From positions 1-64,000 of the forward strand of contig BLSF01000106.1 in NCBI GenBank assembly GCA_012862575.1: a stretch of DNA of 64,000 nucleotides. Reading direction: 5' to 3'. Source of the DNA: Parietichytrium sp. I65-24A (Eukaryota; Sar; Bigyra; Thraustochytrida; Thraustochytriidae). Under the pieces are notes generated by a model. The model saw only the letters and a list, made by a program, of their open reading frames with translations. It made no database searches and was not told the origin of the DNA. Below are positions 1-64,000 of this stretch, piece by piece (the stretch's first letter is position 1; each line of letters starts with the position of its first letter). A program made the position numbers and the translations under genes.

Positions 1-1560
1 GACCGATCGCTGATGCTCCTTTGGCATTTATAACATTGTCCCGGAGACTAGATCATGAATCATGACAAAGAATTGTCAGCGACCCAGCACGAGCTACTTT
101 AGTAAGACACCGAATGTTTTCACTCTGCATCGTCACACATACTCCACGGAAGTCAGCGATGTTTTTCCTTCCAACGCACGAACGACCGCTGACACTCCCT
201 TGCCGTCAGTTTCATTGCCGCGGAGACTATTTCCAAAAATAACACGAAATCGTCAGCCGCCGCGACAAAGATGATCGATCTGGTGGACAAGCATTTCGCG
301 AGACAAACGTCTGCAAAAAACTAGCAGACGTACGTACGACAAACTTGTTAAAGCGCTGTTCTTCTCCAATCCTTTGCCAAGAATTGAGTAATTCTTAAAT
401 CTTCCCCATCGATCGAGTCGCAGAAGAGTGGCGAGCCTTCCTTTGACGGGAATTGTACTTTTGTCAAGACTATTCATTCCAAGAGGGACAAACTGTCAGG
501 GATCAAAAAATCGAAAGCGCGAGAAGATTAAGTAAGGGAGTCGTAAACTTTCATGCAACGCCTCTAAAACTCAAACGTACTTTAGCGACGTCAGAGTAGT
601 GTTCTCTGACAACGCGCGGCCGATTGCTGCTACTCCTTTGCCACCAATATAGTTCTCAGAAAGACTGTTTCCAGAAAAGAGAAGAAATTGTCAGTTGCGG
701 AGCACGATAACGTTTGGCAAGCTTTTGAGACCATCAAAAGGGCTATACGTACTCCAGAAACCTCAGTGCGGTGTTTCTTGCCAACGCGCGGCCGATCACT
801 GATCCACCTTCAGGACCAATCTTATTCGATGAGAGACTGTGTCAGAAAATGACAAAAACTGTCAGCAGCAGAACGCGGCAAAGTTTGCCAAGCTGAACAC
901 GCTTCCTTCGCAGGGCCGTACGTACTCCAAGAATACCAGTACGGCGTTTTTTGCCAACGCACAGCCGATCGCTGATCCACCTTCAGGGCTTATATTATTT
1001 TTGGAAAGACTAAAATTTGACACCAAACATCACGAGATCCGTCAGCTGTGGAGCACGACAAAGTTTGGCAAACTTGAGACTCCTGGGAGGGCAGCACGTA
1101 CTCCAAAAATGTCAGTACGGCGTTTTCTGCCAACGCGCGGCCGATCGCTGATCCACCTTCACCTCCAAACCTATTCTTTGAAAGACTAATTCCGGGTTAC
1201 ATGGTACCGCCAGCGACAAACCATCGAGATGCTTAGTATGGGTAAGAAGTGTTTTCGCAAGATAAGTGTCAAAGCCGCACATACGTACTCCACACAAGTA
1301 AGCGCAGTGTTCTTCTCCAGCGCACAAGCGATTTCTGATATTTGTTCGGCATTCATTCCAACTCCATAAGCACTATCTCAAAGGCAATACATTGTCAGAC
1401 ACAGGGGACGAGAAAGGTTAGCGCAGGAAGGGTGGCTCTGAATCTTTCTAGCGATTCCCACTTTGTCAGGGTTCTACTCGCTCAATGCCTCACTTCCTCG
1501 GCGAAGACTCAACATATGCGCGACCTACCGAATCTGCCGAAGTGTTTTGTTCCCTTCGAG
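1..1560. repeat. Degenerate ~173-bp tandem (satellite-like) repeat array
   Basis: A landmark in each monomer, CCAACGCGCGGCCGATCGCTG or a close variant, starts near 171, 609, 781, 954, 1130 and 1319, with remnants at the window start and near 1550. Adjacent well-preserved copies are 172-176 bp apart. Each unit also carries a CGTACTCCA block, a GTCAGTACGGYGTTTT block just before the landmark, and a GAAAGACT / GTCAGCTGTGGAGCACGACAAAG block after it. The copies at 609-1190 align best; those on either side have drifted or carry insertions. The short reading frames here (for example 839-1189) only reflect the repeat. The array continues off the left edge. It could be a satellite or the internal repeats of a larger element; the sequence does not decide. 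Confidence 0.8.
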
Positions 1561-1865
1561 CGCAACGGCGAGCTTTCTCACTTTCTCCGTACCCATCCAT
1601 CGCTCATCAAACCTTTGCGTAAAAGCACACTTCAGCTTAGAGACCGGCCACCCTAAAAAGTAAAACCTGTGGCGGCCAACTTACGAAACGGCCTCTTGCT
1701 GTTCCATCGCCTTGAGCCAATCCTCGAACGAGTCCATCTTATCTACGCACCAAAACGTCGACTTGACTCCACATACTTCAAAGTCTTCGTACTTGCCCAT
1801 CTTCCCTCCCTTATCTCAGTTCCTTCCAAAATTCCAAAGCTCTCTACACGCGACACTGCCTCTCT

Positions 1866-2033
1866 CTCACTCACTAATTCATTCACTCACTCACTCACTC
1901 ACTCGTTCACTAATTCACTCACTCATTCACTCACTCACTCACTCATTCATTCACTCATTCACTCACTCATTCATTCACTCATTCATTCACTCACTCATTC
2001 ATTCACTCACTCATTCACTCACTCGCGTACTTA
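1866..2033. repeat. CACT/CATT tetranucleotide microsatellite
   Basis: About 165 bp of mixed ACTC and ATTC tetranucleotides. It gives long open frames of Leu-Thr-His-Ser and Ile-His-Ser type in several frames, which are artefacts of the repeat. Similar tetranucleotide tracts occur in the MutS intron and upstream of the MutS gene. Confidence 0.95.
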
Positions 2034-2204
2034 CAGCACTCACTGGCACTGTCCTCTCTCACTATCTCTCACTCGCGGAAGTCTACGCAGTGCGCACATA
2101 TGCGTGTGTATTCACGGCAGTTCACTACTACCGTTTAAGCTGTCTCCTAAGAATTACTAAATGCTACACACCTTCCCCTGGCTAAGAAGTTGTAATGAGA
2201 GTAG

Positions 2205-2969
2205 CAATATCTCATTCACCGGGGGCGGCCGGGGTCAGGCAAATCCTGGCTAAGTGCAGCCAAAATATTCTATCTCTTCCACCGAGGCTTGGGCAACTTT
2301 GTATGCGGGGCGGCATACACGGCCAAGGCTGGGGCGGCCCTCAGCACCCCTTGCTTGCAAGCTACCACATGTCATCATTTATTTGGTATCAACGTAGGTG
2401 GCGCATTGACGGCAAACAACGAGGATAGGCGGTCACGGCTTGCAAGCATGTGTTTTATATTTTTGGATGAGCTTCCGATGTGCCCATTGGGTTTCCTCAG
2501 TGCCATGGAACAAGCTTGCAAAACCTCAATGGATTTGCCCGCGTCATGTGACATCCTTTGGGGTGGCAAAAATATCGAGGCAAGTGGGGACTTATTGCAG
2601 CTGGTGATTAGAGATGCACTTTATACCGGAGCTTCCACAGAGCCGCCAGATACACCAGCATACGTTGCCGGTTCCAACAACTCCGGTACTGAACGCGTCT
2701 TTCGAATGCGAAAAGCGTCTGGACAGAACAGTCTCCGAGGCCGCATGATTTGGAAAAGTTTCAAGACTGTCCACCTTCTCCAAGGCAAACACCGTTATCT
2801 TGCCAATCCAGGTGGCAAGGCTCTTGCCGAAATCATTGATGAGCTCTCTCAAGGCAGGATCTCCGAGAAGTCGGTGGATCTACTTCAATCCCGAACACTT
2901 GCGCGAGTGTGCCAGGAGAGCCACCTTAGCTGCCAGATGGCAGCTGCACACAGAAGAAATAAACAATGA
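2205..2969 (+). mobile_element. Pif1-family helicase fragment (probable Helitron remnant)
   Basis: An open frame with no natural upstream ATG encodes the N-terminal half of an SF1B Pif1-type DNA helicase. Visible motifs, in order: Walker A (GRPGSGKS, 2223-2246); a TTCHHLFG segment matching the Pif1 TTxHxLFG motif; Walker B (FIFLDEL, about 2453-2474); the WGGKNI segment; and motif III (GDLLQL, 2587-2604). A more divergent stretch follows that resembles the W-x-x-F / LxxxxRY part of Pif1 proteins (2752-2850). The C-terminal helicase motifs and any Rep nuclease are absent, so this is a fragment. Pif1 helicases are carried by Helitrons, hosts and some large viruses. Helitron is my preferred origin because of the transposon-rich setting, but no Helitron ends were identified. 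Confidence 0.7.
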
Positions 2970-3370
2970 ATAGTGAACAACCCATCCAATCCAACACTCG
3001 CAAGCCAAGTCAAGCAGACCACGACCTTCTCTCAACCACTCTCAACCAAGCCCCGACTCCTACGAGCTGGCTACCTGCCTCTTAGGACCTGGAATAGTAG
3101 CTACGGACGGGTAGGACTCCCGCTGTTCGCTAACCATTCGCTAAGCTTGAAGCTAACAGTCCTTCCTCTCTGACACTCACTCAACCCTCGCTAGCTCGAC
3201 TAGCTAGAAGTAGAGCCTAAGATAGCTCTACTCGCTAGCTAGGCTTTGAAGGTCCATGGTACTGAGTACTGACTGTGAGTACTGTGCGCCTGCGCCGCAT
3301 ACAAGAGAGAGACAATTGCAACAAGACACACCCATGCAATGTCCATGCAATGTCCATGTAATGTCCAGAG
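2970..3370. other. Intergenic, between helicase fragment and MULE
   Basis: No gene is seen. The stretch 3185-3245 is rich in CTAGCTAG-type words that can pair with each other (CTAGCTCGACTAGCTAG against CTCGCTAGCTAGGC), so it may be a terminal part of the MULE, although no matching inverted copy was found downstream. A perfect copy of GTACTGACTGTGAGTAC lies at 3266-3282, about 90 bp before the MULE start codon. A triplicated CAATGTCCATG-type repeat lies at 3335-3368. Confidence 0.5.
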
Positions 3371-5691
3371 ATGCCTGTTGATGCGGGTGTAGAAGAAAGC
3401 GTGGAGCGGGAGAGTACCTACAGTGATGAGTTTGACCTCAATGACTCGGAAGAGGAGTCAGACAATGAGCAGATCAGCGGTGAAAAGACTGGACGAGGCA
3501 GGGGCCGTGCACCTGTTAGCGGTGACCCTCCAAGACCATCGGTAGAAGGGATGGAACCTGATGAGGCTGAAAAGGCAATGCAGACGTGGAAGGCGCAGAA
3601 GAGGGTTGCTGCTTCACGACGATACCGTGCCAAAGTGAAGCAGCTCAAATCAACAGTCGGCGAACCATCGGATGCTGATATGGAGCTCACAAAGCTCGTA
3701 ACTTTGCGGAAGAAGAATGGGAAACTATACAGAGATTGGCTGGCTGTGGGGAAGACGTATCGCTCTAAACAGGTACTCCAGCACAGGATGCGTGCAGCTG
3801 CTGAGGCGCTGAATTTGACAGTGATATTTCCGGAAAACACGACGACCTCGCTCATGGTTGAACCCAGAGCAGAGTGCGGAGTTGAACCAGGCGCATTCCG
3901 AGTGGCCGCTCGTTTCCGGGCGAAGGACCGTTGCTGGTTGATTGTCGAGTCGTACATCGAAGACCAGATTAGGACCAATCAACGTCCAGAATCAGGTGAG
4001 CGAAAGTGCGCCTACCCGGAGACTACTCTGGCAAGGCACATCCGAGAGGCGGTGCGGGCTAAACCTGGGCTTCAACCGGACGAAATTGTCTCGCTCTTGA
4101 AGGATTACGTGGCCTTCCCTAATGAGCTTCGACCGACAGTGTCCAATATCAGGAGTGCGGCATGTTCGGCGATCCGGCCGAAAACGTGCAACTCCTGCCT
4201 CGGCTCAAGGTAGAGATGGAGATTCGTGGCCATGTTTTGGAGTACAACACCATCAACGGGAAAGAAATGAAACAAGTCGTTCTCTCCGTCGCCAAATCCG
4301 AGCATGAGCAGCTGGGGCAGAAGGCGAGGCTGGTAGACGCAGCTCAACGAACACAGGACCAAAGCGCTGCGATGCAGCCTTGGGGCCCCATCGCCAAAGA
4401 CCGATGGACTGACAAGCATAAAGACCTCATGGATGAGCTTGAGACGACCTCGAAGAATTTTGTCGAGAGCGTCTTTGTCGCGTTCACAGACGGGCTTCAG
4501 ACATACCACAATCTGCTACGTCTATTCAACGCGGACGCTGCGCATGGCAAGATTGCCGGGAAGAACTACACAATCTTTACGGTGGTTGGCTTCAACTCCA
4601 ATTTGGACATCGTCCCTCTGTGCTACGCATTCATCGTGGGAAACGAGTCCTATGATACCTGGAAACGAGTCTTCAGATTTTTGGAACGCTTCTTCCCCAA
4701 CATCGCAAGTGCAGACGGAGTCACATTTAGCACGGGTCAACAGAAAGGACTCGTGAAGGCTCTCAATGAAGTCCTCCCGAATGCAAAACATATGGTGTGT
4801 TTCTATCATCGTTCCGAAAATGTGGCTCGTCATGGGAAAAAGGCCAAGGAAGTGTTAAAGCAGCTTGTGTTTGCGCCGACCACGGATGCTGTCGCTGCCG
4901 TTCGAGCTGGCGCAGAGTACATGGGTCTGCCGTCCAACGTAAAAGCAGCCATCGACAAGATCCCGGACAATGAGCAGGTTCTCTTCCTTGCAAACCAAAG
5001 CGGGGCGACAACCTATGGAAGGTCAAGTTCACAAGGAGTAGAAAGTCAGAACAACGCTATTGCCAAAGCAAGGTGCATGGACCTCGTGTCGAGTATCCTC
5101 GTGCTTGCGGATATGCAGTTGCGAGGATTCCGGGAGAACTATGCCAAAGCTCACCGCGACAATCCGATGAACATCACCCCAAACGCAGCGAGAACATTTG
5201 GTAATCTGATGCTGTCTGGCAATTTAGTGCATGTGGCTGAAGAGTCGAACGCGAACCAATCCACCTTCTTCGTGAATCATGATAACGGACAGCACAAAGT
5301 GGTTTTGAGGCACGACCATGCCAACCAAGCACATGAGCAGGACGACCAAGAAGATATGGAGACCTGCTGTTTTGGCACCTGCTCCTGCGGGATCCCGCAG
5401 CGAGATGCCTTCCCTTGCAACCATATGCTCACAGTCGTGCGTCTCGTGGCTCGGCGCGAGAAAGATATCGTTCCTCTGGAGTTCCGTGAGAGCCGATGGC
5501 GCTCACAGTATCCAGTGGACCTCATTATGCAGGCACCAACAATGGCCGACTTGAACGCCAACGCACTTGCGAAAGACGCGAGTCTTGCTGAGCCGATCAC
5601 AGCACCAACCAAAGCTGGCCGACCGAGTACCAAACGCCACAAGTCAGCACTCGAAAAGTGCATCAAGCGCCATCGCGCGAACCCTCAATAA
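3371..5691 (+). mobile_element. MULE (Mutator-like) transposase region
   Basis: Two overlapping frames, 3371-4213 (280 codons) and 4162-5691 (509 codons), read as one MULE transposase whose frame changes between about 4150 and 4213. The first part has an acidic leader, a basic bZIP-like segment (AASRRYRAKVKQLK, about 3607-3648) and a FAR1/MULE-type N-terminal region. The second part has the DDE core: FNADAAHGK (first Asp at 4534-4536), a QQKGLVKALNEVLPNAKH block (4738-4791), a C-x-x-x-H block, and GVESQNN (Glu at 5041-5043). It ends with a SWIM zinc finger, CSC...CNH (about 5380-5424). The second catalytic Asp expected before QKGL is not visible (STGQQKGL). With the frame change this suggests an inactive copy, unless the frame shift is programmed or spliced. 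No terminal inverted repeats or target duplications were identified. Confidence 0.88.
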
Positions 5692-5853
5692 GGAGGATAC
5701 TCCACAATGGATCAAGGGATCAAATATCAAATCATCAACCAAGAGTAGCCAGTCTGAATTGTGCTCCTGTGCACCACTACATGCCCATTCACATCTTCAC
5801 TCCAGAACCAACATGACCAAAATCTATCCCTCATCAACACTCAGTTCTTCTTA

Positions 5854-8800
5854 TTAATTAAAAAACTGATTAACCGCTCTTATGAATCTTTGCGAGGTCG
5901 AGCTCGAGTCGAGAGTGTCCGTGTCAGTTTGAGCCTTCAATCTCTCTAGCGCGAGCTTTCCATACTTTTGCACATCTGAACTCTCTGGGTGCATTTTCAT
6001 GGCCTCGAGGATTCGAGCGCCGGAATGGTGCGTTGTATCCATTAATCTGATTCTATTTGCATCATTCATAGCGAGGTTTCCAAGCGCTTCGCATGCTGGT
6101 TCTTGTACCCATGTATAATCGAGATGCCTCTCCATGGCCGCGACGATCCGCATGCCGGCATCGTGCAAGGCATCCATCAATTTAATCCTATTCTCCTCAT
6201 TTAAAGCGAGGTTCGCAAGCGCTTTGCATCCATATTTTTGTGTATCGTCGTCATTCAGGTGCCTTTTCATGGCCTCGAGGATTCGGACGCCGGCATTGTG
6301 CTCTGCATCCATTAATCTGATTTTGTTTTCATCATTCTCAGAGAGTACCCCAAGCGCTTTGCATCCATAATTTTGCACCCATGTATAGTTCAGATGCTTT
6401 TCCATGGCCGCGACGATTCGCATGCCAGCATTGTGTGTTGCGTCCATCAATTTGATTCTGTTTTCATCATTCGAGGCGAGGCACACAAGCGCATTGCAAG
6501 CATTTTCTTGCACATTTACATTACCCACATGCCTTGCCATTGCTGAGACGATGTGCATGCCGGCATTATGTGCTGCATCCATCAATTTTACTTTGTTTTC
6601 ATCGTTCAAGGCGAGGCACGCAAGTGCTCCACATGCCCGCTCTTGCACGCCTATATGGTTCGTATGGTTTTGCATGGCTGCGATGATTTGCACGCCAGCA
6701 TTGTGTGTTGCATTCATCAATGTTTTTTTATTTTCGGATTCTTCACCGAGGCTTTCAAGCGCCCTACATGCCTGTTCTTGCACGCCTACATAATTCAAGT
6801 GGTTTTGCATGGCCGTGACGATCCGCATGCCGGCATTGTGCACTGTATCCATCAATGTATTTTGATTCTCGGAATTCACAGCAAGATTTTGAAGCGCTCT
6901 GCATGCCACTTCTTGCATATTGGCGTTTTCCAAGTGCGTTTCCATGGCCGCGACAATTCGCGTGCCGGCACCTTGGTTCATCAGCTCTCTTTTGTCGTCA
7001 TAAGAAGCCTTCTCGATGAGGTTGCTCAAAACTTCACATCCCTTCAACTGAATGTTAACGTTGCCTTGATGTTCTTCCATCAAGAACAAAATCCCTGATG
7101 GCGAAATGACGCCCCGAAGCATGTTCTCGCAAAAGTCGGCTTTTCGTAGATGGTTTGGTGCAAAGAGACTAAGGCTTTTGCTCGGTCTACAGTGAAGAGC
7201 ACTTAAACCACCCGAAACGAAACCTCTCGCGTCATCAAACGCTTTGTTGTCGAGCTGTGTAGTCGCCTTTTCATTCTTGCCACTATTTTCGGACTGCTCA
7301 TTCCGATCTCCACGCAACTCCAGGAGCGCATCCTTCGCAGAATACACTGCCTGAACCTTTTCTTCAAGCGCTTGCCTCGCCTGAGCAGCTGACTCGGTTT
7401 CCTGGAGGTTGGTGCACTTCTTGGCGGCTTTCAGGATCTCCTCGCGAAATCGCGGCTGGGAGAGTGTGTGCTGGAGGACGATCTTCCCAGCCTCCTTCTT
7501 CAGGGCCATGGCAACTTCACTTGAATTCACCCGGTCCGAATCAGTCGTCAATGACTTGGTGACAAGCTCTGAGAACCTTTCTCTCCATACTTTGGCAGTT
7601 AGAGTTTTCTCCCGTTGCATAAAGGTATCTATAGCTGATTCAATGGTCTCGTTCAGCCTTGCAAAGCGGCGAATGTTCAAAGGCAAACCGGATGATTCGA
7701 CCACATGTTTCAAGAATTGCAAGCGGATGGCGGCCCATGTAGAGTTGATTACCCGAGCTGTTTCCTGTTCGTCCATTCTGCCGGTGATCTCCCATGACAT
7801 TTCCATGCGCTTAATCAGTGGCAGATCAAAAATTTCCGCTCGTCCAGCGAAGAGATCCTCCTTCTTCAGCTCGACCTTTTGATCAAATTCACTGAGCCAT
7901 ACACTTGTCGGTACACTGTGTAATTTATCAAGCCCTTGCACTATTTCTTGATGCACAGCTTCGGCCGACACGCAGTCTGGCCGGGTACCGAGGTCCCAGA
8001 CCTTGGTGAAGATACCTTGGAGCTCGACTTGTGCACGGCTGAGCTCACCACTTACCCACGTCTCGCGCATGTACTGCGTGAGCATCTCGTTGCAAGATCC
8101 TAGCAAGCCGATCAGTCCATGTCGAGTTTCATCAAATTCGACACCATGCTGCTGACACTTGTCCAGCAGAACTTGACGCTCACGGGTAATTGAGTGTGTA
8201 AGAGAACGAGTATCAGAACCCCCACCGCGATTTACTAGCGGGATAATGGATGTGATGTTTATATCCTCCGGGACATCACCGCCTTGCATGTTGATCCGGT
8301 TAAACAAATCGCGGTCTCCACCAGGCTCATCCACCATAGTCAACGCCACAACCACTGGATTCCCCGCTTCCAGAAGGAATGGCCAGATGCCATTACTTCG
8401 GATTCGACGCGCAGTGCCAGACACCACAGCCAGCACCAGTGTATGAGGGACCTTGAGCATTCTCCGCGTCAGCTCCTCAGTGTCTCGCTTAGTATTTGCC
8501 GGTGCACTGACGATTCCTGGTAGATCGACAAGGTCGATGGTTGGGACGGACGGCGCGCAGATCTCCACCTGCACCTCGTGGTCGATGATCACATTTTTGC
8601 CATCGTCGTCCGGGTGTTGTTGTCTGATAAAATCCTGGATGATGGTGGATACTTTTGTGGCAAAGGGCTCGTCCATTTGATCACCCGTCTCGCAGATGTA
8701 CGGCTCGGACTCTTGGACGATCGAGTTGGTCTCGGTGTTCTTCAACCGAATGGTGACTTTGTTCTGGTGTTTGTTGCATCGTAGCATAAGTCGGATCGGC

Positions 8801-9339
8801 AACCGCGTGCAAAACTCGGAGTCGCGTGGGAACACATTCCGCATGGCAATGCGTTCAAGGGTGCTGGATTTTCCTTCGCTCTCCATGCCACAAACGACAA
8901 TTTGCGGCAGTTGCAGAGAAAAGTCGCCACGAACTTTATAGACGGCGTTCAGCAGGCGGCCGTACGGAGCGTCTTTACTGAAGAGGATTTCTGCTAGCCC
9001 TCCGTGTCTTTGCCTTCCTTCAAGTCTTAACGTATTCGACCCATCATCTTCTAAAGCGGCGCTCGACGACGACGAACCGGATGAGCTCGATCTGCTGCGA
9101 CCGGATGCAAGCTCCAGAGCAAGCCTGTACCCATTCCTGCGAGCTTCAGTGCGAAGAGTCTCATAAGCTTCGCGGATGCGCTGACGATCGTTCTCATCGT
9201 ACGCGCGTCGTTCAGCCACTTGAAAGGCATTGGTGACGGCGGTGTCATCGATCTGAGGGCAAACATCTTCCAAGCGCAACAACTCAAACGCGGTGTGCTC
9301 GACGCGGACCCACTCCGACTGGCTATCGCTATGGCTCAT
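5854..9339 (-). CDS. Dynamin-family GTPase with C-terminal ARM-like repeats
   Basis: 1161 residues from the ATG at 9339; the open frame extends further upstream but only through a microsatellite with no better ATG. Residues ~17-75 resemble a degenerate J domain (AFELLRLED ... IREAYETLRTEARR) but lack HPD. The dynamin G domain follows: G1 GMESEGKSST (~150), G2 Thr in CTRLPIRL, G3 DLPG, G4 TMVD in place of TKxD, and an NRGGGSD G5-like loop. Helical stalk-like sequence occupies ~420-720. Residues ~735-1120 are nine ARM-like repeats of 45 residues, each with a VQExACxALxxL helix and a NDENxxxLMDAxHNAG turn. Dynamins self-assemble on membranes and remodel them using GTP; ARM repeats usually bind proteins, so targeting by a partner is a reasonable inference. 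No PH or transmembrane segment is seen. Its stop codon is only 163 bp from the end of the MULE. Confidence 0.88.
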   Translation of the reverse strand: MSHSDSQSEWVRVEHTAFELLRLEDVCPQIDDTAVTNAFQVAERRAYDENDRQRIREAYETLRTEARRNGYRLALELASGRSRSSSSGSSSSSAALEDDGSNTLRLEGRQRHGGLAEILFSKDAPYGRLLNAVYKVRGDFSLQLPQIVVCGMESEGKSSTLERIAMRNVFPRDSEFCTRLPIRLMLRCNKHQNKVTIRLKNTETNSIVQESEPYICETGDQMDEPFATKVSTIIQDFIRQQHPDDDGKNVIIDHEVQVEICAPSVPTIDLVDLPGIVSAPANTKRDTEELTRRMLKVPHTLVLAVVSGTARRIRSNGIWPFLLEAGNPVVVALTMVDEPGGDRDLFNRINMQGGDVPEDINITSIIPLVNRGGGSDTRSLTHSITRERQVLLDKCQQHGVEFDETRHGLIGLLGSCNEMLTQYMRETWVSGELSRAQVELQGIFTKVWDLGTRPDCVSAEAVHQEIVQGLDKLHSVPTSVWLSEFDQKVELKKEDLFAGRAEIFDLPLIKRMEMSWEITGRMDEQETARVINSTWAAIRLQFLKHVVESSGLPLNIRRFARLNETIESAIDTFMQREKTLTAKVWRERFSELVTKSLTTDSDRVNSSEVAMALKKEAGKIVLQHTLSQPRFREEILKAAKKCTNLQETESAAQARQALEEKVQAVYSAKDALLELRGDRNEQSENSGKNEKATTQLDNKAFDDARGFVSGGLSALHCRPSKSLSLFAPNHLRKADFCENMLRGVISPSGILFLMEEHQGNVNIQLKGCEVLSNLIEKASYDDKRELMNQGAGTRIVAAMETHLENANMQEVACRALQNLAVNSENQNTLMDTVHNAGMRIVTAMQNHLNYVGVQEQACRALESLGEESENKKTLMNATHNAGVQIIAAMQNHTNHIGVQERACGALACLALNDENKVKLMDAAHNAGMHIVSAMARHVGNVNVQENACNALVCLASNDENRIKLMDATHNAGMRIVAAMEKHLNYTWVQNYGCKALGVLSENDENKIRLMDAEHNAGVRILEAMKRHLNDDDTQKYGCKALANLALNEENRIKLMDALHDAGMRIVAAMERHLDYTWVQEPACEALGNLAMNDANRIRLMDTTHHSGARILEAMKMHPESSDVQKYGKLALERLKAQTDTDTLDSSSTSQRFIRAVNQFFN
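5990..7130 (-). repeat. 135-bp in-frame tandem repeats encoding ARM-like units
   Basis: The 3' third of the dynamin-like gene is built from about nine 135-bp units (45 codons). Words such as GCATGCCGGCATTGTG and CCATGGCCGCGACGAT recur at this spacing on the plus strand. The middle units (about 6100-6900) are the most alike at the DNA level, and the first and last are more diverged. This is the usual pattern when repeats expand and homogenise by unequal exchange. No frame disruption occurs in the array. Confidence 0.85.
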
Positions 9340-11234
9340 CTTCCGGTCTCGTCGCTCGTTCCTCTTCTCACCCTCCTTCGCTCGTTCGCTCGTTTGTTTG
9401 TTTGTTTGTTTGTTTTCGTTCTGTTCTGTTCTGTTACCTTCTTTGCGTTCGAGGACTGCCACATTGATCGAGTTAGAACAAGAACAAACCAGAGATCTTT
9501 TCCTTTTTTTAATCTTTTGTATAGTTAATTAATCAATAAAATAAAGCCAAAGATGTTTCTTACTATCTGTAACTCTGTGCGCGCGGCGCCGGGACAAGCG
9601 TATGCATGCATCGGGTTGTATGCCCTTACTACACGATTAACTAAAACCATAAGGTCAAGAGATCCGTTTGGAAGTTTGAGGCCACGGTCACGTTCTCTGG
9701 TGTCTGGACAGGTTACACTTTCAAACCAACGCATCAAACCACGACAGCTCAAATTGCTCGACGAATGAGAGGCGAGCTTATTGCACACGCCTTCACCGTC
9801 GTCTAACTGGAGCTATCCACATGTGTGCATTCATGCGCGAACCTGACTCACAGCGAATTGCGGATCGGTGAATGCGAAATAGACAAAATTGCTTCGCTCT
9901 ACACAAATGCGAAGCTCAATCGCGAGCACTTCGCGAAAGTAAGTCGATCAGGTCCCGCAAGACACACATTGCACGACTCACGTCGAGAGACGTGTCGCCG
10001 CTGATTATTAGTTTTTGGGTTGGTTTGTACCACGCGAAGATAGGCAAGTTGAGTTTCGCAGACAGATCTTTGTACCTCTCGAAAGTATCTTTGACACATC
10101 TCTCATGACTGACCAAGCCCAACGAATCTATTGCCCCACTTTCTCATTCAAGCCTCCTCCTTGGCGAACTGTACTGAAGATCTTCGCAATTGATTGAAGA
10201 AACGTGCATTACACATTCCTGTGCAGCCTTCGTTCACGTCATTAAGGCATCGCAGTTTGAGTGAAAGGAGTTTCGAGCAAGTTGATGTCCAATGCTACAA
10301 AGATTTCGGAACGGATTCTTCGCCTGGTTCTGGTCCATTGGAGCTTTACTTGGCGTTGCGCTTGGTGCTGCTTGGTGCTGCTTGGTGTTGGGATTGCTCT
10401 ACAAAACCTTCTCCAGGCAAATCTGCAAATAGATCGGAACGCAAGACTCGAGCGCCAAACATTCGAGTGAGTTATTGCAGGATTTTCAGCATTGAGTTGT
10501 TCTCACAGTCAATTCCCAGCAGTCATTTCGCGCAAGTGTGCCTGCCAATAAGTTTCTCTCCGACATGGTGATTGATGCACGGTGAACGACCAAACGAAAC
10601 GAACTTCACATTCTCAACATTCAATACTTTTCAATATTTTAGTCTTGAAATTTTTAGATAGGACTTTCTTACCCACCTAGGGGAAAAATCTCGCATAGCA
10701 TTCAGCCTATCTATCCATTAGCAGAGAGGCAAACCCTCTTTTCAAAAATTTTCCCACACATTTGTAGTGAGAGTCGTGAAAAAAGTGACCCTCTCCTCAC
10801 ATCCACACTGTGCATCGCAATTCTGCGAGTAACACTGCGGCCCACGGGCACACCCGCCGGGCTAGCTGCTCGTTACGATACCATACCATACTCCTAAGCT
10901 TCTTAGCTTCCTCCGTCCCTCCCTCACAAGAACCCACAAGAGGAAGCGGGGGGTCCGCGACCAAACTGGCTGTGTGTGGTCCATGGCCTGCTACCTCGCA
11001 ACTGTGTTGAGCACTGGGACACATTGGGACACATTGGGACACACTGACAGCGAGGACACTTTGACGGCGGAGCTTGTTCGTTGTTCGTTGTTCTGAGCAG
11101 CATCTTGATCACTTGATCCTCTGGCAGATCGCTTTTCTCTCTCTCTCTCTCTCTCACACAAATCCCACAAACATTCACAAACATTTACAAACATTTACAA
11201 ACGCTGCTTGGAAAGTTTGGAAAGTTTGTAAAGA
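9340..11234. other. Divergent intergenic region, dynamin-like / CEP162-like
   Basis: No gene is supported in these 1.9 kb. Simple repeats: (GTTT)n at 9391-9416 in the dynamin 5' leader; GGGACACATT repeated three times at 11017-11045; (CT)n at 11136-11154; and ACAAACATTY repeated four times at 11158-11201, immediately upstream of the CEP162-like ATG. Small open frames at 9872-10122 and 10194-10571 have no recognisable product and unremarkable composition. Confidence 0.6.
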
Positions 11235-14200
11235 ATGGAAGAGAGCTTTGAAAAGTACCTCTCCGATGAGGACAGTCTCTTCTCTCGTCGCGGCGCTACG
11301 AGATACTCTAGCGAGTACGCCGCGGACGCGTATGATTTCGACCTGACGGACAGCAAATCGTCGCAAAAGAAGAAGGACAAGGAGAAGAAGAAGGACAAGA
11401 AGAAGGACAAGGAGCGGAAATTGCAGGAGAAGATGGACAAATTGCGCGAAAAGGAAGCTCGTGCACGCACATTGGGACTGTCCAGAGAAGAACGGATGCA
11501 GGAATTGCTCGGCCAACTATCTGCAGAGACAAAGCAGCAGCGAATTGCCAAGGAGATGCAGGAGAAGCAGCTGCAAAAGGAACTTCAGGAAAAGGAGGAG
11601 CTCGCAGCGAAGAAGAATGCCAAAGAGGTTGAGAATCTTCGAGTGGATGCCCAAGACGATGAGGAGGACGAGGAAATGCATGGAGGAATGATGTCGCTTG
11701 CTTCGGACTCGCTGGAAATGTCCTCCGCTGATTTCATGGTTGGCGGCTACGCGAAGAAGATGCATGGGAAAGTTGACCAAGTTGCGCTGGGGTCGTCTGC
11801 CAATCACCAGTCATTTGCTATCACCGATGCTGTAGAGGAGCTCGGAGAGGAGAGGCCTTCTTCCGGGGATGACGAAGACGGAGAGCTGAGCGCAGTGAAC
11901 AAGACCTACGAGAGCGAGTTTGACGGAGAAGAGGACGAGGGAGAACACGTCTCGCATGTTAGGAGGGGGTTTGACAGCGACAAAAACGACTCGATCAAAA
12001 CACTGCAAAGAAAACTATCTTCAAGGCTCGGGAAGGATTTTAATATCGGGGACCTGTCTGACCTGATGAAAGCGCATGCTGACGTGGACGAGAACTACGA
12101 TGACGATGATCCCGGGGAGGAAGAGGAAGAGGAAGAGGAAGAGGAAGAGGAAGTGGAACAATACGAGGATGATGATGGCCACAGCGACGACGGCGATTTT
12201 GCAAGGCATGCAGTGAACGCTCACCAAAGGTCATCTGGATCCAGGCAGTACTCTGACGATTACGAGGAGAACGAAGAGGAATACGGTGATGAAGATAATA
12301 GCTATGGCGACGATCAACTTCTGGCACGTGACTTGCGTGATGCCAGTGAAATCTATGCTTCATTCGAAGCTGATGGTAGAGCGCTGGTCGGGGACTCGCC
12401 TCGAGGGAGCCATCGTTCGGATGGCTCCGAGACGGATGCATACCGAGACGATCGCTATGATGAGCAACATGACTCTCGCTCGCCAAATCTGAGCCCAAGA
12501 GATGGAGAAACTCAAGGTGCTCTGGAAGTGGGAACAAGGGTGAGGGCCAAACTCTTTGATTGGGCGGATTATTTCGAGGGAGTGGTAATTCGGATGATGG
12601 ACGGCGAAGCAGATGTACTTTTTGACGACGGAGAGAGGGTTGATGGAGTGGATCCGACTGATCTTGTGCCCATTGACGGAGTTGATGGCAACGAAGGCGG
12701 TGAAGACGGAGAGGCTGGGAACTCATCCTCTTCCGATGATTCACCCGAAGACTCCAAAGATCTCCCGGAAAACAAGCCCTCTAAAGAATTAGAGCGAATA
12801 TCAGCTATGAGCGCGAACGCTGACGAGGAAGAGCAAGAGCAAGATGAGCAAACCGACCCACGAGCGGCTAGTGCTGTCAGTATGGAGAGTCGTGGGCCAC
12901 GAACACCTGAAACTTCTGACGACGAGGAGGAAACGGCGCTTTCGGTTGCAAAAACATCCAGTGCAGGTTTGAAGAAGGGGAGCTCTGTGGAGAATAGAGA
13001 GCCAGTGGTTCCAAACGATAACGACGACAACGACGAGGATAATGATGATGGCGATGATAATGATAATGATGAACCTCCTCTGCCAGAGCAAACCAAGGAA
13101 GACGCTTTGAGAGGGCAGTTTTGGCAGGGCATGAATAAAGTTTCGACATCCGAGTCGCCTCGCGCTGTTTCACGCCATGGTGGTGAGCACTTTTCTAATG
13201 CTGCTGCTGCTGAACAAGTTCGAAACTCAGTAAACACAGTAGGCTCTTCCTCCCCGCCTCCTCCACCGCCTTCGAGTGCCCAGAAAACTTACTCCTTGGC
13301 GGGAAAATCGCGACTGATAAAGAAGACTGCAGCTCTTTTTGCATCGCCTCCACCACCCCCTCCACCATCTTCTTCCAACAATAGCCGGACACAGCGCGAG
13401 CATACCCCGCGCTCTCAGTCAGAGGACCTCCATATAAGCGGGTCGCAGATGCACCTTTCTCAGCGAAGTGACAAACACACCCCGGGTAGTGCTGCCGCGG
13501 AGCTTGCCAGGCTCAGGCTACGCGGGACCGCTCTTGAGGAAGATCTGAAGGCAGCAAATGCCCAAAATGACTCTGCAAAGAGACTCATCAGCGAACTTGA
13601 ACAAAAAGTTGAGTCTCAAGAGGCAGAGATCTTCCGTCTCAACGGCGAATTACAGGAGCTGCAAAGCACCAACGCAGTGCGGGGCAGTATTCGAAAAGTC
13701 CTCGTGCAGGACCAAGATGGAGAGGGAGAGGCAATACCTAGAGAGGAATTGGCGCGAATTGAAAAGGAAATGGCCGAGCAAGACCGACTTCTGGCTGGCT
13801 ATCAAAAAGAGAACGAGAAACTTGTTGATAGGCTCAGGGAAGCAGAAAAACGAGCTGACCAAGTTCGTGACACAATGTACAAAGCTAACATGCGCCTTGG
13901 CAAAGAGCTGAATAGCCAAGAGCCACAGACTCAAGAGAATCAAACCTCGGCGCAGACCCTTCGACGGCAACTCGATGCGGAGCAGGCAGTTCAGGCCTTA
14001 GAAGAGGAGATCAAACAACTTCACGAGCAGCACGCAGCGAGGGAAGCTGCACTACAGCAGGAGATTCAAGGCCTTCGCGGCGATCAAACTGCTACTGTGG
14101 AAAGTGATAAAAAAGACGATGAAAGCAGCTTGGAGGAGCTCGTCTCACAATTGCGCAGAGACCTAGCGCAAGCCCGATTTGAACACCTTACCGAAGCTAA

Positions 14201-15782
14201 AGCGCTCAAAAGTAAGCTTTCCTGGTACGTGGAAAACCAGCAATTGCTGAGTGAAAGCGAAAACGTCATCAAGGACTTGCGCGCGCAGTTGGCTCAGCGA
14301 GATATGGATGGCCAGAGCATGAGCGACGGCAAGTCTCGTGGTGGCGCTCGTGGATCTGATGCGAAGAAGGTCAAGGCCCTACAGCACCAGGTGCAAGAAC
14401 TCGAAGAGGCGCTCCGAAAGAGACATCCAAACTCCATTGCAAATCTGATCCGCGCGGCTGGGCCGACGGATACAGAGATCCAGTCCCGCCGCGAGTTGAG
14501 GAAAAGGGTGGAAGAGCTAGAGGCCGAGCTTGCGTCACGCGAAAAGTCATTCAGCAACCGGGTACGTACTATCAGGCAAGAACACGAACGGGTGAAGATG
14601 CGGTACGAGAGGCTACTAGAAGAAGCTCGGGGGACGACTCCAGATGATGAATTACATGATCGCGGAGCAGGCGGAGGTTTTGTTGATAGAGAAGGCAGAG
14701 TCGTGGCTCTAGAACAGGAGCTCGCCCGTGTGCGAGAATTCTACCGCAAAAAAATTGAGGACATATCGAAAAAGTCCAGCACAGCTTTGCGGACCGCAAA
14801 ACGAGATGGAGCACACCCTTTGAAAGACGTTGGTTCCACTCAGCGTGACGCTGACAAACTGAGAGCTGCAAAAGTTGCTTTGGAAGCTCGTGTGGAAGAG
14901 CTTGAAATGCAGCTTGAGCATGCTGGAGCGTCGGACGCGAGGCGCAAGGAAGAACGGATGGAGAAGAAGGTACATAACCTGGAGATAGAGAATAAAAGAC
15001 TCCAAGAAACAATCGGACAACTCAAAGGTATGCTCGCGTCTCCGCAGTTCTCCGAAGACTCTGTGTTTCTCGAGGTGGATCAACCCGATAGACATCCTCA
15101 AGCTCCGTACGTGCCAGGACAACTTGAGCCAAGATCGCCAGAAGAGGGATTCCATCATGAAAGCGATAACGAAGACAGTTTCAGGCTGGACGCAGGTCAT
15201 TTGATTCAGGACGGCGAAGGGCAGTCTCCATTTGATGGTCGCGCTTCGGCCTACACACCGCCCTCAGGATCCCCGGAGTCGCAACAAGCAGAGAAACAAC
15301 TGAAAGCTGAGCTGGAACGCGCCGAGTCCGATCGGGATAGAGCCAATGCACGCATTTCCAAGCTCGAGAACGAGCTGAGGCTCATAAATTCTCGCTGGGA
15401 AAAGGCGCTCGAACGAAGCGAGGCTGTTGTTACGCGACTTCACAGCACCAATCAGGAGCTTGAGGCGCAGCTTTTGGAGGCGAAGCGCGTGCTTAATCAG
15501 CCCACCAACCCTACTATGCTGCAGCAGCAAGCCATCGCTCGCAGATTGTCAGAAATGGAAGCGAAGATGCAATCAAGGGAACGAGAGCTGGAGCTTATCG
15601 TGCAGCAAGTTGAGCATCGCGCAGAGCTGGAGATGCAGAGGATGCAATCTAATTTTGACACCGTAATCGCTGGAAAAAACCAGGAACTCTTCAAGTTTCG
15701 CATTGAGCTAGACTCTCTCATGGAAACACTCAAGCTTTTGCAGAGTGGGTCCTCGGCACTGGGAATCGCAACCTTGCCTTGA
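11235..15782 (+). CDS. CEP162: CEP162-like centriole/axoneme coiled-coil protein
   Basis: 1515 residues from the ATG at 11235. Order: a lysine-rich coiled segment (~35-130); long acidic disordered sequence with a poly-Glu run (12119-12154); a Tudor-like module (~433-480: RVRAKLFDWADYFEG ... DVLFDDGERVDG ... DLVPI); more disorder with two proline tracts (13250-13270 and 13345-13370); then almost continuous coiled coil from ~750 to the end. In the coiled coil, KLSWYVENQQLL (about 14215-14250) and RKRHPNSIANLIRAAG (about 14412-14460) closely resemble the segments KxxWYAENQELL and RRHPNSLxALIxAA that I recall from animal CEP162/QN1. CEP162 sits at distal centrioles, binds axonemal microtubules and promotes transition-zone assembly in ciliated cells. 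The Tudor-like insert is not part of the animal protein as I know it. The identification rests on two motifs plus overall architecture. Confidence 0.7.
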   Translation: MEESFEKYLSDEDSLFSRRGATRYSSEYAADAYDFDLTDSKSSQKKKDKEKKKDKKKDKERKLQEKMDKLREKEARARTLGLSREERMQELLGQLSAETKQQRIAKEMQEKQLQKELQEKEELAAKKNAKEVENLRVDAQDDEEDEEMHGGMMSLASDSLEMSSADFMVGGYAKKMHGKVDQVALGSSANHQSFAITDAVEELGEERPSSGDDEDGELSAVNKTYESEFDGEEDEGEHVSHVRRGFDSDKNDSIKTLQRKLSSRLGKDFNIGDLSDLMKAHADVDENYDDDDPGEEEEEEEEEEEEVEQYEDDDGHSDDGDFARHAVNAHQRSSGSRQYSDDYEENEEEYGDEDNSYGDDQLLARDLRDASEIYASFEADGRALVGDSPRGSHRSDGSETDAYRDDRYDEQHDSRSPNLSPRDGETQGALEVGTRVRAKLFDWADYFEGVVIRMMDGEADVLFDDGERVDGVDPTDLVPIDGVDGNEGGEDGEAGNSSSSDDSPEDSKDLPENKPSKELERISAMSANADEEEQEQDEQTDPRAASAVSMESRGPRTPETSDDEEETALSVAKTSSAGLKKGSSVENREPVVPNDNDDNDEDNDDGDDNDNDEPPLPEQTKEDALRGQFWQGMNKVSTSESPRAVSRHGGEHFSNAAAAEQVRNSVNTVGSSSPPPPPPSSAQKTYSLAGKSRLIKKTAALFASPPPPPPPSSSNNSRTQREHTPRSQSEDLHISGSQMHLSQRSDKHTPGSAAAELARLRLRGTALEEDLKAANAQNDSAKRLISELEQKVESQEAEIFRLNGELQELQSTNAVRGSIRKVLVQDQDGEGEAIPREELARIEKEMAEQDRLLAGYQKENEKLVDRLREAEKRADQVRDTMYKANMRLGKELNSQEPQTQENQTSAQTLRRQLDAEQAVQALEEEIKQLHEQHAAREAALQQEIQGLRGDQTATVESDKKDDESSLEELVSQLRRDLAQARFEHLTEAKALKSKLSWYVENQQLLSESENVIKDLRAQLAQRDMDGQSMSDGKSRGGARGSDAKKVKALQHQVQELEEALRKRHPNSIANLIRAAGPTDTEIQSRRELRKRVEELEAELASREKSFSNRVRTIRQEHERVKMRYERLLEEARGTTPDDELHDRGAGGGFVDREGRVVALEQELARVREFYRKKIEDISKKSSTALRTAKRDGAHPLKDVGSTQRDADKLRAAKVALEARVEELEMQLEHAGASDARRKEERMEKKVHNLEIENKRLQETIGQLKGMLASPQFSEDSVFLEVDQPDRHPQAPYVPGQLEPRSPEEGFHHESDNEDSFRLDAGHLIQDGEGQSPFDGRASAYTPPSGSPESQQAEKQLKAELERAESDRDRANARISKLENELRLINSRWEKALERSEAVVTRLHSTNQELEAQLLEAKRVLNQPTNPTMLQQQAIARRLSEMEAKMQSRERELELIVQQVEHRAELEMQRMQSNFDTVIAGKNQELFKFRIELDSLMETLKLLQSGSSALGIATLP

Positions 15783-16082
15783 AACTTATTTGCTGTTAAA
15801 AAAAAAAAAGGAATCAATCAATCAAGGAGTCAACACATTATAAGAGAAGAAAGAGGGAGCATATCTCTAGCTGGAGTAGTTTTCTATTTAGAGAATTAGT
15901 GTCCATTGGTTAGTTTCGACAAGTTTGCGTTATAAATTTCTAGAAATTGCGAAAGTAAAACGGAAATGCGGGTGCTTGTTTGTTCGTGGTCATTCGGATG
16001 AGACCAAGGTGTCAAGATGGCCAGGGCTATGGTTTAGTGGTACATACAACAGTATCGCGCTCAGGTTTTGCCTAGCAGGCTT
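15783..16082. other. Short convergent intergenic region
   Basis: 300 bp between two convergent genes. An A13 tract lies at 15797-15809, just past the CEP162-like stop. A stretch near 16031 (TGGTTTAGTGGTA) looks like a tRNA A box, but no B box or cloverleaf follows, so no RNA gene is called. Confidence 0.5.
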
Positions 16083-17084
16083 TCAGCTGTTCTCGCTGGT
16101 TTGCTGAACAGCCTTGAGGAGAGCAATCGGGTCGTCGTAGTCCTTGTAAGCCCGGAATGCTCCTTTGGCAATGTGTGCTGCTATATCCGAGCTTATTTTT
16201 TTGCCTTGTGCCGTAAGAGTCTGCACGTTCCGCAGGCGAGCATTGCTGAACTGCATCTGTGCTATCGCCGCGTCTAGCTGCTCTTCAAAAGTATCTTTAA
16301 GCTCGTCCTCCTCGTCTTCCTTCACCTCCTGAGCAGCCGCCTCAGCTTGCTCCTCAAACGCTGCGCTAACAGAAGCGTTGTGTTGCTTTTCGGTCTCGAA
16401 TTGAGTTTGTCGAGCTTCCAGAGTTCTCTGCCATACTGCGATTTCCTCTCGGCAATTCTCAATAGACTGCTCTAAATCGGACTTGCTTTGACGCAAGACT
16501 TCATTTTTTGGATTTTTCAATGGCTTAATCTCTGGCAGGTTCTTGTCGAGATTACGAAGCGCTGATGCATTTGCAAGCTTTTTGGAAATCTTGTTGCAAA
16601 GCTCTCGGACTGAAGAGATTGCATCGACGTGATCGTCAGTGTGAACGCAGGTGCATAGAACCGCTTCCCGACATATTCAAAAGCAAAAACACTTACGCTT
16701 TGAAATCTGCTTTGCGTCAGCAAATCCGTCAGAGTCCGTCAGAGTCTGCACCTCAGTTTGGAGAATGTATGCAAGCGCTTTGGCCAGAAAGTCGCTGGGT
16801 TGTGTAGCAGAGGAGAACTTTGCTACGTTCATCTCAATTATCTCATTCTTCGGGTACACCTTGGGCTTGGAAGCTTTCATCACATCTGAAAACGACGCAA
16901 CGGCCTCGCTGCTTCTCTTCCGGCTTGGCTCTTGAGACCCTCCCGACTTTTTCCACCCGAAGGCCTGAAACCCGACTTGCGCCTCATTTTGGACCTCGCT
17001 GTACGACAACCGTCTCGCCGGCCTCGGCTTCCTTCCAGCCGCCGTTCTCAGCACCACATTCTCGCCAATTTGAACATTCTGCAT
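16083..17084 (-). CDS. Spliced gene, possible Dsn1/Mis13-like kinetochore subunit
   Basis: Two exons, 17084-16697 and 16609-16083, with an 87-nt intron (GTAAGT donor at 16696, CAG acceptor ending at 16610, phase 1). Joined, they give 304 residues. The junction reads KQISK|LRELCNKISKKL and continues in frame to the stop. The N-terminus is basic and disordered with an FGWKKSGG element and an RKRSS phosphosite-like motif. The rest is helical: an LAYILQTEVQTLTDSDGF helix, a W-containing coiled coil (REEIAVWQRTLEAR), an acidic spacer, and a terminal helix. This layout and the spacing of the helices resemble human DSN1, a subunit of the Mis12 complex that links centromeric chromatin to Ndc80. No single signature motif proves it; a generic coiled-coil protein is the alternative. 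The splice is well supported, the function weakly. Confidence 0.6.
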
Positions 17085-20000
17085 CTCCTCCACCGCGCCA
17101 AATCCCCAAATCTCACCAGATTACGCCGAACCGAACCTCGATCGAAAGCCCGTGTCTTGGCGATTGCAACGAGCTCTCCTGCTTGCCAGTTCCTTCGCTC
17201 AGTGTCAAATTGCGACTTGTATCGTATCGTCCCCTGTCCGTAAAAACATCCAACTATCGCGCTCACTTTCGCCGCCAAAGTGTAACCAAACCACAGTTGC
17301 AACTGTTGCAACTTGCACAGACAAAACAGAACAAAACCCACACTCTGCGAACAGCTCTTTGTTCCCTCGTTCAAACCTGCTCTGCGATGCCGGTTCCCAC
17401 CGCATTTTCCTGCGCTCGAGGCTAGTGAAGCGTTGCACAAAAATCGTAACGATGCGACTGCTGCTGAGTGGGCTTGGTTCCTACTGGGATGACTAGCAAT
17501 AGGAGGAGAGGCGGACCTCGAATCGCAGAACAGAGTCTTGTTTCGAAAACGGACCGCGTGTCAGTACGTTGGTAAATTGTTCACACGTCGATGTCGATGT
17601 CGATGTATACATAAAAGTCGATGGGATGTTCAATCTCAGACGGACGAAGCGGTTTGGCGCCTTCTTTTCAAAGTTTGAGAGAGTTTCGAGAGTTTCAAGA
17701 GTGATTGACTGCGATTGACTATGAGCCCAATCAACAACATGCGAGCGTTCAACGAGTTGGATTCCTTGAAATGCACGCTCAGTTCTAAAAGTTAATTGTG
17801 GATGTTCATCGAAAAGAGCGAGATGGTCTCGCAACGCAGGACCTCGCCAGCACTGCCAGCACTGCCGGTCGCTGGGCGAGCAACGTGGCGACCAAAATGT
17901 GCGCTCGAAGAGCTCGAGTGGGATTGCGGCAGTCGCGAATCGTCGCGGCCTAGGAGCACTGGCAGTACTGGCCGGCTAGCAGCTGCCAGAGTGATGTGAC
18001 TGAAAGTCTGGTGCGACTGAACGTTCGTCACACAGCATTCATCCGTGTGCAAATCGTGACCGCTGCATCCGCTGCACTCAATCGTTTCATTTCACTCAGT
18101 ACCTCTCCTTGAGCATCCTTGAGCCCACCCGAACGCGACCACTCGTGGATTGCTCCACACCGCACTGCTGTCCGAAACTCAAACTCTTGACACCGACACT
18201 ACTGACACAGAGCATCACAGAGCAAGGCAAGGCAAGGCAGTCAAGACGAGGCGTTTCGAAGCTGACTAACAGAGAGTAAACAACAAGCAAACAAAACAAC
18301 AAACAGACTCTCTCAAGTTGAGCCGTGTATAGTACGCACCGGTACTCACTGTCAGTACGCAGCGAGAAGGCCGGTGGATCGGTGGGTCTGCACGTCGACT
18401 TTCCCACTCTCATCCGTCGGTGCCAAGTGCGTCGCCTTTCACAACATCACCAACGCGCGGGTGTCTGGAGCAGAAAAGACTTTAAGTTGGGTGTCGAGTG
18501 AGTGGGTCCAGAGCCGCAGTCCATCGAACTCGCTCTCACGTCGGCAGGCTCTCCAATGCACATTTTTATTCGCAGTCAATCAAGACAGTGAGAATGGAAA
18601 GGTTCAAGCTTGAGGTTCGAGAAGTTTTAGACACGTAAACCTCCAACTTCTCATCACGCCAACTTTGAACACAATTAACATATAAACGCAGCACAGACCG
18701 GGTCGATGCAAGCTCGGAAACAACTCCTTGCACTGACGAGAAGATTGGCGCATTGCACTGGAAAAAGTTGGAATCGGAAATTGGAGAATGCAAAATGGGA
18801 AATGCGAAATGCGAAATGGAAACGACGCAAAGAAAACTTTTCAAGTTCAACTTGAAAGCAACGCACACTGTCTCTCCCACTGGCATAACTCACAAACAAA
18901 CTCTGAATTAGAACACCTATTCGAAACACTAACTAAGACCAGGAGCCGGGGTGTGCGCCAGTCTAATTATGTCTAATTCCTTGCAACTCACAGATCGCCT
19001 CAGTAAGACCTTGGTAGCAACATGTAGGAATCCATCAATCCATCTGTCTATCATATCTATCAATTTATCTCGCGAGGACGGTAGCAGAGCTATTAAGCCG
19101 AGGTCTAACCTAGATTGAGTCCTAGCGGAGGCGATAGACACAGAGGTAGATGACGGCAAGGAGAAAAAAGGGAGTGAAAATAGTCGGATTGGATGGAGTG
19201 GATGGAGCTCTGAGTGAGTGACTCTGGTTGAGTGCACACGCCAGTGCAAGAGTTGCGTGGCAGTTGGCTACGCTTTGCTACAGCCGAAAGGAATTGTGCG
19301 ATCATCATAATCATGATGGGTGAGATTGTCCAAGAGTTCAGAATTCAGATTCAATGTCAGATTCAATAATTCCAATGTCCGGAGATTTCATGGAATCTTT
19401 GCAGTGTTAGATTTTGCTTTGTTTTGTTTTGTTTTGTTGGAAGTGGGAGTGGGAGAATGTGGGAGAGTGTCGCTCCGAAGAGAGAGAGAGAGTTGAGAGA
19501 GCTGAGTAGATGAAGGATGAAAATTAGAATGTTACAGTGTCAGTTGGGTGCATTCCACCCTTCTGAGATTTTGACTGATGAAAGTCATGTTCAATTCATT
19601 GTTTCTTTGTTACTTTATTTCGGATCCTCAAGATCTTGTTTCCTGTTTGCTGTCTCCTTGTATCTCCTTGTTTCCTTGCAACTAAACACCAACTTGATAA
19701 ACTTCAACTTGAACGTCTTTCTTCTGTTGCACTGTTCGAGGAGCTTGAGGACTAACTGACTGACTGACTGACTGATTGAGAGCAACTGGGCAGCGGAGAT
19801 ACCGTGCGGTGTGCTCCTGGGTGTGCGTTCGTTTTGGCTTTACCTTTTCATTCTTCATTCCTCATTCACAGTTTTCACAGTCAGTGTAAGTTTGTCCACA
19901 CTCTCTCTCCTTCTTCGAAGTCATCTTGGACCACCCTTCCTCCGCAACTTGGCTTCGCTACTGGCACCCTCGACAGGATCCATTCACGTAACCGACTGCG

Positions 20001-20114
20001 ACGTCCGTTGTCGCCGGCATTGTCACTGTCGCCCGGAGCGCTGGAACTTGACGTTGAGTTGTCGCGAGTAGCGTCAGGCTTTCTTCATTTGTGCAACAAA
20101 GGTCGGCGAGGAGA
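17085..20114. other. 3-kb divergent intergenic region
   Basis: No convincing gene. It contains a copy of the recurring dyad, GTACTCACTGTCAGTAC (18342-18358); a GTTCAGAATTCAGAT motif (19336-19350); a run of TTTTG repeats (19414-19439); GA repeats near 19480; and an ACTG tetranucleotide run (19755-19775). Several short frames (17796-17999, 18374-18613, 19804-20457) lack recognisable content; the last overlaps the start of the giant gene in another frame. Confidence 0.6.
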
Positions 20115-23100
20115 ATGGAAGGTCGCGGCCAGAGAATACTTGTTGCATGGCTGCTGTGCGCAGCTCTGGCGCGGATCACTGACGCAGCATTCACCCCGCT
20201 GGTGTGCCCGACAAATTGGGCTGCTTACGGAAGCAGATGCTGGTATTACAGTGGAGACGCCTCGTCCACATGGAAGACCTGGTACGAAGCGGATGTGGTG
20301 TGTCAGTCCATGGGTGGGCGGCTCGCGTCAGTCCACACCACCGATGAGAACGACTATGCGTACAGCAAGTGTAAAGACAACTCTGCAGGAAATAGCTGCT
20401 GCGAAAAAGGAGTATGTTGGCTGGGATTCTACCAGGTGCAGGGCCAAAGCGGCGTGAACTTCCAGTGGATCGATGGGACCCCGGCAACCAAGACTTTCTG
20501 GGCGCCAAATGAACCTAACAACGTTGGAAGCAACGGAGAGGACTGCGTCCACAATTGGGATCGACCAGGGTCACCGAAATTGTGGAACGACGAGCCGTGC
20601 TCGAATGTCTACCCATTTTTGTGCACCCAGGACGCCAAGTGCCCAGCGGGAGCGTACCAAAGCCAAGCATACCAAGGCTGGAATAGCGTCAGCGCATCTT
20701 GTGAATATTGCCCTGCTGGCACCTATCGGTCACAGACAGGCGGAATCGGCGTGGAGTCATGCACAGCTTGCCCTGCAGGAAGGATGGGCACCACTGGCGA
20801 GACAAGCACGACATGCTCTCAGGCGTGCCCTGTCGGCTACTATTGCCCGGAGGGCACCAGCGCGGACGCTGCCGTGAACTCGGCTAAGGGCCGTCAAGCC
20901 TGTCCGGCAGGCAAGTACGGCGACGTGACTGGCCTCAAAGCTGCGAGCCAGTGCCAGGCATGTGATCCTGGATACTATTGCTCTGGCAACGGGGAAACCG
21001 TGCCAAATCCGTCCAACCAGCTTTGCAAGGCTGGCAAGTGCGGCTTTACAGAGCAAAAGAACGAGCAGTGCAACCAGGACTGTCCTGCGGGATACTACTG
21101 CCCCACCGGCTCTGCATGTCCTGAGGCGACGCTCTCAAATGGTGGCACACCATCCAATCTCGCAAAGCCGTGCGGCGGACCCAACTACTGGTGCCAAGCC
21201 GGAGTTTCGCAACCCTCAAGCGTCGACGCAGGCTACTACAGCACGGGAGGATCATCCGAAACGACAAGAACAGACCAGTCCGTCTGCGAGCAAGGATACT
21301 ACTGCGTGGGCGGCATCCGCTCGCCATGCCCTGGAGGCACATACGTATCGAAGACAGGTTCCTCTAGTCAAGCAAGCTGCTTAAAGTGCGAACAAGGATT
21401 TCTTTGTCTCAATGGTATTCCAAACACGGGGCCTCGGGCGAGTAACTGCTACGATGAGACCGTATTGACCTCCTTGGGGGGAGGCTATACAAGTGTCATC
21501 GGAAAACCGGAAATGGTCTTCTGTCCGGCAGGGTCGAGCGTGCCAACGATTGTGCAGACAGGGTTCTACAGCACCCCGACCACCACCTCCTCGAGATACA
21601 ACCGCGTTGCAGAAACAGCTTGCACGCCGAGCCAGGTCTGTGTGAATGGTGTCGCATCAGCGCTCTTGTTTTGGCAGTCAGGGACCGAATGTGCCACGGG
21701 TTCTTTGAGTCACACAGTGAAAGAAATGTCAACCGCGGGCACCATGAAGAGCATTCCTGCCAACCTTCACTCCAATGTCAATGCAGCAGATTACAAGATC
21801 TCCTACGCACTCGACGGTTTCGACTTTTACGACCCGACCTTGACTGATTGCTTGCCTACCACACCAGAGAAAAACCAGGGCATCTTTTCGTTTTTGGATG
21901 GGAACCTCGCCTTAACTCGGTCAGACTTGGACTATGAAGTATGCTTGCCAGTCCTGGACGTACGATACAGTCTCACCGTGACTGCTTCGGCGAAGCTCGC
22001 CAGTGACGATACGTTGATTTCCACTATAACTTGCGCAGTTACGGTAATTGTGGACGACAACAACGATAAGCCACAGTTTTACGACTATGACGAGGGCGAT
22101 GGGGTGACAAGCAAGGTGTATCACAGACAAATTCTTGAAAAAGTCGACAGGAACATCCCGGTCTCGGTTTGTGACGCGACTGGAGCAAGCTTCGGCTGCC
22201 CCAGCACCACACTTGCTCAAGAAGGCCAACCAAATTTGTTGGTCAAAGACCAAGACGACGGCTCTGTCATCAGGTACTACTTTGCCGACGAAGATGAGTC
22301 GCGCCCATTTAAAATCGATCCTTGCACTGGACTGGTCTCTGCTCGGGTATCGCAAGGCATCAGTTACAATGTCCAGAAGCTGTACACTTACACGGTTCGA
22401 GTAGAAGACGATGGAAATGGCGGAAGATACACCCCAATGTACGACGAGGCTACCTTGGTTATTCATGTGATGGATATAAACGATGACCCGGTTCTGCAGG
22501 ACGATGCTGGCACACTGACGATTGCAGAAAACCAGCCCGAAGGCACCCCAACCAATTACATGGTCAACGCGACAGACGAAGATGTCGGGGACACTTTGAC
22601 GTTTCAGCTCGTGAAGAACGATGGTGATGCATTTAAAATGGTCGACAATGTGCTCATGACGAGTCGAATTGGTTCTGAGACTATTGACTACGAGTCGTCA
22701 AAGAAGGAGTATACTGTTGAGATCGAAGTTCAGGATTCCCGTGGCGGGATGGACTCCAAGGCATACACAATCAAGGTCGTCAATATGAATGACGCGCCGG
22801 TGTTCACTGGTAGAGACGTTTTTTACGTCAAGGAAAATGCAGCAGGCTCAAGTGTCTGTGCCGACCCTGAAGCAACCTGTTCGAGTGGTGCTGGAAAGGT
22901 TCAGACGACAGATGCTGACAAAGACGCTCCAGTTTACTCGCTTGTGCATGATCACTTTGAGATCGACGAGACTACTGGAGAAATCAAGACCAAGGCCGGA
23001 GCCAGCGGGTCTCTTAATTTTGAAGATGAAGCCATTTCTCTGCCGGGGGGCTCTGGTAGAGGCTACCAGGTGCAAGTCACGGCAACCTCGCTCGGAATCC

Positions 23101-26100
23101 CGGCGGACATGAACGCAAAGGCTACGACGACCACTATTACCATTTATGTTGTGGACGTGAACGAGATCCCGGTGATTGACTCTGTGAGCACCTTCCGGGT
23201 TCTCGAGTCCTGGCCTGTTGGGTACGTAATTCCGGGAGAGATCGTCGCCTCGGATCCAGACAATGCTGACCAGGTTCTTCTCGGCGAAATCGCTCCAGTG
23301 CAGACGCTCTCGTACTCGAACGACAATTCGAACGAGTTCTTTGCTGTACAAACCAATGCGGTCACAGGGCGTGGAGAGATCAAAGTCATCAAAGCCCTTG
23401 ATTTTGAAACGTCTACTGGCAGTGTCTCTGTTGGTATTAAAGTAGAGGACAACGGTGGGCCAACTCGCAAGTCTGTGACTACCTCTGTTCAAATCGAAAT
23501 CGTCGATGTGAACGAGTCCCCGGCTTTCTCAACCTCGCGGCAAGTGATTAGCGCCCCGGAGAACACACAATTTCAGAGCTCTGAAATCGAGGCTATTGAA
23601 AAGGACACAGCTGATCAGCTCACGTACTCGATTGTTGGCGGGAACGGATCCCCGTTCTTCACGGTGGAGGCAACTACGGGCAACAAGTTCAAGGTTGTTC
23701 AACGCACCACTTTCGAAGGCACAACGACGCCATTTGTGCTCAACTACGAAATGAGCTCCAAAGAGTGGACCGTCAACATTCAAGCAAAGGACCAGGGCCC
23801 ATCATCAAAAATTGCGCAAGCTTGCTCCGCTTCAGACTCGCTTTCTTGCGGCGGAGGCGCAACTTGTGACGGGGGGCGGTGTTACGAGAAGTGCTACGAC
23901 ACCGTGTCTCGACAGGCATCATCGATCAGCCACACAAACTTATTCACGTGCGACTACAATGGCGAGCAAAAGGTTGCCAAGATCAACGGCGTGGACACAG
24001 AGTTCTTCGCCGAGACCGCCGAAATGTCTCTCGTGGTGTCTGTAACTGACGTTAACGATGCCCCAGTCATCCTGGACTGCCCGTTGTCCTTGACGGTTTC
24101 CAAGAACATCGCCAGCCAAGACCAGCAAATCACCAAGCCTGGCGTTTTGGACTCGCAGACGTACGATGAGGACGAAGTGAACGGCGCGACGTATGTCTAT
24201 CCGTACACCTTTTCCCTCACCGGGGGTGTACCCTCTTTCTTGACGCTTGAAACTGCGGGAAACTACATCAAGTACTTGGGATCGCAAAGTGCCTCCTTGG
24301 GTGCAATTGGTGACAGCTACAGCTTCACGGTGACAGTGACTGACTCGCAGAACATGGCCTCGACTTGTGCGGTGGAGCTGAATGTCATCTATGAAAACAC
24401 TCCTCCAAGCCTTGATGACCTGGAAACCTCCCCCATCCCAGAAAATACTCTCCCCTCCAACGGGGCAACCGAGATTGTTGTCCTTGATCAGCTCAAAGAC
24501 AGGGTGGAAGATGGAGACGACAGTGAGGTGATCACCTTCACGACATCTTCCAACCCGTTTTTCAATGTGGACTCACAAAGTGGTAAGATCACTGTGGGCA
24601 GCTCGTCAGTCAACTATGAGAGCCTCTACCCGACGTTCACGTACAAGCTGATCGTGCAGGTGAAGGATAAAGCCGGGGCGGTGGACGTGGCAGAGATCAC
24701 AATTCCAATTTCAGACGAGAATGAGGCCCCTTACTTTACCACCATTCCCACTGTCACAATTGAAGAGAATAACGCTGCGAATGCAGAGATTATTCCAGCT
24801 CTTCTAAACGTCTACGCCTTTGACCCAGATCAGTACGCTACAGAGACCTCGTGGAAGACGCTGACATTTTCACTTGTTGGGTGCGAGACTTCCGACTGTC
24901 CGTTCTCCGTGAACAGCGCTACAGGCCGGGTTGTGATCACGTCGTCGACAAATTACGAGGCCACCGTCAACTCGTGGACTTTGACGGTTCGAGCTTCGGA
25001 CGGTGCTGGTCTCTCAGCGACAACGGAAATCGTGGTCAAAGTCACTGACGTCAACGAACCTCCAAAATTCAAGGATGGGGCAAACAACAGTGTGGACGTG
25101 TATGAAGGCGACTTGGGCGCAAATTCAAAGCTGTTTAACATGCTCAAGGTAGTCACTGATGAGGACGCGATTGATGCTCCAGATAGTCTTGTGTACACCA
25201 TCACAGACGGCAACGATGATGGATGGTTCAAGTTTCAGGACGGATATTTGCTCAGCAGTGAGAACTTCGCCCTCGACTACGAAACAAAACAGCAGCACAC
25301 CCTCACCATCAAGGTAGTCGACTCTGCTTTAAACGAGGCGACAGGTCAGGTGGTAGTTAATGTCTTAAACGTCAACGACGTGGAAATCTCAAGTGTCACA
25401 GCATCCTCGGTCTTGAGTTGCTCTGGAGGATCGCAGGTGACCATCAGGGGTAGCAACTTTGGACTAAAGTCAGCATCTTCCTGGTCGGCAACCACCGCAA
25501 CCGTGACTTACACGAGCACCATCACTGGTGTTGTGTACGCTTGCACAAATGTGCAGCGCGTTGACAACACTCAGATCAGCTGTTCAGCAGCAGCTGGCGT
25601 TGGTTCGGACTTCAGCTGGGAGGTTGCCTTTACAGTCTCGGGCTACGACATCTCTGGAGACAAGTCTCCGGCATTCTCTACTCCTTCGCTTTCTTACTCC
25701 ACACCGGTCCTTCAATCAGTGACTGGCGCAAGTTTGACTCCAACCAAGGGCGGGACCGCTGTCACACTCAGTGGCTCCTGCATTGGCTCACCAAGCGACT
25801 TTCCGGGCGGATTCCAAGTGTATGCGCCAAAGAACTTTGTTCGCTACTGCAATGTGCTTGGAACGTGCTGGACACCATCCTGTACGCTCACAGCCTCCAA
25901 TGCTCTTTCGTGCACCACTGCCGCAGGCGTCGGCTCTGGTTTCCGTTGGGTCGTGTCGGTATTGAGCGTCACCAGCGAGGCCGTGGAAGCTGGAGGCTAC
26001 GCGCCTCCCGAAGTCACGGCACTGAGTTTTACTAGTTTTGCGTCAACAGGAACTTTCTCAACCCCGCTTGTCATCACTGGAGCAAACTTCGGGGCTCTGA

Positions 26101-29100
26101 ATGCCGTGCCCGCGTCGATTTACGCCTACTTTGAGTCTTCCTACGACAGCTCCGTTACACGCGAATACAGTCTGAAGAGCTGTGTGGTCTCCAAAGCTTT
26201 TGAAGAAATCACATGCCAGAGCATCGCTGCAGGTATTGGCAAAGATATGCCAGTCTTCGTGACATTCGGTGGCCAACAAAACTCGGCTCAAAATACGATT
26301 CTTGTGAGCTATGCTGCGCCGCAGATCTTGTCATTCTCAGGCGAAGGCGTACGGGCCGCCTCGACCGCGGGCGGCCAACGCGTCATCGTCAAGGGAGCGG
26401 GCCTTGGCCCCGTTTGTGGCAAAGTGTCGGAGACTGGAGATGAGAGTGTGGTTTGTGACCTGGTGCACACCACTTATACGCGCGGATCGAGAAGGGCCAC
26501 TGACAACTCGCCGATTGTCTACAGCTCCAGCTGTGCTGTGACTGTTGTGGACAACCAACTTGACTGCATCACTGCTCCGGGAACCGGGGAAGGGCACGTA
26601 TGGACTTTTGATATTGCGGGGCATGTTATCGTGTTTCGCGGCACCACGACCTCCTATGAGGTCCCCACAGTCGGTGGTTACGAAGGCCCGGGAAGCGTAG
26701 ACGCAGACACAGTGGGAGGGCAAGAAGTCATCATCAAGGGGAGCAACTTTGGTCCCACGAATGGCGCAGCTGTTGTGGCTTACTACGGATCGGAAGAGAG
26801 CCCCACCGAGTTTAAGGCCAAGGATTGCAAGGTGACCTTGGCCAACGAACGTGTCTCGTGTGTGACGCGAGAGGGCGCTGGAGATGAACTCAAGTGGACT
26901 CTCCTGGTCGATGAGCAAGAGTCTAAGGCCGAGGTCACCGACTATGGCGAGCCTGTCATCTACTCTTTCACTGGGCAAAATGGTGCAGTAATTTCCAGCC
27001 TGCACAATGACGGAGAAAGTTCCATCGTGTTAAACGGATGGAATTTTGGCCCAGCAAACTCATTTCCTGCATTTCTGGAAGAGGTCACATATGGCCCGGC
27101 CAGTAACCCGGGGGCATATTCACCTGATTGCTACGTCGAAGGGCACGATCGGATCGCGTGTGTGACTGTTCCTGGGATTGGCTCCCCTCTCAAGTGGAGA
27201 GTACAGGTGAAGGGCCAGGTCTCCAGCCTGAGCACGGCAACCACTGGCTACGTATTGCCATCGCTAAGTTCCGTGTCCACACTGACCGGAATCACTGACG
27301 GTGGGTACAAAATCAGGTTGTATGGCAACGGGCTCGCTGTATGCGATACTCTTTCATCTGTCATTGTTAAATTCGGAACTCAAGATCTTGCGTATGCTTC
27401 GTACTACGACAGCGAGTTTTCCACAACCGTTCCCGTGGATCCCAGCACGGCGTGTCCGCTTTCCAAAACAGGTGAACGTAGTCTAGATTTTATCGTGCCG
27501 GAAATGACAGGAGATGCAGCCCAGACGATTGGAGTTGAGTTGCGTTCGAATCGCTTCAGCGAGGTGTACAAAACCAACTTGTTCCAGTTCAGATTCGCGG
27601 ATCCGGTCTTGGAGAGCGTTTATGCAGAGCCAGTTGGCGATGCGGCAGCTGGAGAGACGCAGACCTGCGTGGGGGACTATCGCGTTACTTTGCGCGGTAG
27701 GAACTTTTGCAAGTCAAGCGATTGCTGCTCCGTCTTCCTCAATGGCAGGACAGACAACTACATCCTTGAAGACCACTCGCATCGTGTGATCACTGTGTGC
27801 ACTTCGAAGGTTGGTCTCATCTACGTTAAGTGTGGGGACCGCCTCACTGATACGCTCAGCTTCAACGCGGAGAGCCCGTTCATATTTCAAACCACAACCA
27901 GCAGTGGAAAGGCGCTCAGCGAACTGACATACCCCACCAAGTCCACCGGATCAGATCTGATCTTCATTTGGGGGTTGTACTTTGGTGCAAGCTCACCAAA
28001 AGTCTCCATTGGGGATCGCGCCGCGACTGTATCTGAGCACCTTTCCCTTGCCTGTGATGACCCTTCCATCCCAGCCCACAATTTTGGGAGCCTGGCAAGT
28101 TTGGATGTCACGTGTTGGAAAACGACAGTCGTCGTTCCTGACGGGCAAGGCACGGACAACGCCATCATTGTCAAAGCAGGGGCCAGCGACCAGTCTTCTC
28201 TTGCAAACAGTGCGTTTGAATTTGTGCACTACAACAAGCCAGTTATCTCGTCTGTGACAGGATCATTTCCGGTGCCAACGACTGGAAATACTGATGTGAT
28301 CATCAAAGGAGAAGACTTTGGGCTTTCTGGCGAGGTATTTTTTGTGGTCCTCAACTCCAATGATGTTCTCGGCAACACGTGGACCCAGGTCGGGTTTGCC
28401 AACTGCTCCGAGTATTCTCACCAACAACTCACGTGCACCATCCCGCCCGGAGAGGGCAAAGACCTCGCATTTTTGGTCGTTGTAGGAAACCAGGACACCT
28501 CTTCGCAGAATGGCAACTTCAAGTTTGCATACTCGCCACCGGTTGTTAACGAGGTCAAGTACAATACCGGTGGGCGCACGATTGGAGGCGATCTAATCAC
28601 TCTGGTGGGACAAAACTTTGGGCGTTCTTTTGCCGCGAATTGCACGTCATTGTTCTCAACCACATGCACACCGATCCGCCCAAGCGTCATGCTAGACTCC
28701 CTCAGCTGCGAGCTCATATCTAACACACAGACCGAGATTACTTGCAAAACCCCAGAGGGCGAAGGCAAAGGTCTTGAGGTAGTGCTCAACGTGCGAGGCC
28801 AGCAAGTGCTCACCGGTCAGCAATTCGATTACGCAGCTCCAGAAATTGATTACTACACTCCTGTCGACGCGAGTACAAGTGGTCTTGATGAGGACGGCCT
28901 GAGGGAAATTATGTCAATCTTTGGAGACAACTTTGGAGTCAATCGGTTGACGGTCTCTTTTATCATGGACGAGACCTCCTTCGTGGTTGCAGAGCGTTCA
29001 TTGGACGATGGAATTGACACATTCATGACCCAATCAAATCACACTGCTATCTACTTTCCTGTGCCAGAGCTCCGGGGTAAGGACATCACGATTCGTATAG

Positions 29101-32100
29101 ATGTGGCAGACCAGATTACGGACGCAGAGCGTCTCTTTGCATACCGCAAACCAGTCGTATCAGGCATTGTTACTGTCGACGAAGATGGGAATGAGCAGGA
29201 CTGGGAGGGCGGCTCCACAGAGATTGTGAGTGATACTTTCTTCTCGGATACCCCAGAGAACAGGATGCTAGCCGGCGTGGCGGATACCCTTCAGTTTCAG
29301 GTTTTGGGGTCCGCAGTGTGCGAGCGCAGCGTGTCACATCGTGGCTATTCTTGGAAGACGGTAGTGAATGACATTTACGAAGGCAATGCGTTCGAGCGAA
29401 CCGTGCTTGTTTACGCAGACGAAGTTTGCTCTGAAAGCGCTTTGCTCCTCTCCGTCGACTTGGATGGTGATCTCCAAGATGTTCTTGATTCCACCCAGCG
29501 CGCAGAACATGACTGCACAACAACGTACATGCAGTCAACGTACGCAATAAAGGTCACACCGCAGAGTATCGCAGGCAGCAAATTTCTCTCGGTTGCTCCA
29601 ACTTGCTGTGATCAGAATTGGGAAGTTGCAGTTCAGCGCGACATTACAAGTTGCATCTCTCAGAGCGGTTGCTCTTCAATCGAAGGGTTTACCGATTTTG
29701 TTCACGTCGGTGTAAAGTACGGCATTTATTTCTTCACAGAGAGGAAAAATCTGTTCATGTCCAAGCCAGTCGCAAGGCTGGAGACTGTACGAGACACCGA
29801 CGTCTACCAGATGCCGCTCGCACCGACTAGCGTTTTGGTGAATCAGAACGCTCTGAACTCGCCTCAGGGTCCAACTTCGGGTTGCTTTCTGTGGGAGCCA
29901 TACCGTGATTTCCTTAAGCGGCGCAGAGAGGCCCTGCAACAGACTGGAACAGCAATCGACATTTATCGAAAATGCCTTCAGAAAGCATTGATGACGCTCT
30001 CAGGGGAAAATTTCAGCACGAACCTATTTAACGCAAGTAGACAGATCAGGGTCTACTTTTATGGCGAGTCAAACAATCAGACGTACCAATTTGAGGCTGC
30101 GACCACCTCATCAAAAGGGGATCACCCCGAAGTCTGCTCCGAAGAAGATGGATGCGTGCATCAACACAGTAAAATCACTTTCCAGGTTCCGCCAGGATTC
30201 GGGAGAAACATCAAGATGAAAATCCAGGTGGGCAATCAGGACGCAGATGCAGTTAATGCAACCAGCGGGGAAAACATTCTCTTCCATTACAACGCTCCAC
30301 AAACCGACTTTGCTAACCCTGGGTCGTTGTTCAGTGGGTACGGATTTCAGAACGCAGATGGAGGCGACTCCGTGGAACTTTTAGGCGACGACTTTGGAGG
30401 CGTTTCGAGCCCTTCCACGATCATGCTCAGCGGGCGTCTGTGTCAGAACGCAACATGGAGGAGTGGGGACGAGGACGAAGAGGGCAAACCATTTCTTAGT
30501 TGCGAGTCGAGTAAAGACGTCACAGGGCCAAAGTCACTCTTTGTCTGCGTCGCTGGGCAGGTTTCGTTTTCCCCAGCGTACCGCTCTGATTCAAAGCTGT
30601 TAGTGGAAGCCGATCGCGTGGGGAGCTCGGACGAGGACTACGTGAGCAGCCTGTACCGCGACGTCGCTTCGGTGGTTAACAGCAAGTGCAAGAGCACGTA
30701 TGATGCCTTCGGCAATGCCATCGGCAGAATGGGGGGCATCGGGGAACTTTGCGTGGAGTGCCCATCGGGATCAATTTGCAGCGAGCCTGTGTCTCCATTC
30801 TCTCCGCCAAAAGCCCTGGCAGGTTACTTTCGACTGGATGTTCCAGTCTTCGGGGAGGATGGCGCCGTAACCGAGAGGGCAGAGCGCCGATGCCCACAAG
30901 AGAGATGGGATCAAGCGCTTATCGAGGAATATCCCAACCTGGTGCTTGCCGAAACTTGCTCGGACTATGTGTCCTGCGAGCCAAGCGAGGCGTGCTTGAG
31001 CGGAAACGAATGCGCAGTCGAGTACCAGTATGCGCTTGCGCAATGCACAGCAAAGCGTCAAGATATGAACAACTCCTGCGGGGTTACTTACGACCCATTT
31101 ACCGGCGTGTACTCTGGAGTCGACAGTGACTGCAACCCCAACCCTGGCGAAGCGTGCGACCCGGACAAGCCCGAAGAGTGCAGTGTGTGTTCGGTGATGT
31201 TTGATGATGGCGTACCGAGGGGAGAGTGCGAGTGTACCATGCCAAAACAGTGCGCAATGTGCTCGCTCTACACACACTTTAGACTCAACAATCGCTGCAA
31301 GGAGTGCCCGAATAATCCAGGGCTCATCATCGCCATGTTCTTCGTGACAATTGTTCTTGCAATTGCCGGTGGATGGTACCTGAACAAGAAGAAGATCAAC
31401 GTGGCCCTGTTCTCCGTTGCGCTCGACTTTTTGCAAGTGTTGGCGGTCTTCAGTTCGGTTAATATTGATTGGCCAGAGAGCTTGCTTGCACTTTTTAACA
31501 TTCTCTCGTTCTTCAATTTCAACATCGACATCGCTGGCCCAGAATGCTTGATTCCGACGCTGGAGTATGAGACCAAATGGTATCTCATGGAGATGATGCC
31601 TCTCGCGGTCTTGGGACTTTTATTTTTCATTTACATTGTGTACTCGCTGTTTAAGCTGGCACGCCGCGGTAAGCGCGCCAACTTTTTCAGCCACATTTCT
31701 CGGCTGATTGCTGTGTTTGTCGTCATCATGTATGTGCTCTATCTGAACGTGACGCGCAAGAGTCTGGACGTGTTCAACTGCAACCCTCTTCCCAACGAAG
31801 ACGATGGGTATACCTACACCAGCTTCACGAGCTTGAGCTGTGACGGAGGTTCCCTTTGCAAGTGTGGGGAAGGCGTGCAGGCACGTCTTGTTCCGCTAGC
31901 TGCAGTGTTCTTGGTCCTGTACGGCTTTGGGTTTCCACTCGCAGTATACCTCGCGATTCGACGGAATAAGAGCTTGATCCAAGAAGATCAGTACCTCAGG
32001 GCTTCTGGGATCGGGGACAATCGCGCGACGAATCCGAGGGCATATGACGTGCGAAAGAAGTACTCTGCACTCTACATGCACTTCAAGCCTGAGCGAACGT

Positions 32101-33104
32101 TCTGGATCCTGACCATCTTGGCGCGTAAATTCTGTGTCGCAGCCGCAGCTCTTATGTTCCGGTCAAACACGACATTCCAGCTCTCTGTGATCCTCCTCGT
32201 GCTTTTTACATCGTTTTGCTTGCACCTGCAGTACCGCCCATACTTGAGTACAGGCGAACGCTCCATCGTGCTCAAACAGCTCGACGAGCGAGCAGAGAGA
32301 GGGCTGGACATGCCGGAGTTTAAGAGCTACCATGACTTGCAGAAGCGAGTTCAAGAATGCGTGAAAAAGAGCAAAGAGCTAGAGCGGAAGGAGAAGCCTC
32401 GGTTTGGTGGAAAGGACATGTGGAAAGACAACGAGACCCTTGGTAAGCACGCTCGTAAAATGGACCTCCGCCGTCGCGCCCAGCAATTGTTCTTTGACTA
32501 CAATACCGTCGAAGCAGTGTTGCTGGCCTCGTCCATATTCATCTGCTTGGGAGGTGTGATGTTTTCCTCAGGGAGGTTTGCAAACCGCTCGGATATCACC
32601 GCGCAGCGCGACTTTATTGCGTACCTCGTCATCATCTGCGTATTGTTCACCTTCGCGTATATGTTTATTGTCATTGCAGTCGAAGTGTTCCCAACTCTGA
32701 GCGTGAGGAGCTGCACGCGTTGCATTTCCGTGTTCCAGAAGCGCAAGCCAGAAGATCATGAGGTGGTCGATTTGGACGCTGATTTAAGCTACAATAGCAA
32801 CCCTCTCTTCGAGCATGACTTTAAGCCAAATCCGAACAAAAAGCTGCACGCGGAGCTCGAGAAGAACCAGGAGGATCTTGACCGCATGGCGGACGAAAAT
32901 CAGAAACTCCGCAAGGAGCTCGCAAAGAAAAAGAAGGAGGATCAGATGAGCGACTTTAATGTCTTTGGGGTCACTTCGCCGTTTTCTTTCGGAAGGACGA
33001 ACCGCAATCGAAAGGAGTTTAAGGGCTCTGCAACTCCAAACGAGAGTTCTAAAGTAACAAGTGAGCGCAACAGTGACGACGAGTCCGAAGACGAGGCGAA
33101 TTAA
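20115..33104 (+). CDS. Giant lectin-cadherin-IPT multi-pass membrane protein
   Basis: 4329 residues without an intron. A signal peptide (to ~24) follows the ATG at 20115; the frame opens earlier, but only at GTG. A C-type lectin domain (~30-175) carries both Ca2+-site motifs, EPN and WND, in their usual order, predicting mannose-type sugar binding. Cysteine-rich GYYC-type ephrin-receptor-like modules follow (to ~470). About nine or ten cadherin repeats span 22.0-25.4 kb (DINDDP, NMNDAP, DVNEIP, DVNESP, DVNDAP, DENEAP, DVNEPP linkers), with a cysteine-rich insert near 23.82-23.95 kb. Thirteen or so IPT/TIG domains (GxxVxIxGxNFG pattern) fill 25.4-30.5 kb. A second cysteine-rich stretch leads to about ten transmembrane helices (31.32-32.69 kb) with a long cytoplasmic loop, then a short coiled coil and an acidic tail. 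The membrane part resembles the TRP-like C-termini of large protist surface proteins. Role inferred: Ca2+-dependent adhesion or mechanosensing at the cell surface. Confidence 0.87.
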   Translation: MEGRGQRILVAWLLCAALARITDAAFTPLVCPTNWAAYGSRCWYYSGDASSTWKTWYEADVVCQSMGGRLASVHTTDENDYAYSKCKDNSAGNSCCEKGVCWLGFYQVQGQSGVNFQWIDGTPATKTFWAPNEPNNVGSNGEDCVHNWDRPGSPKLWNDEPCSNVYPFLCTQDAKCPAGAYQSQAYQGWNSVSASCEYCPAGTYRSQTGGIGVESCTACPAGRMGTTGETSTTCSQACPVGYYCPEGTSADAAVNSAKGRQACPAGKYGDVTGLKAASQCQACDPGYYCSGNGETVPNPSNQLCKAGKCGFTEQKNEQCNQDCPAGYYCPTGSACPEATLSNGGTPSNLAKPCGGPNYWCQAGVSQPSSVDAGYYSTGGSSETTRTDQSVCEQGYYCVGGIRSPCPGGTYVSKTGSSSQASCLKCEQGFLCLNGIPNTGPRASNCYDETVLTSLGGGYTSVIGKPEMVFCPAGSSVPTIVQTGFYSTPTTTSSRYNRVAETACTPSQVCVNGVASALLFWQSGTECATGSLSHTVKEMSTAGTMKSIPANLHSNVNAADYKISYALDGFDFYDPTLTDCLPTTPEKNQGIFSFLDGNLALTRSDLDYEVCLPVLDVRYSLTVTASAKLASDDTLISTITCAVTVIVDDNNDKPQFYDYDEGDGVTSKVYHRQILEKVDRNIPVSVCDATGASFGCPSTTLAQEGQPNLLVKDQDDGSVIRYYFADEDESRPFKIDPCTGLVSARVSQGISYNVQKLYTYTVRVEDDGNGGRYTPMYDEATLVIHVMDINDDPVLQDDAGTLTIAENQPEGTPTNYMVNATDEDVGDTLTFQLVKNDGDAFKMVDNVLMTSRIGSETIDYESSKKEYTVEIEVQDSRGGMDSKAYTIKVVNMNDAPVFTGRDVFYVKENAAGSSVCADPEATCSSGAGKVQTTDADKDAPVYSLVHDHFEIDETTGEIKTKAGASGSLNFEDEAISLPGGSGRGYQVQVTATSLGIPADMNAKATTTTITIYVVDVNEIPVIDSVSTFRVLESWPVGYVIPGEIVASDPDNADQVLLGEIAPVQTLSYSNDNSNEFFAVQTNAVTGRGEIKVIKALDFETSTGSVSVGIKVEDNGGPTRKSVTTSVQIEIVDVNESPAFSTSRQVISAPENTQFQSSEIEAIEKDTADQLTYSIVGGNGSPFFTVEATTGNKFKVVQRTTFEGTTTPFVLNYEMSSKEWTVNIQAKDQGPSSKIAQACSASDSLSCGGGATCDGGRCYEKCYDTVSRQASSISHTNLFTCDYNGEQKVAKINGVDTEFFAETAEMSLVVSVTDVNDAPVILDCPLSLTVSKNIASQDQQITKPGVLDSQTYDEDEVNGATYVYPYTFSLTGGVPSFLTLETAGNYIKYLGSQSASLGAIGDSYSFTVTVTDSQNMASTCAVELNVIYENTPPSLDDLETSPIPENTLPSNGATEIVVLDQLKDRVEDGDDSEVITFTTSSNPFFNVDSQSGKITVGSSSVNYESLYPTFTYKLIVQVKDKAGAVDVAEITIPISDENEAPYFTTIPTVTIEENNAANAEIIPALLNVYAFDPDQYATETSWKTLTFSLVGCETSDCPFSVNSATGRVVITSSTNYEATVNSWTLTVRASDGAGLSATTEIVVKVTDVNEPPKFKDGANNSVDVYEGDLGANSKLFNMLKVVTDEDAIDAPDSLVYTITDGNDDGWFKFQDGYLLSSENFALDYETKQQHTLTIKVVDSALNEATGQVVVNVLNVNDVEISSVTASSVLSCSGGSQVTIRGSNFGLKSASSWSATTATVTYTSTITGVVYACTNVQRVDNTQISCSAAAGVGSDFSWEVAFTVSGYDISGDKSPAFSTPSLSYSTPVLQSVTGASLTPTKGGTAVTLSGSCIGSPSDFPGGFQVYAPKNFVRYCNVLGTCWTPSCTLTASNALSCTTAAGVGSGFRWVVSVLSVTSEAVEAGGYAPPEVTALSFTSFASTGTFSTPLVITGANFGALNAVPASIYAYFESSYDSSVTREYSLKSCVVSKAFEEITCQSIAAGIGKDMPVFVTFGGQQNSAQNTILVSYAAPQILSFSGEGVRAASTAGGQRVIVKGAGLGPVCGKVSETGDESVVCDLVHTTYTRGSRRATDNSPIVYSSSCAVTVVDNQLDCITAPGTGEGHVWTFDIAGHVIVFRGTTTSYEVPTVGGYEGPGSVDADTVGGQEVIIKGSNFGPTNGAAVVAYYGSEESPTEFKAKDCKVTLANERVSCVTREGAGDELKWTLLVDEQESKAEVTDYGEPVIYSFTGQNGAVISSLHNDGESSIVLNGWNFGPANSFPAFLEEVTYGPASNPGAYSPDCYVEGHDRIACVTVPGIGSPLKWRVQVKGQVSSLSTATTGYVLPSLSSVSTLTGITDGGYKIRLYGNGLAVCDTLSSVIVKFGTQDLAYASYYDSEFSTTVPVDPSTACPLSKTGERSLDFIVPEMTGDAAQTIGVELRSNRFSEVYKTNLFQFRFADPVLESVYAEPVGDAAAGETQTCVGDYRVTLRGRNFCKSSDCCSVFLNGRTDNYILEDHSHRVITVCTSKVGLIYVKCGDRLTDTLSFNAESPFIFQTTTSSGKALSELTYPTKSTGSDLIFIWGLYFGASSPKVSIGDRAATVSEHLSLACDDPSIPAHNFGSLASLDVTCWKTTVVVPDGQGTDNAIIVKAGASDQSSLANSAFEFVHYNKPVISSVTGSFPVPTTGNTDVIIKGEDFGLSGEVFFVVLNSNDVLGNTWTQVGFANCSEYSHQQLTCTIPPGEGKDLAFLVVVGNQDTSSQNGNFKFAYSPPVVNEVKYNTGGRTIGGDLITLVGQNFGRSFAANCTSLFSTTCTPIRPSVMLDSLSCELISNTQTEITCKTPEGEGKGLEVVLNVRGQQVLTGQQFDYAAPEIDYYTPVDASTSGLDEDGLREIMSIFGDNFGVNRLTVSFIMDETSFVVAERSLDDGIDTFMTQSNHTAIYFPVPELRGKDITIRIDVADQITDAERLFAYRKPVVSGIVTVDEDGNEQDWEGGSTEIVSDTFFSDTPENRMLAGVADTLQFQVLGSAVCERSVSHRGYSWKTVVNDIYEGNAFERTVLVYADEVCSESALLLSVDLDGDLQDVLDSTQRAEHDCTTTYMQSTYAIKVTPQSIAGSKFLSVAPTCCDQNWEVAVQRDITSCISQSGCSSIEGFTDFVHVGVKYGIYFFTERKNLFMSKPVARLETVRDTDVYQMPLAPTSVLVNQNALNSPQGPTSGCFLWEPYRDFLKRRREALQQTGTAIDIYRKCLQKALMTLSGENFSTNLFNASRQIRVYFYGESNNQTYQFEAATTSSKGDHPEVCSEEDGCVHQHSKITFQVPPGFGRNIKMKIQVGNQDADAVNATSGENILFHYNAPQTDFANPGSLFSGYGFQNADGGDSVELLGDDFGGVSSPSTIMLSGRLCQNATWRSGDEDEEGKPFLSCESSKDVTGPKSLFVCVAGQVSFSPAYRSDSKLLVEADRVGSSDEDYVSSLYRDVASVVNSKCKSTYDAFGNAIGRMGGIGELCVECPSGSICSEPVSPFSPPKALAGYFRLDVPVFGEDGAVTERAERRCPQERWDQALIEEYPNLVLAETCSDYVSCEPSEACLSGNECAVEYQYALAQCTAKRQDMNNSCGVTYDPFTGVYSGVDSDCNPNPGEACDPDKPEECSVCSVMFDDGVPRGECECTMPKQCAMCSLYTHFRLNNRCKECPNNPGLIIAMFFVTIVLAIAGGWYLNKKKINVALFSVALDFLQVLAVFSSVNIDWPESLLALFNILSFFNFNIDIAGPECLIPTLEYETKWYLMEMMPLAVLGLLFFIYIVYSLFKLARRGKRANFFSHISRLIAVFVVIMYVLYLNVTRKSLDVFNCNPLPNEDDGYTYTSFTSLSCDGGSLCKCGEGVQARLVPLAAVFLVLYGFGFPLAVYLAIRRNKSLIQEDQYLRASGIGDNRATNPRAYDVRKKYSALYMHFKPERTFWILTILARKFCVAAAALMFRSNTTFQLSVILLVLFTSFCLHLQYRPYLSTGERSIVLKQLDERAERGLDMPEFKSYHDLQKRVQECVKKSKELERKEKPRFGGKDMWKDNETLGKHARKMDLRRRAQQLFFDYNTVEAVLLASSIFICLGGVMFSSGRFANRSDITAQRDFIAYLVIICVLFTFAYMFIVIAVEVFPTLSVRSCTRCISVFQKRKPEDHEVVDLDADLSYNSNPLFEHDFKPNPNKKLHAELEKNQEDLDRMADENQKLRKELAKKKKEDQMSDFNVFGVTSPFSFGRTNRNRKEFKGSATPNESSKVTSERNSDDESEDEAN

Positions 33105-33420
33105 AAGTTCTCTCCGAAATGGTTAACATTGCAACACAGAGCGAATTAAAAAAAACAACTACAACTTGTGTAATTTGTCAAAAATATAGCTATGTTTAGC
33201 AAATGTCCCGCCCACTTCGTGGGGTTCGGATTCGCCTCGTATATCTGCAGGATATGATAAGCGCATCGCACGCGATGATTTCCAGCCTCGACCTGATTCT
33301 ATACAAGCCTGAGAGTCGACGCGTTCATTTTATGGGCGCTCCAAAAATGCCCTACTCTGATTGCTTGGTCGAATTGACATACTCTCCATAGTTCCGGCGC
33401 CGCCTCCGGAAACCCTTCGT
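33105..33420. other. Convergent intergenic region
   Basis: About 316 bp shared by the 3' ends of the giant gene and the MutS gene. It is A-rich just past the giant gene's stop (33144-33160). No gene or structure is seen. Confidence 0.5.
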
Positions 33421-36400
33421 TTATTCAGATTCTTCTCGAAGCGGGGAGGCAGCTTTCAGCTGCTGCAGAATCAAGGCGAGTTCTTGTTGGCTCAGGGATT
33501 TCACATCCACAGAGCTCAACTTGCGCAGCTGGGCGAACAGCTCGGCACTGTTTTGGGCTTGACCCTTTTTACTTGCTAGTATTTCTTTCGCTCGGGCGAC
33601 GACTGAATCTGGGAGATTTGCAAGCCTCGCCACATATATACCGTACGAGTGGGTGGCAAGCCCTGGGATAACTTTGTACATGAACGCTATTTTGTCTCTA
33701 CCATCAGTCTCCACTACGCCCATTTGCTGACAAAGCGCGCCACGGGATTGCGCGCTTTCAGCAAGGCTGTGAAAGTGGGTGGCGAATAATGTCCGACATT
33801 TCATCTCAATCAGACGCTCTAGGACGGCCTGAGCGATAGCAAGGCCATCCTCAGTTGATGTGCCTCTTCCGATCTCGTCGACGATGACGAAGGACTGAGC
33901 AGTGGCCTTCGATAAGATTGCAGCCGTCTCTTCCATCTCTACCATGAAAGTTGACCGGTCAGTGACTAGGTCGTCAGACGCACCCACTCTGCAAAAAATT
34001 TGATCGCACAAACCAACTTGTGCAGAAGCGGCGGGGACAAAAGAACCTGTTTGAGCCAAAATGATGAGCTGAGCGTTTTGCCGTAAAAACGTGGACTTGC
34101 CTCCCATGTTCGGCCCGGTCACCAGCCAACAACTTTCATTCTTTTCTCCCCCGTTGCCCTCGCCAAACAATGAGAGATCGTTCGGAACAAAATTCCTCCT
34201 CTGGCCCCCGTTAAGTCGATGCTGGTTCTCTATAACCAGGTGCCTGCCATCTTTGATTTGGAGTACTGGTTTCTCGACAAGCTGGGGCCGAACTAGATGC
34301 ATTTCATCTGCTAGTTTTGCAAAGCCAGTGGTGACATCAATAACTGCGAGATGAAAGGCAACTTCGGTCAGGGCGTCAACCACGCCGAGTACGGAAAGGT
34401 ACAGTTCCTGAAAGATTTCTGCTTCTACACGGGCCACTTGGGTTGCCGCTTGCGCCACCTCACTTTCTAGCTTGTAAAGAGCTTCGGTCTTGAAGCGTGT
34501 CGTGGTCTTTAGCTCCTTTTGCTTGAAGAACCTCGGGTCGTCACCAAGGTGCTGAATGCGGCTAGTTGGAGCTTCCAGATAGTACCCCTGGCTTTTGTTG
34601 TATCTTACACGAAAGTTCTTCACCCCAGTCTCCTGCTGGATGCTCTCCTGATATTCTTTAAAGAGCGCCTTGCTATTGTCACGTTTCAACCTCCATCGGT
34701 CCAAGTCAGCAGAAAAGCCCGGCACGATGGTCAACTTTCCGAATGTTGTTGAAGGTGCAGCAATGCTCTGATCTTCGGCCGCAGCAGCAGAGTCGTCCTT
34801 ATCCTCTGTCGCGGTGGTCTGCTCGTCATCGGAAAGGTCGTCTTGCTCGATTCTTTCTGGTTCCTCCTCCACAAGCGCTCGCGAAAGCTTCGAGATGGTC
34901 TCGTGAACTGGATCGGGAAGAGAGAGGATGACTTTAGTGGCGATCCCGATTTCTGAAGCCTCAAACAGTTTGTCTTGCTGGCCACCAACTCCTGGGCTCA
35001 GAGTCGCATCGGAATCAAGTCTTTGAGCGACTTGAATTGCCAATTTCGTTGTCTGAGCGACTCCAAGCAAATCTAGTGGGGAGCCACGGTTTAGAGTGAT
35101 TCTCTGTAAGCAGCGCGACAAGTCCCCTGCAGGTTTAAGCCTCGCAGAGACGTCATTCAGGAGCTCAGGCCTTCTCAAGAGATACTCAACACCGTCGAGA
35201 CGATGCTCGATTTCCCGAAGGATCTTGGATGGGGTTTGGAGCCTGTCAGACAGCAGCCTAGCGCCCGGGCTTGTTGAGGTGCGGTCCACATTGAATAAGA
35301 GAGCGCCGCGCTTGCTGCCGGACGAAGTCTTCAAAACTTCCAGGCTAGCCATAGCAGGTGGGTCAATTGATAATGTGGACGCTCCTTCCCCGGCAAAATC
35401 AATCCTCTCTGTGTGGCCGACTTTGATCGTCTGGCCGCATTGTGTATACTTGACATATTCCAGGAGTCCCGCGACAGCACGCTTTTCGGCCTCTGTGCTC
35501 GCCTCACGATTTGGACTAAGGTTAACAGGCTCAAGTTTTTCTCTGTCATGATGTGTGTCTTCAAAGTAGTGGTCTTCCGTGAACGTGACAAGGCAGTTGC
35601 CGAGTGCAGGGCAAATGATTTCCTGGCAAATGCGGTGTTCTCCATCCTTGGAATCATCCAGCTCAAAAATCTCCTGCAGCTCGTCTGCCAAATACCGCGG
35701 CAACACCAACTCACTTGCTGCAAATCTACTGAGTCTACTTTTGAAATCCTTTTCTCCTTCCAAAGGAGACACAAAGAGCTCGCCAGTAGACAGGTCAAGT
35801 CTGGCAAGACCAAAATCATTGCCGACTTTGGCTTTGGCAACGGCGATGATATAGTTATGCTCGTTTGGCTTCAAGTACATATCTTCTATGAGCGTCCCAG
35901 GTGTGACGAGACGCTTGACGCTTCGATGCAAAACTTTGTCGTTTCGCTGTGCTTGCTCTCCTTCCGGCGAGCTTGCGGCTTGCTGGTCGCATATCGCGAC
36001 GCGCACCCCCGCTTTAATGAAGCGACCAAGGTGTCTGTCCAGTGCGTGGTAAGGAATGCCGCACATTGGCGTGGACTGAAACTTGCCCTGCCCATCCTCC
36101 GCGGCACCCTCCGGCTTTGGTATTCGAGCTCCCGCGCGAGATGTCAGTGCAATCCTAAGTAGCCCAGCCACTTTCTCTGCATCATCGTAAAACGATTCGT
36201 AGAAATCGCCCATGCGGAACAGCAGCACATGCTGTTCAGTCGCCCGTCCATTCATCAAAAGTCGGCCCAGCCCGAGCAAGCCCATCCCAGAACCACAAGT
36301 CAGCACGGCACAATCACGCTATCAAGTTCCCATTCAAAATAACACGACGACTCGTTCTCGCATCCTCCCATTCCCTCCTTCATTCATTCCTTCATTCCTT

Positions 36401-36612
36401 CATTCCTTCATCCATTCATCCATTCACTCGCTCAATCACTCAATCACTCAATCACTCACAGCAGGAAACTCGGCCTTGGCTTTCCAATATTGCTTCATCA
36501 TAGGCGTCGTCCTTGCGCTCTTCGCCGCAGCAAAGGCCTTCTCCCTCAGCGCATTGATCGTCTCATCACGCTTCCATAGCGCGTTCAGCACGCCGCTCGC
36601 CCTGCGAGCCAT
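33421..36612 (-). CDS. Bacterial-type DNA mismatch repair protein MutS, probably mitochondrial
   Basis: Two exons: 36612-36460 (51 codons) and 36231-33421, joined by a 228-nt phase-0 intron (GTGAGT donor, ACAG acceptor), giving 987 residues. The first exon supplies TPMMKQYWKAKAEFPA, which matches the N-terminus of bacterial MutS and leads directly into HVLLFRMGDFYESF with the mismatch-reading Phe-x-Glu. Later features: MCGIPYHA, connector and lever domains, a disordered acidic insert (~34.7-34.9 kb), the Walker A loop GPNMGGKST, the VDEIGRGTST Walker B / D loop, and THFHSLAE. The C-terminal helix-turn-helix region is short. The first 35 residues are Arg/Ala-rich without a run of acids, typical of a mitochondrial presequence. 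MutS recognises mispaired bases and uses ATP to signal repair. The bacterial MutS1-like layout (no MSH2/MSH6 features) and the presequence suggest organelle DNA repair, as for MSH1. Confidence 0.93.
36232..36459 (-). other. MutS intron containing tetranucleotide repeats
   Basis: A 228-nt GT-AG intron. Its 5' half (36380-36458) is a run of ATTC/ATCC and TCAC tetranucleotides. Read through without splicing, the downstream exon opens with a non-conserved leader (MLTCGSGMGLLGLG), whereas splicing restores a contiguous match to bacterial MutS. That is the main evidence for the intron. Confidence 0.85.
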
Positions 36613-37480
36613 GTCTCTTTCGCCTCTTCCAATTCACCCACCGCGGACACCTTCGCCCGTATGTGTAGTATGTGTGTTTTCATGTTCATTGATGATCATG
36701 ATGACTATGATGACTGTGAATCTATCGAATGAATGAATGAATGAATGAATGAATGAAATGAAGTAGTGTGTTGGTGTGTGATGACTGGTGTGGTTGCGCA
36801 GGGAAGGTAGCGGGACGGGTAGAAAGGGATACAGATCAGGGAAGTATACGAGAATGATCTTTCGTTCTCTTGGGAGGTCTTGTCTTGTCACTATCGTCAC
36901 TGGTGACAAGATGTTCAAGACAAGCACCTATTGTCACTTTGTCTTGTTTGTTGACAAGCGTTCGTTGTTAAAAGTAGTTTGTGCTTGTAAGTGTTTGTGA
37001 TTGTTTTGGAAATGTGGTTTGCAATGTGGAAGACGTTGATGGTTTGCTGGTTTGCTGGTTTGTTGAACGGAAGATGACGTGCAAGCGCGATGGATTTCAG
37101 GGCCTGTTTGACAGGAGATCCACGCTGAGGATTCAAGGTGAGCTGAGCATGGATGCGGTCGACTCGTTCGAATTCATTTTGAGCGCGTGGAACCACACGC
37201 CCATGGTGAAGAGCTTTCGCGACATCGAACCTGATTGTTTTGAAGCTTTGAGTGAGCTTGGGTTCTCCGAGAGCCGGGGCAAGCTAGAGATTTCGAGCGA
37301 CTTTGGGTGGCGAGACCCGTCTAGACGTGAGCGGGCGATCAATTCCTTGGCTCGAAAATAGAAGAGGCCCAAAACATAGAGAAGGAGAGCAAGAGAAAGG
37401 TTTTTCAAGGTGGACAAGTAGATTAGGTTTTGTTCAGTGCGTCAAGTTCATGAGGTAAAAAAGCCGTTGACGTGGTCGCT
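36613..37480. other. Intergenic region upstream of MutS
   Basis: Contains the MutS 5' leader, a (GAAT)n tract at 36727-36757, and two imperfect CTTGTC/GACAAG-rich blocks (36880-36956) that could fold. Apart from the small open frame at 37074-37361 (listed separately) no gene is seen. Confidence 0.5.
37074..37361 (+). CDS. Small hypothetical protein
   Basis: A 95-codon frame from the ATG at 37074. The last 70 codons use the same G/C-ending codon mix as neighbouring host genes and give a mixed, globular-looking sequence (SFEFILSAWNHTPMVKSF ... CFEALSELGFSESRGKLEIS). I do not recognise it. An internal ATG at 37149 (MDAVDSFEF) is an alternative start, and an AG|GTGAGC at 37135-37142 could be a donor. 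An antisense frame overlaps (37417-37133) but looks less protein-like. It lies head-to-tail against the hydroxylase gene's 3' end. Confidence 0.35.
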   Translation: MTCKRDGFQGLFDRRSTLRIQGELSMDAVDSFEFILSAWNHTPMVKSFRDIEPDCFEALSELGFSESRGKLEISSDFGWRDPSRRERAINSLARK

Positions 37481-38551
37481 TTACAGCTCCCCTTTGCCGA
37501 GCCGCTTGGCGACATACCCCTCGGTGTCGCCATCAGCCAAGTACGAATCCATGGTGCCGAAGAGCCAGTCCCTACACATATTGAACGCATTGCAATCTGT
37601 TAGGTTAACAGCGCATCTTCAAGGCAAAATAGACGAAACGTGTTCAAAACAAACTTACATGTGCCACATTCCAAAGTTTCCGCGGTTCACGGAGTGGTGT
37701 GCAGAGTGAAAGGCCGCATTCTCTGAATGCGTCAGCCCGATTTTCGCCAGAAATGTGTTGCCAAAGTAGTAGTTGCTGTGCGCCTCGTACGTCTCCTGCA
37801 GGCGGAAAGCGAGCCAAACCCAAAAGACAAGAGGGTGTCTGCCAAAGAGCAGCATGCCCCCGATCGAAGGGCCAAAGTTGGCGAGAATCTGTTCCACTGG
37901 GTTGGCAAATTCTGCGGCAATTCCCTTGGTGCCGAGCCAGTTGTGGTGCTGCTTGTGAATGAGTGCATAGAGGGGTTTTGAGTGCACCGTCCGGTGAGCC
38001 CAGTAGAAGAAGAAGTCGTTAAAGAAGTGAGCCACGGCAAATTGTCGCGCAAGCTCGAAAAGGGACGGAAGTGCAGCTGTCATGCTCTTCATGCCCCATT
38101 TCTTGAACAAATCGTATCCAAAGTAGGCGATAAACGGACCCAACACCACTTGTCCGACAAACGCCTCGATGAGTGTCTTCCTCACCAGTTCAGACTTGGG
38201 GCTCTGGGACCGCTTGTGCGCGAGGCGGTACTGCTCCATAACGCCGTTCTTCTCCAGGAAATAAAAGAGTCCGTTCACCCCAACGTACATGCTCGTGTGG
38301 AGCGCGCAGGAGACCACCATGAACACTTTTGCTTCGGACCAGCCCAAATTGAGCATGGCCTTCATGAGAGCGATGTACACAGGATACAACAGCTTGGTGC
38401 ATACCGCCATGAGCAGCGGCGCCCTCGTGTACGCCGTCACGAACTTGACCAGCCATAGCGAGAACGCCGGATACTTTGGCCTTGGGTTGAGTTTTGGCGA
38501 AAAAGTCGCCCCGCCAGTCTGCGTCTTCTCCTTGCTTTGTTCGTGGGTCAT
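37481..38551 (-). CDS. Fatty acid hydroxylase / sterol desaturase family protein
   Basis: Two exons, 38551-37659 and 37571-37481, with an 87-nt intron (GTAAGT ... GTAG, phase 2), giving 327 residues from the ATG at 38551. The open frame extends upstream to 38653 without another ATG. All three histidine clusters of the superfamily are present and would bind a di-iron centre: HRTVH, HKQHH and HSAHH. The last is followed by NRGNFGMWHMDWLFGT, where the DWLFGT part comes from exon 2, confirming the splice. Three or four hydrophobic helices precede and separate the boxes, so it should be an ER membrane enzyme that hydroxylates or desaturates a sterol or fatty acyl chain using O2. The exact substrate (C-4 methyl sterol, C-5 sterol or sphingoid base) cannot be read from the sequence. 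Confidence 0.88.
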
Positions 38552-40144
38552 CTTGCAGCAATCTTTCGACCGAAGCTGTGCCTTTCTCCAAGCTCTCAAC
38601 GCGCGTCCTTGATTGGGGTTTTGCAAGAATGAATGAATGAATTGGCCAGGCACGGCAAGACGCCTGCTAAGAAGGTCGTTTCACTTCCATTCACCTCTCG
38701 CGGTTAGAATGGGAGTGACGTGACTGACCTCTACTCCCGTTACGGCGAGTCCCAACTCCGGGACTTGGAAGTCGATCTAAGACTTCGTTTTTTCTGCTGT
38801 GTTGCTTTCCACTCTTCTGCTATCGTCGACAAAGAGTTGCAACCAACCTTTTCCCAACGCGGTGGATGTGCACGTGAATAGCACTAAGTTATCTTTTCCT
38901 TTTCACTCGCCCGCAGCAGTGTGTCCAGCACGATGGATGCCGTGAGTCTTCGCCAACGCGCGCAAAATTTACTTGCATTGCATTCACAGTTTTGAAAGTG
39001 AGCATTGAACAAACTAATTGGCTGTGGCACTGAGAAAGATTGAGAATTGGGAAAGATGGGCCAACCCCCTCCGCTTGGCGCAATCAACAGCCGACCCAGA
39101 CGCCAAGACACCGCGACTTTGACCAAGCGAAATGTACCAGTACTGACTGTGAGTACCGCCGTCACGCAAACAAACTCCTCGTGCGCGCTCGAATTCGTTT
39201 GTTGCATTTCATTCCGAGTTCAACGTTGCTCGGCGCTCAAGGCTTTCGCAAGCGCCGGCAGCTAATACGTTTTACACGCACTTTAACCTCGGCAAAGTTT
39301 GCGTAAATCTTGCGTTATAACGTACCGGGACTGGGAACTTTCGCACTAAAATAGAACGAGGTTTTGTCCAGTCCACTTCGTTTCTGTCTTTTGAGTTGAC
39401 ATCTTTTGACTGACGCATTTCAACTTGAAAGTTGTTGGATTGACAATGCTTGACAATGAGCTTGGAATTTGGAACAACAGCAAGCTAATCTTATTCGCTC
39501 GACAATTGTTAACGAAACTTTCTCTAAAGTCAAACTGTTGCGCATTGGCGAGGCGTCAGAACTCAGAAGAATGAATTCTGAATTCTGAATTCTGAATTCT
39601 GAAGAAAGAGAAAGAAAAAGAAGAAAACTAATTGCCTTTCCTTTTTTTGCGCGAAGGATTTGCGCACACCAAACTTGAGGAGTAGCACTTGGATACTGTC
39701 CAATAGCACCTCAATCCCATCTTCTGTTGTAGGGCATCGCGGAGCGCTGGACTGTTTTGCGAGGCGGAGTGTTGGAAGGCCGAATTCACTGATTGACTGA
39801 CTGCGAATGAATTTTGGTCAACATGGATAGGCTCGAGGACCGTCAAGTGGAGTGATGAAATGAAATGAAATGAGGAACAGCCGCCCTGCTTTGAGGCGTT
39901 TTATGCTGCTAGCTTCTAAGAGGCGCAAGATGGGGAGTACAAGGTGTCAAATGGCAAGTCCGAGTGAGTGGCCAAGAAAAGTACCAAACATGGACTGCCG
40001 GCCGGGACAGTACTAAGTACCGGTACAATGGAGTCCGCGGAAACCCCGAGTGGAGGTGTGTGCATTGAGGGGGACAGCGAAGTTTCCAAAACGAAAGGTT
40101 AAAAGTGTTGAAAGGGAAATGATGGAGAGAATACTTGTACTTGT
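38552..40144. other. Intergenic region upstream of the hydroxylase
   Basis: 1.6 kb without a supported gene. It holds a perfect copy of the 17-bp dyad GTACTGACTGTGAGTAC (39140-39156), about 590 bp before the hydroxylase ATG; a GAATTCT repeat run (39572-39602); a GAAATGAAAT repeat (39856-39871); and a CAGTACTAAGTACCGGTAC element (40008-40026). Confidence 0.55.
39572..39602. repeat. GAATTCT heptamer tandem repeat
   Basis: Four to five head-to-tail copies of GAATTCT. The same word appears singly in other intergenic regions (19336, 45085, 52805, 42022), so this array may be a local expansion of a dispersed motif. Confidence 0.85.
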
Positions 40145-42662
<2,518 letters not shown>

Positions 42663-43715
42663 TTAGCTGACCAGCTTGAGATATTGCGATCTGAATTGTT
42701 CCAGGAAGATGAATATAAGCACAGTCTGCGGCGCAAGGCGAAAGTAAGCCGGGCCGAATCCTTTCCAAAGACTCAAAAAGCCTTCGTTGCGAGCCGTTTT
42801 CATGAGGCAGTCCGCCATCCCCTTGTATTGGCCAGTACTATCGTACTGAATCCTTGTTTTCGCGACGTCAAACGGAGTCGATACCGCCGTTGCGACTAAT
42901 CCGCTAGTCATCGAAGACGCCAAGTGGCACCAAACATTGTCTTTGAAGTAGCCGGATCGCAGAAGCTCCTCTTTTGCCTGCGAATATGTCGTGAGCTGAG
43001 CCATGTTCAGGACTATGCACCGTGAGATAGTAGGACCAGCCCCGATCCAAAGTGAAGTGAAACCTTCCGTACGCACGATTCTGGACACTGCCTCAAAAGC
43101 GTTCTTGTAGTTTCGACGCTCGCTTACCGGAAGCTGTGAGTCCGCGGCCATGCGAACGAGCGCGAGATCGAACGGGTTTCCCACAAAAGCGCCGATTCCG
43201 CCAGCGCACATTGAAAAGCCGAGTTTCTGGTAGAGCGGTGGCGGGGTCCCGTCCGAGCTGGAGAATTGTTGCATCAGTGTGGTGTAGATCCCCAGCCGAG
43301 TCGTTCCATACGAGGCCTGGCGCATCATAGAAGCAGAGAGCCCGTTGAATAGCCCTTTCATGCCGTTCTCCTGAAAGATTTGCACTCCTTTTTGAACACT
43401 ATTCATCTGTTTCTCCCCCGCTCCGGCGATCTGCACGGCATATTTTACTACATCGATCGGGTGAGTGAAAAACGTCGCTGACATGGCGCTGGCGGTTCCC
43501 ATGGCAAAGCTTGCCAACATCGGAATCTTTGGCGCCTTGGATTGTACGACAGGCGGCGTATCAGGCACAGGCAAAGCTTCTGCAGCTTTTCCACCCTTCA
43601 TCTCCACGATCCCACCGCCAGGCTCCATCGTCATCTTCCTCTTCAACACCACCTTAAGATTCTGCCTCTCCTCCGCCTGCTCCATCGCCGCGTCCTGTGC
43701 GGTCTCTTTGCCCAT
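42663..43715 (-). CDS. Mitochondrial 2-oxoglutarate/malate carrier
   Basis: 350 residues in one exon from a clear ATG at 43715. Three ~100-residue mitochondrial-carrier repeats are visible through their Px[DE]xx[KR] signatures: HPIDVVKYAVQ, NPFDLALVRMAAD and TPFDVAKTRIQ. The second repeat (ALVRMAADSQLPVSERRNYKN) and the third (SGYFKDNVWCHLASSM ... SLWKGFGPAYFRL ... FIFLEQ) are very close to animal SLC25A11, including the R of the substrate site (VRMAAD). It should exchange oxoglutarate for malate across the inner membrane as part of the malate-aspartate shuttle. The first ~65 residues are a Lys/Glu- and Pro-rich extension not found in the animal protein; its role is unknown. The phosphate, dicarboxylate and uncoupling carriers are less similar alternatives. 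Confidence 0.92.
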   Translation of the reverse strand: MGKETAQDAAMEQAEERQNLKVVLKRKMTMEPGGGIVEMKGGKAAEALPVPDTPPVVQSKAPKIPMLASFAMGTASAMSATFFTHPIDVVKYAVQIAGAGEKQMNSVQKGVQIFQENGMKGLFNGLSASMMRQASYGTTRLGIYTTLMQQFSSSDGTPPPLYQKLGFSMCAGGIGAFVGNPFDLALVRMAADSQLPVSERRNYKNAFEAVSRIVRTEGFTSLWIGAGPTISRCIVLNMAQLTTYSQAKEELLRSGYFKDNVWCHLASSMTSGLVATAVSTPFDVAKTRIQYDSTGQYKGMADCLMKTARNEGFLSLWKGFGPAYFRLAPQTVLIFIFLEQFRSQYLKLVS

Positions 43716-45862
43716 TTTCTCAAGTTTACCAGTTCACCTTCGGACTCGCTGTCACTTTTTCTGAATTCTGCTTTCCCTGCGGCTCTGAGACTTGGTTATG
43801 CAAACGGCCAACCCAACAGTAAGTCGCAGGCAGCAGTCCCACTGTGAGGACACGTGTACGTACTTACTTACGTATGTATGTATGTACTTAGCACACAGAA
43901 AGTGTTGAGAGGTCCCCACACATACACACACACTATCAAACGCGCATCTGTCTCATTCATTCTTTCTTTCTTTCTTTCTTTCTCTGTCACTCTCAGTCTC
44001 ATCCATACATTTCAAAGCTACCAACCACCTCTTAGCCGTCTTAAGTCAACAGGTAAATGGCCGTACCATCACCCTAACCGAATCTAGACATAGTGGACTC
44101 TCGAAATTGTTCTATGCTGAGCTAGTAGAGCTTCACTTAATGTGTATGGTGGTACGCTCCTATGTGGAAGGCTATGTGTGAATAGTAAGCCTAATGTTTG
44201 TGTAACGCGAGAGAGTAGCTGTTGAGTTTGAAAGTTTTAGAGTTGGAAGGAGACGTTCAATGAACATTGGAAACAGATGATCATTGGCTTTCCATTCTCG
44301 ATCGTTGTGCTTGTAAACTATTTGTAATGTTCTGTATTGTTCTGTGGTATTTGTTTGTTTTTGTGCATGTTCATATGAAAACAGGAACAATGGATAAAGG
44401 CATTCGAACCAACGCTGAATCTCAACGCAGTCGCATTGCCAAGTCGAAAGAGAAGGCCGAGATGACCCGTGGTCCTGACTTCCAGTGCGTGAACAGTAAG
44501 CTCAAAGCTCGCGCAAAGATCATGGCAGACTTCCCCGCTTGACTCTGACGCACTGCTTCTAAACCCACGTGGCGAAGCCCATTCTCGGGCAAAAGTTTCG
44601 CAAATTTCTATTCAAAGTTACTCTCCGTGACCACCGACTGACCGGTAACTTATCTCTGACACGGCTCAAATGGGGTAACTGACTGACAGTGAGCACAGAA
44701 CACGACCAGAGCTATCGCGGCGAGTCTTGACAGCGACGTCGCTTTCCTTTGCGTTCGCCAACTCAGCGACCCCTAGAGTTCGCAGCAGTCTGGGAACAAG
44801 CTACGTCCAACTAAAAGCCGCAGGAGACAGCGCGGAAGCCACGCGCCGCTCGCCACTCGCCTCTGCTGTGCTTTCATAGAGTTCATAGAAGGGAACTTCC
44901 AAGCCTGAAAGAAGCTAAAGCTAACATGGAAAGATGGCGGACACCACGTGTCAGAGGCTCCGACTTGGTTGAACGCGCAGCTTTCGCTCCATTCGCTTTT
45001 CTAGTTTATATAAATAATGAATTGTAAAAGGCAAAACATATTCATCTTCTTTTATTGAATTTGTGAGCGTTCTGACAGTGAATACAGAATTCAGAATGAA
45101 TGAACTTTGCACTAAATTACTGCAAAATTTCTTTTGTTTTTTGGCAACCAAAAATTGCACAGACTCCCTACTACCCCGACTCATACATCTGTCGCCTAAG
45201 CCTCCCGGCGCCACACTCACTATTTATCACAAACATTAGGACCCTCTCCCTCCCTCTCCCTCGCGCCTCCTAGTACCGAATACTGACAATGGCTAGTAGT
45301 CCCAGCGTAGAGCTGTCCCCAGTAATTCACACATACAATAGGTCTCTCCTATCCTTCATCATCATTTTCACTAGCAGTCGCGGGAATGGAAGCGCACACC
45401 ACGAAAGAACAGTTCACGAACACCCGGGGTGTTACTGCGGATCATATACACTACTACGCGAGCAAGTGCACAAAGATGCTATCGTATACTGTAGAGTGTA
45501 GCTAGCGCGTCTTGCTGGGTGGTGGCGCCAGGTGGACTCCTAGTGCCGGCGTAGAAGAGGGCATACAGGGACACAGTAAAAAGTGTCCGCGGCGGGGACA
45601 GTAGTAGTCGCGGTACGAATCTGTTAGTACCACGGTAAAGTTCAAGACGAGGAGCGTCGAGTGGAGCCGCTGAACGCGCAAATCCGTTCCGCAAGAGTGG
45701 AGATCGGACAAGTTGAAGCTGGTGCAGGTGCTGGCGGAACGTTTTGAGCGCTTTCACACTTTCAAGTCTGAATTTTACTTCGAATTGCACGAATTTGCGA
45801 CCAAACTCTGTGTCGTTCAACTTAGGAAGTGTAGAAGTTTAGAAGAGCATTTGAACGCGGGA
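43716..45862. other. 2.1-kb divergent intergenic region
   Basis: Contains GTAC/GTAT-rich sequence (43856-43890), a TTTC microsatellite (43960-43983), an ACTGACTGACAGTGAGCAC element (44677-44695), a CAGAATTCAGAA element (45085-45096), a GTACCGAATACTGACAA element (45273-45289) and TACTGTAGAGTGTAG (45486-45500). One short frame, 44390-44542 (50 codons, basic, ending in ...ARAKIMADFPA), could be a small exon because a CAG acceptor-like site precedes it, but nothing identifies it. Confidence 0.5.
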
Positions 45863-47938
45863 ATGGCTACGCAGGTGGCGGAGCGGGCCGCCCACAAACG
45901 CGTGAGAAAGGAGAAGAAGGAGAGAAAGGACAAAGTGAGGAAGGATAAGAAGGTCAAGTCGAAGAATCCGGCGAAAGGTTCAGGGAAGTCGTCTTCGGGG
46001 AAGTTGAAGTCCAAGTCCAAGTCGAAGAGTAAGCCGAAGAAGCAAGCTGCAGGCTCGAGCTGGCAGGGCGCCGCTGCCGTAGGGACCGTGTCGTTTGTGC
46101 TGAGCAGATTGCTCACAACTATGGAAATCGTGCCACCGTTGGCCGGCGACGCGATTGCAGTCACAGGTCTCGGTCTGGCAATCGTCTTCCTGATCATCTC
46201 GACCAGACTGGCCGCCAAGAAGTCTGCCAAGCCCAAGAAGAAGAAGGCCAAGGGCAAGAAGGCCAAGGGGGAAGATGGAGCCGAGTCCGCAAAGAAGCGG
46301 GTCAATGGGGGCGGGGCTGCTGCTGCTGCTGCTACTACTACTGCCGTGTCAATGCGCCCTGGCATGCGTAAGAAAGCTGCGGTACTTGCAGCAATCGACA
46401 AGGCCAGCCAAAAGCCTGGTTCCAAGCTCCCTCGGAATCAGCCTGGCCAGCTCGGCAAAAAGCAAAAGCAGCAGGCTCTGCAAAAGGCTATGGAGGAGGC
46501 CAAGCTTGCACAGGCAAAGGTAAAGGAGCAGGCAAGCAGCAATGCTGGGAACAACGACAACAAAGCCGGCAAGGATGGTGCAAAGAAAAAACAGACCGGT
46601 GAAAAGTCCGACGAAGCAAAGCCTGCACGCCCGCCGAGGACCAAAGGCCATTCCAAGCAAGAGGAGGAACCGCATCCGCCCAAGAAGGATTCTGAATCTC
46701 CTGCAAATGAAGAGACTCAGGTCATGAGGACAAAGGAGAAGAAAAACAAAAAGAAACGCGTGGAGATTGTGGACGACCGCCAAGAGGAAACTCCCGTCAA
46801 ACCGTCCAGAAAGCACCACCCACAAGAGGAGCAGCAAAAGGATGGGGAACCAGACGAAGAGGTGCAAGCTTCTGCTCCAACTGCAGACGCGGATGAGGTA
46901 GCCAGTAAAAGGAGTTCGGTGTCGCGCAGGAGTATGAAGCGGGAAACCGAAAAAGCAAACGATGATGCGGTGTCGGTGCGCTCCAGCAAGAGTAGAAAGA
47001 GCGTGTCCTCACATCACCATCGCAAGAGCTTGCCTCGAGACGACTCTGCGAAGAGCACGATTGAGGAACTCGAGGCAGAGCTCGAAGCAGCACAAGAGGC
47101 CGCTCGCGCCAGCGAAAAAAGCGAGGACCTCGCCAAAGACAGAGTGGAGGAAGAAGAAGAGGAAGAAAAGGAAAAAGACGATTCATTGGAGACTCGGTCT
47201 CGGCGTTCCAGCCGAAAGGTGCCACCACCATTGCCACCACGCAAGCAGTCGATGGAAGAGCTAGACATTCCACTGCTGTCTGAACTGGAGCCAGAGCCAG
47301 AGAGCACAGAAGAAGACAAGAAGAAAAAGCGCAGGTCAAAAAAGCACAAGAATGATGAGGACGCCGACCTAAAATCTGATTCTGGCGAGAAGGTGGCGGA
47401 GGCGCTCTCCAGCAGGAAGAGTGCTGACAGAAGGCTTTCCAAGTCCTTGGAGATTGAGAAGGAGCTCGAAAACCCGGTGACGGATTCTGATGACGACTAC
47501 CTGGTTCCAGCTCTGCGCAGGACCAGGAGCCGTATGAATCTAAACAAGCAAAAGATGGACAGCATGCGATTGAATCGCGTGAAGAAGATCGGCAGCAAGA
47601 AGAACTCTGAGGCAAGCGGAGAGTCGTCTGGAGCCTCTGACCTCGGTGCCTCGGAGCCGGACAAGTTCAGCATGAGCGGCAAGTCCGAGTCAAAATCTAG
47701 CTCGAGCGGGGGCAGCAAACTCGGCGACGATATCGACAGGCTGTCCAAGCGCCTTAGCAGGCGAGGAAGCAAAGCGTTGAACACTGAGGAGCTCGATGAG
47801 CTCCAGAAGCGTTTGAGCAGACGATCGCAACGCGGCTCTGGATCCGACAAGGATGAGATGGACTCTATCGAGGAAGCAGAGAGACGACGCAGCAAGCGGG
47901 CGTCCAAGCGGGCAAGCAAACGTGTCGTGGAAGAATGA
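45863..47938 (+). CDS. Lysine-rich protein with CAAD/CURT1-like hydrophobic hairpin
   Basis: 691 residues from the first ATG in the frame (45863). The N-terminal ~70 residues are strongly basic (Lys/Ser). Residues ~75-120 form two hydrophobic stretches, VGTVSFVLSRLLTTME and GDAIAVTGLGLAIVFLIIST, separated by IVPPL. This pattern (helix, P-P-L, then a vTGlGlaivF helix) resembles the CAAD domain of CURT1 and cyanobacterial aminoacyl-tRNA synthetases, which binds and bends membranes. The remaining ~550 residues are low-complexity Lys/Glu/Ser-rich sequence, with repeated DELQKRLSRR / DRLSKRLSRRGSK motifs (47720-47840) and a basic C-terminus. An ER or other membrane-anchored protein with a large charged cytosolic tail is the simplest reading. 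Plastid function is possible only if the organism has a plastid, which nothing else here shows. Confidence 0.6.
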   Translation: MATQVAERAAHKRVRKEKKERKDKVRKDKKVKSKNPAKGSGKSSSGKLKSKSKSKSKPKKQAAGSSWQGAAAVGTVSFVLSRLLTTMEIVPPLAGDAIAVTGLGLAIVFLIISTRLAAKKSAKPKKKKAKGKKAKGEDGAESAKKRVNGGGAAAAAATTTAVSMRPGMRKKAAVLAAIDKASQKPGSKLPRNQPGQLGKKQKQQALQKAMEEAKLAQAKVKEQASSNAGNNDNKAGKDGAKKKQTGEKSDEAKPARPPRTKGHSKQEEEPHPPKKDSESPANEETQVMRTKEKKNKKKRVEIVDDRQEETPVKPSRKHHPQEEQQKDGEPDEEVQASAPTADADEVASKRSSVSRRSMKRETEKANDDAVSVRSSKSRKSVSSHHHRKSLPRDDSAKSTIEELEAELEAAQEAARASEKSEDLAKDRVEEEEEEEKEKDDSLETRSRRSSRKVPPPLPPRKQSMEELDIPLLSELEPEPESTEEDKKKKRRSKKHKNDEDADLKSDSGEKVAEALSSRKSADRRLSKSLEIEKELENPVTDSDDDYLVPALRRTRSRMNLNKQKMDSMRLNRVKKIGSKKNSEASGESSGASDLGASEPDKFSMSGKSESKSSSSGGSKLGDDIDRLSKRLSRRGSKALNTEELDELQKRLSRRSQRGSGSDKDEMDSIEEAERRRSKRASKRASKRVVEE

Positions 47939-48450
47939 TCTCTTCCGTGCAAACTATGAAAAGCTAAAGTATCTTAACCCACGCAAACGAAGATTGTGTT
48001 GTTAAAGGGGCGCCGTCAGGCAGTTGCTTCGCTCAGCCTCCAGATGCCCACGGGCCAAATGTTGAGGAAGAGTAGCTGTTGAAGCGTTCCATCGCGAGAC
48101 GGACGGCAGTAAGAACCCTTTTCGTATTTTGTCAAACGTGGACGTTTGTTCGCCAAAGAAGCTTGCGAGCAAGCAACTGTTGCATGCGCTATGAAGGGGG
48201 GGAAAAGCAAATTACGTGTAGAATGAAAAGTCCAATTTTTTTTGGTTCGTTATCTTTCAGATCAAATTTTCAACATCGTTCAGGGAAAGGGTGCATTTGG
48301 GAACAACTGAAGCGGCGCGCCGAGAAGCAGGCGCCAATATCATCACATTGGTCAGCAGTCGTATTCCTACACCAACAGCAGGTACAAAACACCGTGGACG
48401 GGATCACCGAAGGCAGTGTGACACACAGACAAAACGTAGCTATTCTTTCT
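47939..48450. other. Convergent intergenic region
   Basis: About 510 bp between the 3' ends of the lysine-rich protein gene and the kinase gene. A forward frame at 48079-48537 runs into the antisense of the kinase and has no recognisable content. No structure is seen. Confidence 0.5.
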
Positions 48451-50415
48451 CTAGTCAAGTCGCAGAAAGCGCGACTCCAAAACATCGCAAGCGGTGATGC
48501 GGCGGTTGGGGTCAATTTCAAGGCAGTGCAGAACTAGGCGAGTAAAGTTTTCCATGTCTTCTTCAGAAGGCCGAGGGCTCAATGCCAAGCAGGCGTTCTC
48601 CACTTGCTTTACTAGAGAGCGCGAGTTTTCCACAAATCTCACGCTCTTGGAGGAGTACGCGCGGCTATCCCGTGACGGTGGCCACCGAAGCTGGAGACGC
48701 GAGTCGAAGAACTCCTCGCTCATCTTGCGAATCTCGATCGGGAAGGAACCCACGATGTTTTGAATGAGGGCGAGGTGCTCCATTTCGTCGTGCGTCTCGA
48801 AGAGAAGGTGGCCCAACAAGAGCTCCATGAGCACACAACCCATCGACCAAACGTCAGAAGGGTACGACCAGCCGATGCGAAGTGTGACCTCCGGAGACCG
48901 GTACTGGCGGGTGTTAATAATGCAGGTTGGGAGCCTCGAGGAGCTGGATCTGCGGGATGAGGAGGTTTTCATCTTGGTGGCGCCTCCAAAGTCGATCAGT
49001 TTCACGCGGAATGACGGAACCTTTGAAGAGCTCGACTCCATGGAAAAGCGCTCTTGGAAAAGAATGTTTTCCAGCTTGAGGTCGGTGTGTACAATGCTGC
49101 AGACATCGTGCAAGAATTCTAGGGCTTCAAAGCAGTCCCTGGCGATCGTGCAGATGTCCCGAAGTGGGAGGCTCTTGTAGCGAGTTTTGCGCTGGTAGTC
49201 ATACAAGGACATACCCAGAGGCTCGAAGGCAAGGCAGTAGTGGTCTCGCCACGAGAAGTGATCGTAGAGATAGACGATGCGGGAGCTGCCCTCGTACGAG
49301 CGCGGCTTGTCGCCCACGAGGACTTGAATGCCTTCCAGGATCTCAGCCTCGATCTTGGCCTCATCTACGTATCTCGGAACACTGCGCACCACTTTGATGG
49401 CGAGCTCGCGCGAAGGCGCCGAGCTGTCCCTGCAGTGCAGCACGCGACCGAAGGTGCCCTCTCCGAGCGTTTTCAGGATCCTGTATCGCCCGTTGATGTT
49501 CTCCCCGCGCTGGCCGCGGTAGGCGCCTTCAGAATCGCCGCCCCTCTTCGATTTGGTGGTCTTGCTCGACTTTGAGCTTCCGCGGCTGGACACAGAGGAC
49601 TCGCTGTCTGAGCTCGAGGAGTGGCGTTCCACAGGTGCCTTTTTGCGGCTTCCGTTGGTGTTGTGGCGCCTCATCTTGCGGCCTTTGTTTCCACGCACGG
49701 AAACCACCGATGCCTCGGAGGACGACGACTCCGACGCAGAGGAGCCGGACTCGTCGGAAGAGTACGACGAGGAGCTCGGGTAATACTTTTGGCTGCGGCT
49801 GTTCTTGTACGCCTCACGTCGAGACTTTGGCGAATGTCGCGTTCGGCGGCTCGTCTCTTTGTGCTTTGAGTCCTTGGACTTCCTGGACCGCCAGCGAGCC
49901 GGCGGAGGAGACTCCGAGTCAGAGTTGAAGAGCAATCGCGTCCGCGTCTTGTCGCTTCTCCTGCGCTCCAGCTTGCGCGACCTCCTCGGCGAGCTGTCAT
50001 AGTTCCGATCGGCATCGCGATCGTTCCGATCATGCCTGTACTTGCGCGGCCTGTCAGTGTGCGCTTGCGAGATATTCTGCAGCCTCTTCTCGCGCAGCGC
50101 TCTGGCGGACTTGGACTTGGTCACCATGAAATCCGGCGACCTCTCCGATCGCGGAGATCTCTCTGACCGGTTCGTGTTGGACCTGAACAGTCTGGACACG
50201 TCCGAGTACCGCCGTTTGCCTGCGGACACGAGCTTGTGCAGGGCTTCCTGCCCGTCCGAGTACCTTCTGCGCTCGGAGTGCTTCCTCCGCGAGCTGTTCT
50301 CGTCGTTCCTGGACCTCTTCCGTCGCGAGTCCGTGGGAGTCCTCTTCTCCACCGACCTCTTCCGACCGCGATCTGCGTCCCTCCTGTACGATGACCGCTT
50401 GTGCGCGGACTCCAT
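48451..50415 (-). CDS. CLK/LAMMER-family dual-specificity kinase
   Basis: 654 residues in one exon. Residues 1-~300 are an Arg/Ser-rich domain with many RS and SR dipeptides, typical of kinases that work on splicing factors and sit in nuclear speckles. The kinase domain (~309-654) shows the glycine loop LGEGTFGRVL, AIKVV lysine, helix-C Glu, the catalytic loop HTDLKLENILF (the CLK-type HTDLK variant), LIDFGGAT and RQYRSPEVTLRIGWS, all diagnostic of the CLK family. The eponymous LAMMER motif (EHLAMMERILG) is altered here to EHLALIQNIVG. CLKs phosphorylate SR proteins and control alternative splicing, even in intron-poor genomes. PRPF4B and DYRK are related alternatives but have different activation segments. 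Confidence 0.92.
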   Translation of the reverse strand: MESAHKRSSYRRDADRGRKRSVEKRTPTDSRRKRSRNDENSSRRKHSERRRYSDGQEALHKLVSAGKRRYSDVSRLFRSNTNRSERSPRSERSPDFMVTKSKSARALREKRLQNISQAHTDRPRKYRHDRNDRDADRNYDSSPRRSRKLERRRSDKTRTRLLFNSDSESPPPARWRSRKSKDSKHKETSRRTRHSPKSRREAYKNSRSQKYYPSSSSYSSDESGSSASESSSSEASVVSVRGNKGRKMRRHNTNGSRKKAPVERHSSSSDSESSVSSRGSSKSSKTTKSKRGGDSEGAYRGQRGENINGRYRILKTLGEGTFGRVLHCRDSSAPSRELAIKVVRSVPRYVDEAKIEAEILEGIQVLVGDKPRSYEGSSRIVYLYDHFSWRDHYCLAFEPLGMSLYDYQRKTRYKSLPLRDICTIARDCFEALEFLHDVCSIVHTDLKLENILFQERFSMESSSSKVPSFRVKLIDFGGATKMKTSSSRRSSSSRLPTCIINTRQYRSPEVTLRIGWSYPSDVWSMGCVLMELLLGHLLFETHDEMEHLALIQNIVGSFPIEIRKMSEEFFDSRLQLRWPPSRDSRAYSSKSVRFVENSRSLVKQVENACLALSPRPSEEDMENFTRLVLHCLEIDPNRRITACDVLESRFLRLD

Positions 50416-53400
50416 CGGCTGTCGGCTGCTGCTCTCTCTCCAGCTCTCCGCCTCTTACCGCGAGTACCCCACACCTGCGCGATCAACAACTACAACAACT
50501 ACAAATACAACAACTACAAATACAACAACTATCTCCGGCACAACGTCCTCGCGGTATAGGGAGAGACGTTGTCTGCGGATACACGGACACACGGATACAC
50601 AATAATAACACAGTGGCAGCACACGTTAGGGGTTTGCCAAAAGGTGTACTCAATTGAGGTTTGGTATTCGGTGCTATGTACGCGGACACTTTCACACTGT
50701 CGCAGTTTTGCAGTGTACACTCTCTCTCTCTCTCTTACTGTCTATTATGTTATTATGTTTCTCTTTTAATCTCTTTTCCTCTTTTTCTCAGGGCCACTTC
50801 AATACTCCCCGCTTAGGCGCCAGCTACACCGTCGCCTAGGACCTTCTCACCGGCAATGACCCCGCCGCCTAGCACTCCCGCTAACGGTGCTAGGAGGACT
50901 GGCGGGTGCTAGGGATTGCGGTGGCTGCGTGATAGCGCCCGAGTGGGGGAAGGGGAAGGGGAGGGGTAGGCGGCGGGTAGGGAGTGGTAGGCAGCCGTCC
51001 TCGTGAGCGGGTGAGGGAGAGAGGGAGGGGTTGTGAGGGAGATCTGAGAGAGAGAGTGTGTGTGAGTGGGCGATAGGAGAAGTGTGTGAGAGAGTGAGTG
51101 AGTGAGAAAGAGAGAGAGAGAGAGAGAGAGAGAAAGAAGGGATGTGAGAGGGAGAGGAGCGTTGGGTGCGGGCGTGAGTGAGTGAGTGCTTGACTTTTGG
51201 TAATTGTGTGTGATTACAAAACACATTGCATTTCGCAGTTCTGATATGTTCTGATATTCTGATAGTTCTGATCAACATCGAACTCGTTTTGTTTGCATTA
51301 ATTTATTGTATGAAAAACAGACTTTGGTGGTTTGCTGTTCAAATGTTCATTCTGAAATCGCTCGTCTCTTGCTTGATTTCACTGCATACCTCGCTGGTAG
51401 GCCTCTCTACCTACCGTCTATCAATCTCCCACTCTCGCGTCTCTCACTTTCATTCCATCAAAACTTCACTCTCTGTCTGTAAGTAATCAGGTCAGTCAGA
51501 CGGAATGGCCCAAGTTTAGAGCCTTTTCATGGTTCAGAACATAGACTGTGAAGTTTTCTTTTGTGACGTTTCTGAACGAGCTGACTAACAGTAATTAATT
51601 CTTTCTGACTTACGCAGCAACAAAAGTATCCCGAGTCATGAACGATTTTCTCGAGTACTAGCGAGAGCGGTACCTGTCTGGTTAACGCCGACGATTTCTC
51701 CGAGGGCGCGTGGTGCACTGCGCGAAGGACACACTCCTGCTCGACAGGCACTCCGGCGCTAGGGGCGATTAACGCTTTCGGTAGTAGTGGGAGGAAGGAA
51801 TGGACGCAAGTACACCTGGCAGCGATTGAATTATGAAAAAGAGTGTGCAGAGTATTTCGGAGAAGAGCGAAAGCGAATGTTGTCCTTTGATGTGTTTTCG
51901 CAGTCAGTCGAGAGAGGTTTGGCGCTGAGGCAGTATCTTCTTTTTGGAATAAGACATTTGAAATCAAGAGATTGAAAAAGGAGGATTAGATTTTAGATCT
52001 GTTCTTGCAGTGCAGTGGGTTTTGTTCAGATTCGACGAAGGCTTTCGGGTTATCAGAGTGAACAAACACACGTGACCATTGTGATCATCGCGAATATCGC
52101 GAAGCTGGGTTGGTTCTGTCAGTGTGTGGGCTTGACGTGAGCATGAGATTTGCGAGAATGGCACGCATGCCCACCATCGCTCATACGCTCATGCCTTGAT
52201 CTTTGTCACACTCACAGTCGGTTGATCATGAAAGTTGACGACACTTTTTGCCCTCCACATTTCATTCCACTGTAATTCAGATTCACTGCCAGCTTTTCTG
52301 AGATCGTGACTGCTGTTGAATTACCGACTTGCGGACTTGCATTGCGCGTCCATCGCGCCGCTTGTGTTTGGCTTCTCTCGGGGCTGCCTCGGGGCTCTCT
52401 CTCGCTGATGTACACAACTTTGGCCGGCTATCTTTTATTGGCTCAGCTGCTAAGCTTTCAACTGTTGAGTCGGGTCTCTCTCGGCGCAGCTGAACTGCTG
52501 CGAGTCCTCATGATTCCAGTGTAATCTCACTGGTACTTCCACCGAATTCCCCTGGTGCCCTTGTGCATGTTGCACACCAGCTGCCCAACTATTGCACTGC
52601 TGTGTTCAAGGCTAGCGCGCAGTACTCAGTGGTACCACCAAGCGCAGAAGTGGAGGCACGAAAGGTGAGAACGAACAACAATCGATCCCGTCACATCTCG
52701 CAAGTCCTATGCGACTCCGATGAGTTTGTTTTTCGCATCAGAGACAGACACAGACAGACGTTCTGTTCTGCGCAAGTTAAAGAGCGGAAGCTAAGCTTAT
52801 GCAGAGTTCAGAATTCAGAATCAGAAGGTACTTAAACTACCAGTTGAGCTGGCGATCTAACGTTCCAAAATTTTGTTTGCGGCAACGTTCATATCGAACG
52901 GTCACCGTGCTGGCCGAGCTGGCTCAATAATTAAAATGGCGGAATCGTCTTCCCAATAGTTTTCTAAGGCATTCACTCCGCTTCAGCACAACAGCCGACT
53001 TTAACGGGAGCTCGCAGTCAGTAGCCAGGCAGCACACTACATGTAAAGATCCAAAAAGAGAGTCTACTACCTTGCTCACATGTCTCACATGTCAATCAAA
53101 ACGAGCAGTTGAACGATGCGATGCGCACGCACTTCATTCAGTAGTGCCCGGCACTCTCAGCCCCGGCGCTGCAAAAGTCACCTGTTGAGTTTGCGAAAGG
53201 TAAAGGCCCTGTCGGCGTGGCAAACGCCAACTCTGCAAGCTCGATGCATTCGAGCCAGCTTCAGCACACCTTGCAAACAATCTTCTATGTATTCGTTGAG
53301 TGCGTTGGGACCGGTGACCGTTCGCGACGCAGTCGATACTCGGTACTGTAGAGTGTAGAGCAGCAAGTCGCAGCTCTGCTTCGGACTCTTCGGACGACGG

Positions 53401-54681
53401 ATGAACAAGAGACGCGGGCCTTTTTTTTATTAATGAACGTTCAAAGTTTTAAAGCTTCGAATGGTCACCCCACCTTCCGATAGGGTTTGTTTACGCTCTC
53501 ACTTCGTGGCTTCACTGTCGAATGGTAGCATTCCAGTCTTTCCAGTTGCAGTTGCCACTTTTGTCCAGATTTGTCCAGCTCGCAGTCGCACTAGTAGTAT
53601 TAGTATCCGGTAGTGCTGAGGCTTGGATGGATTTTAGCTGTCGTGACTCTGCAAATGTTTTTTGTTTGCCACGGACTCAGCGAGGAGCGTCGTTTGCCGG
53701 TTGAGCTGAGCTGAGCTGAGCTTTGGAGATAGGGAAGAGACAGAAAAACGCTGTTCTGAAAAAGATGGAGCGAACATACTCATACTAAGCTATCATACTC
53801 GCAGTCAGCTCAAAAGTTGTCAATCCGCTCCCTGATCCAAATTAAAATTCCGAATTTTCAGTACTTCCCAATACTTCTCAAGACTCTTCAAGACTCGCCC
53901 TCCTCTCCGGAACGCATTTGACTGACGCCAGCTCTCCTAGGCCCTGGTCCCAGCCGCCCTGCTACCTCCCCCTGTATAGTCCAACCTTAATCCGTCCTAC
54001 CACGACGAACAACGACCCATTCTTCGCGAATTTTCTCTGCAATTTCCGCCTCAATTTCCTCCCCATTTTCCACCCAATTTGCCCCGCGCACGCTAGGACT
54101 CCCTACCCGCCGCTAGCCAACCCGAAGTTGGTGGCGCAGGCGCTCTGTGAGAGCAGCTGTGAGCGAGGGGCCTCGGCAGTGGTAAGGCGTCCTATGGCCA
54201 AGCTTAGATGGAAACGCGTCTAATTTTAGGAGCGACGAGTGGGATGTTTCAGAACCAACGAAAGCGAAGAAAGAGAGGGAGAGACAAGGAAATTGAGAAC
54301 CAAGCGAGCGAGCGAGAGAGAGAAAGAGAGAGCGAAACGAAGGCAGAAAGACAAGCGACAAGTGACAAGTGACAAGCAACAAGCGAAGGCAAATCTCTTT
54401 GTCTGTCTGTCTGTCTGTCTGTGTGTTTGTGTGTTTGTGTGTGTGGTTCAAGGTGTCGCTCACTCACTCACTTCACTCACTCACTCACAGACTCGGTCGC
54501 GTGTATTGCAGGTGACTCTTCTCTGGCAACGGCGCGTGTGAGCAAATTGAGCAAGGGCTGCAGCGGTTGCCGGGTGCATTTGGTGGTCGGAGACAGGCTC
54601 ACGGGCTCACAGGCTCGCTGTATTTGTTGTTGGTTGTTGGTTGCGGGGTGAGGGTTAGTTAGATTGTGGGAGAGCTGGAGA
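50416..54681. other. 4.3-kb divergent intergenic region without a supported gene
   Basis: The longest gene-free stretch. Simple repeats: ACAACTACAAATAC (50484-50530), a GA-rich tract (51040-51135), GACAAGTGACAAG (54352-54378), GTCT/GTGTTT (54400-54446) and CACT (54462-54490). Recurrent motifs: AGTTCAGAATTCAGA (52805-52819), GTACTCAGTGGTACC (52622-52636) and TACTGTAGAGTGTAG (53344-53358). Short frames such as 51787-51975 and 52306-52524 have no recognisable content. The region may hold untranslated leaders or a non-coding RNA, but the sequence does not show one. Confidence 0.55.
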
Positions 54682-57600
54682 ATGAGCGCCTTGTCGAGAC
54701 AGCTGCAACAGCATCGGCTGCAGGCGCCGACGCCGTCGCTGCGATTGAACAATGCCAAGAGTAAGCGGCCGTCGCTGTTGTACGGGTCGGAGGCTGCGGA
54801 CTTTGATAAGCGCACAATATACCACCTGGGGTTGAATGGTCTTCAGGAGTTGATAGAAAGCGGTGCAACTGAGCTGGAGCAGTTCAGACAGCCGTTGTTT
54901 AGCCAAGCAGTCGCAGAAACCGAGAGGCATCTGCAAGGCAAGGAGTTCAACGAGGAGTTGAACAATGCACTTGATTTGCTACTGCTCTCCCTCTGTCCAA
55001 TGATGCTCCAGAAACCGGCGCAAAAGGTCCTGGAATACCTGGTGCGCCACTTTGAGATCCATGTGCACAACCTGAACCGCCTTCTGTCGTGCGCGCTCCC
55101 ATATCATGACACGCCTTTCTTCTTGAAGGTAATCAGACTCCCTATTGAACTAGTAGACACAAAATGGGCGTTCTTGGGCCAGGCGCGGAAACAGCGGGAG
55201 CCCCTCTCGCGACCGCAGCTCGTGAAAGCTTGCCTTTCAGAGTTTTCCATCCTCAAGGTAGTGGCAGATCTCGTAGCGGAACAGCCAGAAAACGACAAGG
55301 TGGCGCCTTTCTTTGCCGTCTTGGCATCCGAGGTGATCTTGTCGGCCAGCAAAGGCAAACAGCACGGAAGCAGAAACGCCAACGTTCTCAACGATAAAGT
55401 GGTACCGCTCTTGGTCCCTGCGGCGCTCGACGCCATGCGCGACAAGGTGCACCCGGAGCGCCAGCGCGCAGGGTATGTCATCGCCGCACAGCTGGCCAAA
55501 CATTGCGAACTAACCGACAAAGCCACGAAACTCTTCCTCTTGTCTGCTATCCGCAAGACCTCTGTGGAGACCTTGAACGGAGCCCTCCAGTGTGTCTCCT
55601 TGGTGCTCTTCTTTGCAAACAAGTCCGAGTCGTTTCCTACCAAGTGCGTCATCCGACTCGCAACCAAATTTGACCCCAACTTGGTCGCTTCCGGGCTCGT
55701 GCAAGCCTTCTCAGAGCATCCTTCCAGCGCCACGGCGGAGCGCTTTCTCGGGGACTTTTATTTGCAACTCGCTAAGGGGGAAGCTCCTGAGCTCGCCTCC
55801 TGTCTCCAGCACCTCGAGACTTATGTACAGTCGTGTTTCCCGTGCAATGCGCCAGCGCTCTTTGCTTCGCTGGCATCACGCCACAAGTCCTCAAACACCA
55901 GCGAGGATGACAAGGCCTGCTGCGAACGGATAGCAAAGCGCATCGCTACCGTACAACCCACTGCCATTGACAATGTATTGGCCAACAGCCCTTCAAAGGC
56001 ATGCTTTCGCTTCGCTCGTATTTGCTTTTCTCAGCCTCAGGACGCGTCTTGCGTCGCCTCCAAACCAATTCTAGTTGGTGATGTGCACACCACGCTCAGA
56101 ATCGCGCTTGTGCACAGTAAGCCAGCTGTTCGCGCGCACGCAATAGATGCTCTCGCCGAGGCGAAGCCTACCTGGTCCTCGATCGGATTCGGTATCTTGC
56201 TCGACCGCATTACCGATGAGGAGTTACGCGTGTCACAGGCCGCCCTGAAGCTTTGCAAGGCAATCCTGATAAACTCCCAGACCACTGACGCCTCTATGAG
56301 TGATGAAGAGGAGGACGAGCGCCCCGCAGGGACTCAGTTCCGGCAATTGGTCGACACCGTTGCTCAAGCCCTTTCTCGATGGCCACAGCAGTCTGCGCTG
56401 GTGTCGTCTGGTCTTGAAGTCTTGGGTGCTCTTGACACGGTCGCAGTCGATTCTGACGAGTTTGTAAAGACTGTGCTTGTTGTTATTTCTCAATTTATCA
56501 CATCTGCAGATGAGCAGGTCGCCAAGGCAGCCCATACCGCAGCGAAAGCCGTGTCAGCGTCCCTGCCAAGCTTTGCAGAGCTGGCCGAGTTCAGTCTCGA
56601 TTCTAAAAAGGAGACCGCATTGGAAAGCTGGTCCAAGCATATCCGAACCTCCAGTCAAGCCCGCACTTGTGCAACAGCACTGCTGGAAGACGCATTGGCG
56701 CGTTCTGTCTCTCCTGGCGCATGCGTTTCACTCGCCGCCGTGTTGGCTGCCGCAGCTGATGGCGCCAAGGTGTCAAAGAAATCTGTTGGCGAGCGCGAGA
56801 GCTTGATTGCCAATGTTGCACGAGTGTGTGCAAACTCTGCTCTCTGGAAAGTTCGTGCAGAATCTCGAAGCTCGGAGGTCACCAAAGTCCTCAAAACCGC
56901 AATCGAGACCCTTGTTCTTCGTGTGATGGACCCTCGAACAGACTCTGTTACCATTGCTTCTCTCTTCGCGAAGGAGACCCCGCTGGCCTACACAGTCCTT
57001 GGATCCCTTCTTAGTGCTCCAGAGGATGTCTACCAGGCATTTGGCAGCGTCTGTGTTCAGCACCTTCTCGGCAGCTTTTTTGACGGATGCCTTCTTGTCA
57101 CTCTGTTGCTCATCTCGAGTGGCGCAAGCAACAACGCACTCCCCGTCATCGCTCAGCGCCGCGCACTTGTGCTCTGCAGGGCGTTCATCCTGGCCTCTGA
57201 AAATGGCGGCAAACCCGCTTACAGTTTTCTGGAAGCTACCCCTTTCCTCGTGGCGGCACTCGGTAGCAAGGCGGACGCTGGTCTTCGTGTTGCCGCCGTT
57301 GACTGCGTGCAATCGATTTTAGAATCCGCAAAAGCTACCTCGAAGAAAGGCCATGCAGCTTACCTCGGATATGGCAAGGGAGATGCGGAAAAGTTTGTAC
57401 TATCCAAGTCTGCAAGTAAGAAGGGCCCTCAGCACGTCGCCTCGGCACTCGTCCCTCTTTTGGAAAGGGTGGCGCTCGCCCGGGAAGAGATCCAAGCAGA
57501 CGGTGCTGCATTGGATCGCCTCCTTCGCACTTTTAATGACAAGGATGCAAAGGCAAGCATCGCAGCTCTTTTGGAGCGTGCGGCGTTCTTTCTGGACGGA

Positions 57601-60600
57601 TCGTGCTCCGTCGCAGTTGCGCAAGATCAGCTTTCCGTGTCAAGCTGTGTTTTTGGAATGGTGAACCCTGTGATTGAAGCTGTTTCCATCGAAACGCTCG
57701 CGGACTCCACCTGCTTGCTCAGCCGCGTCGCACTTTCTCATGGCCTGGAAGATCTCTTGATTCTCGCCACACAGCGCTGGGTGGAGGTCGGCTCCATTGT
57801 CGATGTGCCCGTGATCCTGGAGGCTTTGGAAAGCACCAAAACAGCTCGTTCGACGATCCTCAAGGTGCTCCGAGAGAATCACGTCTATGTGCAGCTCAAC
57901 GCGGAAGAGAAAAACGTTGTCTTTGATTCGCTCTGCTCGATTGCCTCGTCAAGTGACGATCAGCAGCCACTCAGCGACGAAGCCATTCAGGCGTTCCGAG
58001 TGATTCCCTTTTCCGGGGAGCTCATCCGCAAGCGTTTCTCCAGGAAGAATCTGAGCTCCAAGCAACTCACTATCCTGCTAGAGGCTGCACGCGCTCGCGT
58101 GTTCCACGACGGGCCGGTAACTGCGCCTGCAGACGCGGAACTGTGCACGGAGCTCCTTGCCCCTCTGTTTGAGCTTTTGGAATCCGGGCGATCTGAGCCA
58201 GTCCTTCTCGTTACTTTGAATCGCTGCATCCTGGTATTGTTGGAAATGCTAAAGTCCAAGTCCGTCAACGCGTCAGACAAACAGCTTGCCGCGGCTCTCA
58301 CCCGGGTGAGCCTCGATTCGGTTGTGCACTGCGTCCTGAGTGCAGACTCGGCACCTGTTCGTAATGCCGCGCTCGAGCTCCTCACCAGTTGCACCATGCT
58401 CTTTCCATCTAAAGCAATGGACATTGTGATGCCGATTCTGCAGTCCCTCACCGGGGCCACCGATGCAGACTCCGAGGACACGGTGTCGCCGTACACATTT
58501 GTTGTACTTGAGCATGTCACCCGTTGTCTTGCGACAAGCTGGAACGAGACGCAGAATACCGTTGGTTTCGAAAGCCAGGTGATTAAGGTGATCTCCCTTT
58601 TCGTGGAGGCAAGCAACAAGTCTGGGCTCGTGAACCGTTTGCTCAACCTGTACGAGACCTTGGTCCACAGTCTCGCGCCCGGCAACAAGACCCTGTGGTG
58701 TTTGCTTGCCGTTTTGCTCGCCAGCGATGTGCGCGAGGAAAAGGAGGCAAACAACTTGGAGCAGCAGCTTTTCTTGGTACACGAGCTTGCCTTTCGCTTT
58801 AGCGTATCAGACCAGGTGTTTATGATGATGCAGACTGTGCGTGCGCTGTACCGCCTCTTGCCACTGACTCAGAACCAGTCGGACATGGAGCTTGATGACG
58901 AAGAGGAAACGGACAAGCATGGCGCGGAAAACTTTACCTTCATGGAGCCGCTTTGCAGTCACCTCCGGGAAAGCCTTGGGGATGCGGGATGCCTCAAGCT
59001 CGTCGAAAACATGTGTCACTTTTTGTCCGAGCACTTGTCTAACCGTCAATTTATGCGCATGTTGCGCAACATGTCGGCAGACCCAGCTCGCGTGGCGGAG
59101 CTGCAAGGCGCCTCTGGCTTTCTTGGACTCTTGCATCATTTGCATCGCCAGATCCACAACTGCACGTTGGAGGAGGAAAATGCAACTTCCGAGAAGGTCT
59201 CGGCACAGTGGCTCACTACGCGCGAGGACTTGAGCCTCGTGTTGGACAAGATCAGCTCCCTTCTGTCGGTGCCACTTTTTGTTGGGGTTGTCAAAGAACT
59301 TCTTCGCGACGACGACGCACACATTAGGCACCTTGCAATTCGCCAATTGTCGTCAAAGGTTTCGCAGCAGCACACCAAGTGGCAGCCCGAGGAGACTTTA
59401 GTGTTCTTGGAGATGGTCAACCAGCTCTACGAGATTGTCAGCAACGCGAAAGAGTCGCAGGTGAACAAGCAAACCGCTCTGCTCTCTCTTGACGTACTCG
59501 CCCGTCACCTTGGACGTGTTCATCCTGATGCCTTCTCATCGGTTTTGTCCAGTGTAGTGAAGGAGCTGGATGCTGCAATGACTGTGTTGCAGAAGCAGTC
59601 CTCCTCGAAGAAGAAGCGCGATGTAGAGTTTAACGCGAATATCCAATTTGCAAGCAGCGCATGCCTGTGCGTTGGCACTCTAGTGGAGATTCTCGGGCAA
59701 AAAGTTTTGCCCCAACTCGTTAAGTTTACTCCTGGGTTGCTATTTGGATTTAAGCAGCTGGTGGTGTTCATGGACAGCATCACGGAGGACGTCGATCGTG
59801 TAATGCAGACCGAGGAAGCTGAGTCGCGTCTGATGCTTGCACAAAGCGCAGCATCGAGTCTGTTTTCTTTGGTGGCAGAGCTTCCAATGTTTCTCTCCCC
59901 TTACCTCGAAGACTTGTTGCTCCTTGTTGGAATGGGTGATGACAACAAGTTGCCACCGCTCGTGCGCGCAACTAGTACACGTATTGGCGAGCGCATCGCT
60001 GAGAAGGTGGACTTGAGGCTGTTGCTTTCTCCACTTGCAAAGAGCTTTACGAGCTTTGTAGAAAGAGGGGCCTTCATCGGTGCTGAGCGCATCGTCTTGA
60101 TGTTGCAGAGTTGCATAGAGAGCATGGACCGCGCTGCACTGATCAAGCATCTTGACAGTTTGACTCAGTTTTTCGTCAACTCTTTGGAGACTAGGTTTGT
60201 GGCATATCGCTCTTGCAAGTCTCAGCAGCTCGACACCCTGGAAACGAAGGTTGACAGCTTAGAAGAAGCTGTTGGGGATTGCTTCATGGCTTTGGTCATG
60301 TCTTTGAGTGGTTCTCAGATGAGGACAGTATTTGTCGCCCTGTGCGATGCCGCAAGCGCATCGTCAAGCGTATCGGCCAATACTTCGGCTGGCACCTCTA
60401 AAGGCGCCTCTTCAGATCTCTTCGGGAACATCACTGGTGATACTGGTGAAGACGAGGGTTCTGCCGCTGGTGAAGACGTACATGCCGAGGGCAATGCAGA
60501 AGGATCGCATCACAAGACTGCGCTGTCAGACTGGAAGAGACAGTGCAAATCAGGAACGCTTTACATGATTACAAAGCGTGTCGGCGACAAATTGCTCAGT

Positions 60601-61368
60601 CTTTCGATCCCCTACATTGGAAAGTTGTTGCCTAACCTGCTCGAAGACCTGCAAGTCACCATTGATACGGACGAAACTGATGAGGACAACTCTGATGGTG
60701 ACAGCGCTGACGAAGAGTCCGGACCTGAGGAAGTTAGCGATAAGAAGAGCAAGAAGCGCAAGAGCTCACCGGTGAAGAAAAATAGCGAGAAGGGAAGAAA
60801 GAAGCAGCGCCTGGAGGACGTTGGACCAAAGGATCTTCGCCTAAAGTGGAAGATTCAGCAGCGTGTCTTACGGGAGCGCGTGCTTGACATTCTCGCAGTC
60901 TTTTGCGACTATGGCCGCGCAACGTTGCTGGAGAACGAGTTGCAGCCAAGCAGCCAATTCCATCAGGTGCTAGATGCAATGCTGATGTGCGTTGACATTG
61001 ATCGTCACGCTGTCGACGGCGCTGAGGACTCTGCGTACTATGAGGAGTTTTTAGAGAATCATCTCCGTCCATGCCTTGTGCGATTGGCCCGCACTGCCAA
61101 TGAGGAAACAGCGTGGCAGACGCTTCATCACGCTGTACTGGAGTTCGGCAAGCATGCATCTCCAGCGGTGCGTTTGGGGACTGTACACACCATATTACAT
61201 TTGTTTGAGGAGGTTGGCGACAATTACATTGTCCTTCTTGCTGACACTCTTCCAACAATTGCCGAACTTTTGGAGGACCCTGACAAGGAGGTCAAAGCGG
61301 CAGCGCACAAAGTGGCGAAGAAGCTGCAGCAGCTCTCTGGAGAGGACTTGACCTCCTTTTTGAACTAA
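54682..61368 (+). CDS. UTP10: U3 snoRNP / SSU processome HEAT-repeat protein UTP10 (HEATR1)
   Basis: 2228 residues in one exon from the ATG at 54682 (MSALSRQLQQ); the frame opens 18 nt earlier only at TTG. The N-terminus closely follows yeast Utp10 and human HEATR1: SLLYGSEAADFDKRTIY, then GLQELIESG, EEFxxPLFS-type text (LEQFRQPLFSQA), KPAQKVLEYLVRHFEIH and CALPYHDTPFF. The body is HEAT-like helical repeats throughout. The C-terminal ~350 residues hold an acidic stretch followed by a lysine-rich nuclear signal (60666-60810), then the BP28CT-type region with a final HEAT block (TLPTIAELLEDPDKEVKAAA). It belongs to the t-UTP/UTP-A subcomplex that binds nascent pre-rRNA in the nucleolus and couples rDNA transcription to 18S processing. 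Length matches the family (about 1770 in yeast, 2144 in human). Confidence 0.95.
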   Translation: MSALSRQLQQHRLQAPTPSLRLNNAKSKRPSLLYGSEAADFDKRTIYHLGLNGLQELIESGATELEQFRQPLFSQAVAETERHLQGKEFNEELNNALDLLLLSLCPMMLQKPAQKVLEYLVRHFEIHVHNLNRLLSCALPYHDTPFFLKVIRLPIELVDTKWAFLGQARKQREPLSRPQLVKACLSEFSILKVVADLVAEQPENDKVAPFFAVLASEVILSASKGKQHGSRNANVLNDKVVPLLVPAALDAMRDKVHPERQRAGYVIAAQLAKHCELTDKATKLFLLSAIRKTSVETLNGALQCVSLVLFFANKSESFPTKCVIRLATKFDPNLVASGLVQAFSEHPSSATAERFLGDFYLQLAKGEAPELASCLQHLETYVQSCFPCNAPALFASLASRHKSSNTSEDDKACCERIAKRIATVQPTAIDNVLANSPSKACFRFARICFSQPQDASCVASKPILVGDVHTTLRIALVHSKPAVRAHAIDALAEAKPTWSSIGFGILLDRITDEELRVSQAALKLCKAILINSQTTDASMSDEEEDERPAGTQFRQLVDTVAQALSRWPQQSALVSSGLEVLGALDTVAVDSDEFVKTVLVVISQFITSADEQVAKAAHTAAKAVSASLPSFAELAEFSLDSKKETALESWSKHIRTSSQARTCATALLEDALARSVSPGACVSLAAVLAAAADGAKVSKKSVGERESLIANVARVCANSALWKVRAESRSSEVTKVLKTAIETLVLRVMDPRTDSVTIASLFAKETPLAYTVLGSLLSAPEDVYQAFGSVCVQHLLGSFFDGCLLVTLLLISSGASNNALPVIAQRRALVLCRAFILASENGGKPAYSFLEATPFLVAALGSKADAGLRVAAVDCVQSILESAKATSKKGHAAYLGYGKGDAEKFVLSKSASKKGPQHVASALVPLLERVALAREEIQADGAALDRLLRTFNDKDAKASIAALLERAAFFLDGSCSVAVAQDQLSVSSCVFGMVNPVIEAVSIETLADSTCLLSRVALSHGLEDLLILATQRWVEVGSIVDVPVILEALESTKTARSTILKVLRENHVYVQLNAEEKNVVFDSLCSIASSSDDQQPLSDEAIQAFRVIPFSGELIRKRFSRKNLSSKQLTILLEAARARVFHDGPVTAPADAELCTELLAPLFELLESGRSEPVLLVTLNRCILVLLEMLKSKSVNASDKQLAAALTRVSLDSVVHCVLSADSAPVRNAALELLTSCTMLFPSKAMDIVMPILQSLTGATDADSEDTVSPYTFVVLEHVTRCLATSWNETQNTVGFESQVIKVISLFVEASNKSGLVNRLLNLYETLVHSLAPGNKTLWCLLAVLLASDVREEKEANNLEQQLFLVHELAFRFSVSDQVFMMMQTVRALYRLLPLTQNQSDMELDDEEETDKHGAENFTFMEPLCSHLRESLGDAGCLKLVENMCHFLSEHLSNRQFMRMLRNMSADPARVAELQGASGFLGLLHHLHRQIHNCTLEEENATSEKVSAQWLTTREDLSLVLDKISSLLSVPLFVGVVKELLRDDDAHIRHLAIRQLSSKVSQQHTKWQPEETLVFLEMVNQLYEIVSNAKESQVNKQTALLSLDVLARHLGRVHPDAFSSVLSSVVKELDAAMTVLQKQSSSKKKRDVEFNANIQFASSACLCVGTLVEILGQKVLPQLVKFTPGLLFGFKQLVVFMDSITEDVDRVMQTEEAESRLMLAQSAASSLFSLVAELPMFLSPYLEDLLLLVGMGDDNKLPPLVRATSTRIGERIAEKVDLRLLLSPLAKSFTSFVERGAFIGAERIVLMLQSCIESMDRAALIKHLDSLTQFFVNSLETRFVAYRSCKSQQLDTLETKVDSLEEAVGDCFMALVMSLSGSQMRTVFVALCDAASASSSVSANTSAGTSKGASSDLFGNITGDTGEDEGSAAGEDVHAEGNAEGSHHKTALSDWKRQCKSGTLYMITKRVGDKLLSLSIPYIGKLLPNLLEDLQVTIDTDETDEDNSDGDSADEESGPEEVSDKKSKKRKSSPVKKNSEKGRKKQRLEDVGPKDLRLKWKIQQRVLRERVLDILAVFCDYGRATLLENELQPSSQFHQVLDAMLMCVDIDRHAVDGAEDSAYYEEFLENHLRPCLVRLARTANEETAWQTLHHAVLEFGKHASPAVRLGTVHTILHLFEEVGDNYIVLLADTLPTIAELLEDPDKEVKAAAHKVAKKLQQLSGEDLTSFLN

Positions 61369-61726
61369 TCGATTATCGTTGTGTTGATTATATACTTTTA
61401 TATAAAAGCAATTTATCATTTTCCATTCTGGATCATTTTTCTTTCCAAAACGTGCAAAATGGACGGGATGTTAGGAAAGAGATGCTCCTTTGTCCTTCAT
61501 ATACGATGAAAAGAAAAGAAAAAGAGAATGGATAGCTGAAAAGTTTTTTCTGATTTTCATATGCTGAACCGACTTCTCCTGTGCGATGGTAAAGTTCGCG
61601 AGAAAAAGACTCTTCAACTTGTTTCGTCCGTACTCCTACTATGGCACTTGTATCATTCACCAAATTGAAGAACAGGACCAAGCTCTGGCACACCAAAAGT
61701 CTGTAGCTCATACGGATTTGAGCTCC
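61369..61726. other. Convergent intergenic region
   Basis: 358 bp shared by the 3' ends of UTP10 and the homoserine kinase gene. AT-rich sequence with TATATAAAAG-like words (61389-61408) follows the UTP10 stop. No gene is seen. Confidence 0.5.
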
Positions 61727-62917
61727 TCATGTCTCTCCATTGTAGGTAACAAGAGTGGAGGAGAATGGGGGGTCTGCGCGGACGACAACACCGCCAACGT
61801 TGGTGGAGTGAGTCACGTACACCTTGCCCTTGACGCCGATTCTCTCGGCAGTGTCGTTCATAGCCTTGGCCACCTTGGAATCTGTCCTTTGCAGGTGGTT
61901 CTGGGTGAAAAAGTCGCCGGATCCTCCCGTGGTAATCGCCATGACCACAGGGCCTGCTCCTGACAAGTATGCTCCGGCAGCTCCGGCAGCATAGGCGGCT
62001 TCCATCAGAGGGTAGAGATGCTTGTAGACCTTTTCTCCGCGCTGAGGTTGGTGAAGTCTGTCTTCGAGTCCTGTACGAAGATTTTCAACTTTTCCGTTCG
62101 TAAGAGCGAGTACTAGCCAAGCCAGTCTGCCCATGTTAAAAACGGCGTCAGAAAGGCCCACTGTCTGCGGAACAACCTTACGTAGCTCGGAGGTCTTTCC
62201 GACGAAGTCTGGAATAAACATGACGAACACAAGCCCGTGGGGGAGCTCTACGCGCTCAGTAGCCCAGCGCTGCTGGATATTGTCGTACACTCCGATTTGG
62301 AGGCCACCATAAATAGCTGGTGCGACGTTATCTGGATGGCCCTCAATTTCAGTGGCGAGCTGTAACATGGATTCGTGACCCTGGACGTCGAGTTTGTGTC
62401 CCGCGATGACTAGTCCTGCAAGGATGCCTGCGACGATTGCAGCAGAGCTGGACCCGAGACCACGGCCGTGAGGGATGCGTTGCTTCAGATGGTAGTGAAG
62501 GGTAGGCACGGGTTTGTTTGCGGCCCTGAAAGCAGCTTTGACGCCGACGACGACCAAGTTGGACTCGTCGAGAGGAATCTCGTCTGCGCCTTCGCCCTCC
62601 ACGGTGATCCCAAAGCTATCCGCACGCCGAACAGTAAGCTCGTTCCACATGTCCAGTGCCATTCCCACGCAATCATAGCCAGAGCCCATGTTGGCGCTGG
62701 TGGCGGGGACTTGGACCGTCACGCTCTTCCTTTCCAAACTGAGAATGTCACTGCTGTCTAGTCTAAATCTGTTCGCCCTTGCGGCTTTGGCCTCCGGCGC
62801 GAACCTGTTATCCGCCTTGATCTTCTCCAGCCGCGCTGCCCTCGCGAGCTCATTCTTCTGCCGCCGCAAAACCCACAGCAGGCCGACAGCCGCAACGGCG
62901 AGCACTGTCTTCTCCAT
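61727..62917 (-). CDS. Homoserine kinase with N-terminal membrane anchor
   Basis: 396 residues from the ATG at 62917; an upstream in-frame ATG at 62977 adds 20 residues but lies against a microsatellite. GHMP-kinase motifs are in order: VTVQVPATSANMGSGYDCVG (motif 1), PHGRGLGSSSAAIVAG (motif 2, the ATP loop), the IYGGLQIG region, and near the C-terminus AYLSGAGPVVMAI (motif 3). These match ThrB, which phosphorylates homoserine on the way to threonine. Residues 1-~20 (MEKTVLAVAAVGLLWVLRR) are a hydrophobic segment followed by a charged ~40-residue linker, absent from bacterial ThrB. It could be a signal anchor or an organelle-targeting leader. Threonine synthesis marks the host as able to make this amino acid. 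Confidence 0.92.
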   Translation of the reverse strand: MEKTVLAVAAVGLLWVLRRQKNELARAARLEKIKADNRFAPEAKAARANRFRLDSSDILSLERKSVTVQVPATSANMGSGYDCVGMALDMWNELTVRRADSFGITVEGEGADEIPLDESNLVVVGVKAAFRAANKPVPTLHYHLKQRIPHGRGLGSSSAAIVAGILAGLVIAGHKLDVQGHESMLQLATEIEGHPDNVAPAIYGGLQIGVYDNIQQRWATERVELPHGLVFVMFIPDFVGKTSELRKVVPQTVGLSDAVFNMGRLAWLVLALTNGKVENLRTGLEDRLHQPQRGEKVYKHLYPLMEAAYAAGAAGAYLSGAGPVVMAITTGGSGDFFTQNHLQRTDSKVAKAMNDTAERIGVKGKVYVTHSTNVGGVVVRADPPFSSTLVTYNGET

Positions 62918-64000
62918 GTTGCGACCTAGCCCAACTTCTGACCTTCTCTGCCGAACAAGCCCACTGCATTCACACATTCACACATTCACACATTCACACA
63001 TTCACATGTTCACACATTGACACGTTCACACATTCGCATTCCCAGATGTCAGCACATACATACATTCATTCGCACATTCCCTTTCCCGGTGTAATCTTGT
63101 AAGTGTAAAAATACACAGGACGATGGGTGTCCGCGCGACCCAGCACCTCCCCTTCCTTCGCGCCGCTCTCCGTCTCGCGCACTCACCTCCGGTTCTTCTC
63201 CGGTTCTCCGGTTCTCCGGTTTTCCGGTTCCTCCTTCCTCTCCGCGTAGTCAGGGCCGTCCTCGCTGCTGCTCGTCTCACAAAGCCCTCCCGCTCGGCGT
63301 CGCTACGGTCGTCTAGAGATTACTCTGGGAACTGCGACGAACACACCCGCTTTTTCCGGCGTAGGTGAGACTATGGTTTTACGTAGTTGAATCGGGTCCG
63401 TCGAGCGAATAGATTGTTGCTTGGAGAACCGGGAAATTGGAGAACCGCAACACTTGACGGACTTTTTGGGTTCTCCGACGATAGAGTACCTTTACCTCTA
63501 TCACCGCGGTGTAGCCACGGAACACAAAACGTCCCATAAGAAAGGTTAGTGACATGCATACAAGCGCCTAGGTGCATGAGCTCAGTTTGCTAAATTGATG
63601 GATTTCACACTCAAAGTCTTCTCATCCCCCTTTCTTACAACATTCTTACAACGGCGAAGAGGGTCATGCAACAATCTTCCTACCTTCACGCCGGTCACTT
63701 TTTTCTTTCCTTTCGTTTGTTTTAATAATTTAAAATCAAAATTGCAGCGATTTCCCAAATGTTCGTTTGTTTATGAAGGTGAGAAAGCGTGCTTCTGTGA
63801 CGGAGAGAGAAAATAAAACGTATCAAGAAATGGCAAAACAATTCTTCAAAAAAACCGAGAAAAAAAAAACCGTGAATCTCCCACGACTCGCTACAGCTCA
63901 CTTCTACCGCAAAACCTAACCCGCCGCGCACACAGACTTCACACTACGCCTCTCTAGCCACATTACGTGGCGCCATAGGGGTATCCTACGCCCGAAGATA
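62918..64000. other. Upstream region of homoserine kinase; possible partial exon
   Basis: A CACATT hexamer-like microsatellite occupies 62969-63035. An Arg/Leu-rich frame starting with ATG at 63123 (to 63368) could be a first exon encoding an organelle presequence: it has few acids and ends at an in-frame AG|GTGAGA donor near 63365. No following exon is recognisable before the window ends, so it is not called as a gene. An inverted pair near 63195-63232 and 63420-63480 consists of GGTTCTCCGG-type words and their complements. The last 500 bp show nothing else. Confidence 0.35.
62969..63035. repeat. CACATT-type microsatellite
   Basis: Tandem CATTCACA units with some drift (CACATGTT, CACATTGA), directly upstream of the homoserine kinase start codons. 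Its proximity is why the ATG at 62977 is judged an unlikely start. Confidence 0.9.

Follow-up and report, generated by a model that had tools for sequence, protein, structure and literature searches.

PH domains, loops or adaptors bring dynamins to the sites where they act. The closest solved natural counterparts of the ARM repeat array described here are those of Vac8 and of the LRRK2 ARM domain; Vac8 has no GTPase, and LRRK2 resembles our protein in combining ARM repeats with a GTPase, which in its case is a Roc domain. Among dynamin families with a wide distribution, Mx-like dynamins are described as dynamin GTPases that occur across eukaryotic supergroups and are often duplicated or lost (PMC11789081), and the main text of that article contains 0 occurrences of the word "armadillo". 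For fungal NLRs, an account of highly conserved WD, ANK and TPR repeats describes repeats that are alike within arrays, change in number, carry variable sites on the binding side and are joined to different heads on one repeat type (PMC4986451). As for ARM repeats themselves, the direct binding residues of designed ARM proteins are reported to be located in helix 3 (PMC10684580), and on the concave side conserved asparagines contact the main chain of the peptide (PMC4756613).

Here we describe a protein of 1161 amino acids from the thraustochytrid Parietichytrium sp. I65-24A, encoded in a 64,000-nucleotide stretch of contig BLSF01000106.1 (the window), that carries a degenerate J-like domain, a dynamin GTPase and nine ARM repeats in a single frame (5854..9339, minus strand). 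It is like Drp1/Vps1-type dynamin-related proteins in its GTPase domain with G1-G3, and our Pfam scans returned no PH domain; it differs from them in a G4 motif that reads TMVD, a J-like N-terminus, a C-terminal ARM array and a stalk too divergent for a sequence match. It differs from Mx-like dynamins in that Mx chains match it only at 4.2e-5 or weaker. With fungal NLRs it shares the pairing of an NTPase with a repeat array, but the NTPase is a dynamin GTPase rather than NACHT or NB-ARC, the repeats are ARM repeats, and positive selection is not supported in the dynamin arrays. Pfam scans for NACHT or NB-ARC gave no match in the 1161-aa protein (E<=1) or in six scanned paralogs (E<=5). The helix I-III sequence pattern is common to the N-terminus and to J-domain proteins (DnaJ/Hsp40), from which the missing HPD sets it apart, hence only "J-like".

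Results

The coding frame

The initial annotation had placed the protein correctly at 5854..9339, and its strand is minus; the plus-strand frame over this interval has stops throughout and is not open. On the minus strand, an ORF of 1202 open codons covers 5854-9462; the first ATG in it is at 9339 and begins an uninterrupted frame of 1161 aa whose stop ends at 5854. Since the first Met of the open frame lies at a comparable place in all six aligned family members (the 1161-aa protein included), the codons upstream of this ATG are probably leader. Residue numbers count from the Met at 9339. Genes are referred to by labels (C41, C14, C82, C93, C79, C4 and so on), all from the same genome, and the gene for the 1161-aa protein is called the window gene. 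Its features are as follows.

5854..9339, minus strand: complete coding frame of 1161 aa, ATG to stop; open, no intron needed
9112..9294, minus strand: J-like helical domain without HPD, residues about 16-76 (family profile against J domains; AF2 helices)
9010..9102, minus strand: serine-rich linker, residues about 80-110 (sequence; dN/dS up to 0.92)
8167..8952, minus strand: dynamin-type GTPase domain, residues about 130-391 (Dynamin_N 3.3e-19; Drp1 chains best in PDB, E 2.1e-14)
8863..8889, minus strand: G1/P-loop GMESEGKSS, residues 151-159 (sequence, family alignment)
8806..8808, minus strand: G2 threonine T178 in FCTRLPIRL (aligned with the Thr of own-genome dynamins)
8515..8526, minus strand: G3 DLPG, residues 272-275 (family alignment; profile alignment to own-genome dynamins)
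8329..8340, minus strand: G4 TMVD instead of TKxD, residues 334-337 (pairs with TKVD of own-genome dynamins)
8227..8232, minus strand: G5-like VNR, N370 and R371 (aligned with RNR of own-genome dynamins)
7270..8169, minus strand: helical stalk- and GED-like region, residues 391-690 (dynamin profile alignment runs on to about residue 445)
5917..7095, minus strand: nine ARM repeats, residues 749-1141, period 45 (Pfam and repeat HMM)

The end of a neighbouring MULE transposase ORF lies 162 bp from the gene, with its Pfam match at 4162-5691. Elsewhere the window encodes a mitochondrial carrier and a U3 snoRNP protein, and the genome contains tubulins, so the content is eukaryotic.

A dynamin GTPase and nine ARM repeats

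The HMM checks named in the initial annotation for the two large modules gave matches above the curated Pfam cut-offs, with Dynamin_N at 3.3e-19 and MMR_HSR1 at 2.5e-5 for the GTPase, and ARM_LRRK2 at 2.9e-26 and Arm at 2e-6 for the array. In a PDB sequence search, the GTPase matched Drp1 best (2.1e-14), then Vps1 (6.7e-13), and a profile alignment to four other dynamins of the same genome (P 1.2e-15) starts ahead of the GTPase and continues to about residue 445. The G1-G3 set noted at the outset is read directly in GMESEGKSS, T178 and DLPG, the features that identify a dynamin-superfamily GTPase, and at the level of sequence this identity is certain. The unusual G4 noted there also stands: TMVD, with the Asp retained, replaces TKxD and is identical in 6/6 aligned family members, the 1161-aa protein included, and in the divergent C4 protein. 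The G4 Lys is not universal in the dynamin superfamily, GBPs also lacking it, so we do not take TMVD as excluding membership. GTP hydrolysis is probably retained, because G1, the G2 Thr, G3 and the G4 Asp are all present and no other part of the protein is as constrained as the GTPase.

The nine 45-residue ARM-like repeats first read by eye were recovered by the repeat HMM, which found 9 repeats spaced 45 residues apart seven times and 46 once, in agreement with tandem repeats of about 42 residues that match Arm profiles. PDB sequence matches for the array were Vac8, the best, and LRRK2. Between GTPase and array, the proposed helical stalk was supported at its start, which the dynamin profile alignment reaches; residues 391-690 alone gave no dynamin match in a PDB profile search and no significant match to the four own-genome dynamins (P 0.022). 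A GED match (E 0.12) near the end of the region occurred only in paralog C79 in the Pfam scan of six paralogs. We regard a stalk as likely, with sequence support limited to its start, and a GED as unproven.

A degenerate J-like N-terminus

The initial annotation had seen a J-domain pattern without HPD in the first residues. HPD is indeed absent, from 6/6 aligned N-termini and from the N-terminal part of C4, and the resemblance to J domains emerged by profile only. Aligned by hhalign with 20 true J domains of the same genome, a profile of the N-termini of six family members scored 29.3 (P 3.8e-5, probability 71%), collinear over helices I-III, and 0 of 300 column shuffles reached this score (maximum 19.1). 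When the protein was scanned in 22 windows, each 100 residues long, just two exceeded 19.2, and these cover the J-like segment wholly or partly. Against 177,635 PDB sequences the family profile ranked DnaJ B9 first, at an E of 0.033 that is not significant alone. In C4, a divergent dynamin without an array, the helix I part of the J profile was matched at 22.5 (0/200 shuffles as high, maximum 17.4); a later stretch, separated from the first by an insert, matched the next J columns at 19.9, a score without shuffles of its own.

We weighed the explanation that this segment is an unrelated helical hairpin and consider it improbable. It would agree with the Pfam scan of the 1161-aa protein, which found no DnaJ match at E<=1, with the missing HPD and with the hhalign probability of only 71%. 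In the structure prediction named in the initial annotation as a check, the full-length AF2 model is unusable (mean pLDDT 40.9), and a single-sequence model of residues 1-96 is helical (9-26, 32-45, 49-69 and 71-79) at low confidence (mean pLDDT 66.6). Fold searches with this low-confidence model, which are weak evidence for the hairpin, showed no J domain in the 31 Foldseek rows or 42 VIA-align rows shown. An unrelated hairpin is harder to reconcile with the collinear profile score so far above the shuffle maximum, with DnaJ B9 in first place, with the C4 match, and with paralog C82, which alone gives DnaJ at E 0.055 in the right register (the other five scanned paralogs gave none at E<=5). 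We conclude that the assignment as a degenerate J-like domain is real but weak. J domains without HPD should not drive Hsp70, and with HPD missing the J-like part would not be an Hsp70 co-chaperone.

A gene family under purifying selection

Beyond the initial annotation, the analysis places the gene in a family, finds ARM arrays on RING-type and kinase proteins as well, and adds the variable positions of helix 3 and the turnover of the arrays. By searching the 42.5-Mb genome and reading ORFs, we found five single-frame genes with J-like part, GTPase and array, with repeat numbers by the repeat HMM of 9 (window), 12 (C41), 8 (C14), 18 (C82) and 8 (C93); stops in the whole-genome matches of C41 and C82 lie upstream of their open frames. 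The domain order first read in one frame thus recurs in four further single-frame paralogs, which makes separate genes for the three parts unlikely. A sixth gene, C79, has the J-like part and GTPase and has lost the array, of which a single out-of-frame remnant of the last repeat is left downstream. Two partial family copies on C117 lie beside a run of N.

In paralog pairs with a value (several have saturated dS and give none), dN/dS for the GTPase was 0.07-0.19; the J-like part gave 0.08-0.41, the stalk region 0.15-0.45 and the ARM array 0.24-0.52. Connecting stretches were looser, reaching 0.92 in the serine-rich linker and 1.52 in residues 691-748 of C14/C82, where dS is only 0.03. The J-like part, GTPase, stalk region and array are kept by purifying selection, the linkers less so. 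These values bear on the possibility that the family is a repeat expansion, selfish or in decay, made up of recent duplicates that lie close to transposons and have no function at present. The neighbouring MULE match, the paralog without its array and the partial copies on C117 would fit such decay, but frames are intact in five genes and, wherever a pair gives a value, dN/dS is well below 1 in the J-like part, GTPase and stalk region, in many cases with a dS close to 1 or higher; we consider it very improbable. Turnover is seen in the array: C14 and C82 have a dS of 0.12-0.17 in the J-like part, GTPase and stalk region, yet 8 versus 18 repeats.

ARM arrays shared with other gene classes

ARM arrays without a dynamin part occur in further genes of the genome, in a list that is a lower bound and from which C160 was left out. 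Five of them, C12 (40 repeats), C34 (39), C10 (13), C41r (10) and C18r (12), all end in a Cys/His segment that looks RING-like by eye; Pfam RING passed the cut-off in C12 and C10, narrowly missed it in C18r and was absent at 0.001 in C34, and C41r was left out of the scan. Three kinase proteins carry arrays (C18k1 with 13 repeats, C18k2 with 11, C9 with 7), and C98 and C142 are arrays in which no head is seen.

Across the repeats that are complete (202 of 244), variability was highest at positions 21, 31, 27 and 24, on one face of helix 3. Mean entropy was 3.27 bits at positions 21, 24, 27, 28 and 31, which we take to be the groove positions of designed ARM proteins, versus 1.10 at the other 11 helix-3 positions. 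Only 2 of 4368 choices of five helix-3 positions were equally high, a figure that is descriptive rather than a test as the set was picked after seeing the values, and part of the contrast is simply that between exposed and buried positions. Pooled over 991 close repeat pairs, 363 of them from C34 alone, pN/pS was 1.23 at the five positions versus 0.57 elsewhere. By gene, the excess appeared in four RING-type arrays, the two C18 kinases, C98 and C142, with little or none in C12, C41, C82 and C14. The pooled dynamin arrays had no excess (0.48 versus 0.47 elsewhere, 149 pairs), so positive (diversifying) selection is not supported for them; only C117b was clearly higher among them (0.91 versus 0.35, 10 pairs), and the window array has too few close repeat pairs for a row of its own.

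When the complete window repeats are compared with the repeats of other genes, the nearest one lies in a RING-type array in 7/7 cases, whereas the repeats of the other dynamin genes are mostly nearest to a dynamin or head-less array, with RING-type shares of 1.2/11 in C41, 0/6 in C14, 0/16 in C82, 0.8/3 in C93 and 0/6 in C117; RING-type repeats make up 99 of the 202, and repeats are not independent. The linker motif [DN]xxH[ND] occurs in 6/8 window linkers, 8/11 C18r linkers and 0 linkers of the other 15 genes. The repeat bodies of window and C18r are not especially alike (mean identity 0.51; window and C10r, 0.56). The simplest reading would be an old exchange of arrays between gene classes.

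The main rival to a changing recognition array is a housekeeping membrane-traffic dynamin, in which the array, as in Vac8, would be a fixed adaptor and would attach a Drp1/Vps1-like enzyme to an organelle, with paralogs for different organelles. We judge this possible, though rather unlikely. It agrees with the best PDB matches (Drp1 and Vps1 for the GTPase, Vac8 for the array), with an ARM dN/dS that stays under 1 wherever a pair gives a value and with the lack of a helix-3 excess in the pooled dynamin arrays. A fixed adaptor, however, is at odds with close duplicates that differ in repeat number, with a window array unlike those of its paralogs and with the loss of the array in C79.

Discussion

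It is unusual for a single protein to unite a degenerate J-like domain, a GTPase of the dynamin type and an array of fast-changing, protein-binding repeats, and the combination has the look of a membrane- or assembly-forming enzyme equipped to be directed at targets that change. On balance, we find it somewhat more probable than not that this is a single-gene dynamin-related protein whose C-terminal ARM solenoid is the target-recognition part. The architecture is directly visible in the frame, and from it we infer a mechanism in which the solenoid would bind a protein or peptide via its helix-3 groove, and target binding would concentrate the protein or release an inhibition. The GTPase would then dimerise and assemble as in other dynamins, with GTP used in constricting, caging or remodelling the membrane or assembly that is bound, and with the J-like domain presumably acting as a helical interaction or oligomerisation part. 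Membrane scission or tubulation, raised in the initial annotation, may be among its activities.

A bolder reading, which we hold to be unlikely and offer tentatively, is suggested by the likeness to fungal NLRs in alike repeats, changing repeat number, variable sites on the binding side and exchanged heads. Evolving ARM arrays would form a modular recognition repertoire, serving as sensors on dynamin GTPases, RING-type proteins and kinases and passing between these classes. The dynamin branch would possibly be a receptor laid out along the lines of fungal NLRs, in which the STAND switch is replaced by a dynamin GTPase that remodels or cages the array-bound target, for example an intruder or non-self structure.

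The array-less C79 and the C14/C82 pair with 8 and 18 repeats are natural variants that allow direct tests of these readings. If a dynamin has a protein-binding solenoid of its own that changes fast, that array would be what directs it. Should the arrays turn out to recognise targets that are foreign or variable, the family would represent a receptor of the sensor-switch kind that has no STAND NTPase, connecting the immune dynamins of the Mx type to recognition as in NLRs.

Open reading frames around the dynamin gene and elsewhere in the genome

The neighbourhood of the dynamin gene in the window and two further loci of the same genome contain the following features:

Window 4162-5691, + strand: MULE transposase ORF (Pfam match, E 6e-11)
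Window 11235-15782, + strand: open frame of 1515 aa
Window 20091-33104, + strand: single-frame ORF of 4337 aa with C-type lectin, cadherin and IPT/TIG domains
G000 contig C66, 8562-22499: single frame of 5583 aa with several partial PfaA model matches
Locus L054, 1987-5706, + strand: divergent dynamin that has TMVD, whose J-like N-terminus is split and whose tail is rich in Gln

A distance of 162 bp separates the end of the transposase ORF from the dynamin gene's 3' end. A Pfam scan of the 1515-aa ORF at E<=1 returned zero families. In the 4337-aa ORF a TRP match scores below cut-off, and the matches of the C66 frame to parts of the PfaA model likewise stay under that model's cut-off.

Dynamins and ARM arrays

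Dynamin_N matches 20 times in the genome, including two further single-frame dynamins of ~820 aa each (L077, L078); the divergent dynamin at L054 lacks an ARM array. ARM arrays are also found on genes of other types. Three kinase genes (L053, L056 and L055, on C18 and C9) carry the array and the kinase in one frame, plus an unassigned N-terminal stretch; two of these genes lie as neighbours on C18. Contigs C12, C10, C34, C41 and C18 (L046, L047, L048, L050, L051) each hold a single-frame ARM gene with 10-40 alike repeats and, in all five, a C-terminal RING-like segment. At the variable helix-3 positions of these RING-type arrays, pN/pS is 1.09-2.08 in four of the five (C10, C34, C41, C18) and 0.58 in C12.
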